This document shows, in pieces, positions 1 to 64,000 of a DNA stretch of 64,000 bases. The position numbers and the translations under genes were made by a program. This DNA is from Buxus sempervirens. Its lineage: Eukaryota > Streptophyta > Magnoliopsida > Buxales > Buxaceae. Positions within the stretch are counted from its first letter, which is position 1. The number at the start of each line of letters is the position of its first letter. The notes below the pieces were generated by a model, which was not told where the DNA came from, did not search any database, and was given only the letters and a program-made list of their open reading frames with translations. The stretch lies in the NCBI GenBank assembly GCA_947561395.2, contig OX387194.1, positions 16,354,048-16,418,047 of the forward strand. Direction: 5' to 3'.

Positions 1-849
1 ACGACGATTGAAGGCGAAAACCCCAGGTCTATGGGATTACCCCAAGACCATACCACTGACCCCAATCACCTTTAAGTACTCAAAATTAAATTACATTATA
101 CATTCTTCATTCATTCCATATACATGCCACTAGAGCTAAAAACTATAAACATTTAAAATAAGAGGTAGAAGATATAAGGTTTTTAAACCACGAAAAGAAA
201 GCATGTATAAGTACCTTCTACAAAACCTTGATGGTGCAATAATATTGAGATTACATAATTATTCGCATGCCAATAACACCATATATCATGATTTGCAACC
301 TTTACATTTATAATTTCATCCTATGTCTTAAAATCATAAATTATTAGATGGTGGCACGATACCACTATGTCTAGGATCGTTAACTTAAACACACGAAGAA
401 ATAATCTAAGCAGATAGAAAATTAGCAAATTGAATATTGAAACTATTAACTAAAAGGCAGATCTATTTGAACATCTGATTAGATCAAATAGATCAATAAA
501 TCAGATCAATTGAAGGGACTTTCCAAATACCAATTAGTTCCCCTAGGTTGCCTTCAATCGCAGTCGGATGATAATCCGAAAGCTATTCCTCGGCAGAGCC
601 CGGTAGGCGGTATTTGTTGAACATAGGTACAGATCTCAAGCCAGGGGGCGTCTGTTGATCTGTCTCGGTACTTCTAGAGTCCCTAAAAGAATTGATCTTG
701 ATAAATTGAACTTATTGATCTAATCTTTTGATTTTTGAAAGAAATTGAAGACAGCAAAACAAATACCAAAAATTACAATGCATATCATATGCCATGGCCT
801 AAATACTTACAGCATGACACATTATAGATACTAGAGAATAAATACTTAC
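1..849. other. Intergenic stretch at left edge, no gene seen
   Basis: No coding signal was recognised. The window begins with a GATTGAAGGC motif near position 7 and carries the reverse complement, GCCTTCAATC, near 550. The two could be the ends of a roughly 550-bp inverted-repeat or LTR-like insertion, but no target duplication was visible. Around 590-640 is a short GC-rich patch unlike the AT-rich surroundings. Confidence 0.4.
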
Positions 850-975
850 CCATTCTAGAGGCAACAAAAATGCAAAAGCACTTGATGATTTGCTTCCTGC
901 TTTCAGAGCCACAGCCCTTCCTTGCCAATCAATGACTGGGGAACCACTTGACCCTCCTTTAGTTCCTAATGCAGC
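850..975 (-). CDS. DEG7: Isolated exon of DEG7-type (Deg/HtrA) serine protease
   Basis: Seen: a 126-bp open segment read on the minus strand, phase 0, 42 codons, bounded by a TACAG acceptor (AG at 977-976) and a GTAAGT donor (GT at 849-848). It encodes GTKGGSSGSPVIDWQGRAVA and then a serine-rich stretch ending in LPLEW. Known: plant DEG7 (protease Do-like 7) carries the nearly identical GTKGGSSGSPVIDWQGRAVALNAG segment around the catalytic serine of its first trypsin-like domain; the GSSGSP serine is the nucleophile position. No neighbouring DEG7 exon was found towards higher coordinates, where upstream exons should lie. It is therefore either an exon between long introns at the window edge or a captured gene piece. 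The reading frame and splice sites are intact. Confidence 0.8.
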
Positions 976-2101
976 CTGTAAAAACAGAAGAGAAAAATGT
1001 AGAAACAAAAAAAGAAAACCTAAATAGCAACCAAGACTTTACCAAACCACAGCACGTACATGAAGGATTAGAAATTCATGTTTTTATCATGAAGAAGGAT
1101 TTCTATGACAAGTGTCTTATAAATCTGGAAATTTTTGGCAACACAATAAGCATCTCTAGGCCATTTACTACCATTCTCAGGTGTCTTATTCTGTTGACAT
1201 ACAAAAGGAAAAGACTCAAATATCCTTACTAGCTTTGACGATTAAATATAAGTACATAATACAAGGAATGCTTGAGAATGGTGTAGCAAGCAGCGTACTC
1301 CAAGTACAAAGAAATAGAGATTGGAAATTTGTATTCTAATCTAACAAAAATTCCTGAATCACGCTCTTTGTGCCATAATTTAGAGCTGTTCCTCAAAGGA
1401 GGTTTAAACAAAAGTAATATACTTTGTTTTGCTATAATTAGAGGCATCTAAAAACTGTATGTTTTTTCTCTATCTTATTTCTTTGTACAACCACACAAAG
1501 CTCCTTTCTGAACAAGTCCATTTATCTTGATGCATGAAGTACACAGGAAAGAACATGTGCATGCACAGGAAGTATAATAAATTACCAACACAACATCGGT
1601 GAAGAATGATAAAAAAAATTGCTTAAACACCAAAGGACATCTCCCTAGAAGCTATCATTATGTGATAACGCTGATATGAAATGCGTTTTGCACATGTTAG
1701 AAATTAAGATAGACATGCAGGGCAGTCCATCCTTATTTACCTCCAAATGCACAAAACATGTATTCTGCAATTTCTATATATGATAGTTTATGAGATGACG
1801 TGAACTACAATACACTTTGCATCATAGCCCTCGTATTTTGTTATTGACTAATTTTGCCCTCCACGTGCTTCGCACGTGGTTGGTCTATGTACCAATATAA
1901 TTTATCTAAATATAATTGAAGTAGTTACTCCAGGCATTGCAATTGCAATGACAATATCCTAATTTATTTTCAAGGAATTTAAAACACACATTAAATTTCA
2001 AAATATAAATCCGAATGGCTATAATGAAGTAGTTGCCAAGGGAGTTTTTAAACTACATGACAAAGAGAAAAACAAACTAAGAATCCAACACGTGACTCTT
2101 A
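976..2101. other. Non-coding stretch
   Basis: AT-rich sequence with only short chance reading frames. The one structured item is the hairpin at 1,861-1,879, listed separately. If the DEG7 exon belongs to a working gene, this would be intron. Confidence 0.4.
1848..1879 (-). mobile_element. Possible degenerate Helitron 3' terminus (hairpin plus TTAG)
   Basis: A perfect 8-bp stem, CCACGTGC / GCACGTGG with a TTC loop, occupies 1,861-1,879. Read on the minus strand it is followed nine bases later by TTAG and then T. Plant Helitrons end with a GC-rich hairpin about 5-12 bases before CTRR and insert 5' to T, so this is one base from consensus. No 5' TC terminus was identified. The same bases contain two CACTTG-like G-box cores (CACGTG), so a chance or regulatory palindrome is the alternative. 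Confidence 0.25.
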
Positions 2102-2363
2102 GTAAATATTCTGTACTGTGTTCACTGGTGCTGTCATCTTGAAATATGATTGAGGAGCTTGAAGCACAGACCCAGGAAGCAGAAGACAAAGTGACAGAAC
2201 TTAGAGCAAAGTTGAAAAGAGTAGAAGGCGAAGCACAATCGAATGGAAACTTCGGATGCACAAACCATAAAGATCTCACATTTGTCTATTGAAAAATTAT
2301 ACTTAAATATGATTGTTTTAGGGGGTTGAGAAATTGTAAATATTCTGTACTGTGTTCACTGGT
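2102..2363. repeat. 28-bp perfect direct repeats bracketing a 206-bp segment
   Basis: The 28 bases at 2,102-2,129 (starting GTAAATATTCTGTACTGTG) recur without mismatch at 2,336-2,363. The enclosed segment contains the coding-like patch at 2,149-2,292. Direct repeats of this length could reflect a local duplication with loss, or repair after an insertion. Confidence 0.8.
2149..2292 (+). pseudogene. Coiled-coil-like protein fragment between direct repeats
   Basis: Forty-seven open codons end in TGA. The first thirty are strongly acidic and heptad-like (EELEAQTQEAEDKVTELRAK), resembling coiled-coil stretches of unnamed plant proteins; the remainder reads like ordinary intergenic DNA. The upstream boundary lacks a convincing pyrimidine tract and there is no start codon at the left. 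I infer an exon relic on the plus strand, opposite to the DEG7 exon, but cannot name the parent gene. Confidence 0.35.
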
Positions 2364-5300
2364 ACTTCTTTGTTACTCATATTCTTTTAAAAAATAAAAT
2401 AAAATAAAAAACTTGCCCATTTTAGCAACAGAATAGTTTGATGGGTTCTTTTCTAAAAGACACTCATCACTTCTAAATAAATTTTCATAGCAGAACTGTT
2501 CATGTCCTCCGTTATCTTCCCTCAAATTCTAGCACGTGTTCTATTTTCAAAATGCCATCACTTCGCTTCCTTATTAGCGACTCAACATCTCACTCAAATG
2601 TATAACACCAGTGGACCCAACGCAGTATATTCTAACAACTGATGCAGAATCCAAGTCAAATACCTTCTGTGAAAGAAAAATGGAAGAAATTGGATGCAAA
2701 ACAAGACATCCTATATCCCTATATGTCACAATGATCCTTCCAATGTTGGGTTTCATGAGAACAACATATCAAAACTGCACCCAAAGCTTGTTGGACAAAC
2801 CATGAAGAGAGAGAGAGATAAAGTGAAGCTTTTGGTGTTGCAAATTAAAGGAAAAAAGCCACACATTTTTTATATCTCAAAGACGTGAATTTCTCTACCT
2901 ATGTATTGGAGTAGAAGTATTACTATATGTGATTAAAGATTTCTAGTATTGGTAATCTTCTTTTCAACTATTTTATATTGTTTGCCTTCAAGAGTTTACA
3001 TATATTGTTATTTACTAATTTTTGATGAATAAATTTATATTTATGTCAAAGGTTTTTTTCTACCAATGAAGTAAATTAAGGAGGGGAAAAAAAAGCATTC
3101 CAATCATCTGCAAAATCTGAATATGAAACATCATTTAACTCGAGAACAATGAATTCCCACCAAAAATCAAGGAAAAGGCACTTCTAAAACTAAAGCTACT
3201 CCATCCTTCACTCCTTAAAAAATAAAGAGAATTTCTTCGTTTCCAAATGACTAAATGAATAGCCAAAGGTACTCTTTTTTTTCCCTAGGGCATCTGATTT
3301 CATTATTTTCTTCATATCTTTTACTAGAGATTGAGAATACTATTGTGCTTTTCTTTCTATTGTCGCTGAATCCTGTTTCAAAGAACTTCCAAAACCCCTG
3401 TTTCTAGAATATGTACATGCAATAATTCTTTATTCACGGATCTTGTATTATCGCACAGCCAAGGCCATGTTATTCATTGATTGTTTTTGGCATTACATAG
3501 GGATTTTTCTCCTGTCAACTACATCAGTATTGAATAAACCGTAATCAAGTTATACTCAAAACACTGGGATTTGCAAAATTTTCATATTTGCTCTCTTCGG
3601 TAATGCATATTCTATACTGGCCATGACTGATCCATCATGCTCGACTTCCAAATTTGTATGTATTCATTCTCTATTCTTTGTCATGAATGATTGTGATTCC
3701 CTCTATAAACAAATTTGCTAGTGTAGTTGGTTTATGGTTGGCCCCAGCTTGGCCTTGCCTGTATTTTGCATAACCATTTGAATGGTCAAGAAATCAGTTT
3801 AAACATCAATCATGTTTGATCACTGAACTGGGTCAACTTCTGGTCCATGGGATTTAATTTGGCAGACAAGTCAAGATGAAATTCAATGCCTTGCTTGCGG
3901 CTTTAGACTTCCTAATGTAGAAACTCCAATTGGTGTTTCCCATGTTTTGTGTGATTCTACATCTGCTTTATAGGAAATAAAATCCCTCACAATACAAATA
4001 TATTAGAAATTTTAAGATCAATGTTCTCAGCCTTGTGTATTTTGTGCCATTAAATTTAGCCTACATTATCATTATTTTTTAAATGAATTCCCCTACTGCC
4101 AATTCAGTTTATGTATTCAGTACTTCTCTCTCTCTCTCTCTCTCCCCCTCCCTCCCCTCTCCTTCTCTTTTCCCTCCCTCTCACACACACACATAAAGAC
4201 ATACACTTATCCCTTATTTTTTTTTTATCCATACACTACTTATTTATTTGTAATTAGTTGATGCAAATTTAGTGTCCATTTCTTTTTCTATCATTGCTCT
4301 TTTGTTTCTTTTTGCTTTTATTTTGAGGAAAGTGCCATGGTGTTTCTTTATTTTGAAGTGGTTTGGTCTTGATTAATTTTTATTGTGAGTTAATTTTTTT
4401 TTGGTTAAATTTTCGGTTTGTGGATCAATTTGGTTTGAGTATCTCTATGTTTTAATCCACTTTATATGAAATTATATTAGATTTTGTATATAACATGATT
4501 GGATTTGATTTGATAAATTTTCAAGTATTCTTTCCTATACTATATCAATTTTAAGCCTCCATTGAGACATTTTCAGGTATTCTACTTGAGCTTTTGTTGA
4601 TTTAAACTCTTTTTTAAATGACAAGTAAATTGCCTTTCTCTTTCATTTCAAGCACAAAGGCAACTCAGCCAACTTTGAAATCTAATATTGATCATATTTT
4701 ATATGATACTTGTTGATCTTCTTGATTTGTTTCCTTGTTGGTTTTCTTTGGATGTCATTTTTGACTTCATAACAATTATTGATTGCTCTTGGCTATGATT
4801 GAGCTTGATCATCTTTGCTATTGAAATGGGACTTAGATATTATGCAATTTAATTTACTCTTTTTAGATAAGAATGAAGCAAAAAATCAGAAAAAACTGTT
4901 GAGTATAGGAGTGTGGGCCACATCTTTCCAACTTCCACATCTCCATTTTAGTGTGTGCCACTTAAGTTGTTGCGTAAAGGAGTGACCTTACTCTTTAAAC
5001 TAGAAATTTAGGGCAAATCATCCATCACCGTCTAAAACAGGGTAGAGTTAAAAGCAGAGGAAGGTGGCTTCCATGTACAGAGCACTAGGTGTATTTTAAA
5101 TTATGGTTCCCTATATAACCTGCAAACCCAACTTTGCTTTTCTTTTGGATAAAGTATGAATGATTTTGATCAACAAAAAGCAGAAAGCTTAATCCCATTT
5201 AATTAGACTCATCAGCAAGAAAGAAGTGTCATGATTGCTGAAATTAACTTGGGAGATCCAATTTCCTACCAATGGTTGAGTTAATGACTCCATGAGGAGC

Positions 5301-6560
5301 ACTTATCTATAACTATGATTGCAGATATGGTGGATTACAGATCCCTACTGGTGGGAACAAATCTCATTAGACTAATATACAAGCACAAGTCATCCTCAGA
5401 GTTTCAAGATCACAAGACAAAATAAAAAACAAAATGAGGATATTTTAGCCCTTTTATAAACACTTCAGTGCATGTTGAAGAAACTAGTTTGAGTAGCACA
5501 TGTATCCTTTTTCTTATTAAATTTTGGCTTGCCCCTTTTTGATTAGTCATGGAAGATCTCAGACTACTCAACAGTGGGTAGAGCCTATCTTTTTGGACAT
5601 GATTCCCTTTGTAATAACTGTAGTCTGGGATACCTTAACTGTCTCCAACCTCATTAGGATATTCTACCAAATGCTTAAAAGAATGCAGATAGAGATCACA
5701 GCTGGGAAAGTGTAGCTGGAAAAGCAACCTGGAATGATTTAATCCATGTACCAAACCAATTCAAGAATTTAGATATGAGATCAAAGAAAAAAATCTCCTA
5801 AGATCATGTGTCAGCCATCCATCTATACCACCCAAAAACACGTGATAAAGATAGCAGCAGGGAAAAAAAATCTCCAAAGATCAATGGAAAATATGGATAG
5901 GCCCTTGTGGTTCATAGGAGGCATGTGACTTGGGATGGTGAAGAAGTGGTTGTAGGGATGAAGTGGGGAAGGAGAGTGTGACGGGGTCCATCAAATTAGA
6001 GCACTCATTTCTACTGCATGCTACTGTTTAAGCTTAGCCATGGTCGACCAAAGCAGGACCATTGCAGCATAGATCTCGAGACAACACAAGTGTAGGCTCC
6101 AAATACCAAATAAACAAATTTGAACTTATCAGGTGCAAAAGTTTAGTATTTGTTTCTCAATTGGGCATCTTTTAGTTGCATGACACAGTTGTTAATAAGC
6201 TAGGTGTCATGTGCTGATAGGTTCCTAAGGGGTGTTGTACATGGTATTAGGTCTGTTAGGACAGTTTTCTAAATCATGTTCACAGCTAAAACACCTCATC
6301 CTTTGTCTGGTGAGGTGGCAGTGGAGTTGTCCTATATGCTTAATAATTAACTGATTAATCAAATCAGGGCTTAATAACAAGTCAATCTGTGGGATCCAGT
6401 GGCTAATGATTACAAGGTTCAATTGGGTCTCAAAGTTCTATCTTCAAATGTTTACAATAACAAGTCAATCTGTGGGATCCAGTGCCCATGTTTATTTCTT
6501 GTCTCTCTGAGTCTTATCTATTTCCCCCCCACCCTCACCACACATACCCCCCCCCCCCCC
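2364..6560. other. Long non-coding AT-rich stretch
   Basis: No recognised gene. It holds a (TC)n tract at about 4,125-4,144 followed by a C/T-rich run to 4,180, and one candidate terminal exon at 3,866-3,973, listed separately. The short open frames near 2,600-2,900, 5,500-5,700 and 6,200-6,400 show no family resemblance that I can recognise. Confidence 0.4.
3866..3973 (+). pseudogene. Candidate terminal exon, product unknown
   Basis: After a plausible acceptor (TTTAATTTGGCAG), 35 codons run open to TAG: TSQDEIQCLACGFRLPNVET continuing to a VSHVLCD segment. The composition (two cysteines as CLAC, mixed hydrophobic and polar residues) looks coding, and codon use is less AT-biased than its surroundings. 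No upstream exon was found and I do not recognise the family. It could be chance. Confidence 0.22.
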
Positions 6561-6752
6561 CCCTGTTTTTTTCTTCTCTCACCCCTTTTTCTCTTCTGCA
6601 AAACGTGCCTTCTTCCTTCTTGTCTTCCCTTCTGCTCTTTCCTAACTTTTTTCCCTCATATGAAACTATAGCCAAAGCTGTCCTCTTTTTTTTTTTTTTA
6701 ACAAACTTTATAATTCTTGTTTTTCTAGTTCTTTGTTGTCATTTAATTTAAT
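6561..6752. repeat. Pyrimidine-rich segment, first copy of a dispersed pair
   Basis: The stretch from the poly-C run onward (CTGTTTTTTTCTTCTCTCAC and following) is repeated almost base for base at 8,167-8,461. About 95 bases at the left of the pair look identical, and the right ends share the ACCAACTTTATAATTCTTG-like tail. The second copy differs by an expanded internal array. Confidence 0.8.
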
Positions 6753-8166
6753 GAAAGCTTCTTTCACATAAATTACTTGAATCACTACTGCATTAGTTAT
6801 ATATTTCGAAATTCAAATGTTAATAGCTTAGTATTTTGCCCTAGATACTCTTTACTCACTTTTCAGTTGTCACTGAAACCAAATTTCAATGAAGCAAATC
6901 ATTTTCCAAAAGATTAACTATTATAAGTCAAGTTAATGGCACAAAAGATGTCATTAATGATTTAAAAATAGTATTACACCGGAGCTTGGGGGCTGAGAAA
7001 GTGACAATGCCTCAAAGATATAGCAATACAAACAACATAAGCAGAGTTTTCTGTAGCAAGTATCGAGCATCTATCATAAATTGGATATTTATGGGTTCAA
7101 TTCAGGATAAATGGTAAGAATTCCTAAACTGATAATACCTTGAACCTTTCAATAAAATAAGTTCAGTTTCTAGGATTAGTTGGACCTCTCCTCTGTTAAC
7201 ACCCTATGATTGGCTTACCAAGTCTGGTCCATCACAAATATTTTAAAAATCAACAAATGCTCTAAATGAAAGTCACATAACATGCCAATGACTATCCATC
7301 CATATGGTTGATTTTTCCACAGTGCTAGCAACCAAAGTCTCTCTCTACTTTTCTGGTTACAGAAACTAAGAAAGATAGAAAGATAGATATTTGGTCAGTG
7401 TTGGTACAAAGTTGTTACATGTCCAAAAACTCCAGCATTTCACTAACACATTAAAATAGCAAATTAAACAACGCCAATTTATATGCTGCACTTGAGAGCA
7501 ATATTAAGAATAATGGCAAAATGAAGGTTCAGGATATACCACTCCTAATCCAAGCAATGTGTAAGTTGTCAACCCAAATCCAATTAGTGCATTTTTTCCA
7601 AAAGCACCCTGTCAAAATACAATTTTGAATGTTAAAAAGGCTGCACAATATTGTGGACCTGAGTATACTCTAAGGATACCAGAAGCAAAATAAGCAAACT
7701 TCCAAGCCTTTCGGACCATTAAAACTTTTCAGAGAAATCGAAAAAGAAAAATACGTAATACAAAAAACAAGGATAAAAGAAAAGAAAGAAGAAAACAAAA
7801 GACGAAACTAATAGAAAGTACAACCAATTAAAAAAAACACACAAGCATGAAGCATGGGAGCACCAATATATGCATTTCCTAACCTCAAACCCAGTTGACC
7901 AAATCGAATCTTCTATAGATTAACCCGAAAAAGGACTCCTAATCAATGATTATGGACATACGATGACCAAAAAGCACTCTCGGAAGAGAAAAATGAATGT
8001 AGCACACAAACAAACAAACAAATCCTGTTTCTCTATCTACATTTCTCTCTTGACCTCCTCTCCTTCTCTTCTTTGCAGTTTCTACTTTCATATGGAATTG
8101 CCAAAGGGCCCAAATCTGTTTTTCATTTTCTCTTCACATTTTATTTGTTTTGGACCAAGTTTCATA
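6753..8166. other. Non-coding stretch with one candidate exon
   Basis: AT-rich sequence with no recognised gene apart from the possible minus-strand exon at 7,540-7,608. An A-rich patch at about 7,740-7,840 is low-complexity. Confidence 0.35.
7540..7608 (-). CDS. Candidate exon encoding a hydrophobic segment, product unknown
   Basis: On the minus strand a TTTTGACAG acceptor is followed by 23 open codons (GAFGKNALIGFGLTTYTLLG then LGV) and a GTATAT donor. The peptide looks like a short transmembrane helix with glycine spacing. A second phase is also open, so the reading is not unique. It shares the orientation of the DEG7, RPB5 and UPRT exons. I do not recognise the parent protein. Confidence 0.3.
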
Positions 8167-8461
8167 CCCTGTTTTTTTCTTCTCTCACCCCTTTTTCTCT
8201 TCTGCAAAACGTGCCTTCTTCCTTCTTGTCTTCCCTTCTGCTCTTTCCTAACTTTTTTCCTAACTGTCCTCTTTTTTTTTAACTGTCCTCTTTTTTTTTT
8301 AACTGTCCTCTTTTTTTTAACTGTCCTCTTTTTTTTTTGACTGTCCTCTTTTTTTTAACTGTCCTCTTTTTTTTAACTGTCCTAACTGTCCTCTTTTTTT
8401 TTTTTTTTACCAACTTTATAATTCTTGTTTTTCTAGTTCTTTGTTGTCATTTAATTTAATT
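8167..8461. repeat. Second copy of the pyrimidine-rich segment, expanded
   Basis: Homologous to 6,561-6,752 at both ends. Between the ends, the single GCTGTCCTC(T)n of the first copy has become an array of AACTGTCCTC(T)n units at about 8,263-8,405, with roughly seven to nine units and T-runs of 8-18 bases. The array looks like slippage or unequal exchange after duplication. Confidence 0.8.
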
Positions 8462-11400
8462 TCTTACATCGTTAAGAGATTTTGTAAAAGACATGTTAAG
8501 GAACCAAAACAAGTTTAAAATTACCACAGTATGCGCTGATAAGCAATTTTCAAGTTTTGAAATTTCAACAGAAGGGATTGATGCTTATATCAGAACATAA
8601 GAACTTACAGACTTAAGCTGTGAGATTAGAACTTACAGAAGGAATTTCAAAGAGAAGGGACCTTCATATGAATGGATCAATCAAAAGAGGAAAAAAATGC
8701 AGACAGTGATTAGAAAATTAATCTAGTAGGTTTTGGACAATAAAGTAATTTCATTCAAATTATCACCGCAACATGTAAGAAGCAGGAACCTTTCCATGTT
8801 TGAGCACTTTGAAATCATAAATATATTTCCAGAAACAATATGCCTACAACATGGATAGGGTTTGAGCCTCTTTTTTTTTATTTCATTTTTTATCTTTTCC
8901 ATTATATATGGAAATATTTGGTGTATATTAAATGAAAAATATATGGTATTAGTGGACCAAAAAAAAATAGAACCATGGAGGGATATTCTAAACTAAAAAA
9001 TTTCAAACATAAGTAGGCTTAAGACCAAAAATATGGGATGTGATTTAGCACTACTAGCTATAGGATGAAGCAGAGTAAACATGAAAAACCAAGATGCTTT
9101 CAACAGTAACCACTTCTGTTCTATTGGATCAATTATCCATAATCAGAGAGACATTGCCTATAAAATTAGAGCTTGATGACTTGATGTCTTAAAGTGGATA
9201 GGTGTATCTAGCATGCCAAGTGAGCTACATATTCTAGTCAAGGAAAAGGCAAGTTTTAGATGGATTTGAAGGAAGACTAAGAAAGATAGAAATGAATATA
9301 TCTGAAAGAGTCCATGAACAGTCCTAATAGGGGAGGGTAAGTCGAGAATATTAACAATGGTGGAACAAGATTTATATTGCCTCCCCAACCAATTGAGATA
9401 AAACTTTTATTAATGCTGATGATAGAGGCTAAAATGATTTCAGAATATTCAAAAAAAATGTTAAGACTATGGGAGGTGAGGGGTGAAAGTTGTAGAATCC
9501 AAAGATTCTACAGGAAGACCAAAAAGGTCTAGACGGCCCCTCAAAAACATGGAAGTGCTCCAAACACAGCCGAAAAGATTTAAAAGGGAGAGAATACGAC
9601 AAAAAATAAATGGTAGAGCCAGCCATAAAGGATTCAGATAAAAGTAATCTAACAGTGGATATGGTCTTCAACAGATTGCAATGGAAAAATAGGATTCATG
9701 TTGCTAACTCAAACTTGTAAGATTACGACATTTAGTTATCTGTTGACTGATTGATTTATAGTTTCATGGAAGCAACTCCCATCCATGAATGAGAATCTAG
9801 TTAATTCAAACCCTTGTAGGATAAAAAATAAAAGGCACAAAGAATGTAAGTAAACTAGTCCTATTGAAGTTTGACTCTACCTTAGTAACTACCTCAACAA
9901 CAAATACAAGCTCAATTTTGATGAAAGATCAACTGGAAACATTCCTAGAATAGGGGTGGTGAGCAGTTGAATGGGTAATATAGTGCTTTCTAATTCAAGC
10001 ATGAAATGACAAAGCCAACAAAGCATAACTGCTAATATTACTGAATTAATTTTAGCAATTCCTGTGTGTTAGAAAGTGTGGATGTGGAGGCAGATTCAGC
10101 CATAATCACCACAGGGGTGAACTCATTCCCAAGTTGCCCTCAGAGTTATTTACGCGACTTCAGCAAATCCAGACCAGTGGATGCCTAGATCAACCAATTT
10201 CCTGGCTGAGTAACTAGCAAAAAGTGAAGCTTATAGTAAGGAGTCACACAAAGGCCAATCCTTACCTTTTGTTGTAGTCCTATAATATCACATTTTTGCT
10301 TCCTCCATCCATATTGATCTACAAGGATGATCTTTCTATTCCTAATAACATGCTCTTAATAAAGTTTTCCGTTGCTGATGATCAAGAGAAAGGGGCAGGC
10401 ATAACGTTTAATGGTTTGTTCCACACAGAAAATAAGCTAAATCTTCCCGTACCTCTAAAGTGGATGAGAGAGAACTATCCCAATGGATTATAAGATGCAA
10501 CCAAATAAGGCTGTCAAATGCTCTGATAGTCATGAAAGAGCTTTGGCATGACAATAGGGGAAGAAACCACCAGGATGGAGTGTTTAATTTTTTTCCAATG
10601 CAGGCATTCTATAGTCTAGTAAATGTTTTAACATCTTAATCTATATTATAACTGTATCTGCTGATAATTCACTTAATCAGCATTCCAACGTGCCTGACAC
10701 TGCATTTTGGAGTCTAAGAATATGATTCAATTCAACTATAGGCTAAGATACAAAAGTTAAGCTGACGTGACGAGAGGCTAAGAAGGATCATGTGTCAATT
10801 ACATGCGCATCATCTCAAGAAACTATTCATCATTTAATTCAATCACAAACCAAATATAAATGAAACTTGAAACTGCCTTGCATGAAAACAAGCCAGGAGT
10901 ACAGAGAATTGAGTAGTCATTTCCAAAGAATTATAACAAGGGAAAAATAATTAGCAGATCTGTTTTTAGTAGGAATAACATCAATAAAGAAGCATTGCAA
11001 GTATATATTCACAGTTGATTAGAAAACAATAATATTGGACGATAAATACCGTTGAGAGTTAATTTTTCGTTGAACATATTGTACATAAAAACTAATTTTT
11101 ACACATTCATTCAATTTTTTGTGTTATTATTTCTTTGTTTTTTCGTTTTTCTTTCCTTTTTCTTACCCTTTTAATCTTTTGCATCTTAAAAAAGAGTCCA
11201 TTAATTTCAGACTTTAATTTGCAACTCCGAAAATATACAGCTACCATGGTTTCTTATTAAGGTTATGATCTTCATCCAAAAACTAAAAATAAAAAAGAAA
11301 CGATGAGATAGAATTAGTTGTTTCTCTTTGCTCATTCCGGACTCCATAATCACAATTTTACCCATCACTTGTTACACTTGTTTTTCAAAAAAAAAAAAAA

Positions 11401-11559
11401 TGTGCATACAGCTGGAACACAGACTAGCACTTCTCAAAATCAAAAGTTTCATCTAAAGCTACAACATATAACCTTGAAATAAGCATTAGTTTTACAGCAG
11501 TAATTATTGAAACAAGGAGAAGATAAAATATCTAGTAGGCATGCTTGATCAACACCAAC
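8462..11559. other. Non-coding stretch
   Basis: No recognised gene. A 65-codon plus frame at 10,296-10,493 is open but resembles no family I know. Poly-A and poly-T runs occur near 8,870, 8,960 and 11,385. Confidence 0.4.
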
Positions 11560-11673
11560 CTGTGTTTCTTTTAGAGTATAACGCTCCAGCAAAGTCTTCT
11601 TTTCTTCATTGGTAAGCACCTGATGCGAAGGAATGAGAACATGTTCTTTAATGTTTACCAGCAGCTCTGCCTC
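11560..11673 (-). CDS. NRPB5: Isolated exon of RNA polymerase subunit RPB5
   Basis: Seen: 114 bases, phase 0, 38 codons, with a GATGCAG acceptor (AG at 11,675-11,674) and a GTTGGT donor (GT at 11,559-11,558). The peptide reads [20 protein letters not shown] and then [18 protein letters not shown]. Known: plant and yeast RPB5, a shared subunit of RNA polymerases, has this segment at the junction of its N-terminal jaw domain and conserved C-terminal assembly domain; the usual next residues are a PRIQ-type motif. Those downstream residues, expected at lower coordinates, and the upstream jaw-domain exons were not found. The open frame and intact splice sites argue for recent capture or for a gene with very long introns. 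Confidence 0.82.
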
Positions 11674-12309
11674 CTGCATCCAAGGTGTCACCAGCAAACA
11701 TAAGTAGCAAAAATCAACAAAAGGACTAGTTCCAGATAGGACTTAAATAGTTTAAAGTTCCACTTTTTCCTTTCTCCTCAATTTCCTTTTGGATAAATAT
11801 ATGAAAGCCACCAACTAAAAGAACATACAGTATGCAATTAAAACAATACAGAAATGCCTTTCCCCTACTAGTTGTAGTCAGCAAAATGAATCATATTCCT
11901 CCGTCCTGATTTGTTACAAAACAATCTTCAATTAAGTTATGAGCATCCAATAACTTTTATGCTAACACTAATTCAGATTCTTTTTGCTTTACTCCCTGCT
12001 CAACTGGATCTTTTTTCTTTTTTCCTTTTTCTTTTTTCTTTTTTTCCGTATAAGTAACGCCAGAAATTAAATTATAAAGAAAGTAGAAGAGTTAGTACAT
12101 GGGACACTGGGTTGGCCTTATACCATTGCAAGACTCACAAATACATAACACATTATATTCCTAGTTTGGTCCACCAAAACCACATTAGCTGGAAAAGAAA
12201 AAAAAAAGAAGGGGAACTCCAAGTCACTTCTTGAATAGAAATTATTATTTTCTCAATAATTAAGAAAAATATGAGTTTGGCAAAAACTTTTTGTAAACAC
12301 CTCAATACT
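11674..12309. other. Non-coding stretch
   Basis: AT-rich with T/C runs near 12,010-12,050 and an A-run near 12,195. No coding or mobile-element signature was recognised. Confidence 0.4.
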
Positions 12310-12620
12310 ATAAACTTAATCTATTTGCCTATCACCCTTATACATGTCCTTGATGAGCTCAATGTATTTGATTGATATTCATGTCCTATCTATAACCCAT
12401 CAAAATATTTCTTTAACTACTATATCTCCTTTTACCTGTCAACTTCTTCACTTGATCAAAAGTAAAAAGATTGCCTTAATGGTAGACTTCCTTGGCATAA
12501 ATCTAAAATTGTGTAAGAAAATTTCAGTTATTCTTCTTAATATTTGCTCCGTTATTCTTTTTCATAACTTTATAGTGTGACTTATAAGCTAACTCCACAA
12601 TATTGGTACATTTCAGATTT
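12310..12620 (-). mobile_element. RTE-clade LINE reverse-transcriptase relic
   Basis: Read on the minus strand, separate frames give FMPRKSTIKAIFLLL (about 12,500-12,455), YIELIKDMYKG (about 12,366-12,334) and a CTN...SH..KV patch (about 12,605-12,565). Plant RTE non-LTR reverse transcriptases have FMPGRSTMEAIYLLR, KYIDVIKDMYDG and CxNYRGIKLMSHTMK in the same order. Multiple stops and shifts separate the pieces, so this is an old, 5'-truncated copy. The 3' end was not identified. Confidence 0.7.
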
Positions 12621-13289
12621 TACTATCACATTCTCCCTCCAGCCAATTGGTGCCTTTTCTTAAAAAAAATATAAGGTCAACCACAATGCACCAATTTCTC
12701 CTAGAATTTCCACTATTCAATTAGAATACCTTCTTGCCTTTCCTATTCTCATCTTGGCAAAGCTACCTTCTTACCTAATGTTCTTTGTTCCTTCAACACT
12801 CAACAAGTTCAAAAATTTTCTGTTTATCTTTTTCTTTTCAAATCCCATTATCCTCTACTAGAAGCAAGAATAACAAGATAATTCTTATATGAATTTTTTG
12901 CTAATAGAAGAGGCAAATCCCCAGAATAATTAGTTTCTCACCAAGAGATGGCTGAGGGAATTATGCATTGCAACCCCTATGTTTTGCCCATTAATATTAT
13001 CGTGGTTTTTTTTGATGTCTGAAAAATGAACTTTAATTGGAAAAAAAAACAAAAAGAAAATAATAAGGAAGAGAAAATGATCCACTACCACTGCCATCCT
13101 TTCTCCACTGCACTTGATGCGACGACACTTGAAATCATCTACAGCCAAATCTAACAGCAACTGTAGTGACTGCTTGATTCACTTAAAATTTTATTTTGTC
13201 TTCTGAAAAACAAATTTTTTAAGAAAGGGTGCCCTCTTTCCCCCTTCATCTTTCTACTTGTCATGGAACTGTTTGTAGGTATCACTAAT
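12621..13289. other. Non-coding stretch
   Basis: AT-rich sequence with no recognised feature. It may include unrecognisable parts of the neighbouring LINE relics. Confidence 0.35.
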
Positions 13290-13710
13290 AAAAGTACTGA
13301 GAGATTTCAAGACCCATGCCAAATGCAACAACCCCATCATTAAAGTTTGTGATTCACAGATGATATCTTTATATTCAGTCATGGTGATCTTATCTCTGTA
13401 ACTGGCATCCTTAAAGCTTTAGGTGTCATGGCCTCAATTTCTGGTTTGAGAACAAATCATTGAAGAAGCTCCATTTACCTTTGTGCAGTTCCTCTGCACA
13501 AAGGAGAAAAGCTTGGAAACTTTCCCTATCACTGAAGGAAAGCTACCTGTTAGATATTTGGGTCTAGCCCTCTTAACTTCTAACCTCACGGCAAAAGGAA
13601 TGTGAACAGCTATTAATCAAAATGAAGCGTAAGCTTCAATCTTGGAAAGAAAAGAGTATCTTCTATGCTGGCTGCCTCCAACTGATAAAGATAAGTTGAG
13701 AGGTTCTGAC
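13290..13710 (+). mobile_element. L1-type LINE reverse-transcriptase relic
   Basis: On the plus strand FTDDIFIFSHGDLISV begins at 13,353, followed by ASISGLRTNH, then SIYLCAVP, ITEGKLPVRYLGLALLTSNL and a shifted frame with an RKLQSWK-like run. This is the classic plant L1 RT palm: the F(A)DD catalytic aspartates, the SGL.IN.SKS motif, and the LPVRYLGLPL segment. Stops and frameshifts mark it as dead. It is truncated at both ends, with no poly-A tail visible next to it. Confidence 0.75.
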
Positions 13711-13833
13711 CTGAAATTTAGTTTTTACTATGCCCCATTTAAAATTTGACTTGAAAAAGTCCTTTAACTAATCATTTCATTGTGTCTAACCAAAGATAAA
13801 GCTAAAACGTACGTGAATGGATTAAGGTTCAAT

Positions 13834-14338
13834 TTAGTGTGGATTAGGGTTGGGTCGGGCTACCCCTAACCCAATTTATAAAATACGAATCCCTAAGCAA
13901 TGGCAAGGGATGAAGGCGGATTAACTAACTGAACTTGCCATCCCTATCCATTACTTATGTATAATTATAGAGATTCATTTGCCAGCACATCAGAATTATG
14001 TCTAAGCAGGCATTGCATTGGCCTTGTTAATTCTGCCACATACAATGATGATGTGGCTTATCTCAACACAAGACTCATCGAAGGTTTTTAGTGTGAATTA
14101 GGATTGGGTCAGGCTGCCCCTAACCAGATTATAAAATACAAATCCCTAAGCATTAGGGAGGGATGAGGGCAGCTTAACTAATTGAACTGGCAATCCCTAT
14201 CCATTAATTATGTATAAACATACAAATTCATTTGCCAGCACATCGGGGTTTTGTCTAAGCAGGTATTGCATTGGCCTCGTTATTTCTGCCACATAGAATG
14301 ATGATGTGGCTGATCTCAACATAAGACCCATTGAAGGT
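13834..14338. repeat. Tandem direct duplication of about 255 bp
   Basis: The sequence from TTTAGTGTGGATTAGGGTTG at about 13,830 to ATCGAAGGTTT at 14,089 is repeated from TTTAGTGTGAATTAGGATTG to ATTGAAGGTTT at 14,338. The copies differ at perhaps one base in ten, so the duplication is not recent. No coding content is evident. Confidence 0.8.
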
Positions 14339-14703
14339 TTCAAAGTAGTCCACCGGACCTTTGATGATAATCTATCCGAGAGCTAGACGTCCATATCCAC
14401 CTACAATGAGCCAACACTGTTCAAAGCCTAGTGGGAGGAGAATGTCATCCAAATATACAAGATCATGTTTCTTTAGAACCAATATACAACACCAATGACA
14501 CAGTAAAACTAGCAACAAGGGTAGAAGCAAAAGTAGATCATCTTGATACAAAGACCCAGTCCAAATTAGGGTTACATTTTCTGCTTTATCTAAACCTACG
14601 GATCATGAAGTACCAGTTTGTGAGAATATTCAACAAACAACAAAAACCAACAATACCAAAAACATACAAGCCACTACGTATACACTAAGAACACACTATC
14701 CAA

Positions 14704-15313
14704 TAGGGGTGCAACTCAGTTCGGTTTGGTTCGGTCCGGGTTGAACTCAATCCAAGACCAAAACAAAAGCATTGAACATTAACCCAAAACTGAAAGAAAC
14801 CAAAACTGATAAACTGAAAACCAAACCGGTTTAAAATGTGAAACCCTAAACCCAAACCGAACCGAATTTAGATTCGGTTGGTTTTAATGTAGAGATGGGC
14901 ATTTAAATGGTTTGGTCGGTTCAGCATTAAAATTGGTTCGCCACCATGGCTGGGCCGATTACAGCCAAATTCCATTATGGCTGGACTGATTAAAGGGGCT
15001 GATTAAAGGCCTGGTTGAGGCCCTTTGAGCCTAAGTCCTTTATAAGGAATCAACTAGGGAAGGTATCCTTCCCCAGACCAATGTCCCACGTATGAAGGAT
15101 GCATACATGGTTACGTGGCTAGGGAAGCATACGTGGTTGGGAAAACTTAGTCCCACATCCGTCTGGGGAAGGATGCCTTCACCAACCGATTCATTATAAA
15201 GGCCCTAAGGCCTCCTACACGAGTGAGATTTCCCATGTGACACCCATGTGACGTCCACATGGATGCCTACTAGCGCAAGCATCCATGGATATTATTATGA
15301 ATAATAAAAATAA

Positions 15314-15401
<88 letters not shown>

Positions 15402-15554
15402 CAGTTCGGTTTCAATTCGATTCGGTTGTATTTTGCTTTCAACCCATTACCGAACCAAATTAATTCAACTTTGCATTTTTAAAACCAAAACCAAACCAAA
15501 TCTTTTAAAAGTCGGTTTGGGTTCAGTTTTACCCAGATCAAGTTGCACCCCCTA
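14704..15554. mobile_element. Non-autonomous hAT element (MITE-like) with 8-bp TSD
   Basis: The 851-bp element has terminal inverted repeats TAGGGGTGCAACT and AGTTGCACCCCCTA and is flanked by exact copies of CTATCCAA (14,696-14,703 and 15,555-15,562). An 8-bp target duplication and a TAGGGG-type end are hAT hallmarks. Subterminal regions are packed with GGTTCGGTTTGG-like motifs on both strands. No transposase is encoded. It inserted into the Gypsy relic, so it is younger than that relic. A long (TA)n tract lies inside. Confidence 0.9.
15319..15399. repeat. (TA)n microsatellite, about 80 bp
   Basis: Uninterrupted TA dinucleotides inside the hAT element. Likely to be length-variable. Confidence 0.95.
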
Positions 15555-16802
15555 CTATCCAATACGTATGCTCCACCACAACCAAGTGCTACTATTGTGG
15601 TCAACTGAGACATCAACCTAATTGGTATCCCAATGATAGATGGCAAATTTGACAACCAGCATAGGCAAGGTTGAACAAGAATATGAAGAACTTGTACATG
15701 ATTTATAAATGATAATTTTTTATGAAGAATAAAAAGTAGAGATTGTGGAGGCAGATGAAGGTCTTCGCAGTGATGACCATCCATTATCAATTTTGATAAG
15801 AAAGCTGACATGTACAACTAAGCAAGAAGCCAATTTACAAAGGCATCATATATTCAAGACTAAGTTTAGAGTCTACGAATGAAAGATCATTTGATTATAG
15901 ATGAAGGTAGGTGTGCGACTTTTGTTTCAAGTAGTATGATTGATAAGTTGTAGCTAAAGACAGAAAAGCATTCCTCTACCTACATAACTGGTTAGATTAA
16001 AGAGGCTGGTGAGACTTAAGGTAACTAAAATAAAGTCAGGTTCCTCTTTCTACTGTGAAATTTACAAGGATGAGGTGTGATACTGTTGACATGGATGCTA
16101 ATAACTTACTACTTGAAAGACCGTGGCAGTAGTATATAGTCTCTATTCATCAAGTAAAGAAAAATTCCATTAGTTTTTACAAGGATGGCATTAAAATAAC
16201 AGCTCTCCCTATGAAAAGGGAACACAATCCAAGCATCATCCCCTAAAAGTTTTCAAGGAAGGCAATCAAGTGATGCAAGAACCAAATTAGAGGACGAGTA
16301 TTCACCAAGGATGGGGGTACTGATGAAGCGCAAGTGGACCCTACTAGTTATCAACTACACTGTTTTAGTAAGAGTTGTTTTTTAAATTTCTTATTTAACT
16401 TCTGTTTGAACTTTGAGACTTTATTTGAGTTGTATTAGGTATTTTAAGTGTTTTAGGAGTAGAATTTGACTCTTTTTTGAGTTATTATATGTATCCTAAT
16501 TTGAAAAGCTTATACATTATTTTACAATTTCAAGAAGTCTATCTGTAGACTGCATTTATTTAGTTTCTTCACATAAGATATGGACTCAGAAGGATTATAG
16601 AATCCATAGAGTGCATTGGTTAAATTGGTTCATAAAAGAATAAACAGTGGAACAAGATTCAAGCAGTTTTCCTCAAATAGCATAGATAAGATGCGGATGG
16701 CTAACTGCAAAAATAGCTTTCTTCAGAACAGGAAGACCAATTATGAAATTACCAGTAGAAAAGTAACCAGCAACCAATTCCGGGAGAGGTAATATGACTT
16801 AC

Positions 16803-16885
16803 AGATATAAGATTCAGAAATATGATATTAGACTCCGGTACACCCTTCCTTGTGAGTAACGAAATAGCTTTAACAGCTGAATTTC
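16803..16885 (-). CDS. Isolated exon of a uridine kinase-like / uracil phosphoribosyltransferase domain
   Basis: Seen: 83 bases between a TTCTACAG acceptor (AG at 16,887-16,886) and a GTAAGT donor (GT at 16,802-16,801), entering in the middle of a codon. It encodes NSAVKAISLLTRKGVPESNI followed by IFLNLIS. Known: plant uridine kinase-like proteins have a C-terminal UPRT-type domain with (L)DPVLATGNSA..AI.LL..KGVPE..IIFLNLISAP, the PRPP-binding region; the nucleotide salvage reaction is uracil plus PRPP to UMP. The exon boundary falls at the G of GNSA. The preceding LDPVLATG exon and the following SAPEG..VC exon were not found within several kb. The frame is intact. Confidence 0.75.
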
Positions 16886-18499
16886 CTGTAGAATTATAGT
16901 AACAATGTTTAGAACAGTTCAACTCAGACAGCAGCAAATAAAAGTTTAAAAGATTTGAATTAGTTTTCACACATCATATGTATGTTAAAAGAAAAACCAG
17001 AAACATTACATTCATTTTAATAATACAAGTTCAAAAAAGGAAATGGGGAAAAGAATGTGAAGGAAGGAAAGAAACGCATTATGCTGACATGTGGTATGCT
17101 TCAATCACATGTAGCAGTTACATGAGAAAGAGACTCTTAAAAAGCAACTAAATTGAAATTATGAACAGGGTTTACCTGACCAGCAGTGCGCGGTCCCGGT
17201 AAACACTGTACCGGAGGGAGAAAATTAAAACAAAAATTGCAGTGTTGGCAACGACTGGTATTGGTCCAGCACAGTCCAGTACCAGCCGGTACAAAGCTAA
17301 TTCGGTCTGATTGAAATAAAATTTCTCAAAAAAATTAGGAAAAAGTGGAAGGTTATTTGTATTCTTTCTAGTCTAGCCATCGAAGGGATGTGGAAGGTTA
17401 TTTGTATTCTCTGGGGGTGGTGGAGGTGTAAGGTACCCAAAAAGAAATTCTAGAAATTTTTTTTACCAGTAATAAGAGAATTATATTGATAAAAAGGGGG
17501 AATGATACAGCTTGTGTACCCCTAGAAAAGGGAAAAAAAATACAAAAGGGAAAGAAAATAAAATCCTAACACCCCACTAATTCAGAGAGCAGATTACATG
17601 AGACTTGAATTTTCTTTCTTACAAATAGATATACATTTAATCCATCTTGAATTTGGTCCATTTAAACCACCCTATCTACAAATAGATATACATCAAGGCA
17701 CCAACTCGTGAATATAAGCCTTCAATTAATCAACAATTAAAACACAAAATAAAGTATCTCATAATTGAAATCATTGTAAACTTATTGTTCCGGAAACTCA
17801 TTTGCCTTATCAGTCACCATTCTCAACCTAGTCAATGCACCCGCCACCCTCATACATAAGTTGAAAAAATTTAGCTTATTTTGCTAATACCATTTTTATG
17901 CCCAAAACACATTAAACATAATCTCAAAGAATCATCATATGCTTTCTCTAAATAAGATAGCCCAAAAAATGTTCTCCTAAAGATACTAAGACTTAATAAC
18001 AGTAATTGATATTAATTACAAATAGGAGTCATATGTTCCCAACAAATACAAAGTGCAATAACCCAAAAACTAAATGAGCAATGCATCCAAGAGTTAAAAA
18101 AATTCCTATCAAAGTGATTCTGAAGCCAAAAATAGCCTTTATCAGATTATACTCACCGATACAGTAAATATAGTATATCTATTAACCTATATAAAAAAGC
18201 CCTTACCACCTGTTCGTCGACCTGCTTTTTCGTCGACCTGCTTGCTTCACCATTCACCACTCGACTTTATAATAAATCACATTTCATCTATTATAACCTT
18301 GCCACCTGCTTGCTTGTCGACCTGCTTGCATGGCGACAAACTTTTTTACTGCTTGATTTCCAACCTGTTTGCTTCCACGAAGAAAGGGAAGAACGAGGCT
18401 AGGGTTCTGCTCGTGTTGATCGGGCTTGAGGCCGATTTATACGAACGCGCAAGGATAAGCCATGGAACGTGCGTTGCTGTGATTGGATTGAAATCTGAA
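16886..18499. other. Non-coding stretch
   Basis: No recognised gene. A patch at 17,175-17,300 carries repeated ACCGG/CCGGT motifs (CCGGTAAACACTGTACCGG). From about 18,210 to 18,330 the motif TCGACCTGCTTGC recurs four or five times. The region may belong to the body of the CACTA element whose end is at 19,110. Confidence 0.35.
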
Positions 18500-18765
18500 G
18501 GAATCAAAGTGGGGAAAATGGCGAAAGGGTCGAAAGGGTCGAAAGGAATCAAAGTGGGGAAAATGGCGAAAGGGTCGAAAGGAATCAAAGTGGGGAAAAT
18601 GGCGAAAGGGTCGAAAGTGGGGTTGCAGGAAAGCGAAGGTTGAGAAAAAGTGGATGGCAAAGTGGATCGCGCGATGGACAAGTGAAAATGGCGAAAGGGT
18701 CGAAAGTGGGGTTGTAGGAAAGCGAAGGTTGAGGAAAAGTGGAAAAGTGGATCGCGCGATGGAGA
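18500..18765. repeat. Minisatellite, GGGGAAAATGGCGAAAGGGTCG units
   Basis: Units beginning GAATCAAAGTGGGGAAAATG start at 18,501, 18,546 and 18,582 (periods 45 and 36). A longer block containing GGCGAAAGGGTCGAAAGTGG and a GATCGCGCGATGG end then occurs twice, at about 18,599-18,680 and 18,687-18,763. Open frames cross the array on both strands (133 and 142 codons), but they only translate the repeat and I do not regard them as genes. Confidence 0.75.
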
Positions 18766-18769
18766 GGTA

Positions 18770-19110
18770 TACATTAAAGCTTTAGCGGCGGTAACTCTTA
18801 CCGCCTCTAAATATCATATTTTAACGGCGGTGAATACATGCGTAATTCTATAGCGGCGGTACAATATAACCGCCGCTATTGAATTACGCATGTATTCGCG
18901 GCGGTAATATACCGCCGTAATTTAGCGTCGTTTATTAGCGGCGGTAATATACCGCCGCTACGCTTATTTTAGAGACGGTAAAATTTACCGCCTCTAATTA
19001 TATTGTTTCAGCGGCACAAAAGCTATTACCGCCGTTAATTCTGCATATTAGCGGCGGTAACTGATACCGCCGCTAAAATCCCGACGCTAATTCTTTGCAG
19101 TTTTGTAGTG
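18770..19110. mobile_element. CACTA (En/Spm) element terminus with subterminal hairpins
   Basis: The right end reads GCAGTTTTGTAGTG, i.e. CACTACAAAACTGC on the minus strand, a typical CACTA terminal repeat. Inside it about eight copies of TTAGCGGCGGTAA-type motifs sit in alternating orientation (near 18,788, 18,852, 18,893, 18,935, 18,972 and 19,049), forming paired hairpins, as expected of CACTA subterminal transposase-binding repeats. The 3-bp AGT next to the end is a candidate target duplication. The left terminus was not found, so the element's full length is unknown. It lies inside a TRIM element, of which only the right part remains. Confidence 0.75.
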
Positions 19111-19135
19111 AGTCATGTCTACACATGAGGGGGAG

Positions 19136-19211
19136 TGTTAAGGAATATATTAAATATTTAAAGTTCACCCTTACTATCAGCTTAATCTTTTGGTAGGAAC
19201 GGTGTTCTACA
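19136..19211 (+). mobile_element. 3' LTR of a TRIM element (truncated copy)
   Basis: A 76-bp LTR (TGTTAAGGAATATATT to TTCTACA) follows a purine-rich GAGGGGGAG tract. It matches the LTRs of the TRIM copies at 26,035 and 48,858. Only this end remains here: a CACTA element joins it within the internal region. Confidence 0.75.
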
Positions 19212-19328
19212 CTTACTAGCATGATAGACAAAAATCTTCCCATGTATCGTGACAGATGTTTTGTATTTTGTTTTCGGTAATTGATTAACACACACTAAGC
19301 CCCAATAATAAGGGGATCTAGGGGCAGC

Positions 19329-19967
19329 TAGGAATGGCAACGGTTCGATTAAAACAGACAAACCAAACCAAACCAAACCTATTAGGGTCGGTTTTGCGTC
19401 TTTAATATTCGGTTTCAGTTCGGTTTTGGTTTTTAACTGAAAAAAACGATGCGGTTTTAGTTCGTTTACAGTTTGAAGGTGAAATCGAATCGAAATTGAC
19501 TATATATAACATGCATAAGCTTTGGACGAAATGGAAGTTTTAATGAGCCAAAAGACATCACTGCCGGAGTGGAGATGAATACAATTGGCCATTTCATCTC
19601 CCTTCAATGAGCATATTGAATATGTTTAAGTCAAACATTGCTAGGGGATGACGTGTTCCTCCAGAGTTGAATGATCTTAATAGTTATTGAAACAAAAAAC
19701 TTCACTTAAATTTTTATTTTTCATTGTACTTCTATGGAATGAATTCTTTTGATATAGTTTTCATTAGCACATCCCTATGTAGACATGTAAAATAATAAAA
19801 TTTTACTCCCAAAAAGGTGAAACGGTTCTATTTGGTTACGGTTTCAAGAATATAAAAATTAAACGGGTCTAGTTTTAAATTTAGTAAACCGTAATGGTTA
19901 CGGTTTTCATTGTAAATTTGTCGGTTTGATTTTGGTTTTTTGCAAAACCAAACCGTTGTCATCCTTA
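19329..19967. mobile_element. Non-autonomous hAT element with decayed TSD
   Basis: The termini TAGGAATGGCAACGGTT and AACCGTTGTCATCCTTA are imperfect inverted repeats (about 14 of 17). GGTTCGG/AACCAAACC motifs fill the subterminal regions, as in the element at 14,704. The flanking octamers GGGGCAGC and AAGGTAGC agree at five positions. The duplicated region at 31,485-31,505 reads straight through (CTAGGGGCAGCCATCC), an empty site confirming the boundaries. Confidence 0.8.
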
Positions 19968-20105
19968 AAGGTAGCCACCCTTGGGTGGAAGGATCACAAG
20001 ACGCGCATACACAAGTGTCAAACGCGTGCACACTGTGAAGGTAGGTGTCGTTTTGGGTGGTCTGCCTTCTACTTGGTTTTGGTCCGAGAGGTAGGTGTCC
20101 TCATC

Positions 20106-20161
20106 TGTTTGCAGTCCTCACACTTGTGGTGCTTGCCGGTGATGGTGGTAGGCACAGCCAT
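20106..20161 (-). pseudogene. DUF247 5'-end remnant (start codon and 18 codons)
   Basis: From the ATG at 20,161 the minus strand reads MAVPTTITGKHHKCEDCKQ, the start of the three longer DUF247 copies, then stops being similar. The sequence abutting it matches what lies about 1 kb 5' of the full gene at 29.3-30.7 kb (near 31,605-31,665), so the gene body appears to have been removed by a deletion joining its two flanks. The upstream flank continues at 20,162-20,552 and resumes at 25,631. Confidence 0.8.
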
Positions 20162-20552
20162 TGCGGATCGGAATTCAGATGAGAAGAACAGAAAAAAATA
20201 AGAATGACCATAGTTTTGAACAAATTTTCTTTTCTGCCTACTACTTTAATAATGTAATGGGTTGCTTTGGATCGATTCTCATCCTCTACAGCATTGCTTT
20301 GAATCGATTCTTATCCTATACTCAGGCGCTGTGAATGCTCCTTTTAATAAAAATATGACTAGTGGGTTCTGCACTAAACAAACAGGTGAGTAACTACTTT
20401 CTTTATGGCAGAAAATTTGGTGATTCAACAAACCTGAGCTCATGTGAACTAGAGCCTTGAACCATCAATATCCTTGATCCTTGTCATAGGAGTCAACAAA
20501 AACCCAAGTGCAAGTTGAATAGCCTGGTCATGCACTTTCTAATCGCAACATG

Positions 20553-23500
20553 TATAGAAAAAGAACGAACCAGAGAATTGTAAAATTGAGGAAGAAGACG
20601 CTAGTTCTTATTTTTTATATTGTATTTTGTACAATTGCAAGCTTATGAATATATAGCCTACAAAAGAAAAGAAATGGAGGGAAATAACAGAAGTTTGTTA
20701 CAAGAAAGACTGTACACGTGAAGGAATCGAAACAACGTAACAAATTCAGTGTTTGTCTTTCTCCAATCTTCTAGAAGTGTCTGATTGATGGGATGAGCTG
20801 GATCATGACTTGGAAACTTGTTGACTTGGAAGCTTGCCAGATTTTGATATCCCCCTGCAAGATGGAGAGTAAATATTAATTACTCCCATCTTGGTCAAAT
20901 GTTGAATGAAAGGGTAAAGAGCAAGGGGTTTGGTGAAGATGTCGGCAAGCTGAGATGTAGTGGGTGTATAAGCAGTTAATATGTGACCTTCGTTGATTTT
21001 GTCACGAATAAGATGACAATCAATTTCAATATGTTTCATCCGTTCATGAAAGATGGGATTAGCAGCTATGTGCAAAGCTGCTTGATTATCACAATGTAAA
21101 ACAGCAGGCTGAGAGAGAGAAAAATGAAGGTCATGAAGGAAGTAACAAATCCAAGTGAGCTCACAAATAGCAGAAGCCATTGCTCGATATTCGGATTCAG
21201 CAGACAATTTGGAAACAGTAGTCTGCTTTTTGGATCTCCAGGATACAAGAGAGTCACCGATGAAGACACAAAAACCTGTTGTAGAACGTCTAGTGTTAGG
21301 ACAATTGGCCCAATTGGCATCAGAATAAGCAGTAAGTTTGAGAGCAGAATTTGCAGGATAAAAAAGTCCTTGACCGGGGGTCCCTTTAACATAGCGTAGC
21401 ACCTTTTGGATGGCATTATAATGAGGAACTCGAGGAGTGCTCATACATTGGTTGAGTAAGTGAACACTTTGACTAAGATCTGGCCTAGTGATGGTGAGGT
21501 AGAGTAGCTTCCCAATCAACCGCCGATACAAGCCTGGGTTTGAAAACAATTCACCTTCATCTTTGGAAAGCTTGATGTTAGGATCCATAGGCAAAGATGA
21601 AGGTTTAGCAGCAAGCACCCTAGCTGTAGAGAGAATATCCAGAGCATATTTTCTCTGGCATAACTGTATACTAGAAGAATTTCGAGCTACCTCAAGACCC
21701 AAAAAATATTTGAGAGTGCCAAGATCTTTGATTTTAAACTTAGTGTCCAAGAAGAGTTTGATGGAGGCAATAGAATCCAAATCTGAGCTTGCTACAATAA
21801 TGTCATCTACGTAGATGAGAAGAGCCGTGAAAGAGGAAGCATCAGATTTGATAAATAACCCATAATCAGCCTTTGAAGAAGTGAAACCAAAGTTGATGAG
21901 AGATGAAGATAGTTTGGAATACCACTGTCTCGAGGCCTGTTTGAGGCCATATAAACCCCTCTAGAGACAACAAACTTTGTTTTGTTCAATTGAGTGATAC
22001 CCTGGAGGTAATCTCATGTATATTTCCTCATGGAGATCACCGTGTAAAAATGCATTATTCACATCTAATTGTCGGAGGTGCCAACCTTTGATAGCTGCAA
22101 TGGCAATAAGACAACGAACAGAAACAAGTTTTGCCACGGGTGAAAAAGTCTCATGAAAATCTATCCCGGCTTGTTGGGTAAAACCTTTTGCAACTAGGCG
22201 TGCCTTGTTGCGCTCAATCAAACCATCAGATCTATATTTATATTTGTAAACCCGTTTGCAATCGATTGCCTCTTTTCTAGGAGGTAAGTCAGTGATAGTC
22301 CATGTCTGATTTTGTTCAAGAGCAGTGAGTTCCAATTTCATTGCTTCACTCCATGCTGGATTTTGATTGGCTTGAGCAAAAGTGGTAGGTTCAGTGTGTA
22401 ATGTGATGGAAGTGGTAAAGGCTTTGAAAGAAGAAGAAAGTTTGTCATATGATAAAGTATCAGACAAAGGAAAAGGATTACTTGACCTTTGTAGCTTGGA
22501 CTGCAATTGAGAAGGAGCTGGTGAAGTCACGTGCTGACAATGGAAGTCCTGCAAATAGGAAGGAGCTCTCCGAGGCCTGATGGAACGACGAAGCTCAGCG
22601 GGTTCAAGAACAGATGTGTTTTGCTCAGAATAAGGTAAGGGTGATGTCTTGGGGTCAACAGAATCTAATGGTTCATGAGAAGGTGTGAGTGTGGAGTTAT
22701 TGGGATTAGTGTCTATGAAATGATACGAAAATGGGAATTGTTGTTGAGTGGGTGAGGGATGAGAACTAGTGGCATTTGGTATGAGATCACAGTTAGATGG
22801 TTTTTTATAAGGAAAACAATGTTCATGGAAGATGACATCACGGGAGATGAAGATTTGATTGGTGTTTAGGTCTAGCACTTTATACACTTTTATTGCATTT
22901 GGATATCCAATAAAAAGACACTTCCGTGCCCGAGGATCGAATTTGGTTCTTGAGTGTGCAAGCGTGGAAGCAAAACATAGGCTGCCAAAAACCCACAATT
23001 GTGAATATGAAGGTTTGATTTTGTAGAGAACCTCAAAAGGAGATTTGTAGGCCAAAATTGGTCTAGGGGTTCGATTGAATAGGTATATTGCTGTCATAAC
23101 AAATTCATTCCAGTATTTCATTGGAAGGCCTGATTGATACTTTAGAGCTCTGGCCACATTCAATATATGCTGATGGTTTCGCTCAACCAAAGCATTTTGC
23201 TGAGGTGTGGCTATGCAAGTACATTGGTGAATTATGCCTTTGGCTTGATAAAAATATGGCATCATAAATTCTGCACCATTGTCTGTGCGTATGGTTTGGA
23301 TTTTGGTATTAAATTGGGTATCAATTAGGTTGCAAAAAATTTGAAGGCAAGTTCTGGCATTAGATTGACTTCAACATATATAACCATGTGCACTTGGAAA
23401 AATCGTCCACTATGGTGAGAAAATACTTGGATCCATCATGGGCATTGGTAGGACAAGGGCCCCATATATCTAAGCTGATCAACTCAAAAGGCTTTTTACT

Positions 23501-25630
23501 TTTGTGTAAGTTAACAGGAAAAGATAAACGGTGTTGTTTTGCTAATGGACAAATAGTGCAAGGAATGACATTATCAAGCTTGGATAAATCTGATACTATT
23601 GTTACACTCTGCATCACACGTTTAGTCATGGAACTATGACCTAACCGGTAATGCCATAGAGTATAATCATTGAATTTAGTTGAGACAGCATTAGAAAGGA
23701 AATTGGTAGGATGTAAAGTCTGAAGATGATTAGCTAAAGCAGTGGGAGAGACTTCCTTTTGCAGTAGATGATAGAGCCCGTGCCTCACTTCACCCTGTCC
23801 AATCGTCATCCAAGATGTAAGGTCCTGTATGTAACAAGAATCAGCAAAAAAAATTAGACAACAATTAGAGGTTTTAGCCAAGGTTTTTACTGAAATTAAA
23901 TTGAATGAAAAAGTAGGGACACAGAGAACATTGGTAAGGATTAAATGTGGAGAAATTTGAACATTCCCAATATGTGAAACTGCAGCTAGATCACCATTTG
24001 GAAGCTTAATTGACAGAATGGGATGCTTTGGAAGTAATTGATGTAAATGATTTTGGGTTACAGATCATATGATCTGTAGCTCCAGTATCAATGATTGATC
24101 CATGGAGCTTCAGCATTTTGAAGAGTTTTGTGTGCATAAACAGATAAACAGAGAGTTATACTAGACATAGGAGTGTCATTGGAGATTGAAGTAGGAATGG
24201 TTTGGACTTGATTGGCTGCTGGAGCAAGAGGTTCGATGGTTTGAGGTTGAAGCAAGGCAATTAGACGCTCATACTATTCTTGAGTAATCGAGGGACTTTC
24301 ACTAGCTTGTTCCCAGTCAGAGGTGACTTGATTAGCAAATGATTGCTTTTGATTTTTGTGTCCTGAAGGGAAGCCATGCAACTTGTAACATTTTTCTTTC
24401 AGATGTCCTGGGATGCGATAGTGGGAACATATAGGAAGGCTAGGATTTGCTTTAAAACATCTTTCCAGAGAGTGTCCTGATATGTTGCAATGTGAGCAGA
24501 AAAATCGTTCTCTTCGAGGAGCTAATCCATTCTTTTGATGGGATGAATCTGAAGTTCGAGTAGCCATGGCAATTGGAGCAGGAGTTGCACAAAGCTGTCT
24601 ACGTCTCTCTTCTTGTTGTACTAGTGATAAGACTCGATTCATGCTTGGTAAAGGATCATACAGCAGAAGTTGTGCTCGTAGTGCATCATAAGAGTCTTGA
24701 AGGCCCATAAAAAATTGCATCACATTGCTCCGGTGGTGGTAATCTGTCAAAACTTTAACACTTCCACAGTTACATGCAGGCATAGGCTCATAAATGTCTA
24801 ATTCATCCCAAAATCCCTTAAGATTGTTGTAATAAGTATTGACTAAATCATTATTTTGGACAAAGGAAGAGATAGACCTTTTCAGCTGAAAAATCCTTGG
24901 TCCATTTGGGATGGAAAACCTATCATGAAGGTCATTCCATAGATTGAAAGCATTTTAGCATAAGAAATAGTAGATCAGTGTTCAATACCAACGGAATGCT
25001 GGATCCATGTCACGACCATATCATTGCAACGTTCCCAAGGAATGAACAATGGATCAGTAGAGTCTAAATGCTTGGAAATGTTGCCATCAATGAAGCCAAG
25101 CTTGTTTTTGATGTTGAGCGCATGCCTCATGGTTGGGTAACATAATTTTCTGTTGTTATCAGTTCAGGTACTAACAGAGAAGTAGCTCCCTCACCTGGCT
25201 GTATGAAATATGGACTGGAAGGATTATGAGGATTAGCATCATGATTGGTGTTGTCAGCTGGAGATTGCTAAGAAGTAGAATAATTGTTGGTGTTTAAATT
25301 AGCCATGGTGCTTTGATACCATATAGAAAAAGAACGAACCAGAGAATTGTATAATTGAGGAAGAAGACGCTAGTTCTTATTTTTTATATTGTATTTTATA
25401 CAATTGCAAGCTTATGAATATATAGCCTACGAAAGAAAAGAAATAGAGGGAAATAATAGAAGTTTGTTACAACAAAGATTGTACATGTGAAGGAATCGTA
25501 ACAACGTAACAAATTCAGTGTTCGTCTTTCTCCAATCTTCTAGAAGTGTCTGATTGATGGGATGAGTTGGACCATGAGCTGGAGGATGACTTGGAAACTT
25601 GTTGACTTGGAAACTTGCTAGATTTTGATA
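20553..25630 (-). mobile_element. Full-length Ty1/Copia retrotransposon with TA..TA-type LTR ends
   Basis: Fossil element, 5,078 bp, flanked by the 5-bp duplication ACATG. LTRs are at 20,553-20,849 and 25,322-25,630. Read on the minus strand they start TATCAAAATC and end CTTTTTCTATA rather than TG..CA. A primer-binding site (TGGTATCAAAGC, initiator-Met tRNA type) lies directly inside the right LTR, and a GCAGGGGGA polypurine tract inside the left. Order on the minus strand: gag with CCHC knuckles (about 25.3-24.3 kb), GAG-pre-integrase and integrase (24.0-23.0), RT (22.4-21.6; YVDD near 21.8) and RNase H (21.5-20.9). Coding is broken in several places. By eye the LTRs differ at about 14 of 297 aligned positions plus one indel, suggesting insertion a few million years ago. 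An empty site exists at 47,325-47,332. Confidence 0.93.
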
Positions 25631-26034
25631 ACATGACCAGTGGTTTGTACCATACAAGTAGAAAGAGCAACTTAAAGTAGGAAAGATTGGAGATCCAGCA
25701 AGCCTGAGCTCACGTGAGCTCAAGCCCTTAAGTGTCGATATCCTTGTGCTTTCTAAATCATAACCTTGAAACTATGTACACGGACTTGCCCGAGTCCAGA
25801 TTGTTTGATGCATAAGGGTACCGAAGAAGTTTTTGGTATTAGATTATCCAAATGGATGGTTGCTGCGTAATTGATTTGATCCAGTGAAAAAATCTGGACA
25901 TCAGATAATCAAAATTTTATGATCTGATTATCAATGAAATTGGGAATACTTAATTACAGAAGAAAAAGCCATTTTAAAATTCTGTATAATATATATGGTA
26001 CTCAATACAGCATGCCATTGTACTATATGCTTAT

Positions 26035-26323
26035 TGTTAAGGAATATATTAAATGTATAAATGTCACCTCTACCGTCAACTTAAGCTTTTGGTAGGAAAG
26101 GTATTCTGCATCGTATCAAAGCCTCAGGCTAACACCGAGATCCTGGGTTCAAACCTTCACTCCATCTATTGAGAAAAAAAAATATTCCACATGTAGGTTC
26201 TCCCTAAAAATGTGTTTGAGTCCAGCCCACACGTGAGGGTGAGTGTTAAAGAATATATTAAATATATAAAGTTCACCCTTAATTATTATCAACTTAAGCT
26301 TTTGGTAGGAACAGTGTTCTACA
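26035..26323 (+). mobile_element. TRIM retroelement with 76-80 bp LTRs
   Basis: LTRs are at 26,035-26,110 and 26,244-26,323 (TGTTAA... to ...CA). A PBS-like CGTATCAAAGCC immediately follows the left LTR, and a purine tract (GTGAGGGTGAG) precedes the right. Total length is about 289 bp with no coding capacity. The flanking pentamers CTTAT and CTCAT match at four of five positions. The related flank at 31,365-31,385 (ATGCTTGTTAGCATG) lacks the element. Confidence 0.85.
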
Positions 26324-27037
26324 CTCATTAGCATGATAGACAAAAACTTTCCCATGTATTGTGATAGATTTTTGTATTTTGTTTTTGGTGATTGATTAAT
26401 ACACACCAAGCCCCAATAATAAATCTAGGGGCGTCAACAAAAACCAAGTGCAATAAAAAAGGTAGAAGCAATCAGATGGCCCAAGGCCTAAGGACACATC
26501 ATCTTGAGCTTTCTGAGTCACAAATCTTGAGAAAAAGCATCTTTGATCTGCCTAGTCGTGATCTTTCTATTAAAATATGACTAGTGGGCTCTATACTATG
26601 CAAGTAGAAAAGCAAACTATGGAGGAAGGGGTTGGTGACTCAGAAAGCCTATCCTCATATGAGCTCAACCCCTAAAGTGTCAAGCTTGAGGGAGAAGCCA
26701 TATAAATAGGAAAAATAATAGAAAAAAAGTATTATAGTCTTTATCATTATTACTATTATTACTACTACTAAAAGCACGAAGCTCCTTGTTGTTTGTTGAT
26801 TTTGCTTTCCCTTACTATCCTTCTACTTTTTGATATTGCCTCAGATGCCCATGTCCAAACTGCCTTAATAACCGCCCACTATCAAACATCACAATTTCAC
26901 CCCCTTTCACTTCCGACCGTTATCTTCCTTCAAACTCCACATAGTTATTAGAATACATATCTTTATCTTTACTCTCTTTGACCATAATTATCCCCATTGC
27001 TAAACACCATTTTCCAAACTTTATCTCCTTTCAAATG

Positions 27038-27140
27038 TATAAATAATATGCTTCAATTTATCTTCTTTATGTCCGGACTCTCTAAAGGGAATCTATCATC
27101 TGTTGCAAATCTCCAAAGAGAAGAGAAGAACCACCGGTGA
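27038..27140 (+). promoter_or_regulatory. Promoter-like TATA box with downstream splice donor
   Basis: TATAAATA at 27,038-27,045 follows a C/T-rich segment with CCGTTAT and CACCCCC runs. About 90 bases later comes CACCG|GTGAGT, a strong 5' splice site, then T-rich intron-like sequence. The pattern resembles a core promoter, a short 5' exon and a first intron. The duplicate at 49,848-49,950 retains the TATA box, but its donor reads GTTAGT. No downstream coding exon was found in either copy. Confidence 0.3.
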
Positions 27141-27553
27141 GTTTCTTTTTCCCTTTTTTTTATTTTTTCATGTCATTTAACTTTAATTGCTGTTATTTAA
27201 TATAATCGATGTTATTTAATTCATCTTCATCTTATTGTTTTTCCTCTCTTTTTTTTCCATGTCCTAGTTAGTTTACTTTTTTGCTTTTTTCTCCCATATC
27301 ATTTATCACTTGATTACTATCTTAATATTAATTATTTTATTTAACATGTAATCAATGTTATTTTATTCATCTTCATCTTATCTTTTTTCCCCTTTTTTTT
27401 CATGTCATTAATCTCTCGATTAGTATCTTAATTTTGGCACTGATATATCGGCATAGGCAAACACTCTATAATCTATATTAACAAGAATGAATATAAAAGG
27501 AGCCATAATTAATATCTTAAAAACTAAAGATAACTATATATATTCTGAACAAA

Positions 27554-29345
27554 TATAAATACAGATAACTATAAATAATAATTCAAGGACTTCTGGAATA
27601 CCATATTCTGGAAATAATTATTCTAATATATTTAAATAACGTGAAAAATATTAATAAACAAATAAACTAACAATTATCTATATAATAATTATCTATTCAC
27701 ATAATTCCAATATATACAAATTTTATTTTATGTAAGAAATATGAACATTCATTTTTATGATAGAATATAATAACTTAGTTTCTTATAATAATAGGAGCCT
27801 TATTATAGGAACGAATATAATAGGAAGCATAACAGAAAATAATAGGAGATACGCGCAGCCCAAAACTCCTGTAAAATTGAACAGCAATGAATAGGTGCTT
27901 AAGAACCATTCTTTGTATTTTTAACACACTAAGGTTCACATTATTGAATGATGGGGAATGAACTTGGATCCAAGAGTCTGACCATCCTAAAAAAGAGAGG
28001 AAGAACTGACAATGAAGAATAGACTGATCAAGTAATCCGGAAATTATTACCATTTTCAAATAATCCATAATAAGGTCATAAAAAGCCAATTGCATGGATC
28101 TCATTGATAAGATCAAAATCCCTTTTTTTTTTTTTTTGCCATGATTTATTTAACATTCTGATTATAGGATAGAGTCTCTAGAAGTCAAGTGGCTCAAATC
28201 TTAGAAAAGTTCTGGCAAGCCAAGTCATTATAGGATAGTCTCCAGAAGTCAAATGGCTCAAATCTAAGAAAAGTTCTGGCAAGCCAAGTCATTATAGGAA
28301 ATGAAACGGAAATTATTCTTATATATATATATATATATTTTTTGACATGAAAATTTTCTGGAAATACATGATGGAACTCATGTCAGGGAGTGATATTTCC
28401 TCAGAATGGTTCGGCAGGCATTGTGTTTCAAATCCACAGTTATAAATCAATCCATAGAGATGCTTCCCTCAGTTTTCTGAACAAATTGTTATTTAAGTTC
28501 CAAGAAGAAGAAATATCAAAAGAGAAGTAAGAAAGAAAAGTAGGCATTTACCATTAGGGCCTGAAGTCCCATTTCATTTTAGCCTTCTATTAACAGAAAG
28601 TAAAATAAAATAAAGGTAAAAACTCCCATTTCATTGTCAATGAAGGGTCGCCATCTATGTTTTGCATATTTGTGGATTGCATGGAACACCAATTAGACTT
28701 TTGATTTAAGAAAAGCAAAAAATAGGAAGCCCTTCATAGATCACGTACCTGAAGACATTTTAGGTTTATGATGGAGGACCCATGAAATAGTAGCCCTGAT
28801 TCTTAAAATAGAAAGTCATGTGGTTAAACACAATAGCTCAAACACAAATTGTGACACAATAGCCTACATATTGCCAAAAATGGTTTGATCTGGGAACTGG
28901 TTACTCTATAAAATATCAGTAATGGGGGGCTGATGTAAAATTTGGTCACGTTCGGCCTGTAACTACAGCTTCTGATCCAATGGCAAGCATATTGGCTGAT
29001 ACAGAGGAATTATAAAACAAATATTACCATTTGAACAAATGCAAGTAACATACTCTAAGACACTGGATTATCCAAATACCCTGGCACCAGTGGTACAGAG
29101 GAATACATGACCTAGCATTTACCTCGAAATCTTATTAATGCTCATGAATATGAGCGTGTGTGTGTGACTACAAGCCATAATACCTCATGAACAAATGCAA
29201 GCATAGGAACACCTCATTCTCAAATCTTGACACATGAGAGAATGACTACAAGCCATAATACCTAGGTAAGCCAACCTCTAAAAGTGACAATCTCACTCCA
29301 TGGCAAAATCCTAAAGCTCCGGTCTTCGATGAACAAGTGCATCTT
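27554..29345. other. DUF247 downstream flank, duplicated non-coding DNA
   Basis: No gene of its own. Parts recur 3' of the other DUF247 copies: about 27,840-28,110 resembles 35,755-35,930 and 44,095-44,290, and 28,590-29,345 resembles 38,945-39,500 and 44,690-45,480. A tandem repeat (28,161-28,298) and a short (TA)n tract near 28,322 are included. Confidence 0.6.
28161..28298. repeat. Tandem repeat, two units of about 65 bp
   Basis: ATTATAGGATAG starts at 28,161 and 28,227, and ATTATAGGA recurs at 28,291. Each unit contains AGAAGTCAA.TGGCTCAAATCT and GTTCTGGCAAGCCAAGTC. Confidence 0.85.
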
Positions 29346-30656
29346 TTACAACTCCCAGGGGCACTCCAATACTACTAGAACCAACAGTAGAATGGCTGCA
29401 GCTACCATTGGGACCATTTCCCACGTAACACGATGACTGTTACACCTCTGATAGCTGCGAATTTGATTGCGAACAAGACGGACATTGCGATTACATTTGA
29501 CATCCGGAACATAGAGCCTATTAAAGATTTCAGGCAACTCCTTCCCAAGTATAGGACGGAAATAGATGATGCCACGGTCAGCAAGAAGCTTTGCATCATC
29601 CGGTGTGCGAATGAGTTCACACATCAACTGCAAATAAGCGCATGCCTCGCGACCATTTGGACCCATTTGTTGTACAAACTCATAACGCATCAGGTTCCTG
29701 AGCACAATCTCTGTTGTAGAATTTATTACAATGGAAGGCAAGGAAACAGAAGCACCAAACCAAGTTTTATTGAACCTTATACCTCTTGTACCCATTCCTC
29801 CATTGTCCTCAAAAGAGATGCCTGATAGCTGCAGCTTCGTTGCATTAGGGACAACAAGGAATTCATTATCATATTCATCGTCGCTACTTTCATCACTGTC
29901 ATCATTTTCACCAGCATCGTGAGTTGAGCATCTTGGCCCGGCCAGCAGAAGCCAAAAACCATGTAGAATATCTGATGGTTCATCCATAGCCCTTCCAGTC
30001 AAGGCAGGCACAATCAAGAAGTCGAATAAGGCCCTCCGTGGCAGGTCCATTGTCCGGTTCCATTTTCCGGAGTGAAGAACCTTCTGAAAGAAGCTTTGCT
30101 TCATCAACTCTTTCAGAATTATGAGAGGGATCTGATTCCCCACCACAAACTTGCTACTGACTATTCTGTCGATTGCATCTCTGTCTCCTAGGTCACCAAA
30201 TATATCATCCTCTGGGGGGTAACCCAGTAGCTTCCAACCGCCCAATATACAGATTGAATCTTGTAACATAAAGCAACCATCCTTGATCATCATTGATATG
30301 AAATTGTCTCGAGAAAGATGATTGATTAAGTCATCATTCTCGTAGAGAGCTCTAGCTTCACTCTCTACCCTTTTTATGGCTTCCACATACAAACTAGTAG
30401 TTTCCGGTTCTTCACTGCTTCTTAACACATGTTTCCAGGAGCGTTCTTTTCTTGCTTCCCAATGATCTAATGGATTTTCGGAGTAGAACGGCCCCAAATT
30501 TTCTGTTGTGGCTGGATTACCCAGATGCTTTATAGCTCTATTTTCACTTACAGGTTTGTTGTGAAAGCGGAACTGGCATATCAGAGGCCTATGAAGCACC
30601 TGTTTGCAGTCCTTACACTTGTAGTGCTTGCCAGTGATGGTGGTAGGCACAGCCAT
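29346..30656 (-). CDS. DUF247 (UPF0481) family protein, copy 1
   Basis: A single-exon gene of 436 codons. The ATG at 30,656 was chosen because the other copies share MAVPTT or MVVPTT there; an in-frame extension to 30,950 is not conserved. Seen: an N-terminal CKDC pair (about residues 14-17), MMIKDGCFML (about 122-131), VVGNQIPLIILKELM (about 170), an acidic linker rich in D and E (about 250-265), NATKLQLSGISF (about 272), and a C-terminal hydrophobic helix MVAAAILLLVLVV (about 415-428). Known: DUF247 proteins have the M.LDGCF..E and ENQIPF..L boxes and a single C-terminal membrane anchor; in grasses some DUF247 genes are the male S and Z self-incompatibility determinants, but most have no known role. 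Oddity: about 90 bp present in copies 2 and 3 is missing just after the helix, so the protein ends VVLECPWEL. The frame is otherwise intact. Confidence 0.88.
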   Translation of the reverse strand: MAVPTTITGKHYKCKDCKQVLHRPLICQFRFHNKPVSENRAIKHLGNPATTENLGPFYSENPLDHWEARKERSWKHVLRSSEEPETTSLYVEAIKRVESEARALYENDDLINHLSRDNFISMMIKDGCFMLQDSICILGGWKLLGYPPEDDIFGDLGDRDAIDRIVSSKFVVGNQIPLIILKELMKQSFFQKVLHSGKWNRTMDLPRRALFDFLIVPALTGRAMDEPSDILHGFWLLLAGPRCSTHDAGENDDSDESSDDEYDNEFLVVPNATKLQLSGISFEDNGGMGTRGIRFNKTWFGASVSLPSIVINSTTEIVLRNLMRYEFVQQMGPNGREACAYLQLMCELIRTPDDAKLLADRGIIYFRPILGKELPEIFNRLYVPDVKCNRNVRLVRNQIRSYQRCNSHRVTWEMVPMVAAAILLLVLVVLECPWEL

Positions 30657-33600
30657 TGCAGATCGGAATTCAGATGAGAGGAACAGAAAAAATAAGAATG
30701 ACCATAGTTGTAAACAAGAAGAGATAATTGATGCAACTTTTTCTTTTCTTCCTACTACTTTAATAATGTTATGGGTTGCTTTAGATGCTCCTTTTAATAG
30801 AAAGATGACTAGTGGGTTCTGTACTAAACAAACAGGTAAACAACTACTTTCTTTGTGGAGGAAAATTTGGTGATTCAAAAAACCTGAGCTCATGTGAACC
30901 AGATGGTCTTGCCTGAGTCCAGATTGCAGTTCTAGCTTTGTGGGTAACAACTCTGAAGAAAAAGCACATTCGCTGGCCTAGTCATGCTCTTTCTAATCAC
31001 ACCATGGCTAGTGGTCGGTACTGTACAAGTAAAAAAAAAAAGCAACTTAAAAGTAGGAAATGTTGGAGATCCAGCAAGCCTGAGCTTATGTCAGCATGCC
31101 CTGGACTGTCAATATCCTTGAGCTTTCTGAATCACAACCTTGAAACTATGTACATGGACTTGGCTGAGTCCAGATTGCTTGTTGGGTAAGGGTACTGAAC
31201 AAATTGTTGGAATGATGTTAGCCAAATGAAAATTCCGGGCATATCAGATACCCAAAAATTTATGATATGATTATCAATGAAATTGGGAACACTTAATTAC
31301 AGATGAAAAAGACATTTTAAAATTCTGTACTATATATGATACTCAATACAGACATTTTATTTACCATATGCTTGTTAGCATGATAGACAAAAACTTTCCC
31401 ATGTATTGTGACAGATGTTTTCATATATTCTTTTGGGTATTTGATTAACACGCACTGAGACCCAAAAATAAGGGGGTCTAGGGGCAGCCATCCTTGGGTG
31501 GAAGGATCACAAGAGGTAGCATCACCCATTAGAGGGTTGTAGCCAAAGTCCTTGATACACGCGCGCACACACACGTGTACGCACACAATCACGTGTGTGT
31601 GTGTGTGTTTAGGTAAGTGTCTTTTTGGATTATGTCTTTCTTTTACTTGTTTTGGTCTGAGAGGTGGTGAAGAAACTTGTAAACCTAATTCCTCAGAGAT
31701 ACTAATCTCTGCCATTAACATAAGTATGATACTGAACCATGTAAGATTTGCTGTGTTCTATCTTTTTTTATTTTATATTTGCTACTATCCATGGTTTGAA
31801 TTCACAACATGATATTTACTCTTAAGAAATTGCGGTTATCATTCTCTTCATTACTGTTGAAATTGTTTATGGATTTCAACAAGAAAGCATATCATGCATA
31901 ATGGGTAGATCTATTTAAAACAGAACATGCCAACAATATGGCCTTAATCAAATCAGAGAAAGCCTAATAACACCAAAATGAATCGCACAAGCTTACGCAC
32001 TGTTCCCTAATCTATGCTGAAGTAAAATTATATCTTGAAGATTTCTTGCTATAGTTTTTTTTTTAATTGGAAACCAGATGAAATAGTCCATGTATACCAG
32101 GGTAATCCACATTCAAATCAATCTGGAAATTCTCATTGAATAAGCTAATGTTAGGATCCACAGCAAGCTTAAAACCACAATGGGAACTCAATCTTGGGAA
32201 GGATTAGTTTGTATGACTCCACAATGTGTAAGTTAAGATGGGTGAGACCATGGTTAGTCAAACATTTTCAGAATGACCCATTTAGGAATTAGGATTTTCA
32301 ACCAGTTCGCAAATAAGTCTGCAAATGGTAAGAAATTCAGATTATAACCCGAGTGGGATTCTGAAAGTTCTTGAATAGAAATGACAGAAATCTCTAACCT
32401 TGGACTTGGGGCCTTTCATAATCTTCTTTATTTGAATGACTATGGTAAGAACTTCCATACTGTGTCAAGTCCCTAATTTGAGGAATCCACCTGTGTAAGT
32501 TGCAAAGTGTCCTCCCTTTATAACATCAATGATTATCTGTTCCACATCGAACTTAGCTTTCAAAATCCATCTAAATATTGTGTTGTCTTCTCTCCATCTC
32601 ACTGTGGCTTAGATCTAAACAAAGAGAGAATCAGATTGTTCCCAAAATTGGTGGATGAAAGAAACTTTTATAGGTGCTTGAGAACCATTCTTTGCATTTT
32701 CACCACACTATGCTCCATACATAGAACAGAAACCGGTCCCAACAAAATGAGTTGTTATCAGCTAATATGAACCATTGAATAGGTATGGGGACGAAATTGA
32801 ATTCATGAGCCCAACCACTGTGACAAAATGGAAGAAATAACACTGAAGAATAGACTTATATCAAGAATCTCACTCAACAGAATTTACTCTGATATGGTGT
32901 CTAATACAGGCTTCTTACTATTCTCTTATCAAATGCTTTGGTATTCAAGTTCCTGGAACTTAAAATTTCCATAGGTCACTCAACTCTAATTGCTGAGATA
33001 GGAAAAAGAACATGAGCATGTGATATTCTGAAGCAGAGGTCCACTAAAGCAGGAGCTGTGAGGTTGTAGGAACCTAGGTGTCCTTGCGTATAGAAAATTA
33101 TAGGCATCCAATTCCTTTTGACTATTGTTCAGAATCAATTTTCTTGTTCTGGCTTCTTGCAATTGTTATTAAGGTTAGAACTCCCACACAAACCTAGAAA
33201 GCCACTTGCAATCACCAACCCATAATAAGATCAGATAAAGCAACATCAACTTAATTCCTGGAGACATTAGGGCTTCAAATGCAAAATGATCATGTAACCC
33301 CCGCATTTATTTTTCAATTTCAGTCCTCAAAGGAGTAGCCATACCATTGCACTGGATCTCAATGAGGATCAAAATCCATTTTTCGTGCTACATTTCGACA
33401 ATCAAATTGCAGGATACAAGCCCTAGAAGTGGAACGGCTCAAATCATAGCATAGTGCTAGCAAGGCAAGCCAGTATAGGAAATGAAAAAAATATAAATAT
33501 ATTCTTGCCTAATTAATGGTTTTTTTTGTTAGGTTTTTACAACAAAAATTTCTGGAAATACCTGATGGAAATACCCAGAAGAAACCATGTAACGTACTCA

Positions 33601-34778
33601 AGCTTTTGCGAATTCTCCTAACTCGTTGGTCATCAATCAGGCCATACTTTACAATAGATCTATAGTCAGTTAAAATCAACATCAGATGCTTTAGATCCCT
33701 GTCATTTCGTCTCCACCTCGTGTTTTTGTAAAATACAAACCTAAAAATTTGCGGTAATATTACAGGAAATTCTTCTCAAGTCCCAAAGACATTTCAGATT
33801 AATCTGGCTTGACAAATTTTCACAAATTGACCAAACAGAATTTTTGCATTCTTGAAAATCTAAATTGGGATGAGCTACCCATAAGAATTATCTATCAAAC
33901 TGTATAAATTTCCACAGTTAAGAACAGAAATCAAACGAAAACATCCAGACTAAAACAACACGAGAAGATGTGTCACATTTCGTTGCAAGATCGCCAAAAA
34001 TCAGAATTGTCCACTTCGCTTTTGAGAGAGAGAGAGAGAGACTTGAGACGAACCATTGGTAGTTAACTGACGACAGTTAATCACGTGCGTCACGTGATGG
34101 CTTTAGGTAGGTTGTTGATAGAAACGAGAAGTGAAATGGGTCGACCGGGTACCGGACCGATTTGGTGCATCATGTTATCTTGAAAAATAATATATGGGTA
34201 GAGCCACTGAATTATCATGGAAGGTGCACCTGCCATTAGAATCATGAAAAACTTGGTTTGGTTCCATGCCCAGAAGACCGCATCATATGGTCAATGAAAT
34301 CAAAACAACCATATCTTTTGTGGTTTATTCCACAAGATGAGCAACACAATAAAGCCCTCAGCACCAAGAGCAGCCAAGTTCCATCTTACCCCAGTAGCTT
34401 CCTGCTTCCACTTCACCTGCTCTGGAGAATTTCATTCGCGGCTTTTACCAGGCACAAGAATTAACGGAGTAGAAAACCTCCACCAGAATATTCAACCTCC
34501 TGAAAATCGAATAAAATTCCTGTATGTTAGAACTGCAGAAACCCCCAATTCTCAATCCAGCTTTTGTTTATTTTAACTCAGAACAGAGGCTTTACTATCA
34601 AGTTTGAATTCTCTGCATTTAGTGATGAGGTATGCCGCTCATCACAGTAATTCTAAGGAGTCACAGAGACTCCCAGAACTTCAAAAGATGCAATCACTAA
34701 CACACTAGTTTAAAATTTTTGTTCTCAATAACCCCAACATCACCTAATGAGCAACAACAGCTGGTAATTAAGTCAGCT
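30657..34778. other. Duplicated non-coding flank between DUF247 copy 1 and remnant B
   Basis: No gene was recognised. 30,657-31,360 resembles 46,918-47,500 (the shared upstream region of DUF247 copies). 31,370-31,830 resembles 41,640-41,960, including a CA/TG-rich run (31,560-31,612). 32,095-32,700 resembles 41,975-42,400. 34,205-34,760 resembles 42,404-42,832. 33,490-34,180 shows nothing recognisable except a (GA)n tract at about 34,025-34,042. Confidence 0.6.
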
Positions 34779-35066
34779 TTTTATGGCTTCCACATACAAA
34801 CGAGTAGTTTCCGGCTCTTCACTGCATCTTAAAACATGTTTCCAGGACTGTTCTTTTATTGCTTCTCATTCTCGATCAGGATTTTTGTAGTACAATGGCC
34901 CAAAACTAATTGGTGTGGCTGGACTACCCAAATGCTTTATAGCTCTACTTTCACTGGTAGGTTTGTTGCCAAAGCAGAACTGGCATATAACAGGCCTATG
35001 ACACACCTGTTTGCAGGCTTTATGCCCCTTTTACAACCTGCCGGTGATGGTGATAGACAAAGCCAT
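34779..35066 (-). pseudogene. DUF247 N-terminal remnant (B)
   Basis: From the ATG-equivalent at 35,066, about 96 codons correspond to the N-terminal quarter of the DUF247 genes (RAIKHLGSPATPISFGPLYY, EPETTRLYVEAIK). An in-frame stop lies within the first dozen or so codons (GRL then TAA), and similarity ends abruptly after VEAIK. It is a broken copy. The upstream flank (35,067-35,600) is shared with remnant C at 43.3 kb. Confidence 0.82.
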
Positions 35067-36175
35067 TGCAGATTAGAATTCAGATGAGATGAACAGAAAA
35101 AATAAGAATGACCATAGTTGGTGAACAATAAGAGATAATTGCTGCAACTTTTTCTTCTCATTATACTAATTTTATAATGTAATGGGATGCCTTGGATGCT
35201 GCTTTTAATAAAAATATGATGAGTGGGTTTCGTACTATACAGACAGCTAAACAGCTGCTTTCTTTTTGGAGGAAAATGCTGGTGATTCAATAAGCCCGAG
35301 CTCATTTGAACTAGAGCCCTGAACCATCAATTTCCTTGAACCTTGTCATAGGAGTCAAGAAAAACAAAGTGCAATAAAAAGGCAGAAGCAATCAGATGGC
35401 CTAAGGCCTGAGGATACATAAGCTTGAGCTTTCTAAGACACAAATCTTGAGAAAAAGCATCTTGACTTGCCTAGTCATGCTCTTTCTATCACAATATGAC
35501 TAGTGGGCTCTGTACTATGCAAGTAAAAAAAACAAAGGAGGAAAGGTTGGTGGCTCAGAAAGCCTATGCTCATATGAGCTCAAGCCATAAAACTAGGAAT
35601 AAGAATAGCTAAAGGTAATGTAATCTTTTTAAAATAGTAGAGAGCAAGAAATACAAGAAAAGTGATCCACCTTCATGAAGTATGCACTTGGCACAACGAA
35701 GGATAGTAGTAAGTTAGTAAATCCCACCAATGCTCCAAAAAGAAAGGTCAATATGCACAGCCCAAAACTCCTGTAAAATTGAACAGAAATGAATAGGTGC
35801 TTGAGAACCATTCTTTATATTTTTAACACATACCATTGGATGATGGGGAATGAGCTTGGATGCAAGAGCCTGGCCATTCTAACAAAAAGGGAGAACTGGC
35901 AATGAAGAATAGACTAATGGCAAGAACCTCACTCAACAGAATTCACTCTGAGATGGCATGAGATTGTAGGTCTCCAGGACTGGTTGGGTATAGAAATTGT
36001 AGGCATCTAGTTTTCGTCTGTGTCTCTTCTTCTTCAGATTCAGTTTTTCTTGTTCTAGCTTCTGATAATATTTATTAAGATGACTCCCACACAACATAAG
36101 AAAGCCAATTGTAATCACCCAACCCTTATAATAAGGTCATAAAAAGCAAATCAACTTAATTCCAGGAAGTATTGG
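35067..36175. other. Duplicated non-coding flank
   Basis: Resembles 43,350-44,640 nearly throughout: the upstream region of DUF247 remnants, then a segment with GCCCAAAACTCCTGTAAAAT and a CTTCTTCTTCAGAT...TTTTTCTTGTTC patch. No gene was recognised. Confidence 0.6.
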
Positions 36176-36255
36176 CCGTTTAACCCGATAATGACCCGCT
36201 TAACTCAATAATGATCCGTTTAACCTGATAATGACTCGTTTAACTCGAACAATTG
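36176..36255. repeat. 20-bp tandem repeat, four units
   Basis: Units CCGTTTAACCCGATAATGAC, CCGCTTAACTCAATAATGAT, CCGTTTAACCTGATAATGAC and a diverged fourth lie head to tail. Further GGGTT/AACCC and CGATTATT motifs follow to about 36,440 (for instance GACCCGATTATTG), suggesting the array belongs to a small mobile element whose ends I could not fix. Confidence 0.8.
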
Positions 36256-36639
36256 ATGTTTTAATTGATTGTGATCTGCTTATCACGTTATTTTTCTATT
36301 GGTGTATTTTTATAATTAAAAATAAAAAATTTTAATCGAGTTGGTGGGTTGAACTCGATTATTGGCGAGTTGAGTTTGGTTTTGGGGTTTCCCAACCCAC
36401 CAATAAATAGATTCAATTTGAACCGACCCGATTATTGCTCAACTCATTACAATATATGTCGAGTATATTTTTAAGTAAAATGAATCAATTGTTTACGGTA
36501 GTTTTATATGATAGTATAAAAGAAATTTATATGCTACTGTAGTTACCAAACATGTTTTTTTGCTTTTTAGCAGCAAAGAAAAAGTTTACCAAACAGCTTT
36601 ACTTCAACAAAAGATCTTCTGAAAAGCAGAAAAGTACTG

Positions 36640-36675
36640 TTTTGCTTTCTTGCTTTTGAAAGCAAGAAAGCAAAA
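36640..36675. repeat. Perfect 17-bp inverted repeat with 2-base loop
   Basis: TTTTGCTTTCTTGCTTT is followed by TG and the exact reverse complement AAAGCAAGAAAGCAAAA. Just beyond is GTTACCAAACGGAGCCTAA, the kind of end found on small plant DNA transposons. A matching TTAGGCTCCG end was not found to the left. Confidence 0.85.
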
Positions 36676-36918
36676 GCGTTACCAAACGGAGCCTAAATAT
36701 GTGCATATTTCTGGAAGAGTTCAGTATATTGTTTTCATGGGTGTCCTTTATCGCTTTTATGTGTATATAAACTAATGCATTTTTTTTCTCTTTTAAACTT
36801 TTAGTTTCATTTGTTATTCTCTGTAAACAACAAATTACCATCATTTGTTGTGGGAAAAGTTTAACACCATTTATTTAGTTGCTATTTAACCGTTGTAGAA
36901 ACTAATGGTTTAAACAAA

Positions 36919-37328
36919 GGGACAATTAACTTTTAGTGATACTTTTTCAAAATAATTAAGATTCGGTTAGCAAAGTTTTGAGTTTTAACTTTAATGGACC
37001 TTTATCAAAATAATTAATTTTTAGTACCATTTCATTGTTACGAGTTAATTCTTCCAAAAATGCCCTTATACAACTAGCTTCAAGGACTTGTACAAGAAAT
37101 AAATTGACTTGTACAAGTTAATAAAATGACTTGTATCTTGAATGAGTGACTTGTACAAGCCATTTGGATGAGTGATGTAAGGGCAGTCTTGGAATAGTTG
37201 ATTTGTAATAGTAAAATGTCACTAAAAATTAATTATGTTGATAAATGTTCATTAAAAGTTAAAATTCAAAATTTTGCTGACTAAATCTTAAATATTTTGA
37301 TAAAGCGCAACAAAAAATTAATTTTCCC
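36919..37328. mobile_element. MULE-type MITE, 410 bp, with 9-bp TSD
   Basis: The element begins GGGACAATTAACTTTT and ends AAATTAATTTTCCC. The outer 150 or so bases at each end are inverted copies of one another at roughly 80% identity. The flanks TTAAACAAA at 36,910-36,918 and 37,329-37,337 are identical. Long terminal inverted repeats and a 9-bp duplication point to the Mutator superfamily. The central loop has four GACTTGTA(CAAG) motifs. No transposase is present. Confidence 0.88.
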
Positions 37329-37639
37329 TTAAACAAAAAGTAAAAATTGTTTTTATTGAAGCATTTTAACAAAATCAAATAAAAAAGAAATGGACATTTG
37401 TTGATTTTAAACACTTTCTCTTGGCCTTTAAAAGAGAGCTTACATGAATAATTATTTTCAGATTTCCCTATTTTATTTAAAAAGAAAAAAAAAGAATTTT
37501 TTTATCTTCTTTTATTTTCACTTAGGGGAGTGGGACTATGTCATATTGAAAATATCATTTTATGTGATAAACCCAAAAATCCCACATTATTTATTTATTA
37601 TTTTTTTCATTTTTCATTTGTAAATAATTAGATTTAAAG
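37329..37639. other. AT-rich non-coding stretch
   Basis: No feature was recognised beyond the right TSD of the MULE MITE; A- and T-runs near 37,480-37,520. Confidence 0.4.
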
Positions 37640-38420
37640 TATTGAATGATTTTATGAAAGCTTGGAATTTTTAGAAATTTAGGATTTAAATTTAAGAGTT
37701 TTTTGTATATATGAAATTCTAGATTTTTTTTTTAGAAACATTTTCTTTGTATAAATTTTAGAATTAGAAATTTCCTTTTTTTTTGTTGTAAATATTAGAA
37801 TTTTGTAAATTTTGCCATCTTAGGACTTTAGAAATAGTTTATTTATAACAAATTCTAATTAAATTATGAAATTTCCCTTTTTTAGGACTTGTAAATATTA
37901 TAATTTTTTTTAATTTTAGGAAATTATTAATAAATAAGAAAAAAATGGAAACTTTTAGATGCTTTAGGAATAATAATTTTTTTTGGCTTCTTTAAATATT
38001 TAGAAATTTGTAAATATTAGGATTTTAGAAATAATCCTCTTGTATAAAATCCAACAAACTTAGAAATGTTTCCTTTTTTAGGATTTGTATATGTTAGCAA
38101 ATTTAGAAGCATTTAGAAATTTAGAAGCTTTCACTTTTTAGTAAATTTAGAAACTTTCCTTTTAATATTTAGAAAATTGTAAATATTAGGATTTTAGCAA
38201 AATTTGATTTTTTTTCCCTTTTTTAAAATTTGTATATATTAGCAAATTTAGAAACACTTAGAAATCTAGAAACTTTATTTATTTTTTTTAAAATTTTTAG
38301 AAATTTGTAAATATTAGGATTTTAGAAATAATCCACTTATATAAATTTAACAAACTTAGAAACTTCAAAATATTTAAAATTTTTCATGAAAATTTTAGGA
38401 AATTGTAAATAAATAAAATT
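37640..38420. repeat. Degenerate AT-rich tandem array
   Basis: The phrase TTAGAAATTTGTAAATATTA, followed by GGATTTTAGAAATAATCC and an ACAAACTTAGAAA patch, recurs with variation near 37,670, 37,790, 37,885, 38,000, 38,165 and 38,297. Unit length is irregular (roughly 100-170 bp). It resembles a decayed satellite or slippage-prone AT island. Confidence 0.6.
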
Positions 38421-39506
38421 TTATGGTGAAATTCAGACAAGGTAACTGGTTCATTGAACTAGAGGTGGTTGGGTGCCTAACACCTTCACAACCACTTAAT
38501 TGAACCCCCTAACCCAAAATCTGGTAGGACCAAATTTCAAATTCTCACTTAATTAATTATGGTGTCCATCCACACCAAAAATTGAATCATAGATGGTGAC
38601 GACTCCATTGACCCGAATCGACCTCACGGGCCGTGTTCCCATAAGTGACTTAAGGTAAAACTCCCTTTTGAAGTATATCATGACTTAAGGTAAAATCCCT
38701 TATGAATTATATCAAGGGATCAATTCTTAGGTTTGGATCTCCATTTTCACAAGAGTTATAATTTCTATAAAAAAAAAAGGGGGAAAAGAAGGGAAAAAGA
38801 CACTAAATTCCCATTGTCCCTAAAAATTACAGTTCATATTTAAAAAAAAAATGCTTATGACAATCAAGTAAATCTATTATAATTTGCATGAAAAAAATTA
38901 TTAAAAAATATATACTTTTTTATTTCATCTTATTAAGTAAAATTTGTCTTGCATATTTGTGGATTGCATGCAACACAAATTAGACTTTCAGTTTAAGAAA
39001 AGCAAAAAATAGGGAACCCTTCATAGATAACATACCTAAAGACATGTTAGGTATGTGATAGAGGACCCATAAAAATTAGGCTTTCAGTTTAAAATAGAAA
39101 GCCATGTGGTTAAAGACAGTGCTCAAACACAAATTGTGACACAATAGCCAACGTATTGCCAAAAAGGGTTTTATCTGGGAAGTTGTTACTCTAGAAAATA
39201 TCAGTAATAGGGTGGCTGATGTAAAATTTGGTCAGGTTCAGCCTGTAATTACTACTTCTAACCCAATGACAAGCATATTGGCTTATACTGAAGAAACCAA
39301 GATACTTTAGAGGTTATAAAACAAATATTACCATTTGAACAGATGTGAGTAACATACTCTAATACACTGAATTATCCAAACACCCTGGCACCAGTGGTAC
39401 AGCACAAAGTAACAAAGAACACTAGACAACAGAAGAATACATGACCTAGCCTTTAACTGAGAAAATGACTACAAGCCAGAATACAATCTCACTCCATGGC
39501 AAAATC
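38421..39506. other. Non-coding; possible LTR scrap and DUF247 downstream flank
   Basis: 38,440-38,650 contains GGTTGGGTGCCTAACACC and ATGGTGACGACTCC, phrases reminiscent of Tat-type Gypsy LTR ends (compare GGGTGCCTAATC and GGAGTCGCCACC at about 51,080-51,130), so it may be a relic LTR piece. 38,945-39,506 matches the 3' flanks of the other DUF247 genes. Confidence 0.35.
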
Positions 39507-41027
39507 CTAAAGCTCCGGTCTTTGGTGAACAAGTGCATCTTTTACAACTCCCAGGGGAACTCCAACATCTGAAACGGAGGAAGTGCCGGGTTCTGGATTT
39601 TGGTGAAACTTCAATATGAGAGTCAGAATTTGCAATACTACTAGAACCAACAGTAGAATGGCTGAAGCTACCATTGGGACCATTTCCCATGTAACACGAT
39701 GATCGTTACATCTTCGACAGTTGCGAATTTGATTGCAAACAAGACGGACGTTGCGATTACATTTCACATCTGGAAGGAGACGGACATTGCGATTACATTT
39801 CACACGATGACTGTTCCGATAGCTGCGAATTTGATTGCGAACTAGACGGATGTTGCGATTATATTTCACATCTGGAAGGTAGAGCCTATCAAAGATTTCG
39901 GGCAACTCCTCCTCAAGTGTAGGACGGCAATAGATGATGCCACGGTCAGCAAGAAGCTTTGCATCATCCGGTGTGCGAATGAGTTCACACATCAACAGCA
40001 AATAAGCGCATGCCTCGCGACCATTTGGACCCATTTGTTGTACAAACTCATAACGGATCAGGTTCCTGAGCACAACCTCTGTTCTAGAATTTATTACAAT
40101 GGAAGGCAAGGAAATAGAAGCACCAAACCAAGTTCTATTGAACCTTATACCTCTTGTACCCATTCCTCCATTGTCCCCAAAAGTGATGCCTGATAACTGC
40201 AGCTTCGTTGCATTAGGGACAACAAGGAATTCATTGTCATATTCATTGTTGCTACGACTTTCATCGCTGTCATCATTTTTACCAGCATCGTGAGTTGGGC
40301 ATCTTGGCCCAGCCAGCAGTAGCCAAAAACCATGTAGAATATCTGATGGTTCATCCATAGCCCTTCCAGTCATGGCAGGCACAATCAAGAAGTCAAATAA
40401 GGCCCTCTGTGGCAGGTCCATTGGCCGGTTCCATTTTCCTGAGTGAAGAACCTTCTGAAAGAAGCTTTGTTTCATCAACTCCTTCAGAATTATGAGAGGG
40501 ATCTGGTTCCCCAACACAAACAACCTAACCACTACTGTGTGGATCGCATCTCTGTCTTCTTGCTCACCAAATATATCATCGGGGTAACCCAGTAGCTTCC
40601 AACCACCCAAAACATAGATTGCAGCTTGTAACATAAAGCAACCATCCTTGATCATCATTGATATGAAATCGTCTCCAGAAAGATTATTGATTGAGTCATC
40701 ATTCTCGTAGAGAGCTCTAGCTTCAATTTGTACCCTTTTTATTGCTTCCACATACAAACGAGTAGTTTCTGGTTCTTCACTGTTTCTTAACACATGTTTC
40801 CAGAACTGTTCTTTTCTTGCTTCCCATTTACGATCAGCATCAGGACTTTCGGAGTAGAAAGGCCCAAAACTAAGTGTTGTGGCTGGATTACCCAGATGCT
40901 TTATAGCTCTATTTTCACTTACAGGTTTGTTGTGAAAGCGGAATTGGCATATGAGAGGCCTATGAAGCACCTGTTTGCAGTCCTCACACTTGTAGTGCTT
41001 GCCGGTGATGGTGGTAGGCACAACCAT
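39507..41027 (-). CDS. DUF247 (UPF0481) family protein, copy 2
   Basis: The longest copy, 506 codons from the ATG at 41,027 (MVVPTTITGK) in one uninterrupted exon. It has all family landmarks: CEDC, MMIKDGCFML, VLGNQIPLIILKELM, an acidic linker, NATKLQLSGITF, LLADRGIIYCRP and a C-terminal helix MVASAILLLVLVVLQ, followed by a tail ending VKDALVHQRPEL. Peculiar to this copy is an internal duplication just before the helix: KCNRNVRL occurs three times between about 39,880 and 39,740, lengthening the basic juxtamembrane segment by some 30 residues. The 5' and 3' flanks match copies 1 and 3. Topology by family: a large cytosolic body with a single C-terminal anchor. The biochemical role is unknown. 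This is the best candidate in the cluster for a working gene. Confidence 0.9.
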   Translation of the reverse strand: MVVPTTITGKHYKCEDCKQVLHRPLICQFRFHNKPVSENRAIKHLGNPATTLSFGPFYSESPDADRKWEARKEQFWKHVLRNSEEPETTRLYVEAIKRVQIEARALYENDDSINNLSGDDFISMMIKDGCFMLQAAIYVLGGWKLLGYPDDIFGEQEDRDAIHTVVVRLFVLGNQIPLIILKELMKQSFFQKVLHSGKWNRPMDLPQRALFDFLIVPAMTGRAMDEPSDILHGFWLLLAGPRCPTHDAGKNDDSDESRSNNEYDNEFLVVPNATKLQLSGITFGDNGGMGTRGIRFNRTWFGASISLPSIVINSRTEVVLRNLIRYEFVQQMGPNGREACAYLLLMCELIRTPDDAKLLADRGIIYCRPTLEEELPEIFDRLYLPDVKYNRNIRLVRNQIRSYRNSHRVKCNRNVRLLPDVKCNRNVRLVCNQIRNCRRCNDHRVTWEMVPMVASAILLLVLVVLQILTLILKFHQNPEPGTSSVSDVGVPLGVVKDALVHQRPEL

Positions 41028-42832
41028 TGCAGATCGGAATTCAGATGAGATGAACAGAAAAATATAAGAATGATCATAGTTGTGAACCACAAGTGATAAT
41101 TGATACAACTTTTTCTTTACTCCCTACTGCTTTAATAATGTAATTGTTTTGGATGCTCCTTTTAATAAAAAGATGATAATTTTTTTATTTTTTTTTTTGG
41201 CTCAGTTTCTTGGTTCAAGGAAATCGTTGAATAAAGTTTCTTTTTAATCTGCGAGTAAGTTGCTTAAGAAATTGAATTTTCTGAACATCTTAGGTCCATT
41301 CTAGTCATTTTTAAGCGAGACTTTGGAGCTTTGAGAATCTTAATCTTACTCTTACCTGTAAATTGGTGGCAAATGCAATACGATATGTTAGTTTGGATAG
41401 AGATTAAGGTGAACAGTTATTTAAGTGGAGCATCAATCCCACCTTTGTCTTACATAATATGATAGATATCTATGTTATATAATAAAGGAAGGTTATTATA
41501 TAAAGAAAGTTAGGAGATTTTAGCTTGGCATTTGATTTTTCGTTATAACCTCTTAGAAAATTTAAGAGATTTATTCAACATTTGATTTCTTGTTATATTA
41601 TATATATATATATATATATAAAAGTCATGCAAACCGCATTATCTGACTGTGTGGAAGGATCACAAGAGGTAGCATCCCCCATTAGAGGGTTGTAGCCAAA
41701 GTCCTTGATACACGTGCGCACGCACACGTGTACGCACACGTACACAAACAAACTCAAGCGTGCACACACAGGTAAGTGTCTTTTTGGATCATGTCTTTCT
41801 TTTAATTGTTCTGGTCCGAGAGGTGGTGAAGAAACTTGTAAACCTAATTCCCCAGAGATTCTAATCTGTACCATGAACATAAACATAACACTGAACCACG
41901 TAAGACTTGTTCTGTTCTATCCTTTTTTTATTTTATATTTGCTACCATCCACGGTTTGAACCACGTAAGATGCTCAACTCACTGAATAAGCTAATGTTAG
42001 GATCCACTGCAAGCTTAAAAACACAATGGGAACTCAATCAATGGAAGAAATTCATGGATTAGGATTTCCAACCAGTTCGCAAATAGGTCTGCAAATGGTA
42101 AGAAATTCAGATTATAACCCGAGTGGGATTCTGAAAGTTCTTGAATAGAAATGACAGCAATTTGAGGAATCCACCTGTGTAAGTTGCAAAACACCAAAAG
42201 GGTAAGAAACAAAGTGTCCTCCCTTTATAACACCAATGATTATCTGTTCCACATCAACCTTAGCTTTCAAAATCCATCTAAATATTGTGTTGTCTTCTCC
42301 CCATCTCACTGTGGCTTAGATCTAAACAAAGAGAGAATCACATTGTTCCCAAAATTGGTGTATGAAAGAAACTTTCATAGGTGCTTAAGAACCATTCTTA
42401 TGGAAGGTGCACCTACCATGAGAATCATGACAACACAATACAGGCCTCAGCTCCAAGACCACATCATATCTTTTGTAGCTTCCTGCTTGCACTTCACCTG
42501 CTCTGGAGAATTTCGTTCGCGGCTTTTACCGGGCACAAGAATTAACAGAGTGGAAAACCTCTGCCAGAATGTTCAATCTCCTGAAAATCGAATAAATTTC
42601 TTTTATTTTAGAACAACTGCAGAAACCTCCCAATTCTGAATCCAGATTTTGTTTATTTTAACTCAGAACAGAGGCTTTACTAACAAGTTTGAATTCTCTG
42701 AATTTAAGGATGAGGTATGCCGCTGATCCCAGTAATTCTAAGGAGTCACAGGGATTCCCAGAACTTCAAAAAATTGCAATCACTAACACACTAGTTTAAA
42801 ATTTTTATTCTCAATAACCCCAGAATCACCTA
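41028..42832. other. Duplicated non-coding flank upstream of copy 2
   Basis: Contains the shared DUF247 upstream segment (41,028-41,175), then unmatched AT-rich sequence to about 41,630 with a (TA)n tract near 41,600, then copies of 31,495-31,830, 32,095-32,700 and 34,205-34,760. No gene was recognised. Confidence 0.55.
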
Positions 42833-43310
42833 CATACTTCGAGATCTTCGTATTTCTCTTGAAGTCCCTCCAGTTATCTTCTGTGACAACCTTAGTGCCT
42901 TATACATGACCATCAATCCAGTCTTTCATAGTCGAAGTAAGCATATTGCTATCGACTACCATTATGTCCGTGAGCAAGTCGCAAACGGGAGCTTACGCAC
43001 ACGACATGTCTCATCTACTCAACAGGTTGTTGATATGTTCACAAAGCCTCTCTCAAGCTCTCATCTTAACCGTTTGCTAGTCAAGCTGAATCTCCAAAGT
43101 CAACTTAGTTTGAGGGAGCATGTCAAAGATAAGAATCCTATACAAGAAGGAAAGACAACTATTGATTCCTAAAATCTCTCCTCCTCTCTCTACTTGGAAA
43201 GCACATATTGTGCACATAGCATTGTTTCTTTGTATAAATTCTGTAACTTTTCTATTTAAGAATACTGAATACTAATGAGAAGAATCAATTCAAGCAACAC
43301 TTTCTTTATA
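42833..43310 (+). mobile_element. Ty1/Copia 3'-end fragment (RNase H and LTR)
   Basis: Fossil fragment on the plus strand. RNase H sequence (FCDNLSALYMTINPVFHSRS, then KHIAIDYHYVRE and VDMFTKPL) runs to about 43,100. A polypurine tract (TTTGAGGGAGCA) and an LTR starting TGTCAAAGATAAG at 43,121 and ending near 43,296 follow. Upstream parts are absent, so it is a 5'-truncated piece. It belongs to a different Copia family from the element at 20.6 kb. It lies between duplicon sequence and DUF247 remnant C. Confidence 0.85.
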
Positions 43311-43316
43311 TAGAAC

Positions 43317-43346
43317 CTGCCGGTGATGGTGGTAGGCACACCACTG
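43317..43346 (-). pseudogene. DUF247 5'-end scrap (C)
   Basis: Thirty bases match the first ten codons of the DUF247 genes (VPTTITG on the minus strand), but the start codon position reads GTG. Sequence further upstream (43,347-43,600) aligns with the 5' flanks of the other copies. The rest of the gene is missing and the Copia fragment adjoins it. Confidence 0.7.
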
Positions 43347-45660
43347 CAGTTTAGAATCCAGATGAGATGAACAGAGAAAATAAGAATGATCATAGTTTGT
43401 GAACAACAAGAGATAATTGCTGCAACTTTTCTTCACATCCTACTACTTTTATAATGTAATGGGATGCCTTGGATGCTGCTTTTAATATAAAAAGATGACT
43501 AGTGGGTTTTGTACTATGCAGACAGGCAAACAGCTGCTTTCTTTTTGGAGGAAAATGTTAGTGATTCAAGAAGGCTGAGATCATGTGAACTAGAGCCATG
43601 AACCATCAATTTCCTTGAAACTTGTCATAGGAGTCAACAAAAACCAAGTGCAATAAAAAGGGAGAAGCAATCAGATGGCCCAAGGCCTGAGGATACATCA
43701 GCTTGAGCTTTTTGAGTCACAAATTTTGAGAAAAAGCATCTTGACTTGCCTGGTCATGCTCTTTCTATCATAATATGACTAGGGGGTCTCTGTACTATGC
43801 AAGTAGAAAAACTGAGGAAAGTTTGGTGACTCAGAAAGCCCATGCTCATATGAGCTCAAGAATAGCTAAAGGTACTGTAAAAAGAAAGAATAGCTAAAGG
43901 TACTTGACACTCCATGGCTTGAGGTAGAAGCCATAAAAACAGGAAAAAGAATAGCTAAAGGTACTGTAATTTTATCAAAATAGTAGAGAGCAAGAAACAC
44001 AAGAAAGTGATCCAACTTCATGAAGTGTCTACTTGGCATTAGATAGTAGTAAGTTAGTATATCCCACCAATGTTCCAAAAAGAAAGATCAATACACAGCC
44101 CAAAACTCCTGTAAAATTGAACAGCAAAGAATAGGTGCTTAAGAACCATTCTTTGCATTTTTAACACACTAAGCTTCACATCATTGAATGATGGGGAATG
44201 AACTTGGATGCAAGAGCCTGACCATCCTAATAAAAAGGAAGAACTGACAATGAAGAATAGACTAATAGCAAGAACCTCACTCAACAGAATTCACTCTGAG
44301 ATGGTGTCTAAACCTTCTAATGCCTCAGCTTTCAAGTTTTTGGAACTTTTCTAGTACGGGATAATTTCCATATATCCCTCAATGCCAAGTACTGATGTAA
44401 TTATTGGAAAAAGAGCATTAACATGTCATATTCAGAAGCAGAGGTTCACTAAAGGAGGTGTGAGGTTGTAGATCTCCGGGAGTCGTTGGGTATAGAAATT
44501 GTAGGCATCTACTTTTGGTTGGCCACTGTGTCTCTTCTTCTTCAGATCCAGTTTTTCTTGTTCTGGCTTCTGATAATACTTATTAAGATGACTCCCACAC
44601 AACCTCAGAAAGCTAATTGCAATCGCCAACCATAACCAGGAGGTATTAGTGATTGAAATGCATACTGAAAAAGTAATCCGGAATTTATTACCATTTTCAA
44701 CCTTCTATTAACAGAAAAGTAAAATAAAATAAAGGTAAAAACTCCCATTTCATTGTCAATGAAGAGTCGCCATTGACAATCATGTAAATCTACTATAATT
44801 TGTGTGAAAAAAATTATTTAAAAAATATAGTTTTTATATAAAATTTGTTTTGTATATTTTTGGATTGCATGGAACACCGATTAGAGTGCCCAAACACAAA
44901 TTGTGACACAATAGCCCACATATTGCCAAAAAATGGTTTGGTCAGGTTCAGCCAGTAACTACTACTTCTAAACCAATGGCAAGCATATTAAATCCAAGAT
45001 ATTTTAGAAGTTATAAAACAAATATTACCATTTGAACAGATGTGAGTAACATACTCTAAGACACTGAATTATCCAAATACCCTGGCACCAGTGGTAAAGC
45101 ACAAAGTAACAAAGAACACTAGACAACAGAGGAATACATGACCTAGCATTTAACTGAGAATCTTATCAATGCTCATGTATATGAGCCTCAAAATGCTAAA
45201 CAGTCTTCAGACTCTAATTTTCATTTAATGATATATGATACAGCCTAGCAAAAATTTAAGAAACTTGCACCTCCTAAAGCTCAAGGATATGTGTGGATCC
45301 TTCAGACTCTAATTTTCTTCCCTAACTAGTAACAGGATTTTATAAACCTGAAAAACCAGACCATAACTCCTTACTAACAAACACTTTACCCATAGGAACA
45401 CCTCATTCTCAAATCTTGGCACATGAGAGAATGACTACAAGCCAGAATACCTAGGTAAGCCAACCTTTAAAAGTGACAATCTCACTCCATGGTGAAATCC
45501 TAAAGCTCCCGTCTTCGGTGAACAAGTGCATCTTTTACAACTCCCAGGGGCACTCCAACATCTGAAACAGAGGAGGTGCCTGGTTCTGGCTTTTGGTAAA
45601 ACTTCAATATGAGAGTCAGAATTTGGAATACTACTAGAACCAACAGTAGAATGGCTGCAG
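43347..45660. other. Duplicated non-coding DNA between remnant C and copy 3
   Basis: 43,350-44,640 matches 35,067-36,140. 44,690-45,480 matches the downstream flanks of copies 1 and 2. 45,500-45,660 corresponds to the C-terminal helix and tail of DUF247, now out of frame with copy 3 (see that entry). An AGAATAGCTAAAGGTACTG phrase is repeated three times at 43,859-43,970. Confidence 0.6.
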
Positions 45661-46917
45661 CTACCATTGGGAAAAGCATTGGGACTTTTCCCACATGTTA
45701 CATCTCCGATAGCTGCGAATTTGATTGCGAACAAGACGGACATTGCGATTACATTGCACATCTGGAAGGCAGAGCCTATTAAAGATTTCAGGCAACTCCT
45801 TCTCAAGTGTAGGACGGCAATAGATGATGCCACGGTCAGCAAGAAGCTTTGCATCATCCGGTGTGCGAATGAGTTCACACATCAACTGCAAATAAGCGCA
45901 TACCTCGCGACCATTTGGACCCATTTGTTGTACAAACTCATAACGCATCAGGTTCTTGAGCACAATCTCTGTTGTAGAATTTACTACAATGGAAGGCAAG
46001 GAAAAAGAAGCACCAAACCAAGTTTTATTGAACCTTATACCTCTTGTACCCATTCCTCCATTGTCCTCAAAAGAGATGCCTGATAGCTGCAGCTTCGTTG
46101 CATTAGGGACAACAAAGAATTCATTGTCATATTCATTGTTGCTAATACTTTCATCGCTGTCATCATTTTCACCAGCATCCTGAGTTGAGCATCTTGGCCC
46201 AGCCAGAAGTAGCCAAAAACCATGTAGAATATCTGACGTTTCATCCGTAGCCCTTCCGGTCATGGCAGGCACAATCAAGAAGTCGTATAAGGCCCTCTGT
46301 GGCAGGTCCATTGGCCGGTTCCATTTTCCTGAGTGAAGAACCTTCTGAAAGAAGCTTTGTTTCATCAACTCTTTCAGAATTATGAGAGGGATCTGGTTCC
46401 CCAACACAAACAAGACAAGGATTACTCTGTCGATTTCATCTCTGTCTCCTTGCTCACCAAATATATCATCGGGGTAACCCAGTAGCTTCCAACCACCCAA
46501 AACATAGATTGCAGCTTGTAACATAAAGCAACCATCCTTGATCATCATTGATATGAAATCGTCTCCAGAAAGATGATTGATTAAGTCATCCTTCTCGTAG
46601 AGAGCTCTAGCTTCACTCTCTACCCTTTTTATGGCTTTCACATACAAACGAGTAGTTTCCGGCTCTTCACTGCTTCTTAAAACATGTTTCCAGAACTGTT
46701 CTTTTCTTGCTTCCCATTTACGATCAGCAGCAGGACTTTTGGAGTAGAATGGCCCAAAACTAAGTGTTGTGGATGGATTACCCAGATGCTTTATAGCTCT
46801 ATTTTCACTTACAGGTTTGTTGTGAAAGCGGAACTGGCATATGAGAGGCCTATGAAGCACCTGTTTGCAGTCCTCACACTTGTAGTGCTTGCCGGTGATG
46901 GTGGTAGGCACAGCCAT
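45661..46917 (-). CDS. DUF247 (UPF0481) family protein, copy 3, membrane anchor out of frame
   Basis: 418 codons from the ATG at 46,917 (MAVPTTITGKHYKCEDCKQ) with CEDC, MMIKDGCFML, VLGNQIPLIILKELM, an acidic linker, NATKLQLSGISF and LLADRGIIYCRP. Near the 3' end a small insertion/deletion around 45,670-45,705 relative to copies 1 and 2 moves the reading frame, so the protein ends CNMWEKSQCFSQW. The helix MVAAAILLLVLVV and the tail ending VHRRREL lie in another frame (about 45,694-45,500). As written the product would lack the family's membrane anchor. It is either a recent pseudogene or a soluble variant. The body is as well conserved as in copy 2, so the change is recent. Confidence 0.85.
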   Translation of the reverse strand: MAVPTTITGKHYKCEDCKQVLHRPLICQFRFHNKPVSENRAIKHLGNPSTTLSFGPFYSKSPAADRKWEARKEQFWKHVLRSSEEPETTRLYVKAIKRVESEARALYEKDDLINHLSGDDFISMMIKDGCFMLQAAIYVLGGWKLLGYPDDIFGEQGDRDEIDRVILVLFVLGNQIPLIILKELMKQSFFQKVLHSGKWNRPMDLPQRALYDFLIVPAMTGRATDETSDILHGFWLLLAGPRCSTQDAGENDDSDESISNNEYDNEFFVVPNATKLQLSGISFEDNGGMGTRGIRFNKTWFGASFSLPSIVVNSTTEIVLKNLMRYEFVQQMGPNGREVCAYLQLMCELIRTPDDAKLLADRGIIYCRPTLEKELPEIFNRLCLPDVQCNRNVRLVRNQIRSYRRCNMWEKSQCFSQW

Positions 46918-47497
46918 TGCAGATCGGAATTCAGATGAGAAGAACAGAAAAAAAAAAAAAGAAGAAGAATGCCCATGGTTTTGAACAAATTTTCTTTTCT
47001 GCTTACTACTTTAATAATGTAATGGGTTGCTTTGAATCGATTCTCATCCTCTACAGCATTGCTTTGAATCGATTCTTATCCTCTACCCAGGCGCTGTGAA
47101 TGCTCCTTTTAATAAAAATATGACTAGTGGGCTCTGCACTAAACAAACAGGTGAGTAACTAATTTCTTTGTGGCGGAAAATTTGGTGATTCAACAAACCT
47201 GAGCTCATGTGAATTAGAGCCCTGAACCATCAACATCCTTGATCCTTGTCATAGGAGTCAACAAAAACCCAAGTGCAAGTTGAATAGCCTGGTCATGCAC
47301 TTTCTAATCACAACATGACCAGTGGTCTGTACCATACAAGTAAAAAGAGCAACTTAAAGGAGGAAAGATTGGAGATCCAGCAAGCCTGAGCTCATGTGAG
47401 CTCAAGCCCTGGACTGTCGATATCCTTGTGCTTTCTAAATCATAACCTCGAAACTATGTACACGGACTTGCCGAGTCCAGATTGTTTGATGCATAAG

Positions 47498-48614
47498 TGT
47501 AAGGATTATTTTGTATTGGCTTTATTCCGTATCAAAAAGGTCTTATAAATGTAGTCATGAAAGTATTTGGGATAGGTTATAGGTATTGCGGTTCAAACGG
47601 GGTTATGGTCGGAGTAAAATTGATAAAGTTACGACCAACGTTCGCTGAACGTTCGCCGACCGTTTGACCGTTGGTGACACACAGAGAAACCCGAGAGTAG
47701 CGTGCGCTGAACGTTCGCTGACCGTTCGACCGTTGGTGACACACAGAGAAACCCGAGAGCAACGTTCGCTGAACGTTAGCTGACCGTTCGACTGATGGAG
47801 TTTCACAGAGAAACCTGAGAGCAGCATTCGCCTCACGTTCTCTGGCCGTTCGAACGAGAAGAGGAAAAGTGAGTTTTTGTCTTGAACGTTCGAGCCGCGT
47901 TCGCTGAGCGTTCGAACGTTCATTAACAAACTTCAATTTTAGAAGTCCGATCTTTTCTGATTTGTTTCCTTTTCCACTTCTACCTTCTCCTAATCTATAT
48001 AAGGAGTGTTTAGGTTATTGTGAGGGTTACCCAAGACGTTTTAGAGAACTCTAAAAACGTGTGTGAGAGCAAGAGATCTTCTTCCTCTTCCTTCTCCTTC
48101 TTTGAGCCATCAAAACCTTTCTTCATCTTTCTTTTCTACCTTGGAGTTCCGGGTTGGAGAGTCTGCTCGTGGGAGTTCCTACGGTTGCTGAGCGAGTTCG
48201 TTTGGCGCTTCACTAAGAAGATATTCAGAGTTCTGGATCGTTGCAAGGATGCAAATCTGAAGAGTTCTTCAGATATTTACATTGTGAGTCAGAGTCTATG
48301 TAGGGTCGTCTGAACCACTATTGTAAGTCTTCTTCTTATAGTGATTTTCAGAGGTAGCACCTTGTAGCCCGGAGGGTTTTTCTCTTTGAGAGTTCTCTTA
48401 GAGTTTTCCCTTCGTCACCAAAATTGCTTGTGTTGTCTTTTCTTTATTTTGCAATTTTGTGAGATGAATTGTTAATTGTTCAGACTTGTGCATGCCTATT
48501 AATTAAGAACTTGTTTTTAATTGATAGAAATTTTATTCCGCAATCGGTTTCACCTATTCACCCCACCCCCCCACCCCCCCTCTAGGTGATTTAGAGTCTA
48601 AACTGTGTTTTTCA
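47498..48614 (+). mobile_element. Solo LTR, 1,117 bp, with ATAAG target duplication
   Basis: Starts TGTAAGGATTATTTTG and ends GTGTTTTTCA, flanked by ATAAG at 47,493-47,497 and 48,615-48,619. The duplicate at 25,812-25,822 is uninterrupted. A CTATATAAGGAG TATA box lies near 47,995, and CCACCCCCCCTCTAGGTG near the right end is typical of long Copia (SIRE-like) LTRs, so Copia is likely though no internal region remains. An internal minisatellite is listed separately. Orientation follows the TATA box. Confidence 0.88.
47630..47925. repeat. 62-bp minisatellite built on GAACGTTCG palindromes
   Basis: Units such as AACGTTCGCTGAACGTTCGC, ending in GACACACAGAGAAACCCGAG, repeat at about 47,637, 47,699 and 47,761 with two diverged units after. 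AACGTT palindromes occur more than ten times. It lies upstream of the TATA box inside the solo LTR. Open frames crossing it on the minus strand are repeat translations. Confidence 0.8.
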
Positions 48615-48857
48615 ATAAGGTCACTGAAGAAGTTGTTGGTATTAGATTATCCAAATGGATAGTTGCTGCGTAATGTTTGATTTGACCCAGTGAAAAAATT
48701 TGGACATCAGATAATCAAAATTTTATGATCTGATTATCAATGAAATTGGGAACACTCAATTACAGAAGAAAAAGACGTTTTAAAATTCTGTATAATATAT
48801 ATGGTACTCAATACAGTATGCCAATTGTACTATATGCTTATTGTACTATATGCTTAT

Positions 48858-49156
48858 TGTTAAGGAATATATTAAATGTATAAATGTCACCCCTACTGTC
48901 AGCTCAAGCTTTTGGTAAGAAAGGTATTCCACATCGTATCAAAACCTCAGGCTAACACCGAGATCTTGGGTTCAAACCTTCACTCCATCTATTGAGAAAA
49001 AAAATATTCCACATGTAGGACCTCCCTAAAAATGGGTCCCCTAAAAATGGGTTTGAGTCCAGCCCACACGTGAGGGAGAGTGTTAAGGAATATATTAAAT
49101 ATATAAAGTTCACCCTTACTATCAGCTTAAGCTTTTGGTAGGAACAATGTTTTACA
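48858..49156 (+). mobile_element. TRIM retroelement, second intact copy
   Basis: LTRs at 48,858-48,933 and 49,081-49,156 (76 bp each), PBS-like CGTATCAAAACC after the left LTR, and a GTGAGGGAGAG purine tract before the right one. It is orthologous by duplication to 26,035-26,323 and carries a small internal duplication (CCTAAAAATGGG twice). The flanks are CTTAT and CTCAT. Confidence 0.85.
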
Positions 49157-49847
49157 CTCATTAGAATGATAGACAAAAGCTTTCCCATTTATTGTGACAG
49201 AATTTTGTATTTTGTTTTTGGTGATTGATTAACACACACCAAGCCCCAATAATAAATCTAGGGGCGTCAACAAAAACCTAGTGCAATAAAAAAGGCAGAA
49301 GCAATCAGATGGCCCAAGGCCTAAGGACACATCATCTTGAGCTTTCTGAATCACAAATCTTGAGATAAGCATCTTGACTTGCCTAGTCATGCTCTTTCTA
49401 TCAAAATATGACTAGTGGGCTCTATACTATGCAAGTAGAAAAGCAAACTAAAGAGGAAGGGTTGGTGACTCTATCCTCATATGAGCTCAATCCCTGAAGT
49501 GTCAAGCTTGAGGAAGAAGCCATATAAATTGGAAAAATAATAGAAAAAAGTTACTATAGTCTTTATCTTTACTACTATAAAAAGCATGAAGTTCCTTGTT
49601 GTTTGTTGATTTTTGCTTTCCCATACCATCCTTCTCCTTTTTGATATTGCCTCAGATGCTCGTTTCCAAACTGCCTTAATAACCCCCACTATCAAACATC
49701 ACACTTTCGCCCCCTTTCACTTCCAACCGTTATCTCCCTTCAAACTCCACATAGTTATCAGAATACATATCTTTATCTTTACTCTCTTTGGCCATAAGTA
49801 TCCCGATTGCTAAACACCATGTTCTAAACTTTATCTCCTTTCAAATG

Positions 49848-49950
49848 TATAAATAATATGTTTCAATTTGTCTTCTTTATGTCCCGATTCTCTAAGAGAA
49901 TCTATCCTCTATCCCAAATCTCCAAACAGAAGTGTAAGAACCACCGGTTA
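49848..49950 (+). promoter_or_regulatory. Second promoter-like TATA segment
   Basis: TATAAATA at 49,848-49,855 in the same context as 27,038. The downstream splice-donor position reads CACCG|GTTAGT, weaker than its twin. No coding exon follows before the LTR-like sequence at 50,387. Confidence 0.25.
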
Positions 49951-50386
49951 GTTTCTTTTTTCCTTTTTTACTTTTTCATGTCATTTATCTCTTTATTAGT
50001 ATCTTAATGTTAATTGATGTTATTTAATATAATCAATGTTAATTGATTCATCTTCATCCTATCGTTTTTTCCTTCTTCTTTTTTCCATGTTTACTTTTTC
50101 ACTTTTTTCTCCCATGTCGTTTATCTCTTGATTAGTATATCTTAACATTAATTAATTTTATTTAATATGTAATCAATGTTATTTTATTCATATTCATCTT
50201 ATCTTTTTTTCCTTTTTTTATTTTTTTTTCATGTAATTAATCTCTCAATTAGTATCTTAATTTTGGCTGCTATATATCGGTATAGGAAAACACTCTATAA
50301 TCTATTGAATAAGAATGAATATAAAAGGAGCCATAATTAATATTTTAAAAACTAAAGATAACTATATATATTATGAACAAATATAA

Positions 50387-51036
50387 TGTAACGCCCTGAA
50401 CCCGGGTTAATGCAAAACAAACACCTAATTCGAATCCAAAGTGCTACTGGGCCCAAAACATCAAATTACCAAACCAATAAATATAATCCATTCATCAACT
50501 TGTATCAGAGTGTGGAAGTTTATCATCTATAAAAACCAATAAGCGTGGATAAAATGTCATCCAAACCATCTCATCAAAATAAATCAAGTCTGGTATAACA
50601 AGTTCTATCACTCTCACTCTCATAAACATCAATCCATAAAATAACAAATAAATAGTCAATGTCTCAATTAACTGTATCAACCTCAAAACCTAACTACTCA
50701 GGATAATAATAATCCTATGGGAGAAAATCTGCAATCTCACCCATAAGTATCAAACCCCAAGTCCCTATTTCGCGTATCAGCTAAAAACAAAACAAAACAA
50801 AACACGATAAGATACGAATATCCCAGTATATAACAACATGCATGAATAAACAGTTTATACATAAAAATAGTTATTCTTTCATACTCGATAAAGTAAACAA
50901 ATAATCAAGATACAATCTCAATAAATAAAACAGTAATCCACTAAAGACATTTCAACAGATATAATCTTTCCTCTCAACATGATTTTCAATACAAAAGTGT
51001 AATAAGAAAAACCAAAACCAATCCATCACATGTCTT
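50387..51036. mobile_element. LTR-like fragment of another retroelement (host of the Gypsy insertion)
   Basis: The sequence begins TGTAACGCCCTGAACCCGGG exactly where the duplicon similarity ends. TGT(A/C)ACGCCC is a common start of plant Gypsy LTRs, and the A/C-rich body with CATAAAACA-like runs fits a chromovirus LTR. The Tat-type element joins it at 51,037, so only about 650 bp is visible; the remainder would lie beyond the right edge. Family and strand are uncertain. Confidence 0.45.
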
Positions 51037-54000
51037 TGTAGGACTTGTGCGCGCGTGGGAAACGCGGCACGGGGTAAATTCGGAGTCGCCACCGCCTGAT
51101 GGGGTGCAGGCGGACACCTGGGTGCCTAATCTTGTCTATTTAGGGCTTTCGGCCTGCGGCTTGAGATTCTAAGTTTGGTTCTTGGTTGCGGTCTGGGGAA
51201 GTCCGTAGACACCCCAGTCCACCTCGTCGGATGACGGGTCCCGTGGGTTCCCTGATTTGAGTCAGCTTTTCCCATTTGGTTATCACCCGATTCCTAATCC
51301 AGCATGTAATTTGGTTAAGTCTTGGCGGGACCACCTGGGTTGGTGTGGGTCCCTTTAGTTGATTTTATCTTTGCTTACTTGAATTGTCTGGGTCTGTTTG
51401 GGTGGGCCCCATTGGAAGGACCACGGTGTCCTTGTTGGGCTTAGTCCAGCCCGTGTGCCCTTGTGGGCCTCGGCCTATCCTAGGAGGCCTTGTGGGCCTT
51501 GGATAATGAGTTGGTTTTTTATTAAGGTTCAAGTTTGAAGCTTAAATGGTTTTCATATAAGTGGTGGGCCGGATTGGTTTGTGGGCCCCTTAGGTGGGCC
51601 CACATGGTGGCCAAGTGATTTTGCATCTTTTATCTTCTTTAATTTGACAAAGTGGGCTGGTCATTGGGCTTGGGGCCCGTGATCCAAACCGTGGGCTTTG
51701 AAAGCCCAGTTCCTTGGAGTTTGGGGCTTGCACCCTAACTTGGTTCAGTTAGCGGGCTTTTGGCGGGCCCGACAGGCCCTAGCCCTTGGTCTCGGCCAAA
51801 CCAAACAGTTTATGCATTAATACATATGGCAAGGCTCGGGTGGGCCGCATTGGGTTTGGCCCGCCCGATTCAATTGATTCACTTTTGCTTAGGTTATTTA
51901 ATTAGCATGCCTTGGTGTTTATTGGGCTTGGTGGGCCCCGTTGGAAGGCCCACTAGTGAGCCAAGTTGGACCGGTTGGCCCCAGTCCCAAGTTGGGTTTC
52001 CGGGTCGCCCGGAAACCCTATCGGTTCAATTAGTTTGCTTCAAAACATACCAAAATTCGGCAGAACATCAACCATGCACAAAAATCATGCTACTGTGTGT
52101 ATCCGGTAACTCAGGCCGGATACACATGGTCTACAGGTGATCCGGCCAAAGGGGCCAGATACACAGGGGCCCTAGGTTATTCGGCCTTAGTTGCCGGATA
52201 TGCCTGGGCCACAAGTGATCCGGCCTGAGTTGCCGGATCACCCTGAAATGGCTTCTTTTTGGTTTTGGCCATTCGGGGTGGATTCCAGGGGGTTCCTGGG
52301 ACATTTTAAGAGTCTTGTGGGCCCCTGTGAGGGCCCACGTTGGTTCAGGTTTGAGAGAAGCCTCATTTGGCTTCTCTCCTTGGGTCTTTTAGCAAGAGCA
52401 AGGGAATGTAAAACAAGGGGGGAAGGGGATCATGCTTACACAAAATAATAATGAAAATAGGACACACACATGGTCCTAATGATGAAGAAGAAGCCTGCTT
52501 CCAGGGAGGGTTGGTCCCCGCATGCTTGGATCCAAAGCTAACTACTTTCATGCAAAGAAACAGAAACCTATACTAACACATGGTGCATGGGATTCACAGC
52601 AAAGCCTCACTGGCTATACACATGCATTTTACTTGAAGAAATAAAGAAAGGAAGAGAGAGGGGGGGGGGGTTACACATGGGGGTACAGAAGATCACATGC
52701 CAAGGAGGAACATGCTCCTCCCGAGAATGCGCATAACCCAACCTCAAAACAGAAAATACAGAACATTAGAAAGCATGTAAGACTGGACTTTTGTGCCTCT
52801 TAAACGATCCCTACGTGGGTATCATGGATGTGGTGGCTCCATGCCATGAAAGGAACACCAAATACATGCATGGGTCATGCTAAAACAAGGCCATGCAGAA
52901 CAAGAAAACAAATGGAAGCATATATCACAGAAAAATCTACATTTAATGTATGATGCACACAATACAGTGGGAAGCCTTACCTTAGACTTTAAAACCTCTT
53001 TGGGGGTGTGCCGACCCTTCCTTTGGGCTTGGATAGCTGCTGGGACACCTCTTTTTCTCAGCAACAACAGCAGCTTCCTCTTGCTTCAACCAGAAAATGG
53101 AAAGGGGAAGAAGGCAAAGGCTTGGGTGGCTTGGATTTGGTCTTTGGAGGTGGAAGGGGGTTGAGGAGGTTGAGAGGGGTGGGATTCGAAGGGGGTAGGT
53201 GAGGGAGGAGGGCTGGGAAGCAACCAAAAATAATGCCAACCCCGGATATGAGCTGCTGTTGGCTATTTATAGAAAAAAAATGTATCCGGCAACTCAGGCC
53301 GGATACACTAATGCCTCTTCGTATCCGGACTTCAAGTCCGGATACACTGGCCTTCCTTTGTATCCGGCAACTCAGGCCGGATACATGACTTAATCATTTC
53401 GAAATTCAATGCCGCCGCGAATTTGTCGGCCAAGTGGCGCGAATCTCGCGCGAATATCTCCATGTATCCGGCCTTCAAGTCCGGTCACGAAGGGAAGCTA
53501 GTGTATCCGGTATATGTAACCGGATACAAATCGAAAAATTACGGATTTGCCCTTCGACTTGACCGATTCGACCGATTTGACCGATTTGACCCTTTTTGAT
53601 ATCTACGGATCGCTCGTACGAATTTTTTATATTTAAGATTTAGTCCCTGAGATATTTTGCTGCGTTGGCTGCCACGTGTGCAGTTCCTGCGCCACGTGTG
53701 CAGTCTCTGGCCTTGCTGCTCGGGAACTTTGACAGCTCATATCTCACTCATCTGAACTTCGATTTGAGCAAACTCAATTGCGTTAAACTCGTATCAGAGC
53801 CCTCTATTTAATGACATAGGGCTAAACACTTGGCACGGGGTTCGAGGAAAAGTCAACTTTTGGCCTTTCCTTAAGTTTTACTGCCCTTAGAAGCTTCATC
53901 CGGACTCTGATTCCTGCAAACCCAGTTGCGTTGGAACCGTGTCGGGATTCTCCATCCATTGAGATAAATCAAGGCATTTGGCACGGAATTCGAGGAAAAG

Positions 54001-54222
54001 TCAACCCTCAAGTTTGACCGCCCTTAGAACCTTCATCCGGACTCCGATTCCTGCAAACCCAGTTGCGTTGGAACCGTGTCGAGATTCTTTATCCAATGGT
54101 ATAGATCAAGGTGGCCAAATTTTCTCTGATTAAAAGGTCAAATTTCCACCCCTCAGGGTTTGACTTTTTAGCCGGGCTTTGCATTTTTGGCTTTCCGGGA
54201 GCGCAAAAATGAGGTGCTTATA
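51037..54222 (-). repeat. 3' LTR of the Tat-type element (about 3.2 kb, inferred limits)
   Basis: The inner limit is set by an AAAGAGGGGCAGC purine tract on the minus strand directly before TATAAGCACCTC at 54,222, the usual Tat junction. The outer limit is set by GCACAAGTCCTACA (51,037), where sequence character changes. It contains a GGAGTCGCCACC phrase, GC-rich GGGCC runs, nine TATCCGG palindromes (52,096-53,528) and a 137-bp tandem repeat (starts near 53,883 and 54,020). The partner LTR lies outside the window, so both limits are inferences. Confidence 0.6.
52096..53528. repeat. Two clusters of TATCCGG...CCGGATA stem-loops
   Basis: Nine palindromic units: 52,096-52,126 (11-bp perfect arms), about 52,139-52,163, about 52,179-52,201, 52,215-52,241, 53,281-53,307, 53,321-53,345, 53,359-53,385, 53,463-53,486 and 53,502-53,528. 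Loops are AACTCAG, TTCAA or similar and vary while arms are kept, with paired changes (CCGGA/TCCGG against CCGGC/GCCGG) in some units. Confidence 0.85.
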
Positions 54223-54239
54223 GCTGCCCCTCTTTGCCG

Positions 54240-56340
54240 GAGTCACCTTGCGGATGAACGGCAAAGAGAAAAAGAATCTCGTTTTTGCGCCTGGCATTTC
54301 TGTCGACATGGTCGACGAGCTTAACCCTTTAAAATTTTCATTTTGAGAGGGAAGCGGCCAAATCATGTGGCGTCACTTCCTGGCTTCAGAGTTTCCTTAC
54401 CCTTTTCTTTCGGGTCTTTGTAGGGCAACTCTTCAGCCTTTAATTTTTGAAAAAGATGAGATTGGACTTGAGCTCGCCAACCTGTTTCGGCGTTGATGCC
54501 AGACACTTGACAATATTCTTTTCCTCTTGTTTGTTCCATTAAAGATTTTGGATGACTTCAGGCTTCTGGTCCATTTGGTGTCTTTTACTTGAGGCTTTTT
54601 TTTTTTTTTAGGACAAGGGCTGGTTTGGGATGCGGGGTGGCTTGGAGAAAGGAGAAAAGATGAGTGGAGGAGGAGCTGCTGTTGGTGAGGAGGTGTTTCC
54701 AGCGCTGTCCAGTGCCTCAGAGGAGCCCACACATCTACTCTAATCTATTTACAAAAGTGTGAAATCAAAATTACAAAAGGGGCCATCTTGCCGGATGATA
54801 TTCTCACTTATGCTCATTCTTCTTCATGTCTTCTTGTCCCTTCTTTGGTAGTGCCGGCTTGTTCTCTTGGAGAGGCTCCCTAGCTTGGTATGACTATTGC
54901 TGGGGATTGGGAAGGAATCTTTTCCTCGTTGCCTCTCCTTTTGATTCAATCCTTGTTACTGCCGAGCGTGGGAGTCCCCCTGGGAAGGATGCTCCACTGG
55001 GGATAAGTGGGGATTCCTCACGCTGTCATTTTCCCTTATACGGCGTTTTCCTTTTGCCCGGGCTTGAGTTCTTCATGCTTATTCAAGCCTTTGTCGAGTG
55101 CGAGAGACTCTGCTGAGGATTGAAGTTGGCTTTCTTTGTCCCTTTCTTGCTCTCCTTCACAAGGCCGGCCTCTTTAGACTGGGCGAGGCTTGAGAAGTTT
55201 TTATTGTCAGGCATCACTTGCTTGAGAGGACTCTACTGGGGATTCTGGACAGGTACCATGCTCCTTCTGATGAAAGGATTTCACTGGGGATTATTGGAGA
55301 AGACGTCCGTCATCCCACTTTTGCTGTACCTATGAAGTCATGAAGGGAACAAGAAGGTCAGTCTTGGACTAGCTGGGGATTAATGCAAAGCATTCTTATT
55401 TTCTTCGCTCTGAGCCTTTTGCCCATTGCAACTAGAAATGGCCTCTTCCAAGGTTGAGAGACTATCAACTCAGGTTAGTAGCCCAATGCGGAGCCTCAAA
55501 TAGTTAAGCAGAACAATTATAGAGAAGACAGGTGTGTTAGTGTGTGCTTGTGTTTGCAATATCAAAGAAATTTTCCATGGTCAGACGGGACTTGGAGTGC
55601 TTGGTATTTTCAGTAGCATCGTCATCACAGGCCACTGTGAAGTCTTTAACTCAGGCGTAACCTGCTGGTCTGAACCTCTCAGATCTGTGCAATTTTCTCA
55701 GTTTACTATCTGCTACTGTTACTGCTCTCCCCTGTATCTTGCTCTGCTCAATCCAAATGTGACCAGTTTTTTTTTTTAAGACTAACCACACAACGCCCTT
55801 TTTTCGGGTTTTCACTGTGTCTAGCCCTTCTAGGAAGCTCTGAATTCTGTCATGGCTGACGAATGCCGACTTAACTGTTTGCCCTGACCATTCTTTTCGA
55901 GATCCGAGAGGTCTTAGAGATATGACGAAACGTAGGCTTGGTCTTGGTTATGAAAGAAAGGATAAGCGGCTCAAAAAGCTTTAATTTTTGGGTTTGCAAA
56001 GTGTGCTACTTTTATTGTTGGTGGGACTTACATCCTGGCTTATTTGCATCTCTATATTTTTGCTGGGTAAACATTTCCCCATTTTCTGTGTTTCTTTCTT
56101 TTTCTTTCTTTTTCTATTGTAATTTCTCTTTTTTTTGAGGTTTTTCTGGGCCAGAATGCCCTGTTTCTTTTTGCTTTGCCAGGAATGCCCGGTTTGATGT
56201 GTAGAACACTTGCAATGGGTTGAAAGAATTTTTAAGGCTCAAAATTGTTTAACTAGGGGAGAATTTAAGGTATTTGGAGGGATTTACAGTCTAAAGGAGA
56301 GTCAAGGAAGGCCTCTCTTCATTTCCCAATCAGAATGATC
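54240..56340. other. Non-coding spacer between integrase and 3' LTR of the Tat element
   Basis: No coding capacity was recognised; short open frames here lack family similarity. Variants of CTACTGGGGATTNTGG on the plus strand recur near 54,895, 54,990, 55,110, 55,230, 55,275 and 55,370. Long pol-to-LTR spacers are usual for this lineage. T-rich runs occur at 54,597, 55,771 and 56,095-56,140. Confidence 0.6.
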
Positions 56341-59300
56341 TTAGGCATAGTACAGTTTGACTGCGTCCGCATTTATCGGTTCAGGAAAAATTGCCCCGTC
56401 CATTTCTTGCAAGATAAGTGCTCCTCGGGACAGAACCTTGTGGACTATGAATGGCCCTTCGTAGTTTGGCTTGAATTTCCCACGGTTGTCGTCTTGATGG
56501 GGAAAGATTCTCTTCAGTACTAGGTCTCCCACTTTGAACTGTCGTGGCTTCACTTTCTTGTTGTAGGCTCGCGCCACTCTCTGTTGATAGAGCTGGCCAT
56601 GGCACAAAGCCTTGATCCTTTTTTCATCCAATAACTGCAACTGGTCAAATCTGGATTCTTCCCATTCGACGTCACTGATTTCAGCTTCCTTCAGAATTCT
56701 GAGCGACGGAATCTGTGCTTCCACTGGGAGGACTGCTTCCATTCCATATACCAGGGAGAAAGGGGTTGCCCCGGTTGATGTCCTAATCGACGTCCGATAG
56801 GCATGCAGCGCATAGGGCAGCTTCTCATGCCAATCTCTGTAAGTGACTACCATTTTCTCAAGTATCTTCTTGAGATTCTTGTTGGCAGCTTCTACTGCCC
56901 CGTTCATCTTGGGCCGGTATGCCGTGGAGTTTAGATGTCTGATCTTCAGATCTTCACACATCTTTTCCATGTCCTTATTATTCAGATTCTTTGCATTGTC
57001 TGTGATGATCGCTTCTGGAACTCCGTAGCGACAGACTATATTGTTTTTGATAAACTTGAGCACATGAGACTTCTTGACATTCACGAAGGACATGGCCTCT
57101 ACCCACTTGGTAAAATAGTCAATTGCCACTAAGATGAACCGATGCCCGTTTGAAGCCGTTGGATGAACTTGGCCTATCATGTCAATTCCCCAGATGGCGA
57201 ACGGCCAAGGTGATGTCATGGAGTACAACGTATTCGGCGGTGCATGGATATTGTCGGCATAAATCTGGCATAACTGGCATTTTCTGACATGAGCGTAGCA
57301 ATCTGCTTCCATGGTCATCCAGTAGTAGCCCATCCTTAGAATCTTCCTTGCTAGCATATGCCCATTCATGTGTGCGCCGCACAACCCTCCATGGACTTCC
57401 TCGATTAATCTCTGCGCCTCGGCTTCTCTGACACATAGCAGCAGAGAGTCATTGTGTGACTTCTTGTACAGCCTACCTCCACTGTAGAAGTACTGCCCTG
57501 CCAACCTCTGTATAGTTCGCTTCTCTGCAGCTGAGGCACATTCTGGCAGGATTTTGCTCCTTATGTACCTCTCAATATCTGCGTACCAAGGCTCCTCTTC
57601 GGGTGTGCTCTTCTCGACACCGAAGCAGTAAACAGGGTAACGCCGAATTTCTATTTCCAGTGGTTGCACCCAAGCATTATTCGTGATGGTGGCCATTGAT
57701 GCCAGTGTAGCTAGTGCATCTGCAAATCGGTTCCCGTCTCGTGGCATGTAGTCAAATGTCACGCTCTCAAATTCCTCTTCTAATTCCTTGACCAGCTCTT
57801 GGTATGGCACTAACTTCACATCTCTGGTCTTCCAGTCCCCCATCACTTGGTAGATGATAAGACTTGAATCACCAAACACTTTCAGCTCTCGTACACGCAT
57901 CTCGATGGCTGCTCGCAAGCCTAACACACATGCTTCATATTCGGCCATGTTGCTAGTGCAATCAAACAGAAGTTTTGCTGCTATCGGGTGATGGACACCG
58001 TCTGGGGAGATTAGCACTGCTCCGACCCCTTTTCCATTTACATTCACTGCCCCGTCAAAGAACATTTGCCACTTGGTTTCTTCTGTATCCTCTGCAGACT
58101 CTGTACACATCACATCTTCGTCCGGGAAGTGAGTCAGAAGCGGTTGGTAGTCAGGCAGTGGATGTTCTGCCAAGTGATCCACCACAGCTTGCCCTTTTAT
58201 TGCCTTCCTAGTTGTGTAGACAATGTCATACTCAGATAAAAGGACTTGCCACCTGGCAACCCTACCAGTGGAGATCGGCTTCTCAAAGATGTACTTCAAT
58301 GGATCCAGATTGGAGATCAGTAAGACTGTGTGACTAAGCAAATAGTGTCAGAGCTTCTGAGCTGCCCAGACCAGGGCGCAACACGTCTTTTCAAGCACTG
58401 TGTATCTGACTTCGATGTTAGTAAACTTCTTGCTTAGGTAGTAGATTGCTTGTTCTTTCCGCCCTTTCTCATCGTGTTGTCCTAACACACATCCTACAGC
58501 CGTCTCAGAGACCGTCAGATACATAATCAAGGGTCGTCCTGGGACCAACGTCGGTGGACTCATCAGATAGGCCTTGATTTTATCAAACGCTACTTGACAG
58601 TCGTCATTCCAAACCACAGGGTTGTCTTTCTTTAGCAGCTTGAATATGGGCTCACACACAGGAGTCATCTGTGCAATGAACCTACTGATATACTGCAATC
58701 TGCCTAGGAACCCTCTCACTTCCTTTTCTGTACATGGATGAGGCATCTCCAGAATTGCCTTTGCTTTGGCAGGGTCTACCTCAATGCCCCGCTTGCCCAC
58801 TATGAAGCCGAGCAGTTTTCCTGAAGTGACTCCAAACACGCACTTGTTTGGGTTGAGCCGGAGCTTGTGCTCTCTGAGTCTGTCGAACATCTTTCCAAGG
58901 TTTACCAAGTGATCCTCTTCTTCCTTCGACTTCGCTATCATGTCATCCACATACACTTCCATCTCATTATGTATCATGTCGTGGAACAACAGAGTCATCG
59001 CACGCTGATATGTAGCGCCTGCATTCTTCAGTCCAAAAGGCATCACACGGTAGCAGTAAGTGCCCCAGTGCGTGATGAAGGATGTTTTTTCCATATCTTC
59101 AGGTGCCATCCTTATCTGGTTGTAACCAGAGAAGCCGTCCATGAAAGAGAACATTGAATGCGTTGCCGTATTGTCCACCAGTACATCAATGTGCGGCAAT
59201 GGGAAGTCGTCCTTTGGACTCGCTTTGTTCAGATCTCTATAGTCAACACACATCCTGACTTTCCCGTCTTTCTTGGGAACTGGCACGATGTTGGCCAACC

Positions 59301-62300
59301 ACTCTGGATAGTGAGTTACTTGCAGGAATCCGGCATCCAACTGCTTGGTGACCTCTTCCTTGATCTTCAGGGCCCATTCCGGCTTCGTGCGCCTAAGCTT
59401 CTGTTTCACAAGTACGGCCTCAGACTTCGTTGGTAACCGATGCACAACCAAGTCCATGTCTAACCCGGGCATATCCTCGTATGACCATGCAAACACGTCA
59501 GAATAAGATTTAAGAAAATCAAACATCTGTTTTCTCAATAATGGTGATAGCTTTTTACCAATTTGGAGGATCCTTGGTTGTGGTATTTCGCCTATGTCAA
59601 TTGACTCTGTTTCCTCAATGTTAGCCTGGGGACCCTTTTCGTGTCTTTCCAATGCAAGTTGGATTTCGAGCGGGGTCTCCCATGATTCATCATCGTCCTC
59701 ATGCTCGAGGGACTCACAGGGGACGATGTTTGAATCTTCTTGCTGCGATGGGTGAGCGCCCCAATCTGACTTGTCGAGCTCTTGCTCATTTTCAGGATTG
59801 GACACTGGCTCATGCATTTCATTTATTATTGCCATCTGTACTGGCTTTTCAATTTCTTTTTGTTCTTTTTGTTTTTCTTGTTCACTTATGGCAATCTTAT
59901 TACCTATCCCGTGCCCCAGACCTTCCGGGTGTGCGTCGGGATTGATACTAAGATCGCGATGCTCAAGTTGTTCATTTTTGTTATTTTCTTTTTCAAACAA
60001 ATGTAAGTAGTAAGAAGAGTTCAGGTATTCATTAAAAATATGAGCAGTAGCTACAACAGAAACTTCAGAGGTGATAGAAACCCCCTTTGGGATAGCAGCT
60101 TTGCTGATGGCAAAAGGTGTGGCGCTCCAATTCCTGAGTGGTGCCGTGTCTTTCTTGCTGATGATGACTGCCGTTTCTGGTTCTCCTGCCAGTACCATGT
60201 TGGCGCTGTCATCCGAAGATATGCAGATTGGGTCTTGTGCTGCGCCTCCCACTGGCTTGTTCTGGCTTCTCTCTGACTGGGGGCCAGATTCTGATGATAT
60301 CCCCATCCATGCTCCACTGATGGGGATGGCCCACGGTATCTCGTCCCTGGGTGGCGCATACGCAACGGTGACTTCGTTGGCCGGGTCAACTCTGGGGGGT
60401 GCAAACATTATGGGTATCCCAGTTGGTATCCCAGTAACTGTAGAAGAGTAAGCTGGTGGTGCCCATTTGCCGTAAGCTGCATGGTATACCTCTTCCGGTA
60501 CCGGCCGTAGCACTTGGGGCATGCTACGGAACATGCGGTTCAAACCATCGCGAGTTCCAGGGTGCGGGATATAGGGGCGTGGAGGAGGCGACCCTGGCCT
60601 GCGGGTTGGAACTCCTGAGCTGTCTCGCCCTTCCATCATGCAGACATACATGATTGGACCTTCTTCTTTGGATTCTTCCAGGGGAGCAGGTGGCGGCACT
60701 TCCATCACACTTGCGGAGTTGATCGGGATCCCATCAGGGATGGACTGCTCGTCTAGTGGGGCGAAGGCCATGGTGACTTCGTCGACTGAGTCCAGAGCGA
60801 CCAGTGCTGGCAGGCCATCTGGCGACCCCTCAGGAGCCAACGGGTCTACTTCCACTATATCCCCAATCACTTCCATAGATGGTGGCTCTTCCCAAAGCAT
60901 CTGAGCCAATCCTTGCAGGTAGTCCTCCTTTGCGGCAGGGGTGTCCAGAAACTCATCTCCCCATCCTTGGGGGACTATATTCTCAAGGGCTTGGGCCGCT
61001 GCACGCTCCATGTTAGCGAAGCGGTGGTATAAGTTCTCGTGCACGCATATGGGCCAGTGGGGGTCTCTTCCTTCAGTTCTTGCCCTTTTCCTTTCGGCGC
61101 GGTTCCCAAGGAGTCGGGAGTAGTCTTCTGGCTGCGGTCTGAAACCCAGTCCAAAACCAATAGTCTGCTCATAAGGTCGGATTGCTACCTTAATTCCCTG
61201 CTTATACTTGCCCAATCCATCGCCGGCTCTGAGACCCCAGTCTGCGCAGTCAGCGGCGCTGAACATGTACTTTCTTTGCCTCTTCGAGAGTCGTCGCCCC
61301 CTTTCAGATTCAGGGATTCGGTTTACCTGCACCATCTCCACAGCTTGGAAATTGAGTGTGGTGGGCAACTCATAATCCACATAGGGTACCCCGACCCTTT
61401 CGAACTCTCGATGATCCTCAGCATGTACTGTTATGAGTTCGTTGCCTGACACGAACCGGACCATTCTGTGCAATGTGGAAGATACTGCTCCTGCCTGATG
61501 TAGCCACGGCCTCCCAATCAGCAAGTTGAATGAGGCGTTGATATCCATGAGTTCGAACTCCATGGTAAAGGGCCTATCTGTGATCATGATCACCAAAGTG
61601 ACCTCTCCCAGTGAGTCCCTTCGGGCGTTGTCAAAGCCTCTGACATTGTGCCCACTTGGTTTGATCATTGAAGGATCTAATTGTAAACTGTGAAACGTCC
61701 TCATTGGGCATATGTTCAAAGCTGACCCGTTGTCAATCTGGCACGCTTTACGATGAGATCCGCGCACTTCACGGTTATATAGAGCGGCTCGGTGTGATTG
61801 CACCCTTCAGATGGCAGGTCTGCTGCAGAAAAGGAGATAGCCTGTGGTGCCATGATCACTAACACCACCGCCCCTAGCTGCTCAGGGTCGATATCCGCTG
61901 GTACGTGTGCGTCACCCAGGACCTTCATCAGAAGTCTCATTATGGGAATCTGGGCGGGTACCTTGTTCAACTGCTAGAGGAGATCATATTCGGGAGTGTA
62001 GATACTGTGGTGCAAATCTGTGACCTCTTCTTCTGTGGCCCTTCCCTTTCTCTTGAGGGTCGGTGGCAATTCTGTAACCACGTCCTTCCCTTTTTCTTTC
62101 CTTTTCGCTTCTGCTTCTGTTCCCTCCTCTGGTGCGGGTGGGGGGTCAGTGTTTATGTATCGACCGGATCGGGTGATCCGATCGATTTCTGCTTCAATGG
62201 TGATGGTGGTGGCTTGATGGTAGAAAGATGGGGTGGGGTAAGGTGGGGATACCGTGTTGTACGAGGGTGGTTCCAGGTTGAGTTGTGAGAGGTTGAGGGT

Positions 62301-64000
62301 GGGTGGTTCAAATGAAAGGGAGAAGGGGTCTTGTGGAGGTGAGTCCATGATGTCATGGATGTTGAGGGCGGAGGGGTTGGTGAGAGGGGTGGAGTAGAAA
62401 AACTCTTGGTCTGTGGGTGGGTGGAAATGTACCAGAGGGAGATCCGTAGGGAAGTCATCGCCGCCTTCTTCAATGACGTTTATTGTCTTATTTTCCTTTC
62501 GGAAGTTTACTGCTGATTCGGCTTCCGAGTCTGTACCAGCGGATTCATCTGAGCTCTCATAAGGATCAGGTGGGCTTGCAAGTTCGGAAGTGGATGATGG
62601 CTCCCCTTCTACTGTGACATGGGGGAGGCCAGGCCACTCGGGTGTGCCATGGGAGAGGGATTCAGAACTTGGTTCATCTGATAGGAGATCGGCGAGGGAC
62701 TGCAAGTCTGGCTCCGATGTTGCAGACATATACTCAGGCGGCCATCCAGTAGACATTTGCGGGGGTACCCTTGAACTGCCCACTGATGCATCGATGTCCT
62801 GTGGCCCATCTCAGAACCAAGGTCCTTCAGAACTTCCCACTCCTTCCCTGCGTGGAGGGGACGGGGAGTCACTGATACATCCGCATTGCATGGGGTTCCA
62901 TGGCCCCGTGACTTCCTCACTGCTTTGAGGCTCATCCTCGATCGTACAGATGTAGACATTTGTATTCTCCTTTACTGCAATTGCTGTCGAGTGGGTTTCT
63001 GCTTGAAGCTGCACCTTCACTGTCTGCCCTGGTTGGCCAATCAGTACAGGCGGGTCAAACTGCCCAGTGCCCCGGTCACAGCTCACCTGATTAGCTGACT
63101 TGCTGGTTGAGGCCTTAGAATGATCCGGGAGAGGATTGGTGGTGATGCCAGCTGCTGGGGTCTGAGCCTGTGGTGCTGAGGGGTCGACCGTGATGCGTCT
63201 GCTGTCAATTAGGTCTTGGATGTCGTGCCTTAGATCCCAACACCGATTAGTGTGATGCCCCGGAGCACCAGAGTGGTACTTGCACCGTTCTGCCTCGTTG
63301 TAGCTTCTGGCGTTGACCAGTCTGGGATTCGGGGGTTTGATTTGCAAGTACCCTTTCTTTAGCAAAGTAGGTAGCAACTCTGCTGGCGCATACGGTAGTG
63401 GAGTGAAAACCCGTTTCATCCTGGCTTCAAATTCTTCTTTCGTCTTTCTTACCCCTTGGTAAGCTGTCTGCCCGGTCCCTTGGGGTGCCACTGCCTCTGG
63501 TCCTTGAGAGAAGTGATAAGGCTGTGCCGGGTGCACGTAATTCACTGCCTGCTGTTCCTGCCTCCTGGGCTCCTGCCCTTGGTTTCTGCTGGCCTGTCCT
63601 GTCACTGGCCTCCTTGGTGCGGCACTTTGCCCACTGCCATCTATCTTTCCGGCCCTCACTGCGTCTTCAATCCGATCGGCTGTCAAGATCAGGTCGTTGA
63701 AATTCGATGTACTTTGCCCCAGCAGCAAAGTGAAGAACGGCTGTCCCAATGACGCAATGAACAGAGATGTCATCTCTTGTTCCAATAGTGGCGGCTGTAC
63801 CAGTGTGGCCAACTCCTTCCAGCGTTTAGCATATTCTCTCACCGACTCGTGGCTCTTTTTAGTCAACCTCTGTAGTTCTGCCCTAGTCTGTACAATCTGA
63901 CTATTTAGGCGGTACTGCTGGATGAAGACTGCTGCCAGGTCATTCCATGTCTTTATCTTAGCCTTGTCCAGACTCAAGAACCAAGAGTAAGCGGCCCCTG

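Follow-up and report, generated by a model that had tools for sequence, protein, structure and literature searches.

Capture of host genes is known in CACTA elements, and the element described here is a very large member of that group in which capture has taken place on an unusually large scale. The Tpn1 family of Ipomoea nil is likewise CACTA, with a 3-bp target duplication and captured genic regions (PMC5105172); as catalogued in that source, it comprises 339 non-autonomous copies with a mean length of 7,081 bp, the longest being 40,619 bp, and in addition a single putative autonomous element; chimeric transcripts are reported. Tgm-Express1 of soybean is a CACTA element with five unrelated host gene fragments, spliced as exons (PMC1947982), and Tgmt*, also of soybean, is a large putative autonomous CACTA element with tnp2 and Transposase_24, imperfect 13-bp ends and a 3-bp duplication (PMC2613891). 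CACTA copies of 16-20 kb have been described in Chondrus. In Pack-CACTA and the wider Pack-TYPE class, defined as non-autonomous, coding DNA is captured between the terminal inverted repeats and spread (PMC8903248, PMC13317346). For maize Helitrons, lengths of up to 39 kb and as many as nine fragments are described (PMC6431247).

The window analysed here is a stretch of 64,000 nucleotides of Buxus sempervirens (contig OX387194.1, positions 16,354,048 to 16,418,047 of the forward strand). A first-pass annotation had pointed to the interval 850..16885 for single exons of unrelated host genes on one strand; the capturing element reaches far beyond that interval, being a DNA transposon of the CACTA (En/Spm) superfamily that measures 48,567 bp (C21:16,324,591-16,373,157), with 29,457 bases preceding the window and its last base at window position 19,110. 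The features that delimit it within the window are as follows.

1..19110, minus strand: within-window part of the CACTA element, recognised by its ends, target duplication, co-terminal C19 and C8 copies and empty sites
18378..19096, minus strand: subterminal region carrying repeats of the GCGGCGGTA type; its counterparts in the other family members listed have 72-76% identity
19097..19110, minus strand: CACTA terminus (reverse complement CACTACAAAACTGC), where the identity of the three copies stops and the flanks differ

The sequence CACTACAAAA is inverted at both element ends in all three copies (C21, C19 and C8) and was found nowhere else inside the element. The terminus in the window, presumed to be the 5′ end of the transposase unit, is adjoined by an AGT target duplication at 19,111-19,113. 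Across the three copies the 3-bp duplications are AGT/AGT and CCA/CCA, both exact, and GGG/AGG, with one mismatch, at the C19 copy. Subterminal repeats, direct and inverted, occupy both ends (-29,304 to -28,964 and 18,498-18,897). The two further copies, on C19 and C8, are co-terminal with the C21 copy, lie at other sites with unrelated flanks, and have a substitution divergence of 0.2-0.3% over 38 kb, which is too low for selection on the shared open frames to be read. When the flanks are joined, they match over all 300 bases at six C21 places with 91-95% identity, giving paralogous empty sites. Comparison of the three near-identical copies at different sites, together with these empty sites, shows past movement, and the 48.6-kb unit with inverted CACTA ends was inserted as a whole. 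Counting against the reading of the exons as CACTA cargo are the small extent of sequence common to the two element ends, the 10 bases CACTACAAAA only, the likeness of just 72-76% between the right subterminal region and the other family members listed, and the mismatch in the C19 target duplication.

The element gives Pfam profile matches to tnp2 (PF02992, 7.9e-99), Transpos_assoc (3.5e-18), DUF4218 (3.5e-48), DUF4216 (2.4e-26) and Transposase_24 (8.9e-8). The tnp2 transposase frame of 866 codons is open in 3 of 3 copies and lies on the same strand as the captured exons. With CACTA ends, a 3-bp duplication, tnp2 and subterminal repeats all found, the element is assigned to the CACTA (En/Spm) superfamily; because of its long open tnp2 frame it is not filed as Pack-TYPE. 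Minus-strand open frames also match Rpb5_C (2.8e-9), Pkinase (1.6e-7) and UPRTase (2.3e-5), and no plus-strand open frame among those scanned has a profile match below 0.0024. No helicase or Rep family occurs among the 482 open frames scanned, a scan with a minimum of 38 codons in two sets and 42 in the other two that covered the element apart from 1,856 bases at its left end and 0.7 kb at its right. Matches to JAB (0.008, among 112 frames), to Promethin on both strands (0.0042 and 0.0026) and to Atrophin-1 on the plus strand (0.0024) were taken as chance.

Within the element the window contains the following host-related pieces.

850..975, minus strand: captured DEG7-like exon of 42 codons, open, with ACAG/GTAAGT borders, matching C10:33,952,280-33,952,645 at 82%
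4950..6176, no strand assigned: C12-like stretch, 94% to C12:38,781,002-38,782,249
6561..8260, no strand assigned: permuted pieces (6,561-6,838; 7,680-8,012; 8,011-8,260) of a C3:15,421,257-15,422,099 type locus
7540..7608, minus strand: unnamed exon candidate with an open frame, within 6,836-7,683, which is 98% to C1:15,871,573-15,872,422
9557..12155, minus strand: main piece of the captured RPB5 gene stretch (introns and one exon), 96.7-98.5% to C4:59,173,055-59,175,630
11560..11673, minus strand: RPB5 exon of 38 codons, PF01191 8.4e-10, borders GCAG/GTTGGT
12158..13691, no strand assigned: C12-like stretch, 94% to C12:31,259,674-31,261,222, common to other family members
13685..16540, no strand assigned: first part of a C8-derived stretch, 93% identical to C8:2,518,909-2,521,681
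16541..17335, minus strand: captured UPRT gene stretch, 97.4% to a C14 gene, nested inside the C8-derived stretch
16803..16885, minus strand: UPRT exon, 83 of 83 bases identical to the C14 exon, both with CAG before and GTAAGT after
17336..17422, no strand assigned: filler separating the UPRT stretch from the C8 stretch, with a direct repeat of 21 bp inside it
17423..17611, no strand assigned: second part of the C8-derived stretch; the donor has the two parts about 6 bp apart
17626..18162, minus strand: second piece of the same RPB5 gene, 96% to C4:59,176,077-59,176,613
18176..18378, no strand assigned: C14-like stretch, 99% to C14:20,140,079-20,140,281

The RPB5 exon has as best PDB match subunit 5A of plant RNA polymerases II/IV (1.8e-15), a subunit common to plant RNA polymerases including, by that match, the silencing polymerase IV, and it encodes the same protein as the C4 gene (two silent changes) and a C12 paralogue (one silent change). 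The two captured pieces are separated by 5.5 kb of unrelated sequence, and the 446 bp that join them in the gene are absent. In the part of the C4 donor that was read, the last exon lies beyond the captured portion; that exon (profile 33-73) appears in 4 of 36 PF01191 matches, none of the four at a DEG7-bearing place, and the captured exon is present in about 25 copies.

The UPRT exon matches PF14681 at 7.2e-4, or 2.3e-5 for its open frame, which begins two bases into the interval since frame 1 has a stop. It covers profile positions 134-160; in the C14 donor, as far as it was read, the corresponding exon is flanked by further UPRT exons (profile 76-138 and 160-206). At the left junction of the UPRT piece with the C8-derived stretch, AGTCT is common to both donors. 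Among the best 40 of 1,277 candidates, which were the ones scored, no element outside the three near-identical copies shows the C8-derived stretch. Such nesting of UPRT within a C8-derived piece is as expected of gap repair with template switching.

For DEG7, the Trypsin_2 profile matches the exon weakly, at 0.0067, and its open frame at 0.0024, and the best plus-strand chance matches, 0.0026 and 0.0024, equal or approach the latter, so the name rests on the 82% match on C10. There, exons matching a DEG7 sequence follow the 82% match on the same strand; a PDZ_1 (PF12812) profile search for DEG7 found nothing. Match positions and identity point to C10 as the probable site of the parent gene. 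The last codon of the exon is Trp in the window copy only and Arg in all seven other copies read. Neither the unnamed exon candidate nor its frame has a Pfam match, and its coding nature is not confirmed. The DEG7, RPB5 and UPRT exons proposed by the first-pass annotation stand by their open frames, GT-AG borders and matches, while the fourth has an open frame and no family. On the parallel proposal that the exons lack their neighbours, the last RPB5 exon is absent from DEG7-bearing places among the 36 PF01191 matches. A kinase piece matching C15, in the same element outside the window, has two adjacent exons, so that a single exon is not the rule.

The genome searches behind these matches scored the best candidates only (40 of 226, 40 of 1,277, 40 of 745, 16 of 2,832 and 40 of 140), so that a locus missing from these lists carries little weight; the matches at C12:38,781,002, C1 and C3 come from the best 40 of 226, those at C12:31,259,674, C8:2,518,909 and C14:20,140,079 from the best 40 of 1,277. 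Among the matches listed, RPB5 is found downstream on the same strand at 24 of 36 DEG7 places, 20 of which also have the left terminus, in a tally that used all 36 DEG7 matches and 29 of 40 RPB5 matches, the other 11 being short or weak. On the same basis, the DEG7 and RPB5 captures are widespread in the family, UPRT and kinase were seen in the three near-identical copies alone, and captured pieces repeatedly differ between members. The 6561..8260 region contains a perfect 94-bp repeat and a 75-bp repeat extending to 8,460. Outside the window, an inverted repeat lies at -6,655 to -1,884. Eleven further element stretches match other loci; these candidate donors may be genes or other repeats, and for some of them either side may be the source. 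The element contains patches common to several host loci, some nested in others. All four nameable captured genes (DEG7, RPB5, UPRT and kinase) have one orientation; the chance of this is 1 in 16, which is weak statistically.

With high confidence, the carrier of these exons is a giant DNA transposon of the CACTA (En/Spm) type, which was probably enlarged by gap repair and then multiplied. Multi-gene capture by a transposon, as first suggested, is supported by parents found elsewhere on C4 (RPB5, 96-98.5%), C14 (UPRT, 97.4%) and, by position, C10 (DEG7, 82%). Once the element had excised or broken, repair of the gap would copy a sister element, lose its place, copy ectopic host DNA at short matches and return, leaving host stretches and filler; later transposition would have multiplied the enlarged element.

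Almost no weight attaches to the idea, raised at the outset as the rival, that ordinary genes resident at this locus, with very long introns, own the exons. Long introns do seem to exist, since on C10 a distance of 11 kb separates the DEG7 exon match from the following DEG7 exon matched. However, the same pairing of DEG7 and RPB5 pieces is seen at 24 places, C4 and C14 have RPB5 and UPRT genes that contain additional exons, and the interval is one insertion with target duplications, copies and empty sites, which refutes this idea for the window. A Helitron, one of two vehicles first proposed, is equally improbable: its multi-gene capture, as described for maize (PMC6431247), resembles what is seen here, but the inverted CACTA ends, the 3-bp target duplication, the tnp2 transposase and the lack of Rep or helicase in the scanned frames led to its rejection. 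The other vehicle, a Pack-type transposon, fits in its likeness and departs in that the element has a transposase frame.

The remaining alternatives concern how the pieces entered. Possibly, though this is the less favoured course, the CACTA element was hit by ordinary double-strand-break repair unrelated to transposition and the host pieces are passengers; nesting in older captured DNA, filler and microhomology fit any break repair, whereas family members repeatedly differ by such pieces, and a link between the breaks and excision cannot be drawn from sequence by itself. Hybrid formation, in which a pair of neighbouring copies leaves as a single unit together with the intervening DNA, is described for Arabidopsis Pack-CACTA in its transduplication model (PMC13317346). 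It is unlikely here, because the pieces from RPB5, C8 and UPRT sit nested in the interior and no CACTACAAAA was found in the element apart from the two terminal ones, although the oldest pieces, such as DEG7, may still fit.

The position of the exons would have a further consequence. The four captured genes are sense to the transposase and three lie between the presumed 5′ end and the tnp2 frame, so that long transposase precursor RNAs could splice captured exons in, giving likely chimeric transcripts and possibly small RNAs that match the parents. A bolder proposal has only a slim chance of being right: that a lineage of transposase-encoding CACTA elements, most of them 43-67 kb, goes on gaining sense host exons when gap repair switches template, that these exons are spliced into the transposase transcripts, and that RPB5 small RNAs matching the host gene make silencing of the element costly to the host. 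With both widely shared and three-copy captures, the family allows direct tests of how genes are captured and in what order. In plant annotation, a lone exon that looks sound may be cargo of a transposon.

A literature search for giant CACTA elements found no paper, and larger ones may still be in print. Compared with Tpn1 as described (PMC5105172), the 48.6-kb cargo-laden copies here themselves hold an open tnp2 frame. Tgm-Express1 measures 5.7 kb (PMC1947982) against 48.6 kb here; Tgmt* measures 20.5 kb (PMC2613891). In the CACTA elements of Chenopodium, gene fragments were captured 5′ of the transposase-associated domain, as here, but their reported one or two short fragments contrast with the many-locus patchwork of this element (PMC8978399). 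Pack-TYPE elements resemble it in spreading captured coding DNA, whereas the copies here carry a transposase frame. At 48.6 kb the element exceeds the largest CACTA copies compared (40.6 kb in I. nil, 20.5 kb in soybean and 16-20 kb in Chondrus), and it is a young one, with two donors readable at about 96-98%, in which a nested patchwork of host DNA has been built while the transposase frame stays open.

In the window, exons of unrelated genes with intact splice borders had been claimed on the minus strand. The claim stands for three of them, at 850-975, 11,560-11,673 and 16,803-16,885, all with AG/GT borders on that strand, whereas the exon proposed at 7,540-7,608 is still an unnamed candidate that matched no family in a profile search of the exon and its frame. 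The assignment of 11,560-11,673 to RPB5 is secure (PF01191, 8.4e-10; PDB 7eu0_E, 1.8e-15), and that of 16,803-16,885 to UPRT is equally secure via its parent gene, because 83 of 83 positions are identical to the parent exon. Exon 850-975 is probably derived from DEG7. Trypsin_2 matches the exon at 0.0067 and its frame at 0.0024, and the best of the chance matches on the plus strand scores equally well. At C10:33,952,280-33,952,645 (C-numbers are contigs of the same genome) there is an 82% match to the stretch, and further on, on the same strand, C10:33,963,653-33,970,303 contains exons matching a DEG7 sequence.

The first-pass annotation proposed that these exons were captured, with very long introns of resident genes as the rival explanation. 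Searching the 676.5 Mb genome with 751 bases round the DEG7 exon gave 36 matches, of which 25 span the whole query at 97-100%, and the RPB5 stretch gave 40, of which 29 were strong. Counting these 29, RPB5 lies downstream on the same strand at 24 of the 36 DEG7 places; at least 20 of the 24 also have the left terminus of a common element upstream, and at least seven of the 36 have both termini, spaced 42.7 to 149.8 kb apart. The UPRT stretch has five matches. Three are the window and two near-identical copies of the element on C19 and C8; the fourth is the C14 gene, and C6 has a weak fifth (76%, E 1.2e-13). The window and the two copies are colinear, with small gaps, as far as window base 19,110, beyond which the flanks of the three are unrelated. 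Joint recurrence of DEG7 and RPB5 and the shared ends of the copies reject long introns and establish capture, the pieces having moved together. One family member, at C11:24,618,927-24,768,750, has its ends 150 kb apart, presumably through later insertions.

The mobile unit is a CACTA (En/Spm) transposon; the features tested, namely ends, target duplication, tnp2 transposase and subterminal repeats, are all present. Its right end at 19,110 reads GCAGTTTTGTAGTG. Its left end reads CACTACAAAAAATCTAG and is found at position -29,456 (base 0 counted), 29,457 bases ahead of window base 1.

Features of the element and its surroundings (window positions; negative values precede the window; L038 is a sequence piece from its left)
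-27,499 to -24,282: kinase stretch, matching C15:33,876,427-33,879,670 in pieces of 90-96%
-11,876 to -11,157: DUF4216, profile match
-10,878 to -8,281, minus: predicted transposase frame, 866 codons (Transpos_assoc; Transposase_21, i.e. tnp2, 7.9e-99; DUF4218)
9,557-12,155: RPB5 piece 1, matching C4:59,173,055-59,175,630
16,541-17,335: UPRT piece, matching C14 at 97.4%
17,626-18,162: RPB5 piece 2, matching C4:59,176,077-59,176,613
21964-23265, minus: RVT_2
29349-30950, minus: DUF247
39510-41108, minus: DUF247
45664-46917, minus: DUF247
56344-58341, minus: RVT_3/rve
L038 4762-6177, minus: DUF247
L038 8215-9402, minus: DUF247

The target duplication is AGT on both sides of the window element (48,567 bp), CCA on both sides of the C8 copy (48,483 bp) and GGG/AGG, with one mismatch, for the C19 copy (48,643 bp). 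Paralogous empty sites exist at six other C21 places, where all 300 bases of the joined flanks are matched at 91-95%. In the right-hand 38 kb, substitutions per site relative to the window are 0.0018 for C19 (38,453 sites) and 0.0026 for C8 (38,703 sites), and the left 9.5 kb of the copies are 99% identical, except for the repeated first 1.4 kb (pieces 95-98%); divergence this low shows that the element spread recently.

The insertion lies inside a local cluster of the DUF247 (PF03140) plant gene family, with five minus-strand frames distributed over both sides of the transposon. Minus-strand LTR retrotransposon frames occupy 20803-23265 and 56341-61803; we take the RVT_2 frame to be of Copia type and the RVT_3/rve frame of Gypsy type. 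The insertion-flanking sequence occurs 12 times in ~0.95 Mb (C21:16,302,404-17,254,192), always in the same orientation and including 26076-26373 and 48894-49201 of the window, which suggests tandem-like amplification of this region; more distant copies (85-88%) are found on other contigs.

Both RPB5 pieces match the C4 gene at 95.7-98.5%; its last exon, at C4:59,171,703, is outside the captured part. At the protein level the element exon is identical to C4 (two silent changes) and to a C12 paralogue (one silent change). At the C14 locus, UPRTase exons lie on either side (profile 76-138, 6.8e-15; 160-206, 1.9e-15), and a PDB UPRT chain matches at 8.6e-14. The kinase stretch has two adjacent spliceable exons, the second matching Pkinase (1.6e-7) and the first no family in the profile search; the kinase is presumably of NEK type. 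Eleven further stretches match putative donors: C8:2,518,716-2,521,681, C12:31,259,674-31,261,222 and C14:20,140,079-20,140,281 among the best 40 of 1,277 matches, and C12:38,781,002, C1:15,871,573, C3:15,421,257, C8:9,911,093, C1:21,524,446-21,527,663, C3:1,202,729, C21:28,022,764 and a C14/C11/C3 group among the best 40 of 226.

The captured pieces are nested. The RPB5 pieces are 446 bp apart in the C4 gene versus 5.5 kb in the element, where C12-, C8- and C14-like DNA lies between them, and the C8-like stretch is split by the UPRT piece, its two parts being ~6 bp apart on C8. At the left border of the UPRT piece AGTCT is present in both donors, and at the right border there are 87 bp of filler, which include a 21-bp repeat. 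After the kinase stretch comes a 70-bp perfect direct copy of its beginning (2512-2581 and 5719-5788 of L037, from left of the window). Such nesting, filler and repeats are the trace to be expected if repair synthesis had switched templates. Gap repair of this kind, at breaks that may have come from transposon excision, is a somewhat favored origin of the cargo. Such repair is usually called abortive gap repair. PMC8978399 uses this term, citing Rubin and Levy for the mechanism. Inside a captured stretch, at 13833-14340, a 253-bp unit is duplicated in tandem, the two copies being 86% alike.

The 866-codon frame is on the same strand as the captured exons and is open in all three copies. It is a predicted transposase, and the element is thereby putatively autonomous at most. 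Transposase_24 matches a frame at ~-15,281 to -14,844 at 5.5e-5, under its curated cut-off. Left of the transposase, bases 1-4,700 of L010 match, among the best 40 of 140, family members, C22:18.64-18.66 Mb, C19:16.54 Mb, C9:38.2 Mb and others at 80-97%. Beside the gene is an inverted repeat (-6,655 to -1,884; L009 3345-8116) with arms of ~1.7 kb, 85-87% alike, which recur, inverted, in the family members among the best 16 of 2,832 matches; it could form a hairpin RNA, a possible small-RNA source.

Open frames, truncated wherever a sequence piece ended, were compared with Pfam over the whole element but for 1,856 bases at its left end and 710 at its right end: 122 minus and 132 plus of at least 38 codons in cargo regions, and 112 minus and 116 plus of at least 42 codons elsewhere in the element. 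Domains matched by minus-strand frames were Rpb5_C, Pkinase, UPRTase, Trypsin_2 (0.0024) and those of the transposase, with Transposase_24 in two of the 112 (best 8.9e-8); among the plus-strand frames (132 + 116) none scored below 0.0024 or had a convincing host domain. The single orientation noted earlier holds for the named genes, all four being in sense to the transposase (one-sided chance 1/16). Three are in the segment bounded by the presumed 5' end (window 19,110) and the tnp2 frame, and the kinase is downstream of that frame.

The cargo may or may not be spliced into transposase precursors, the chances appearing about even by analogy with Tgm-Express1, for which PMC1947982 describes five captured fragments spliced as extra exons, and with Tpn1 (PMC5105172). 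By the definition in PMC8903248, the element is not Pack-TYPE because it carries a transposase frame. Chenopodium CACTA elements, according to PMC8978399, likewise combine captured gene pieces with transposase domains, and Tpn1, at 40,619 bp versus 48,567 bp here, is a precedent for great length. The Buxus element is distinct by size and donor number, not by kind.
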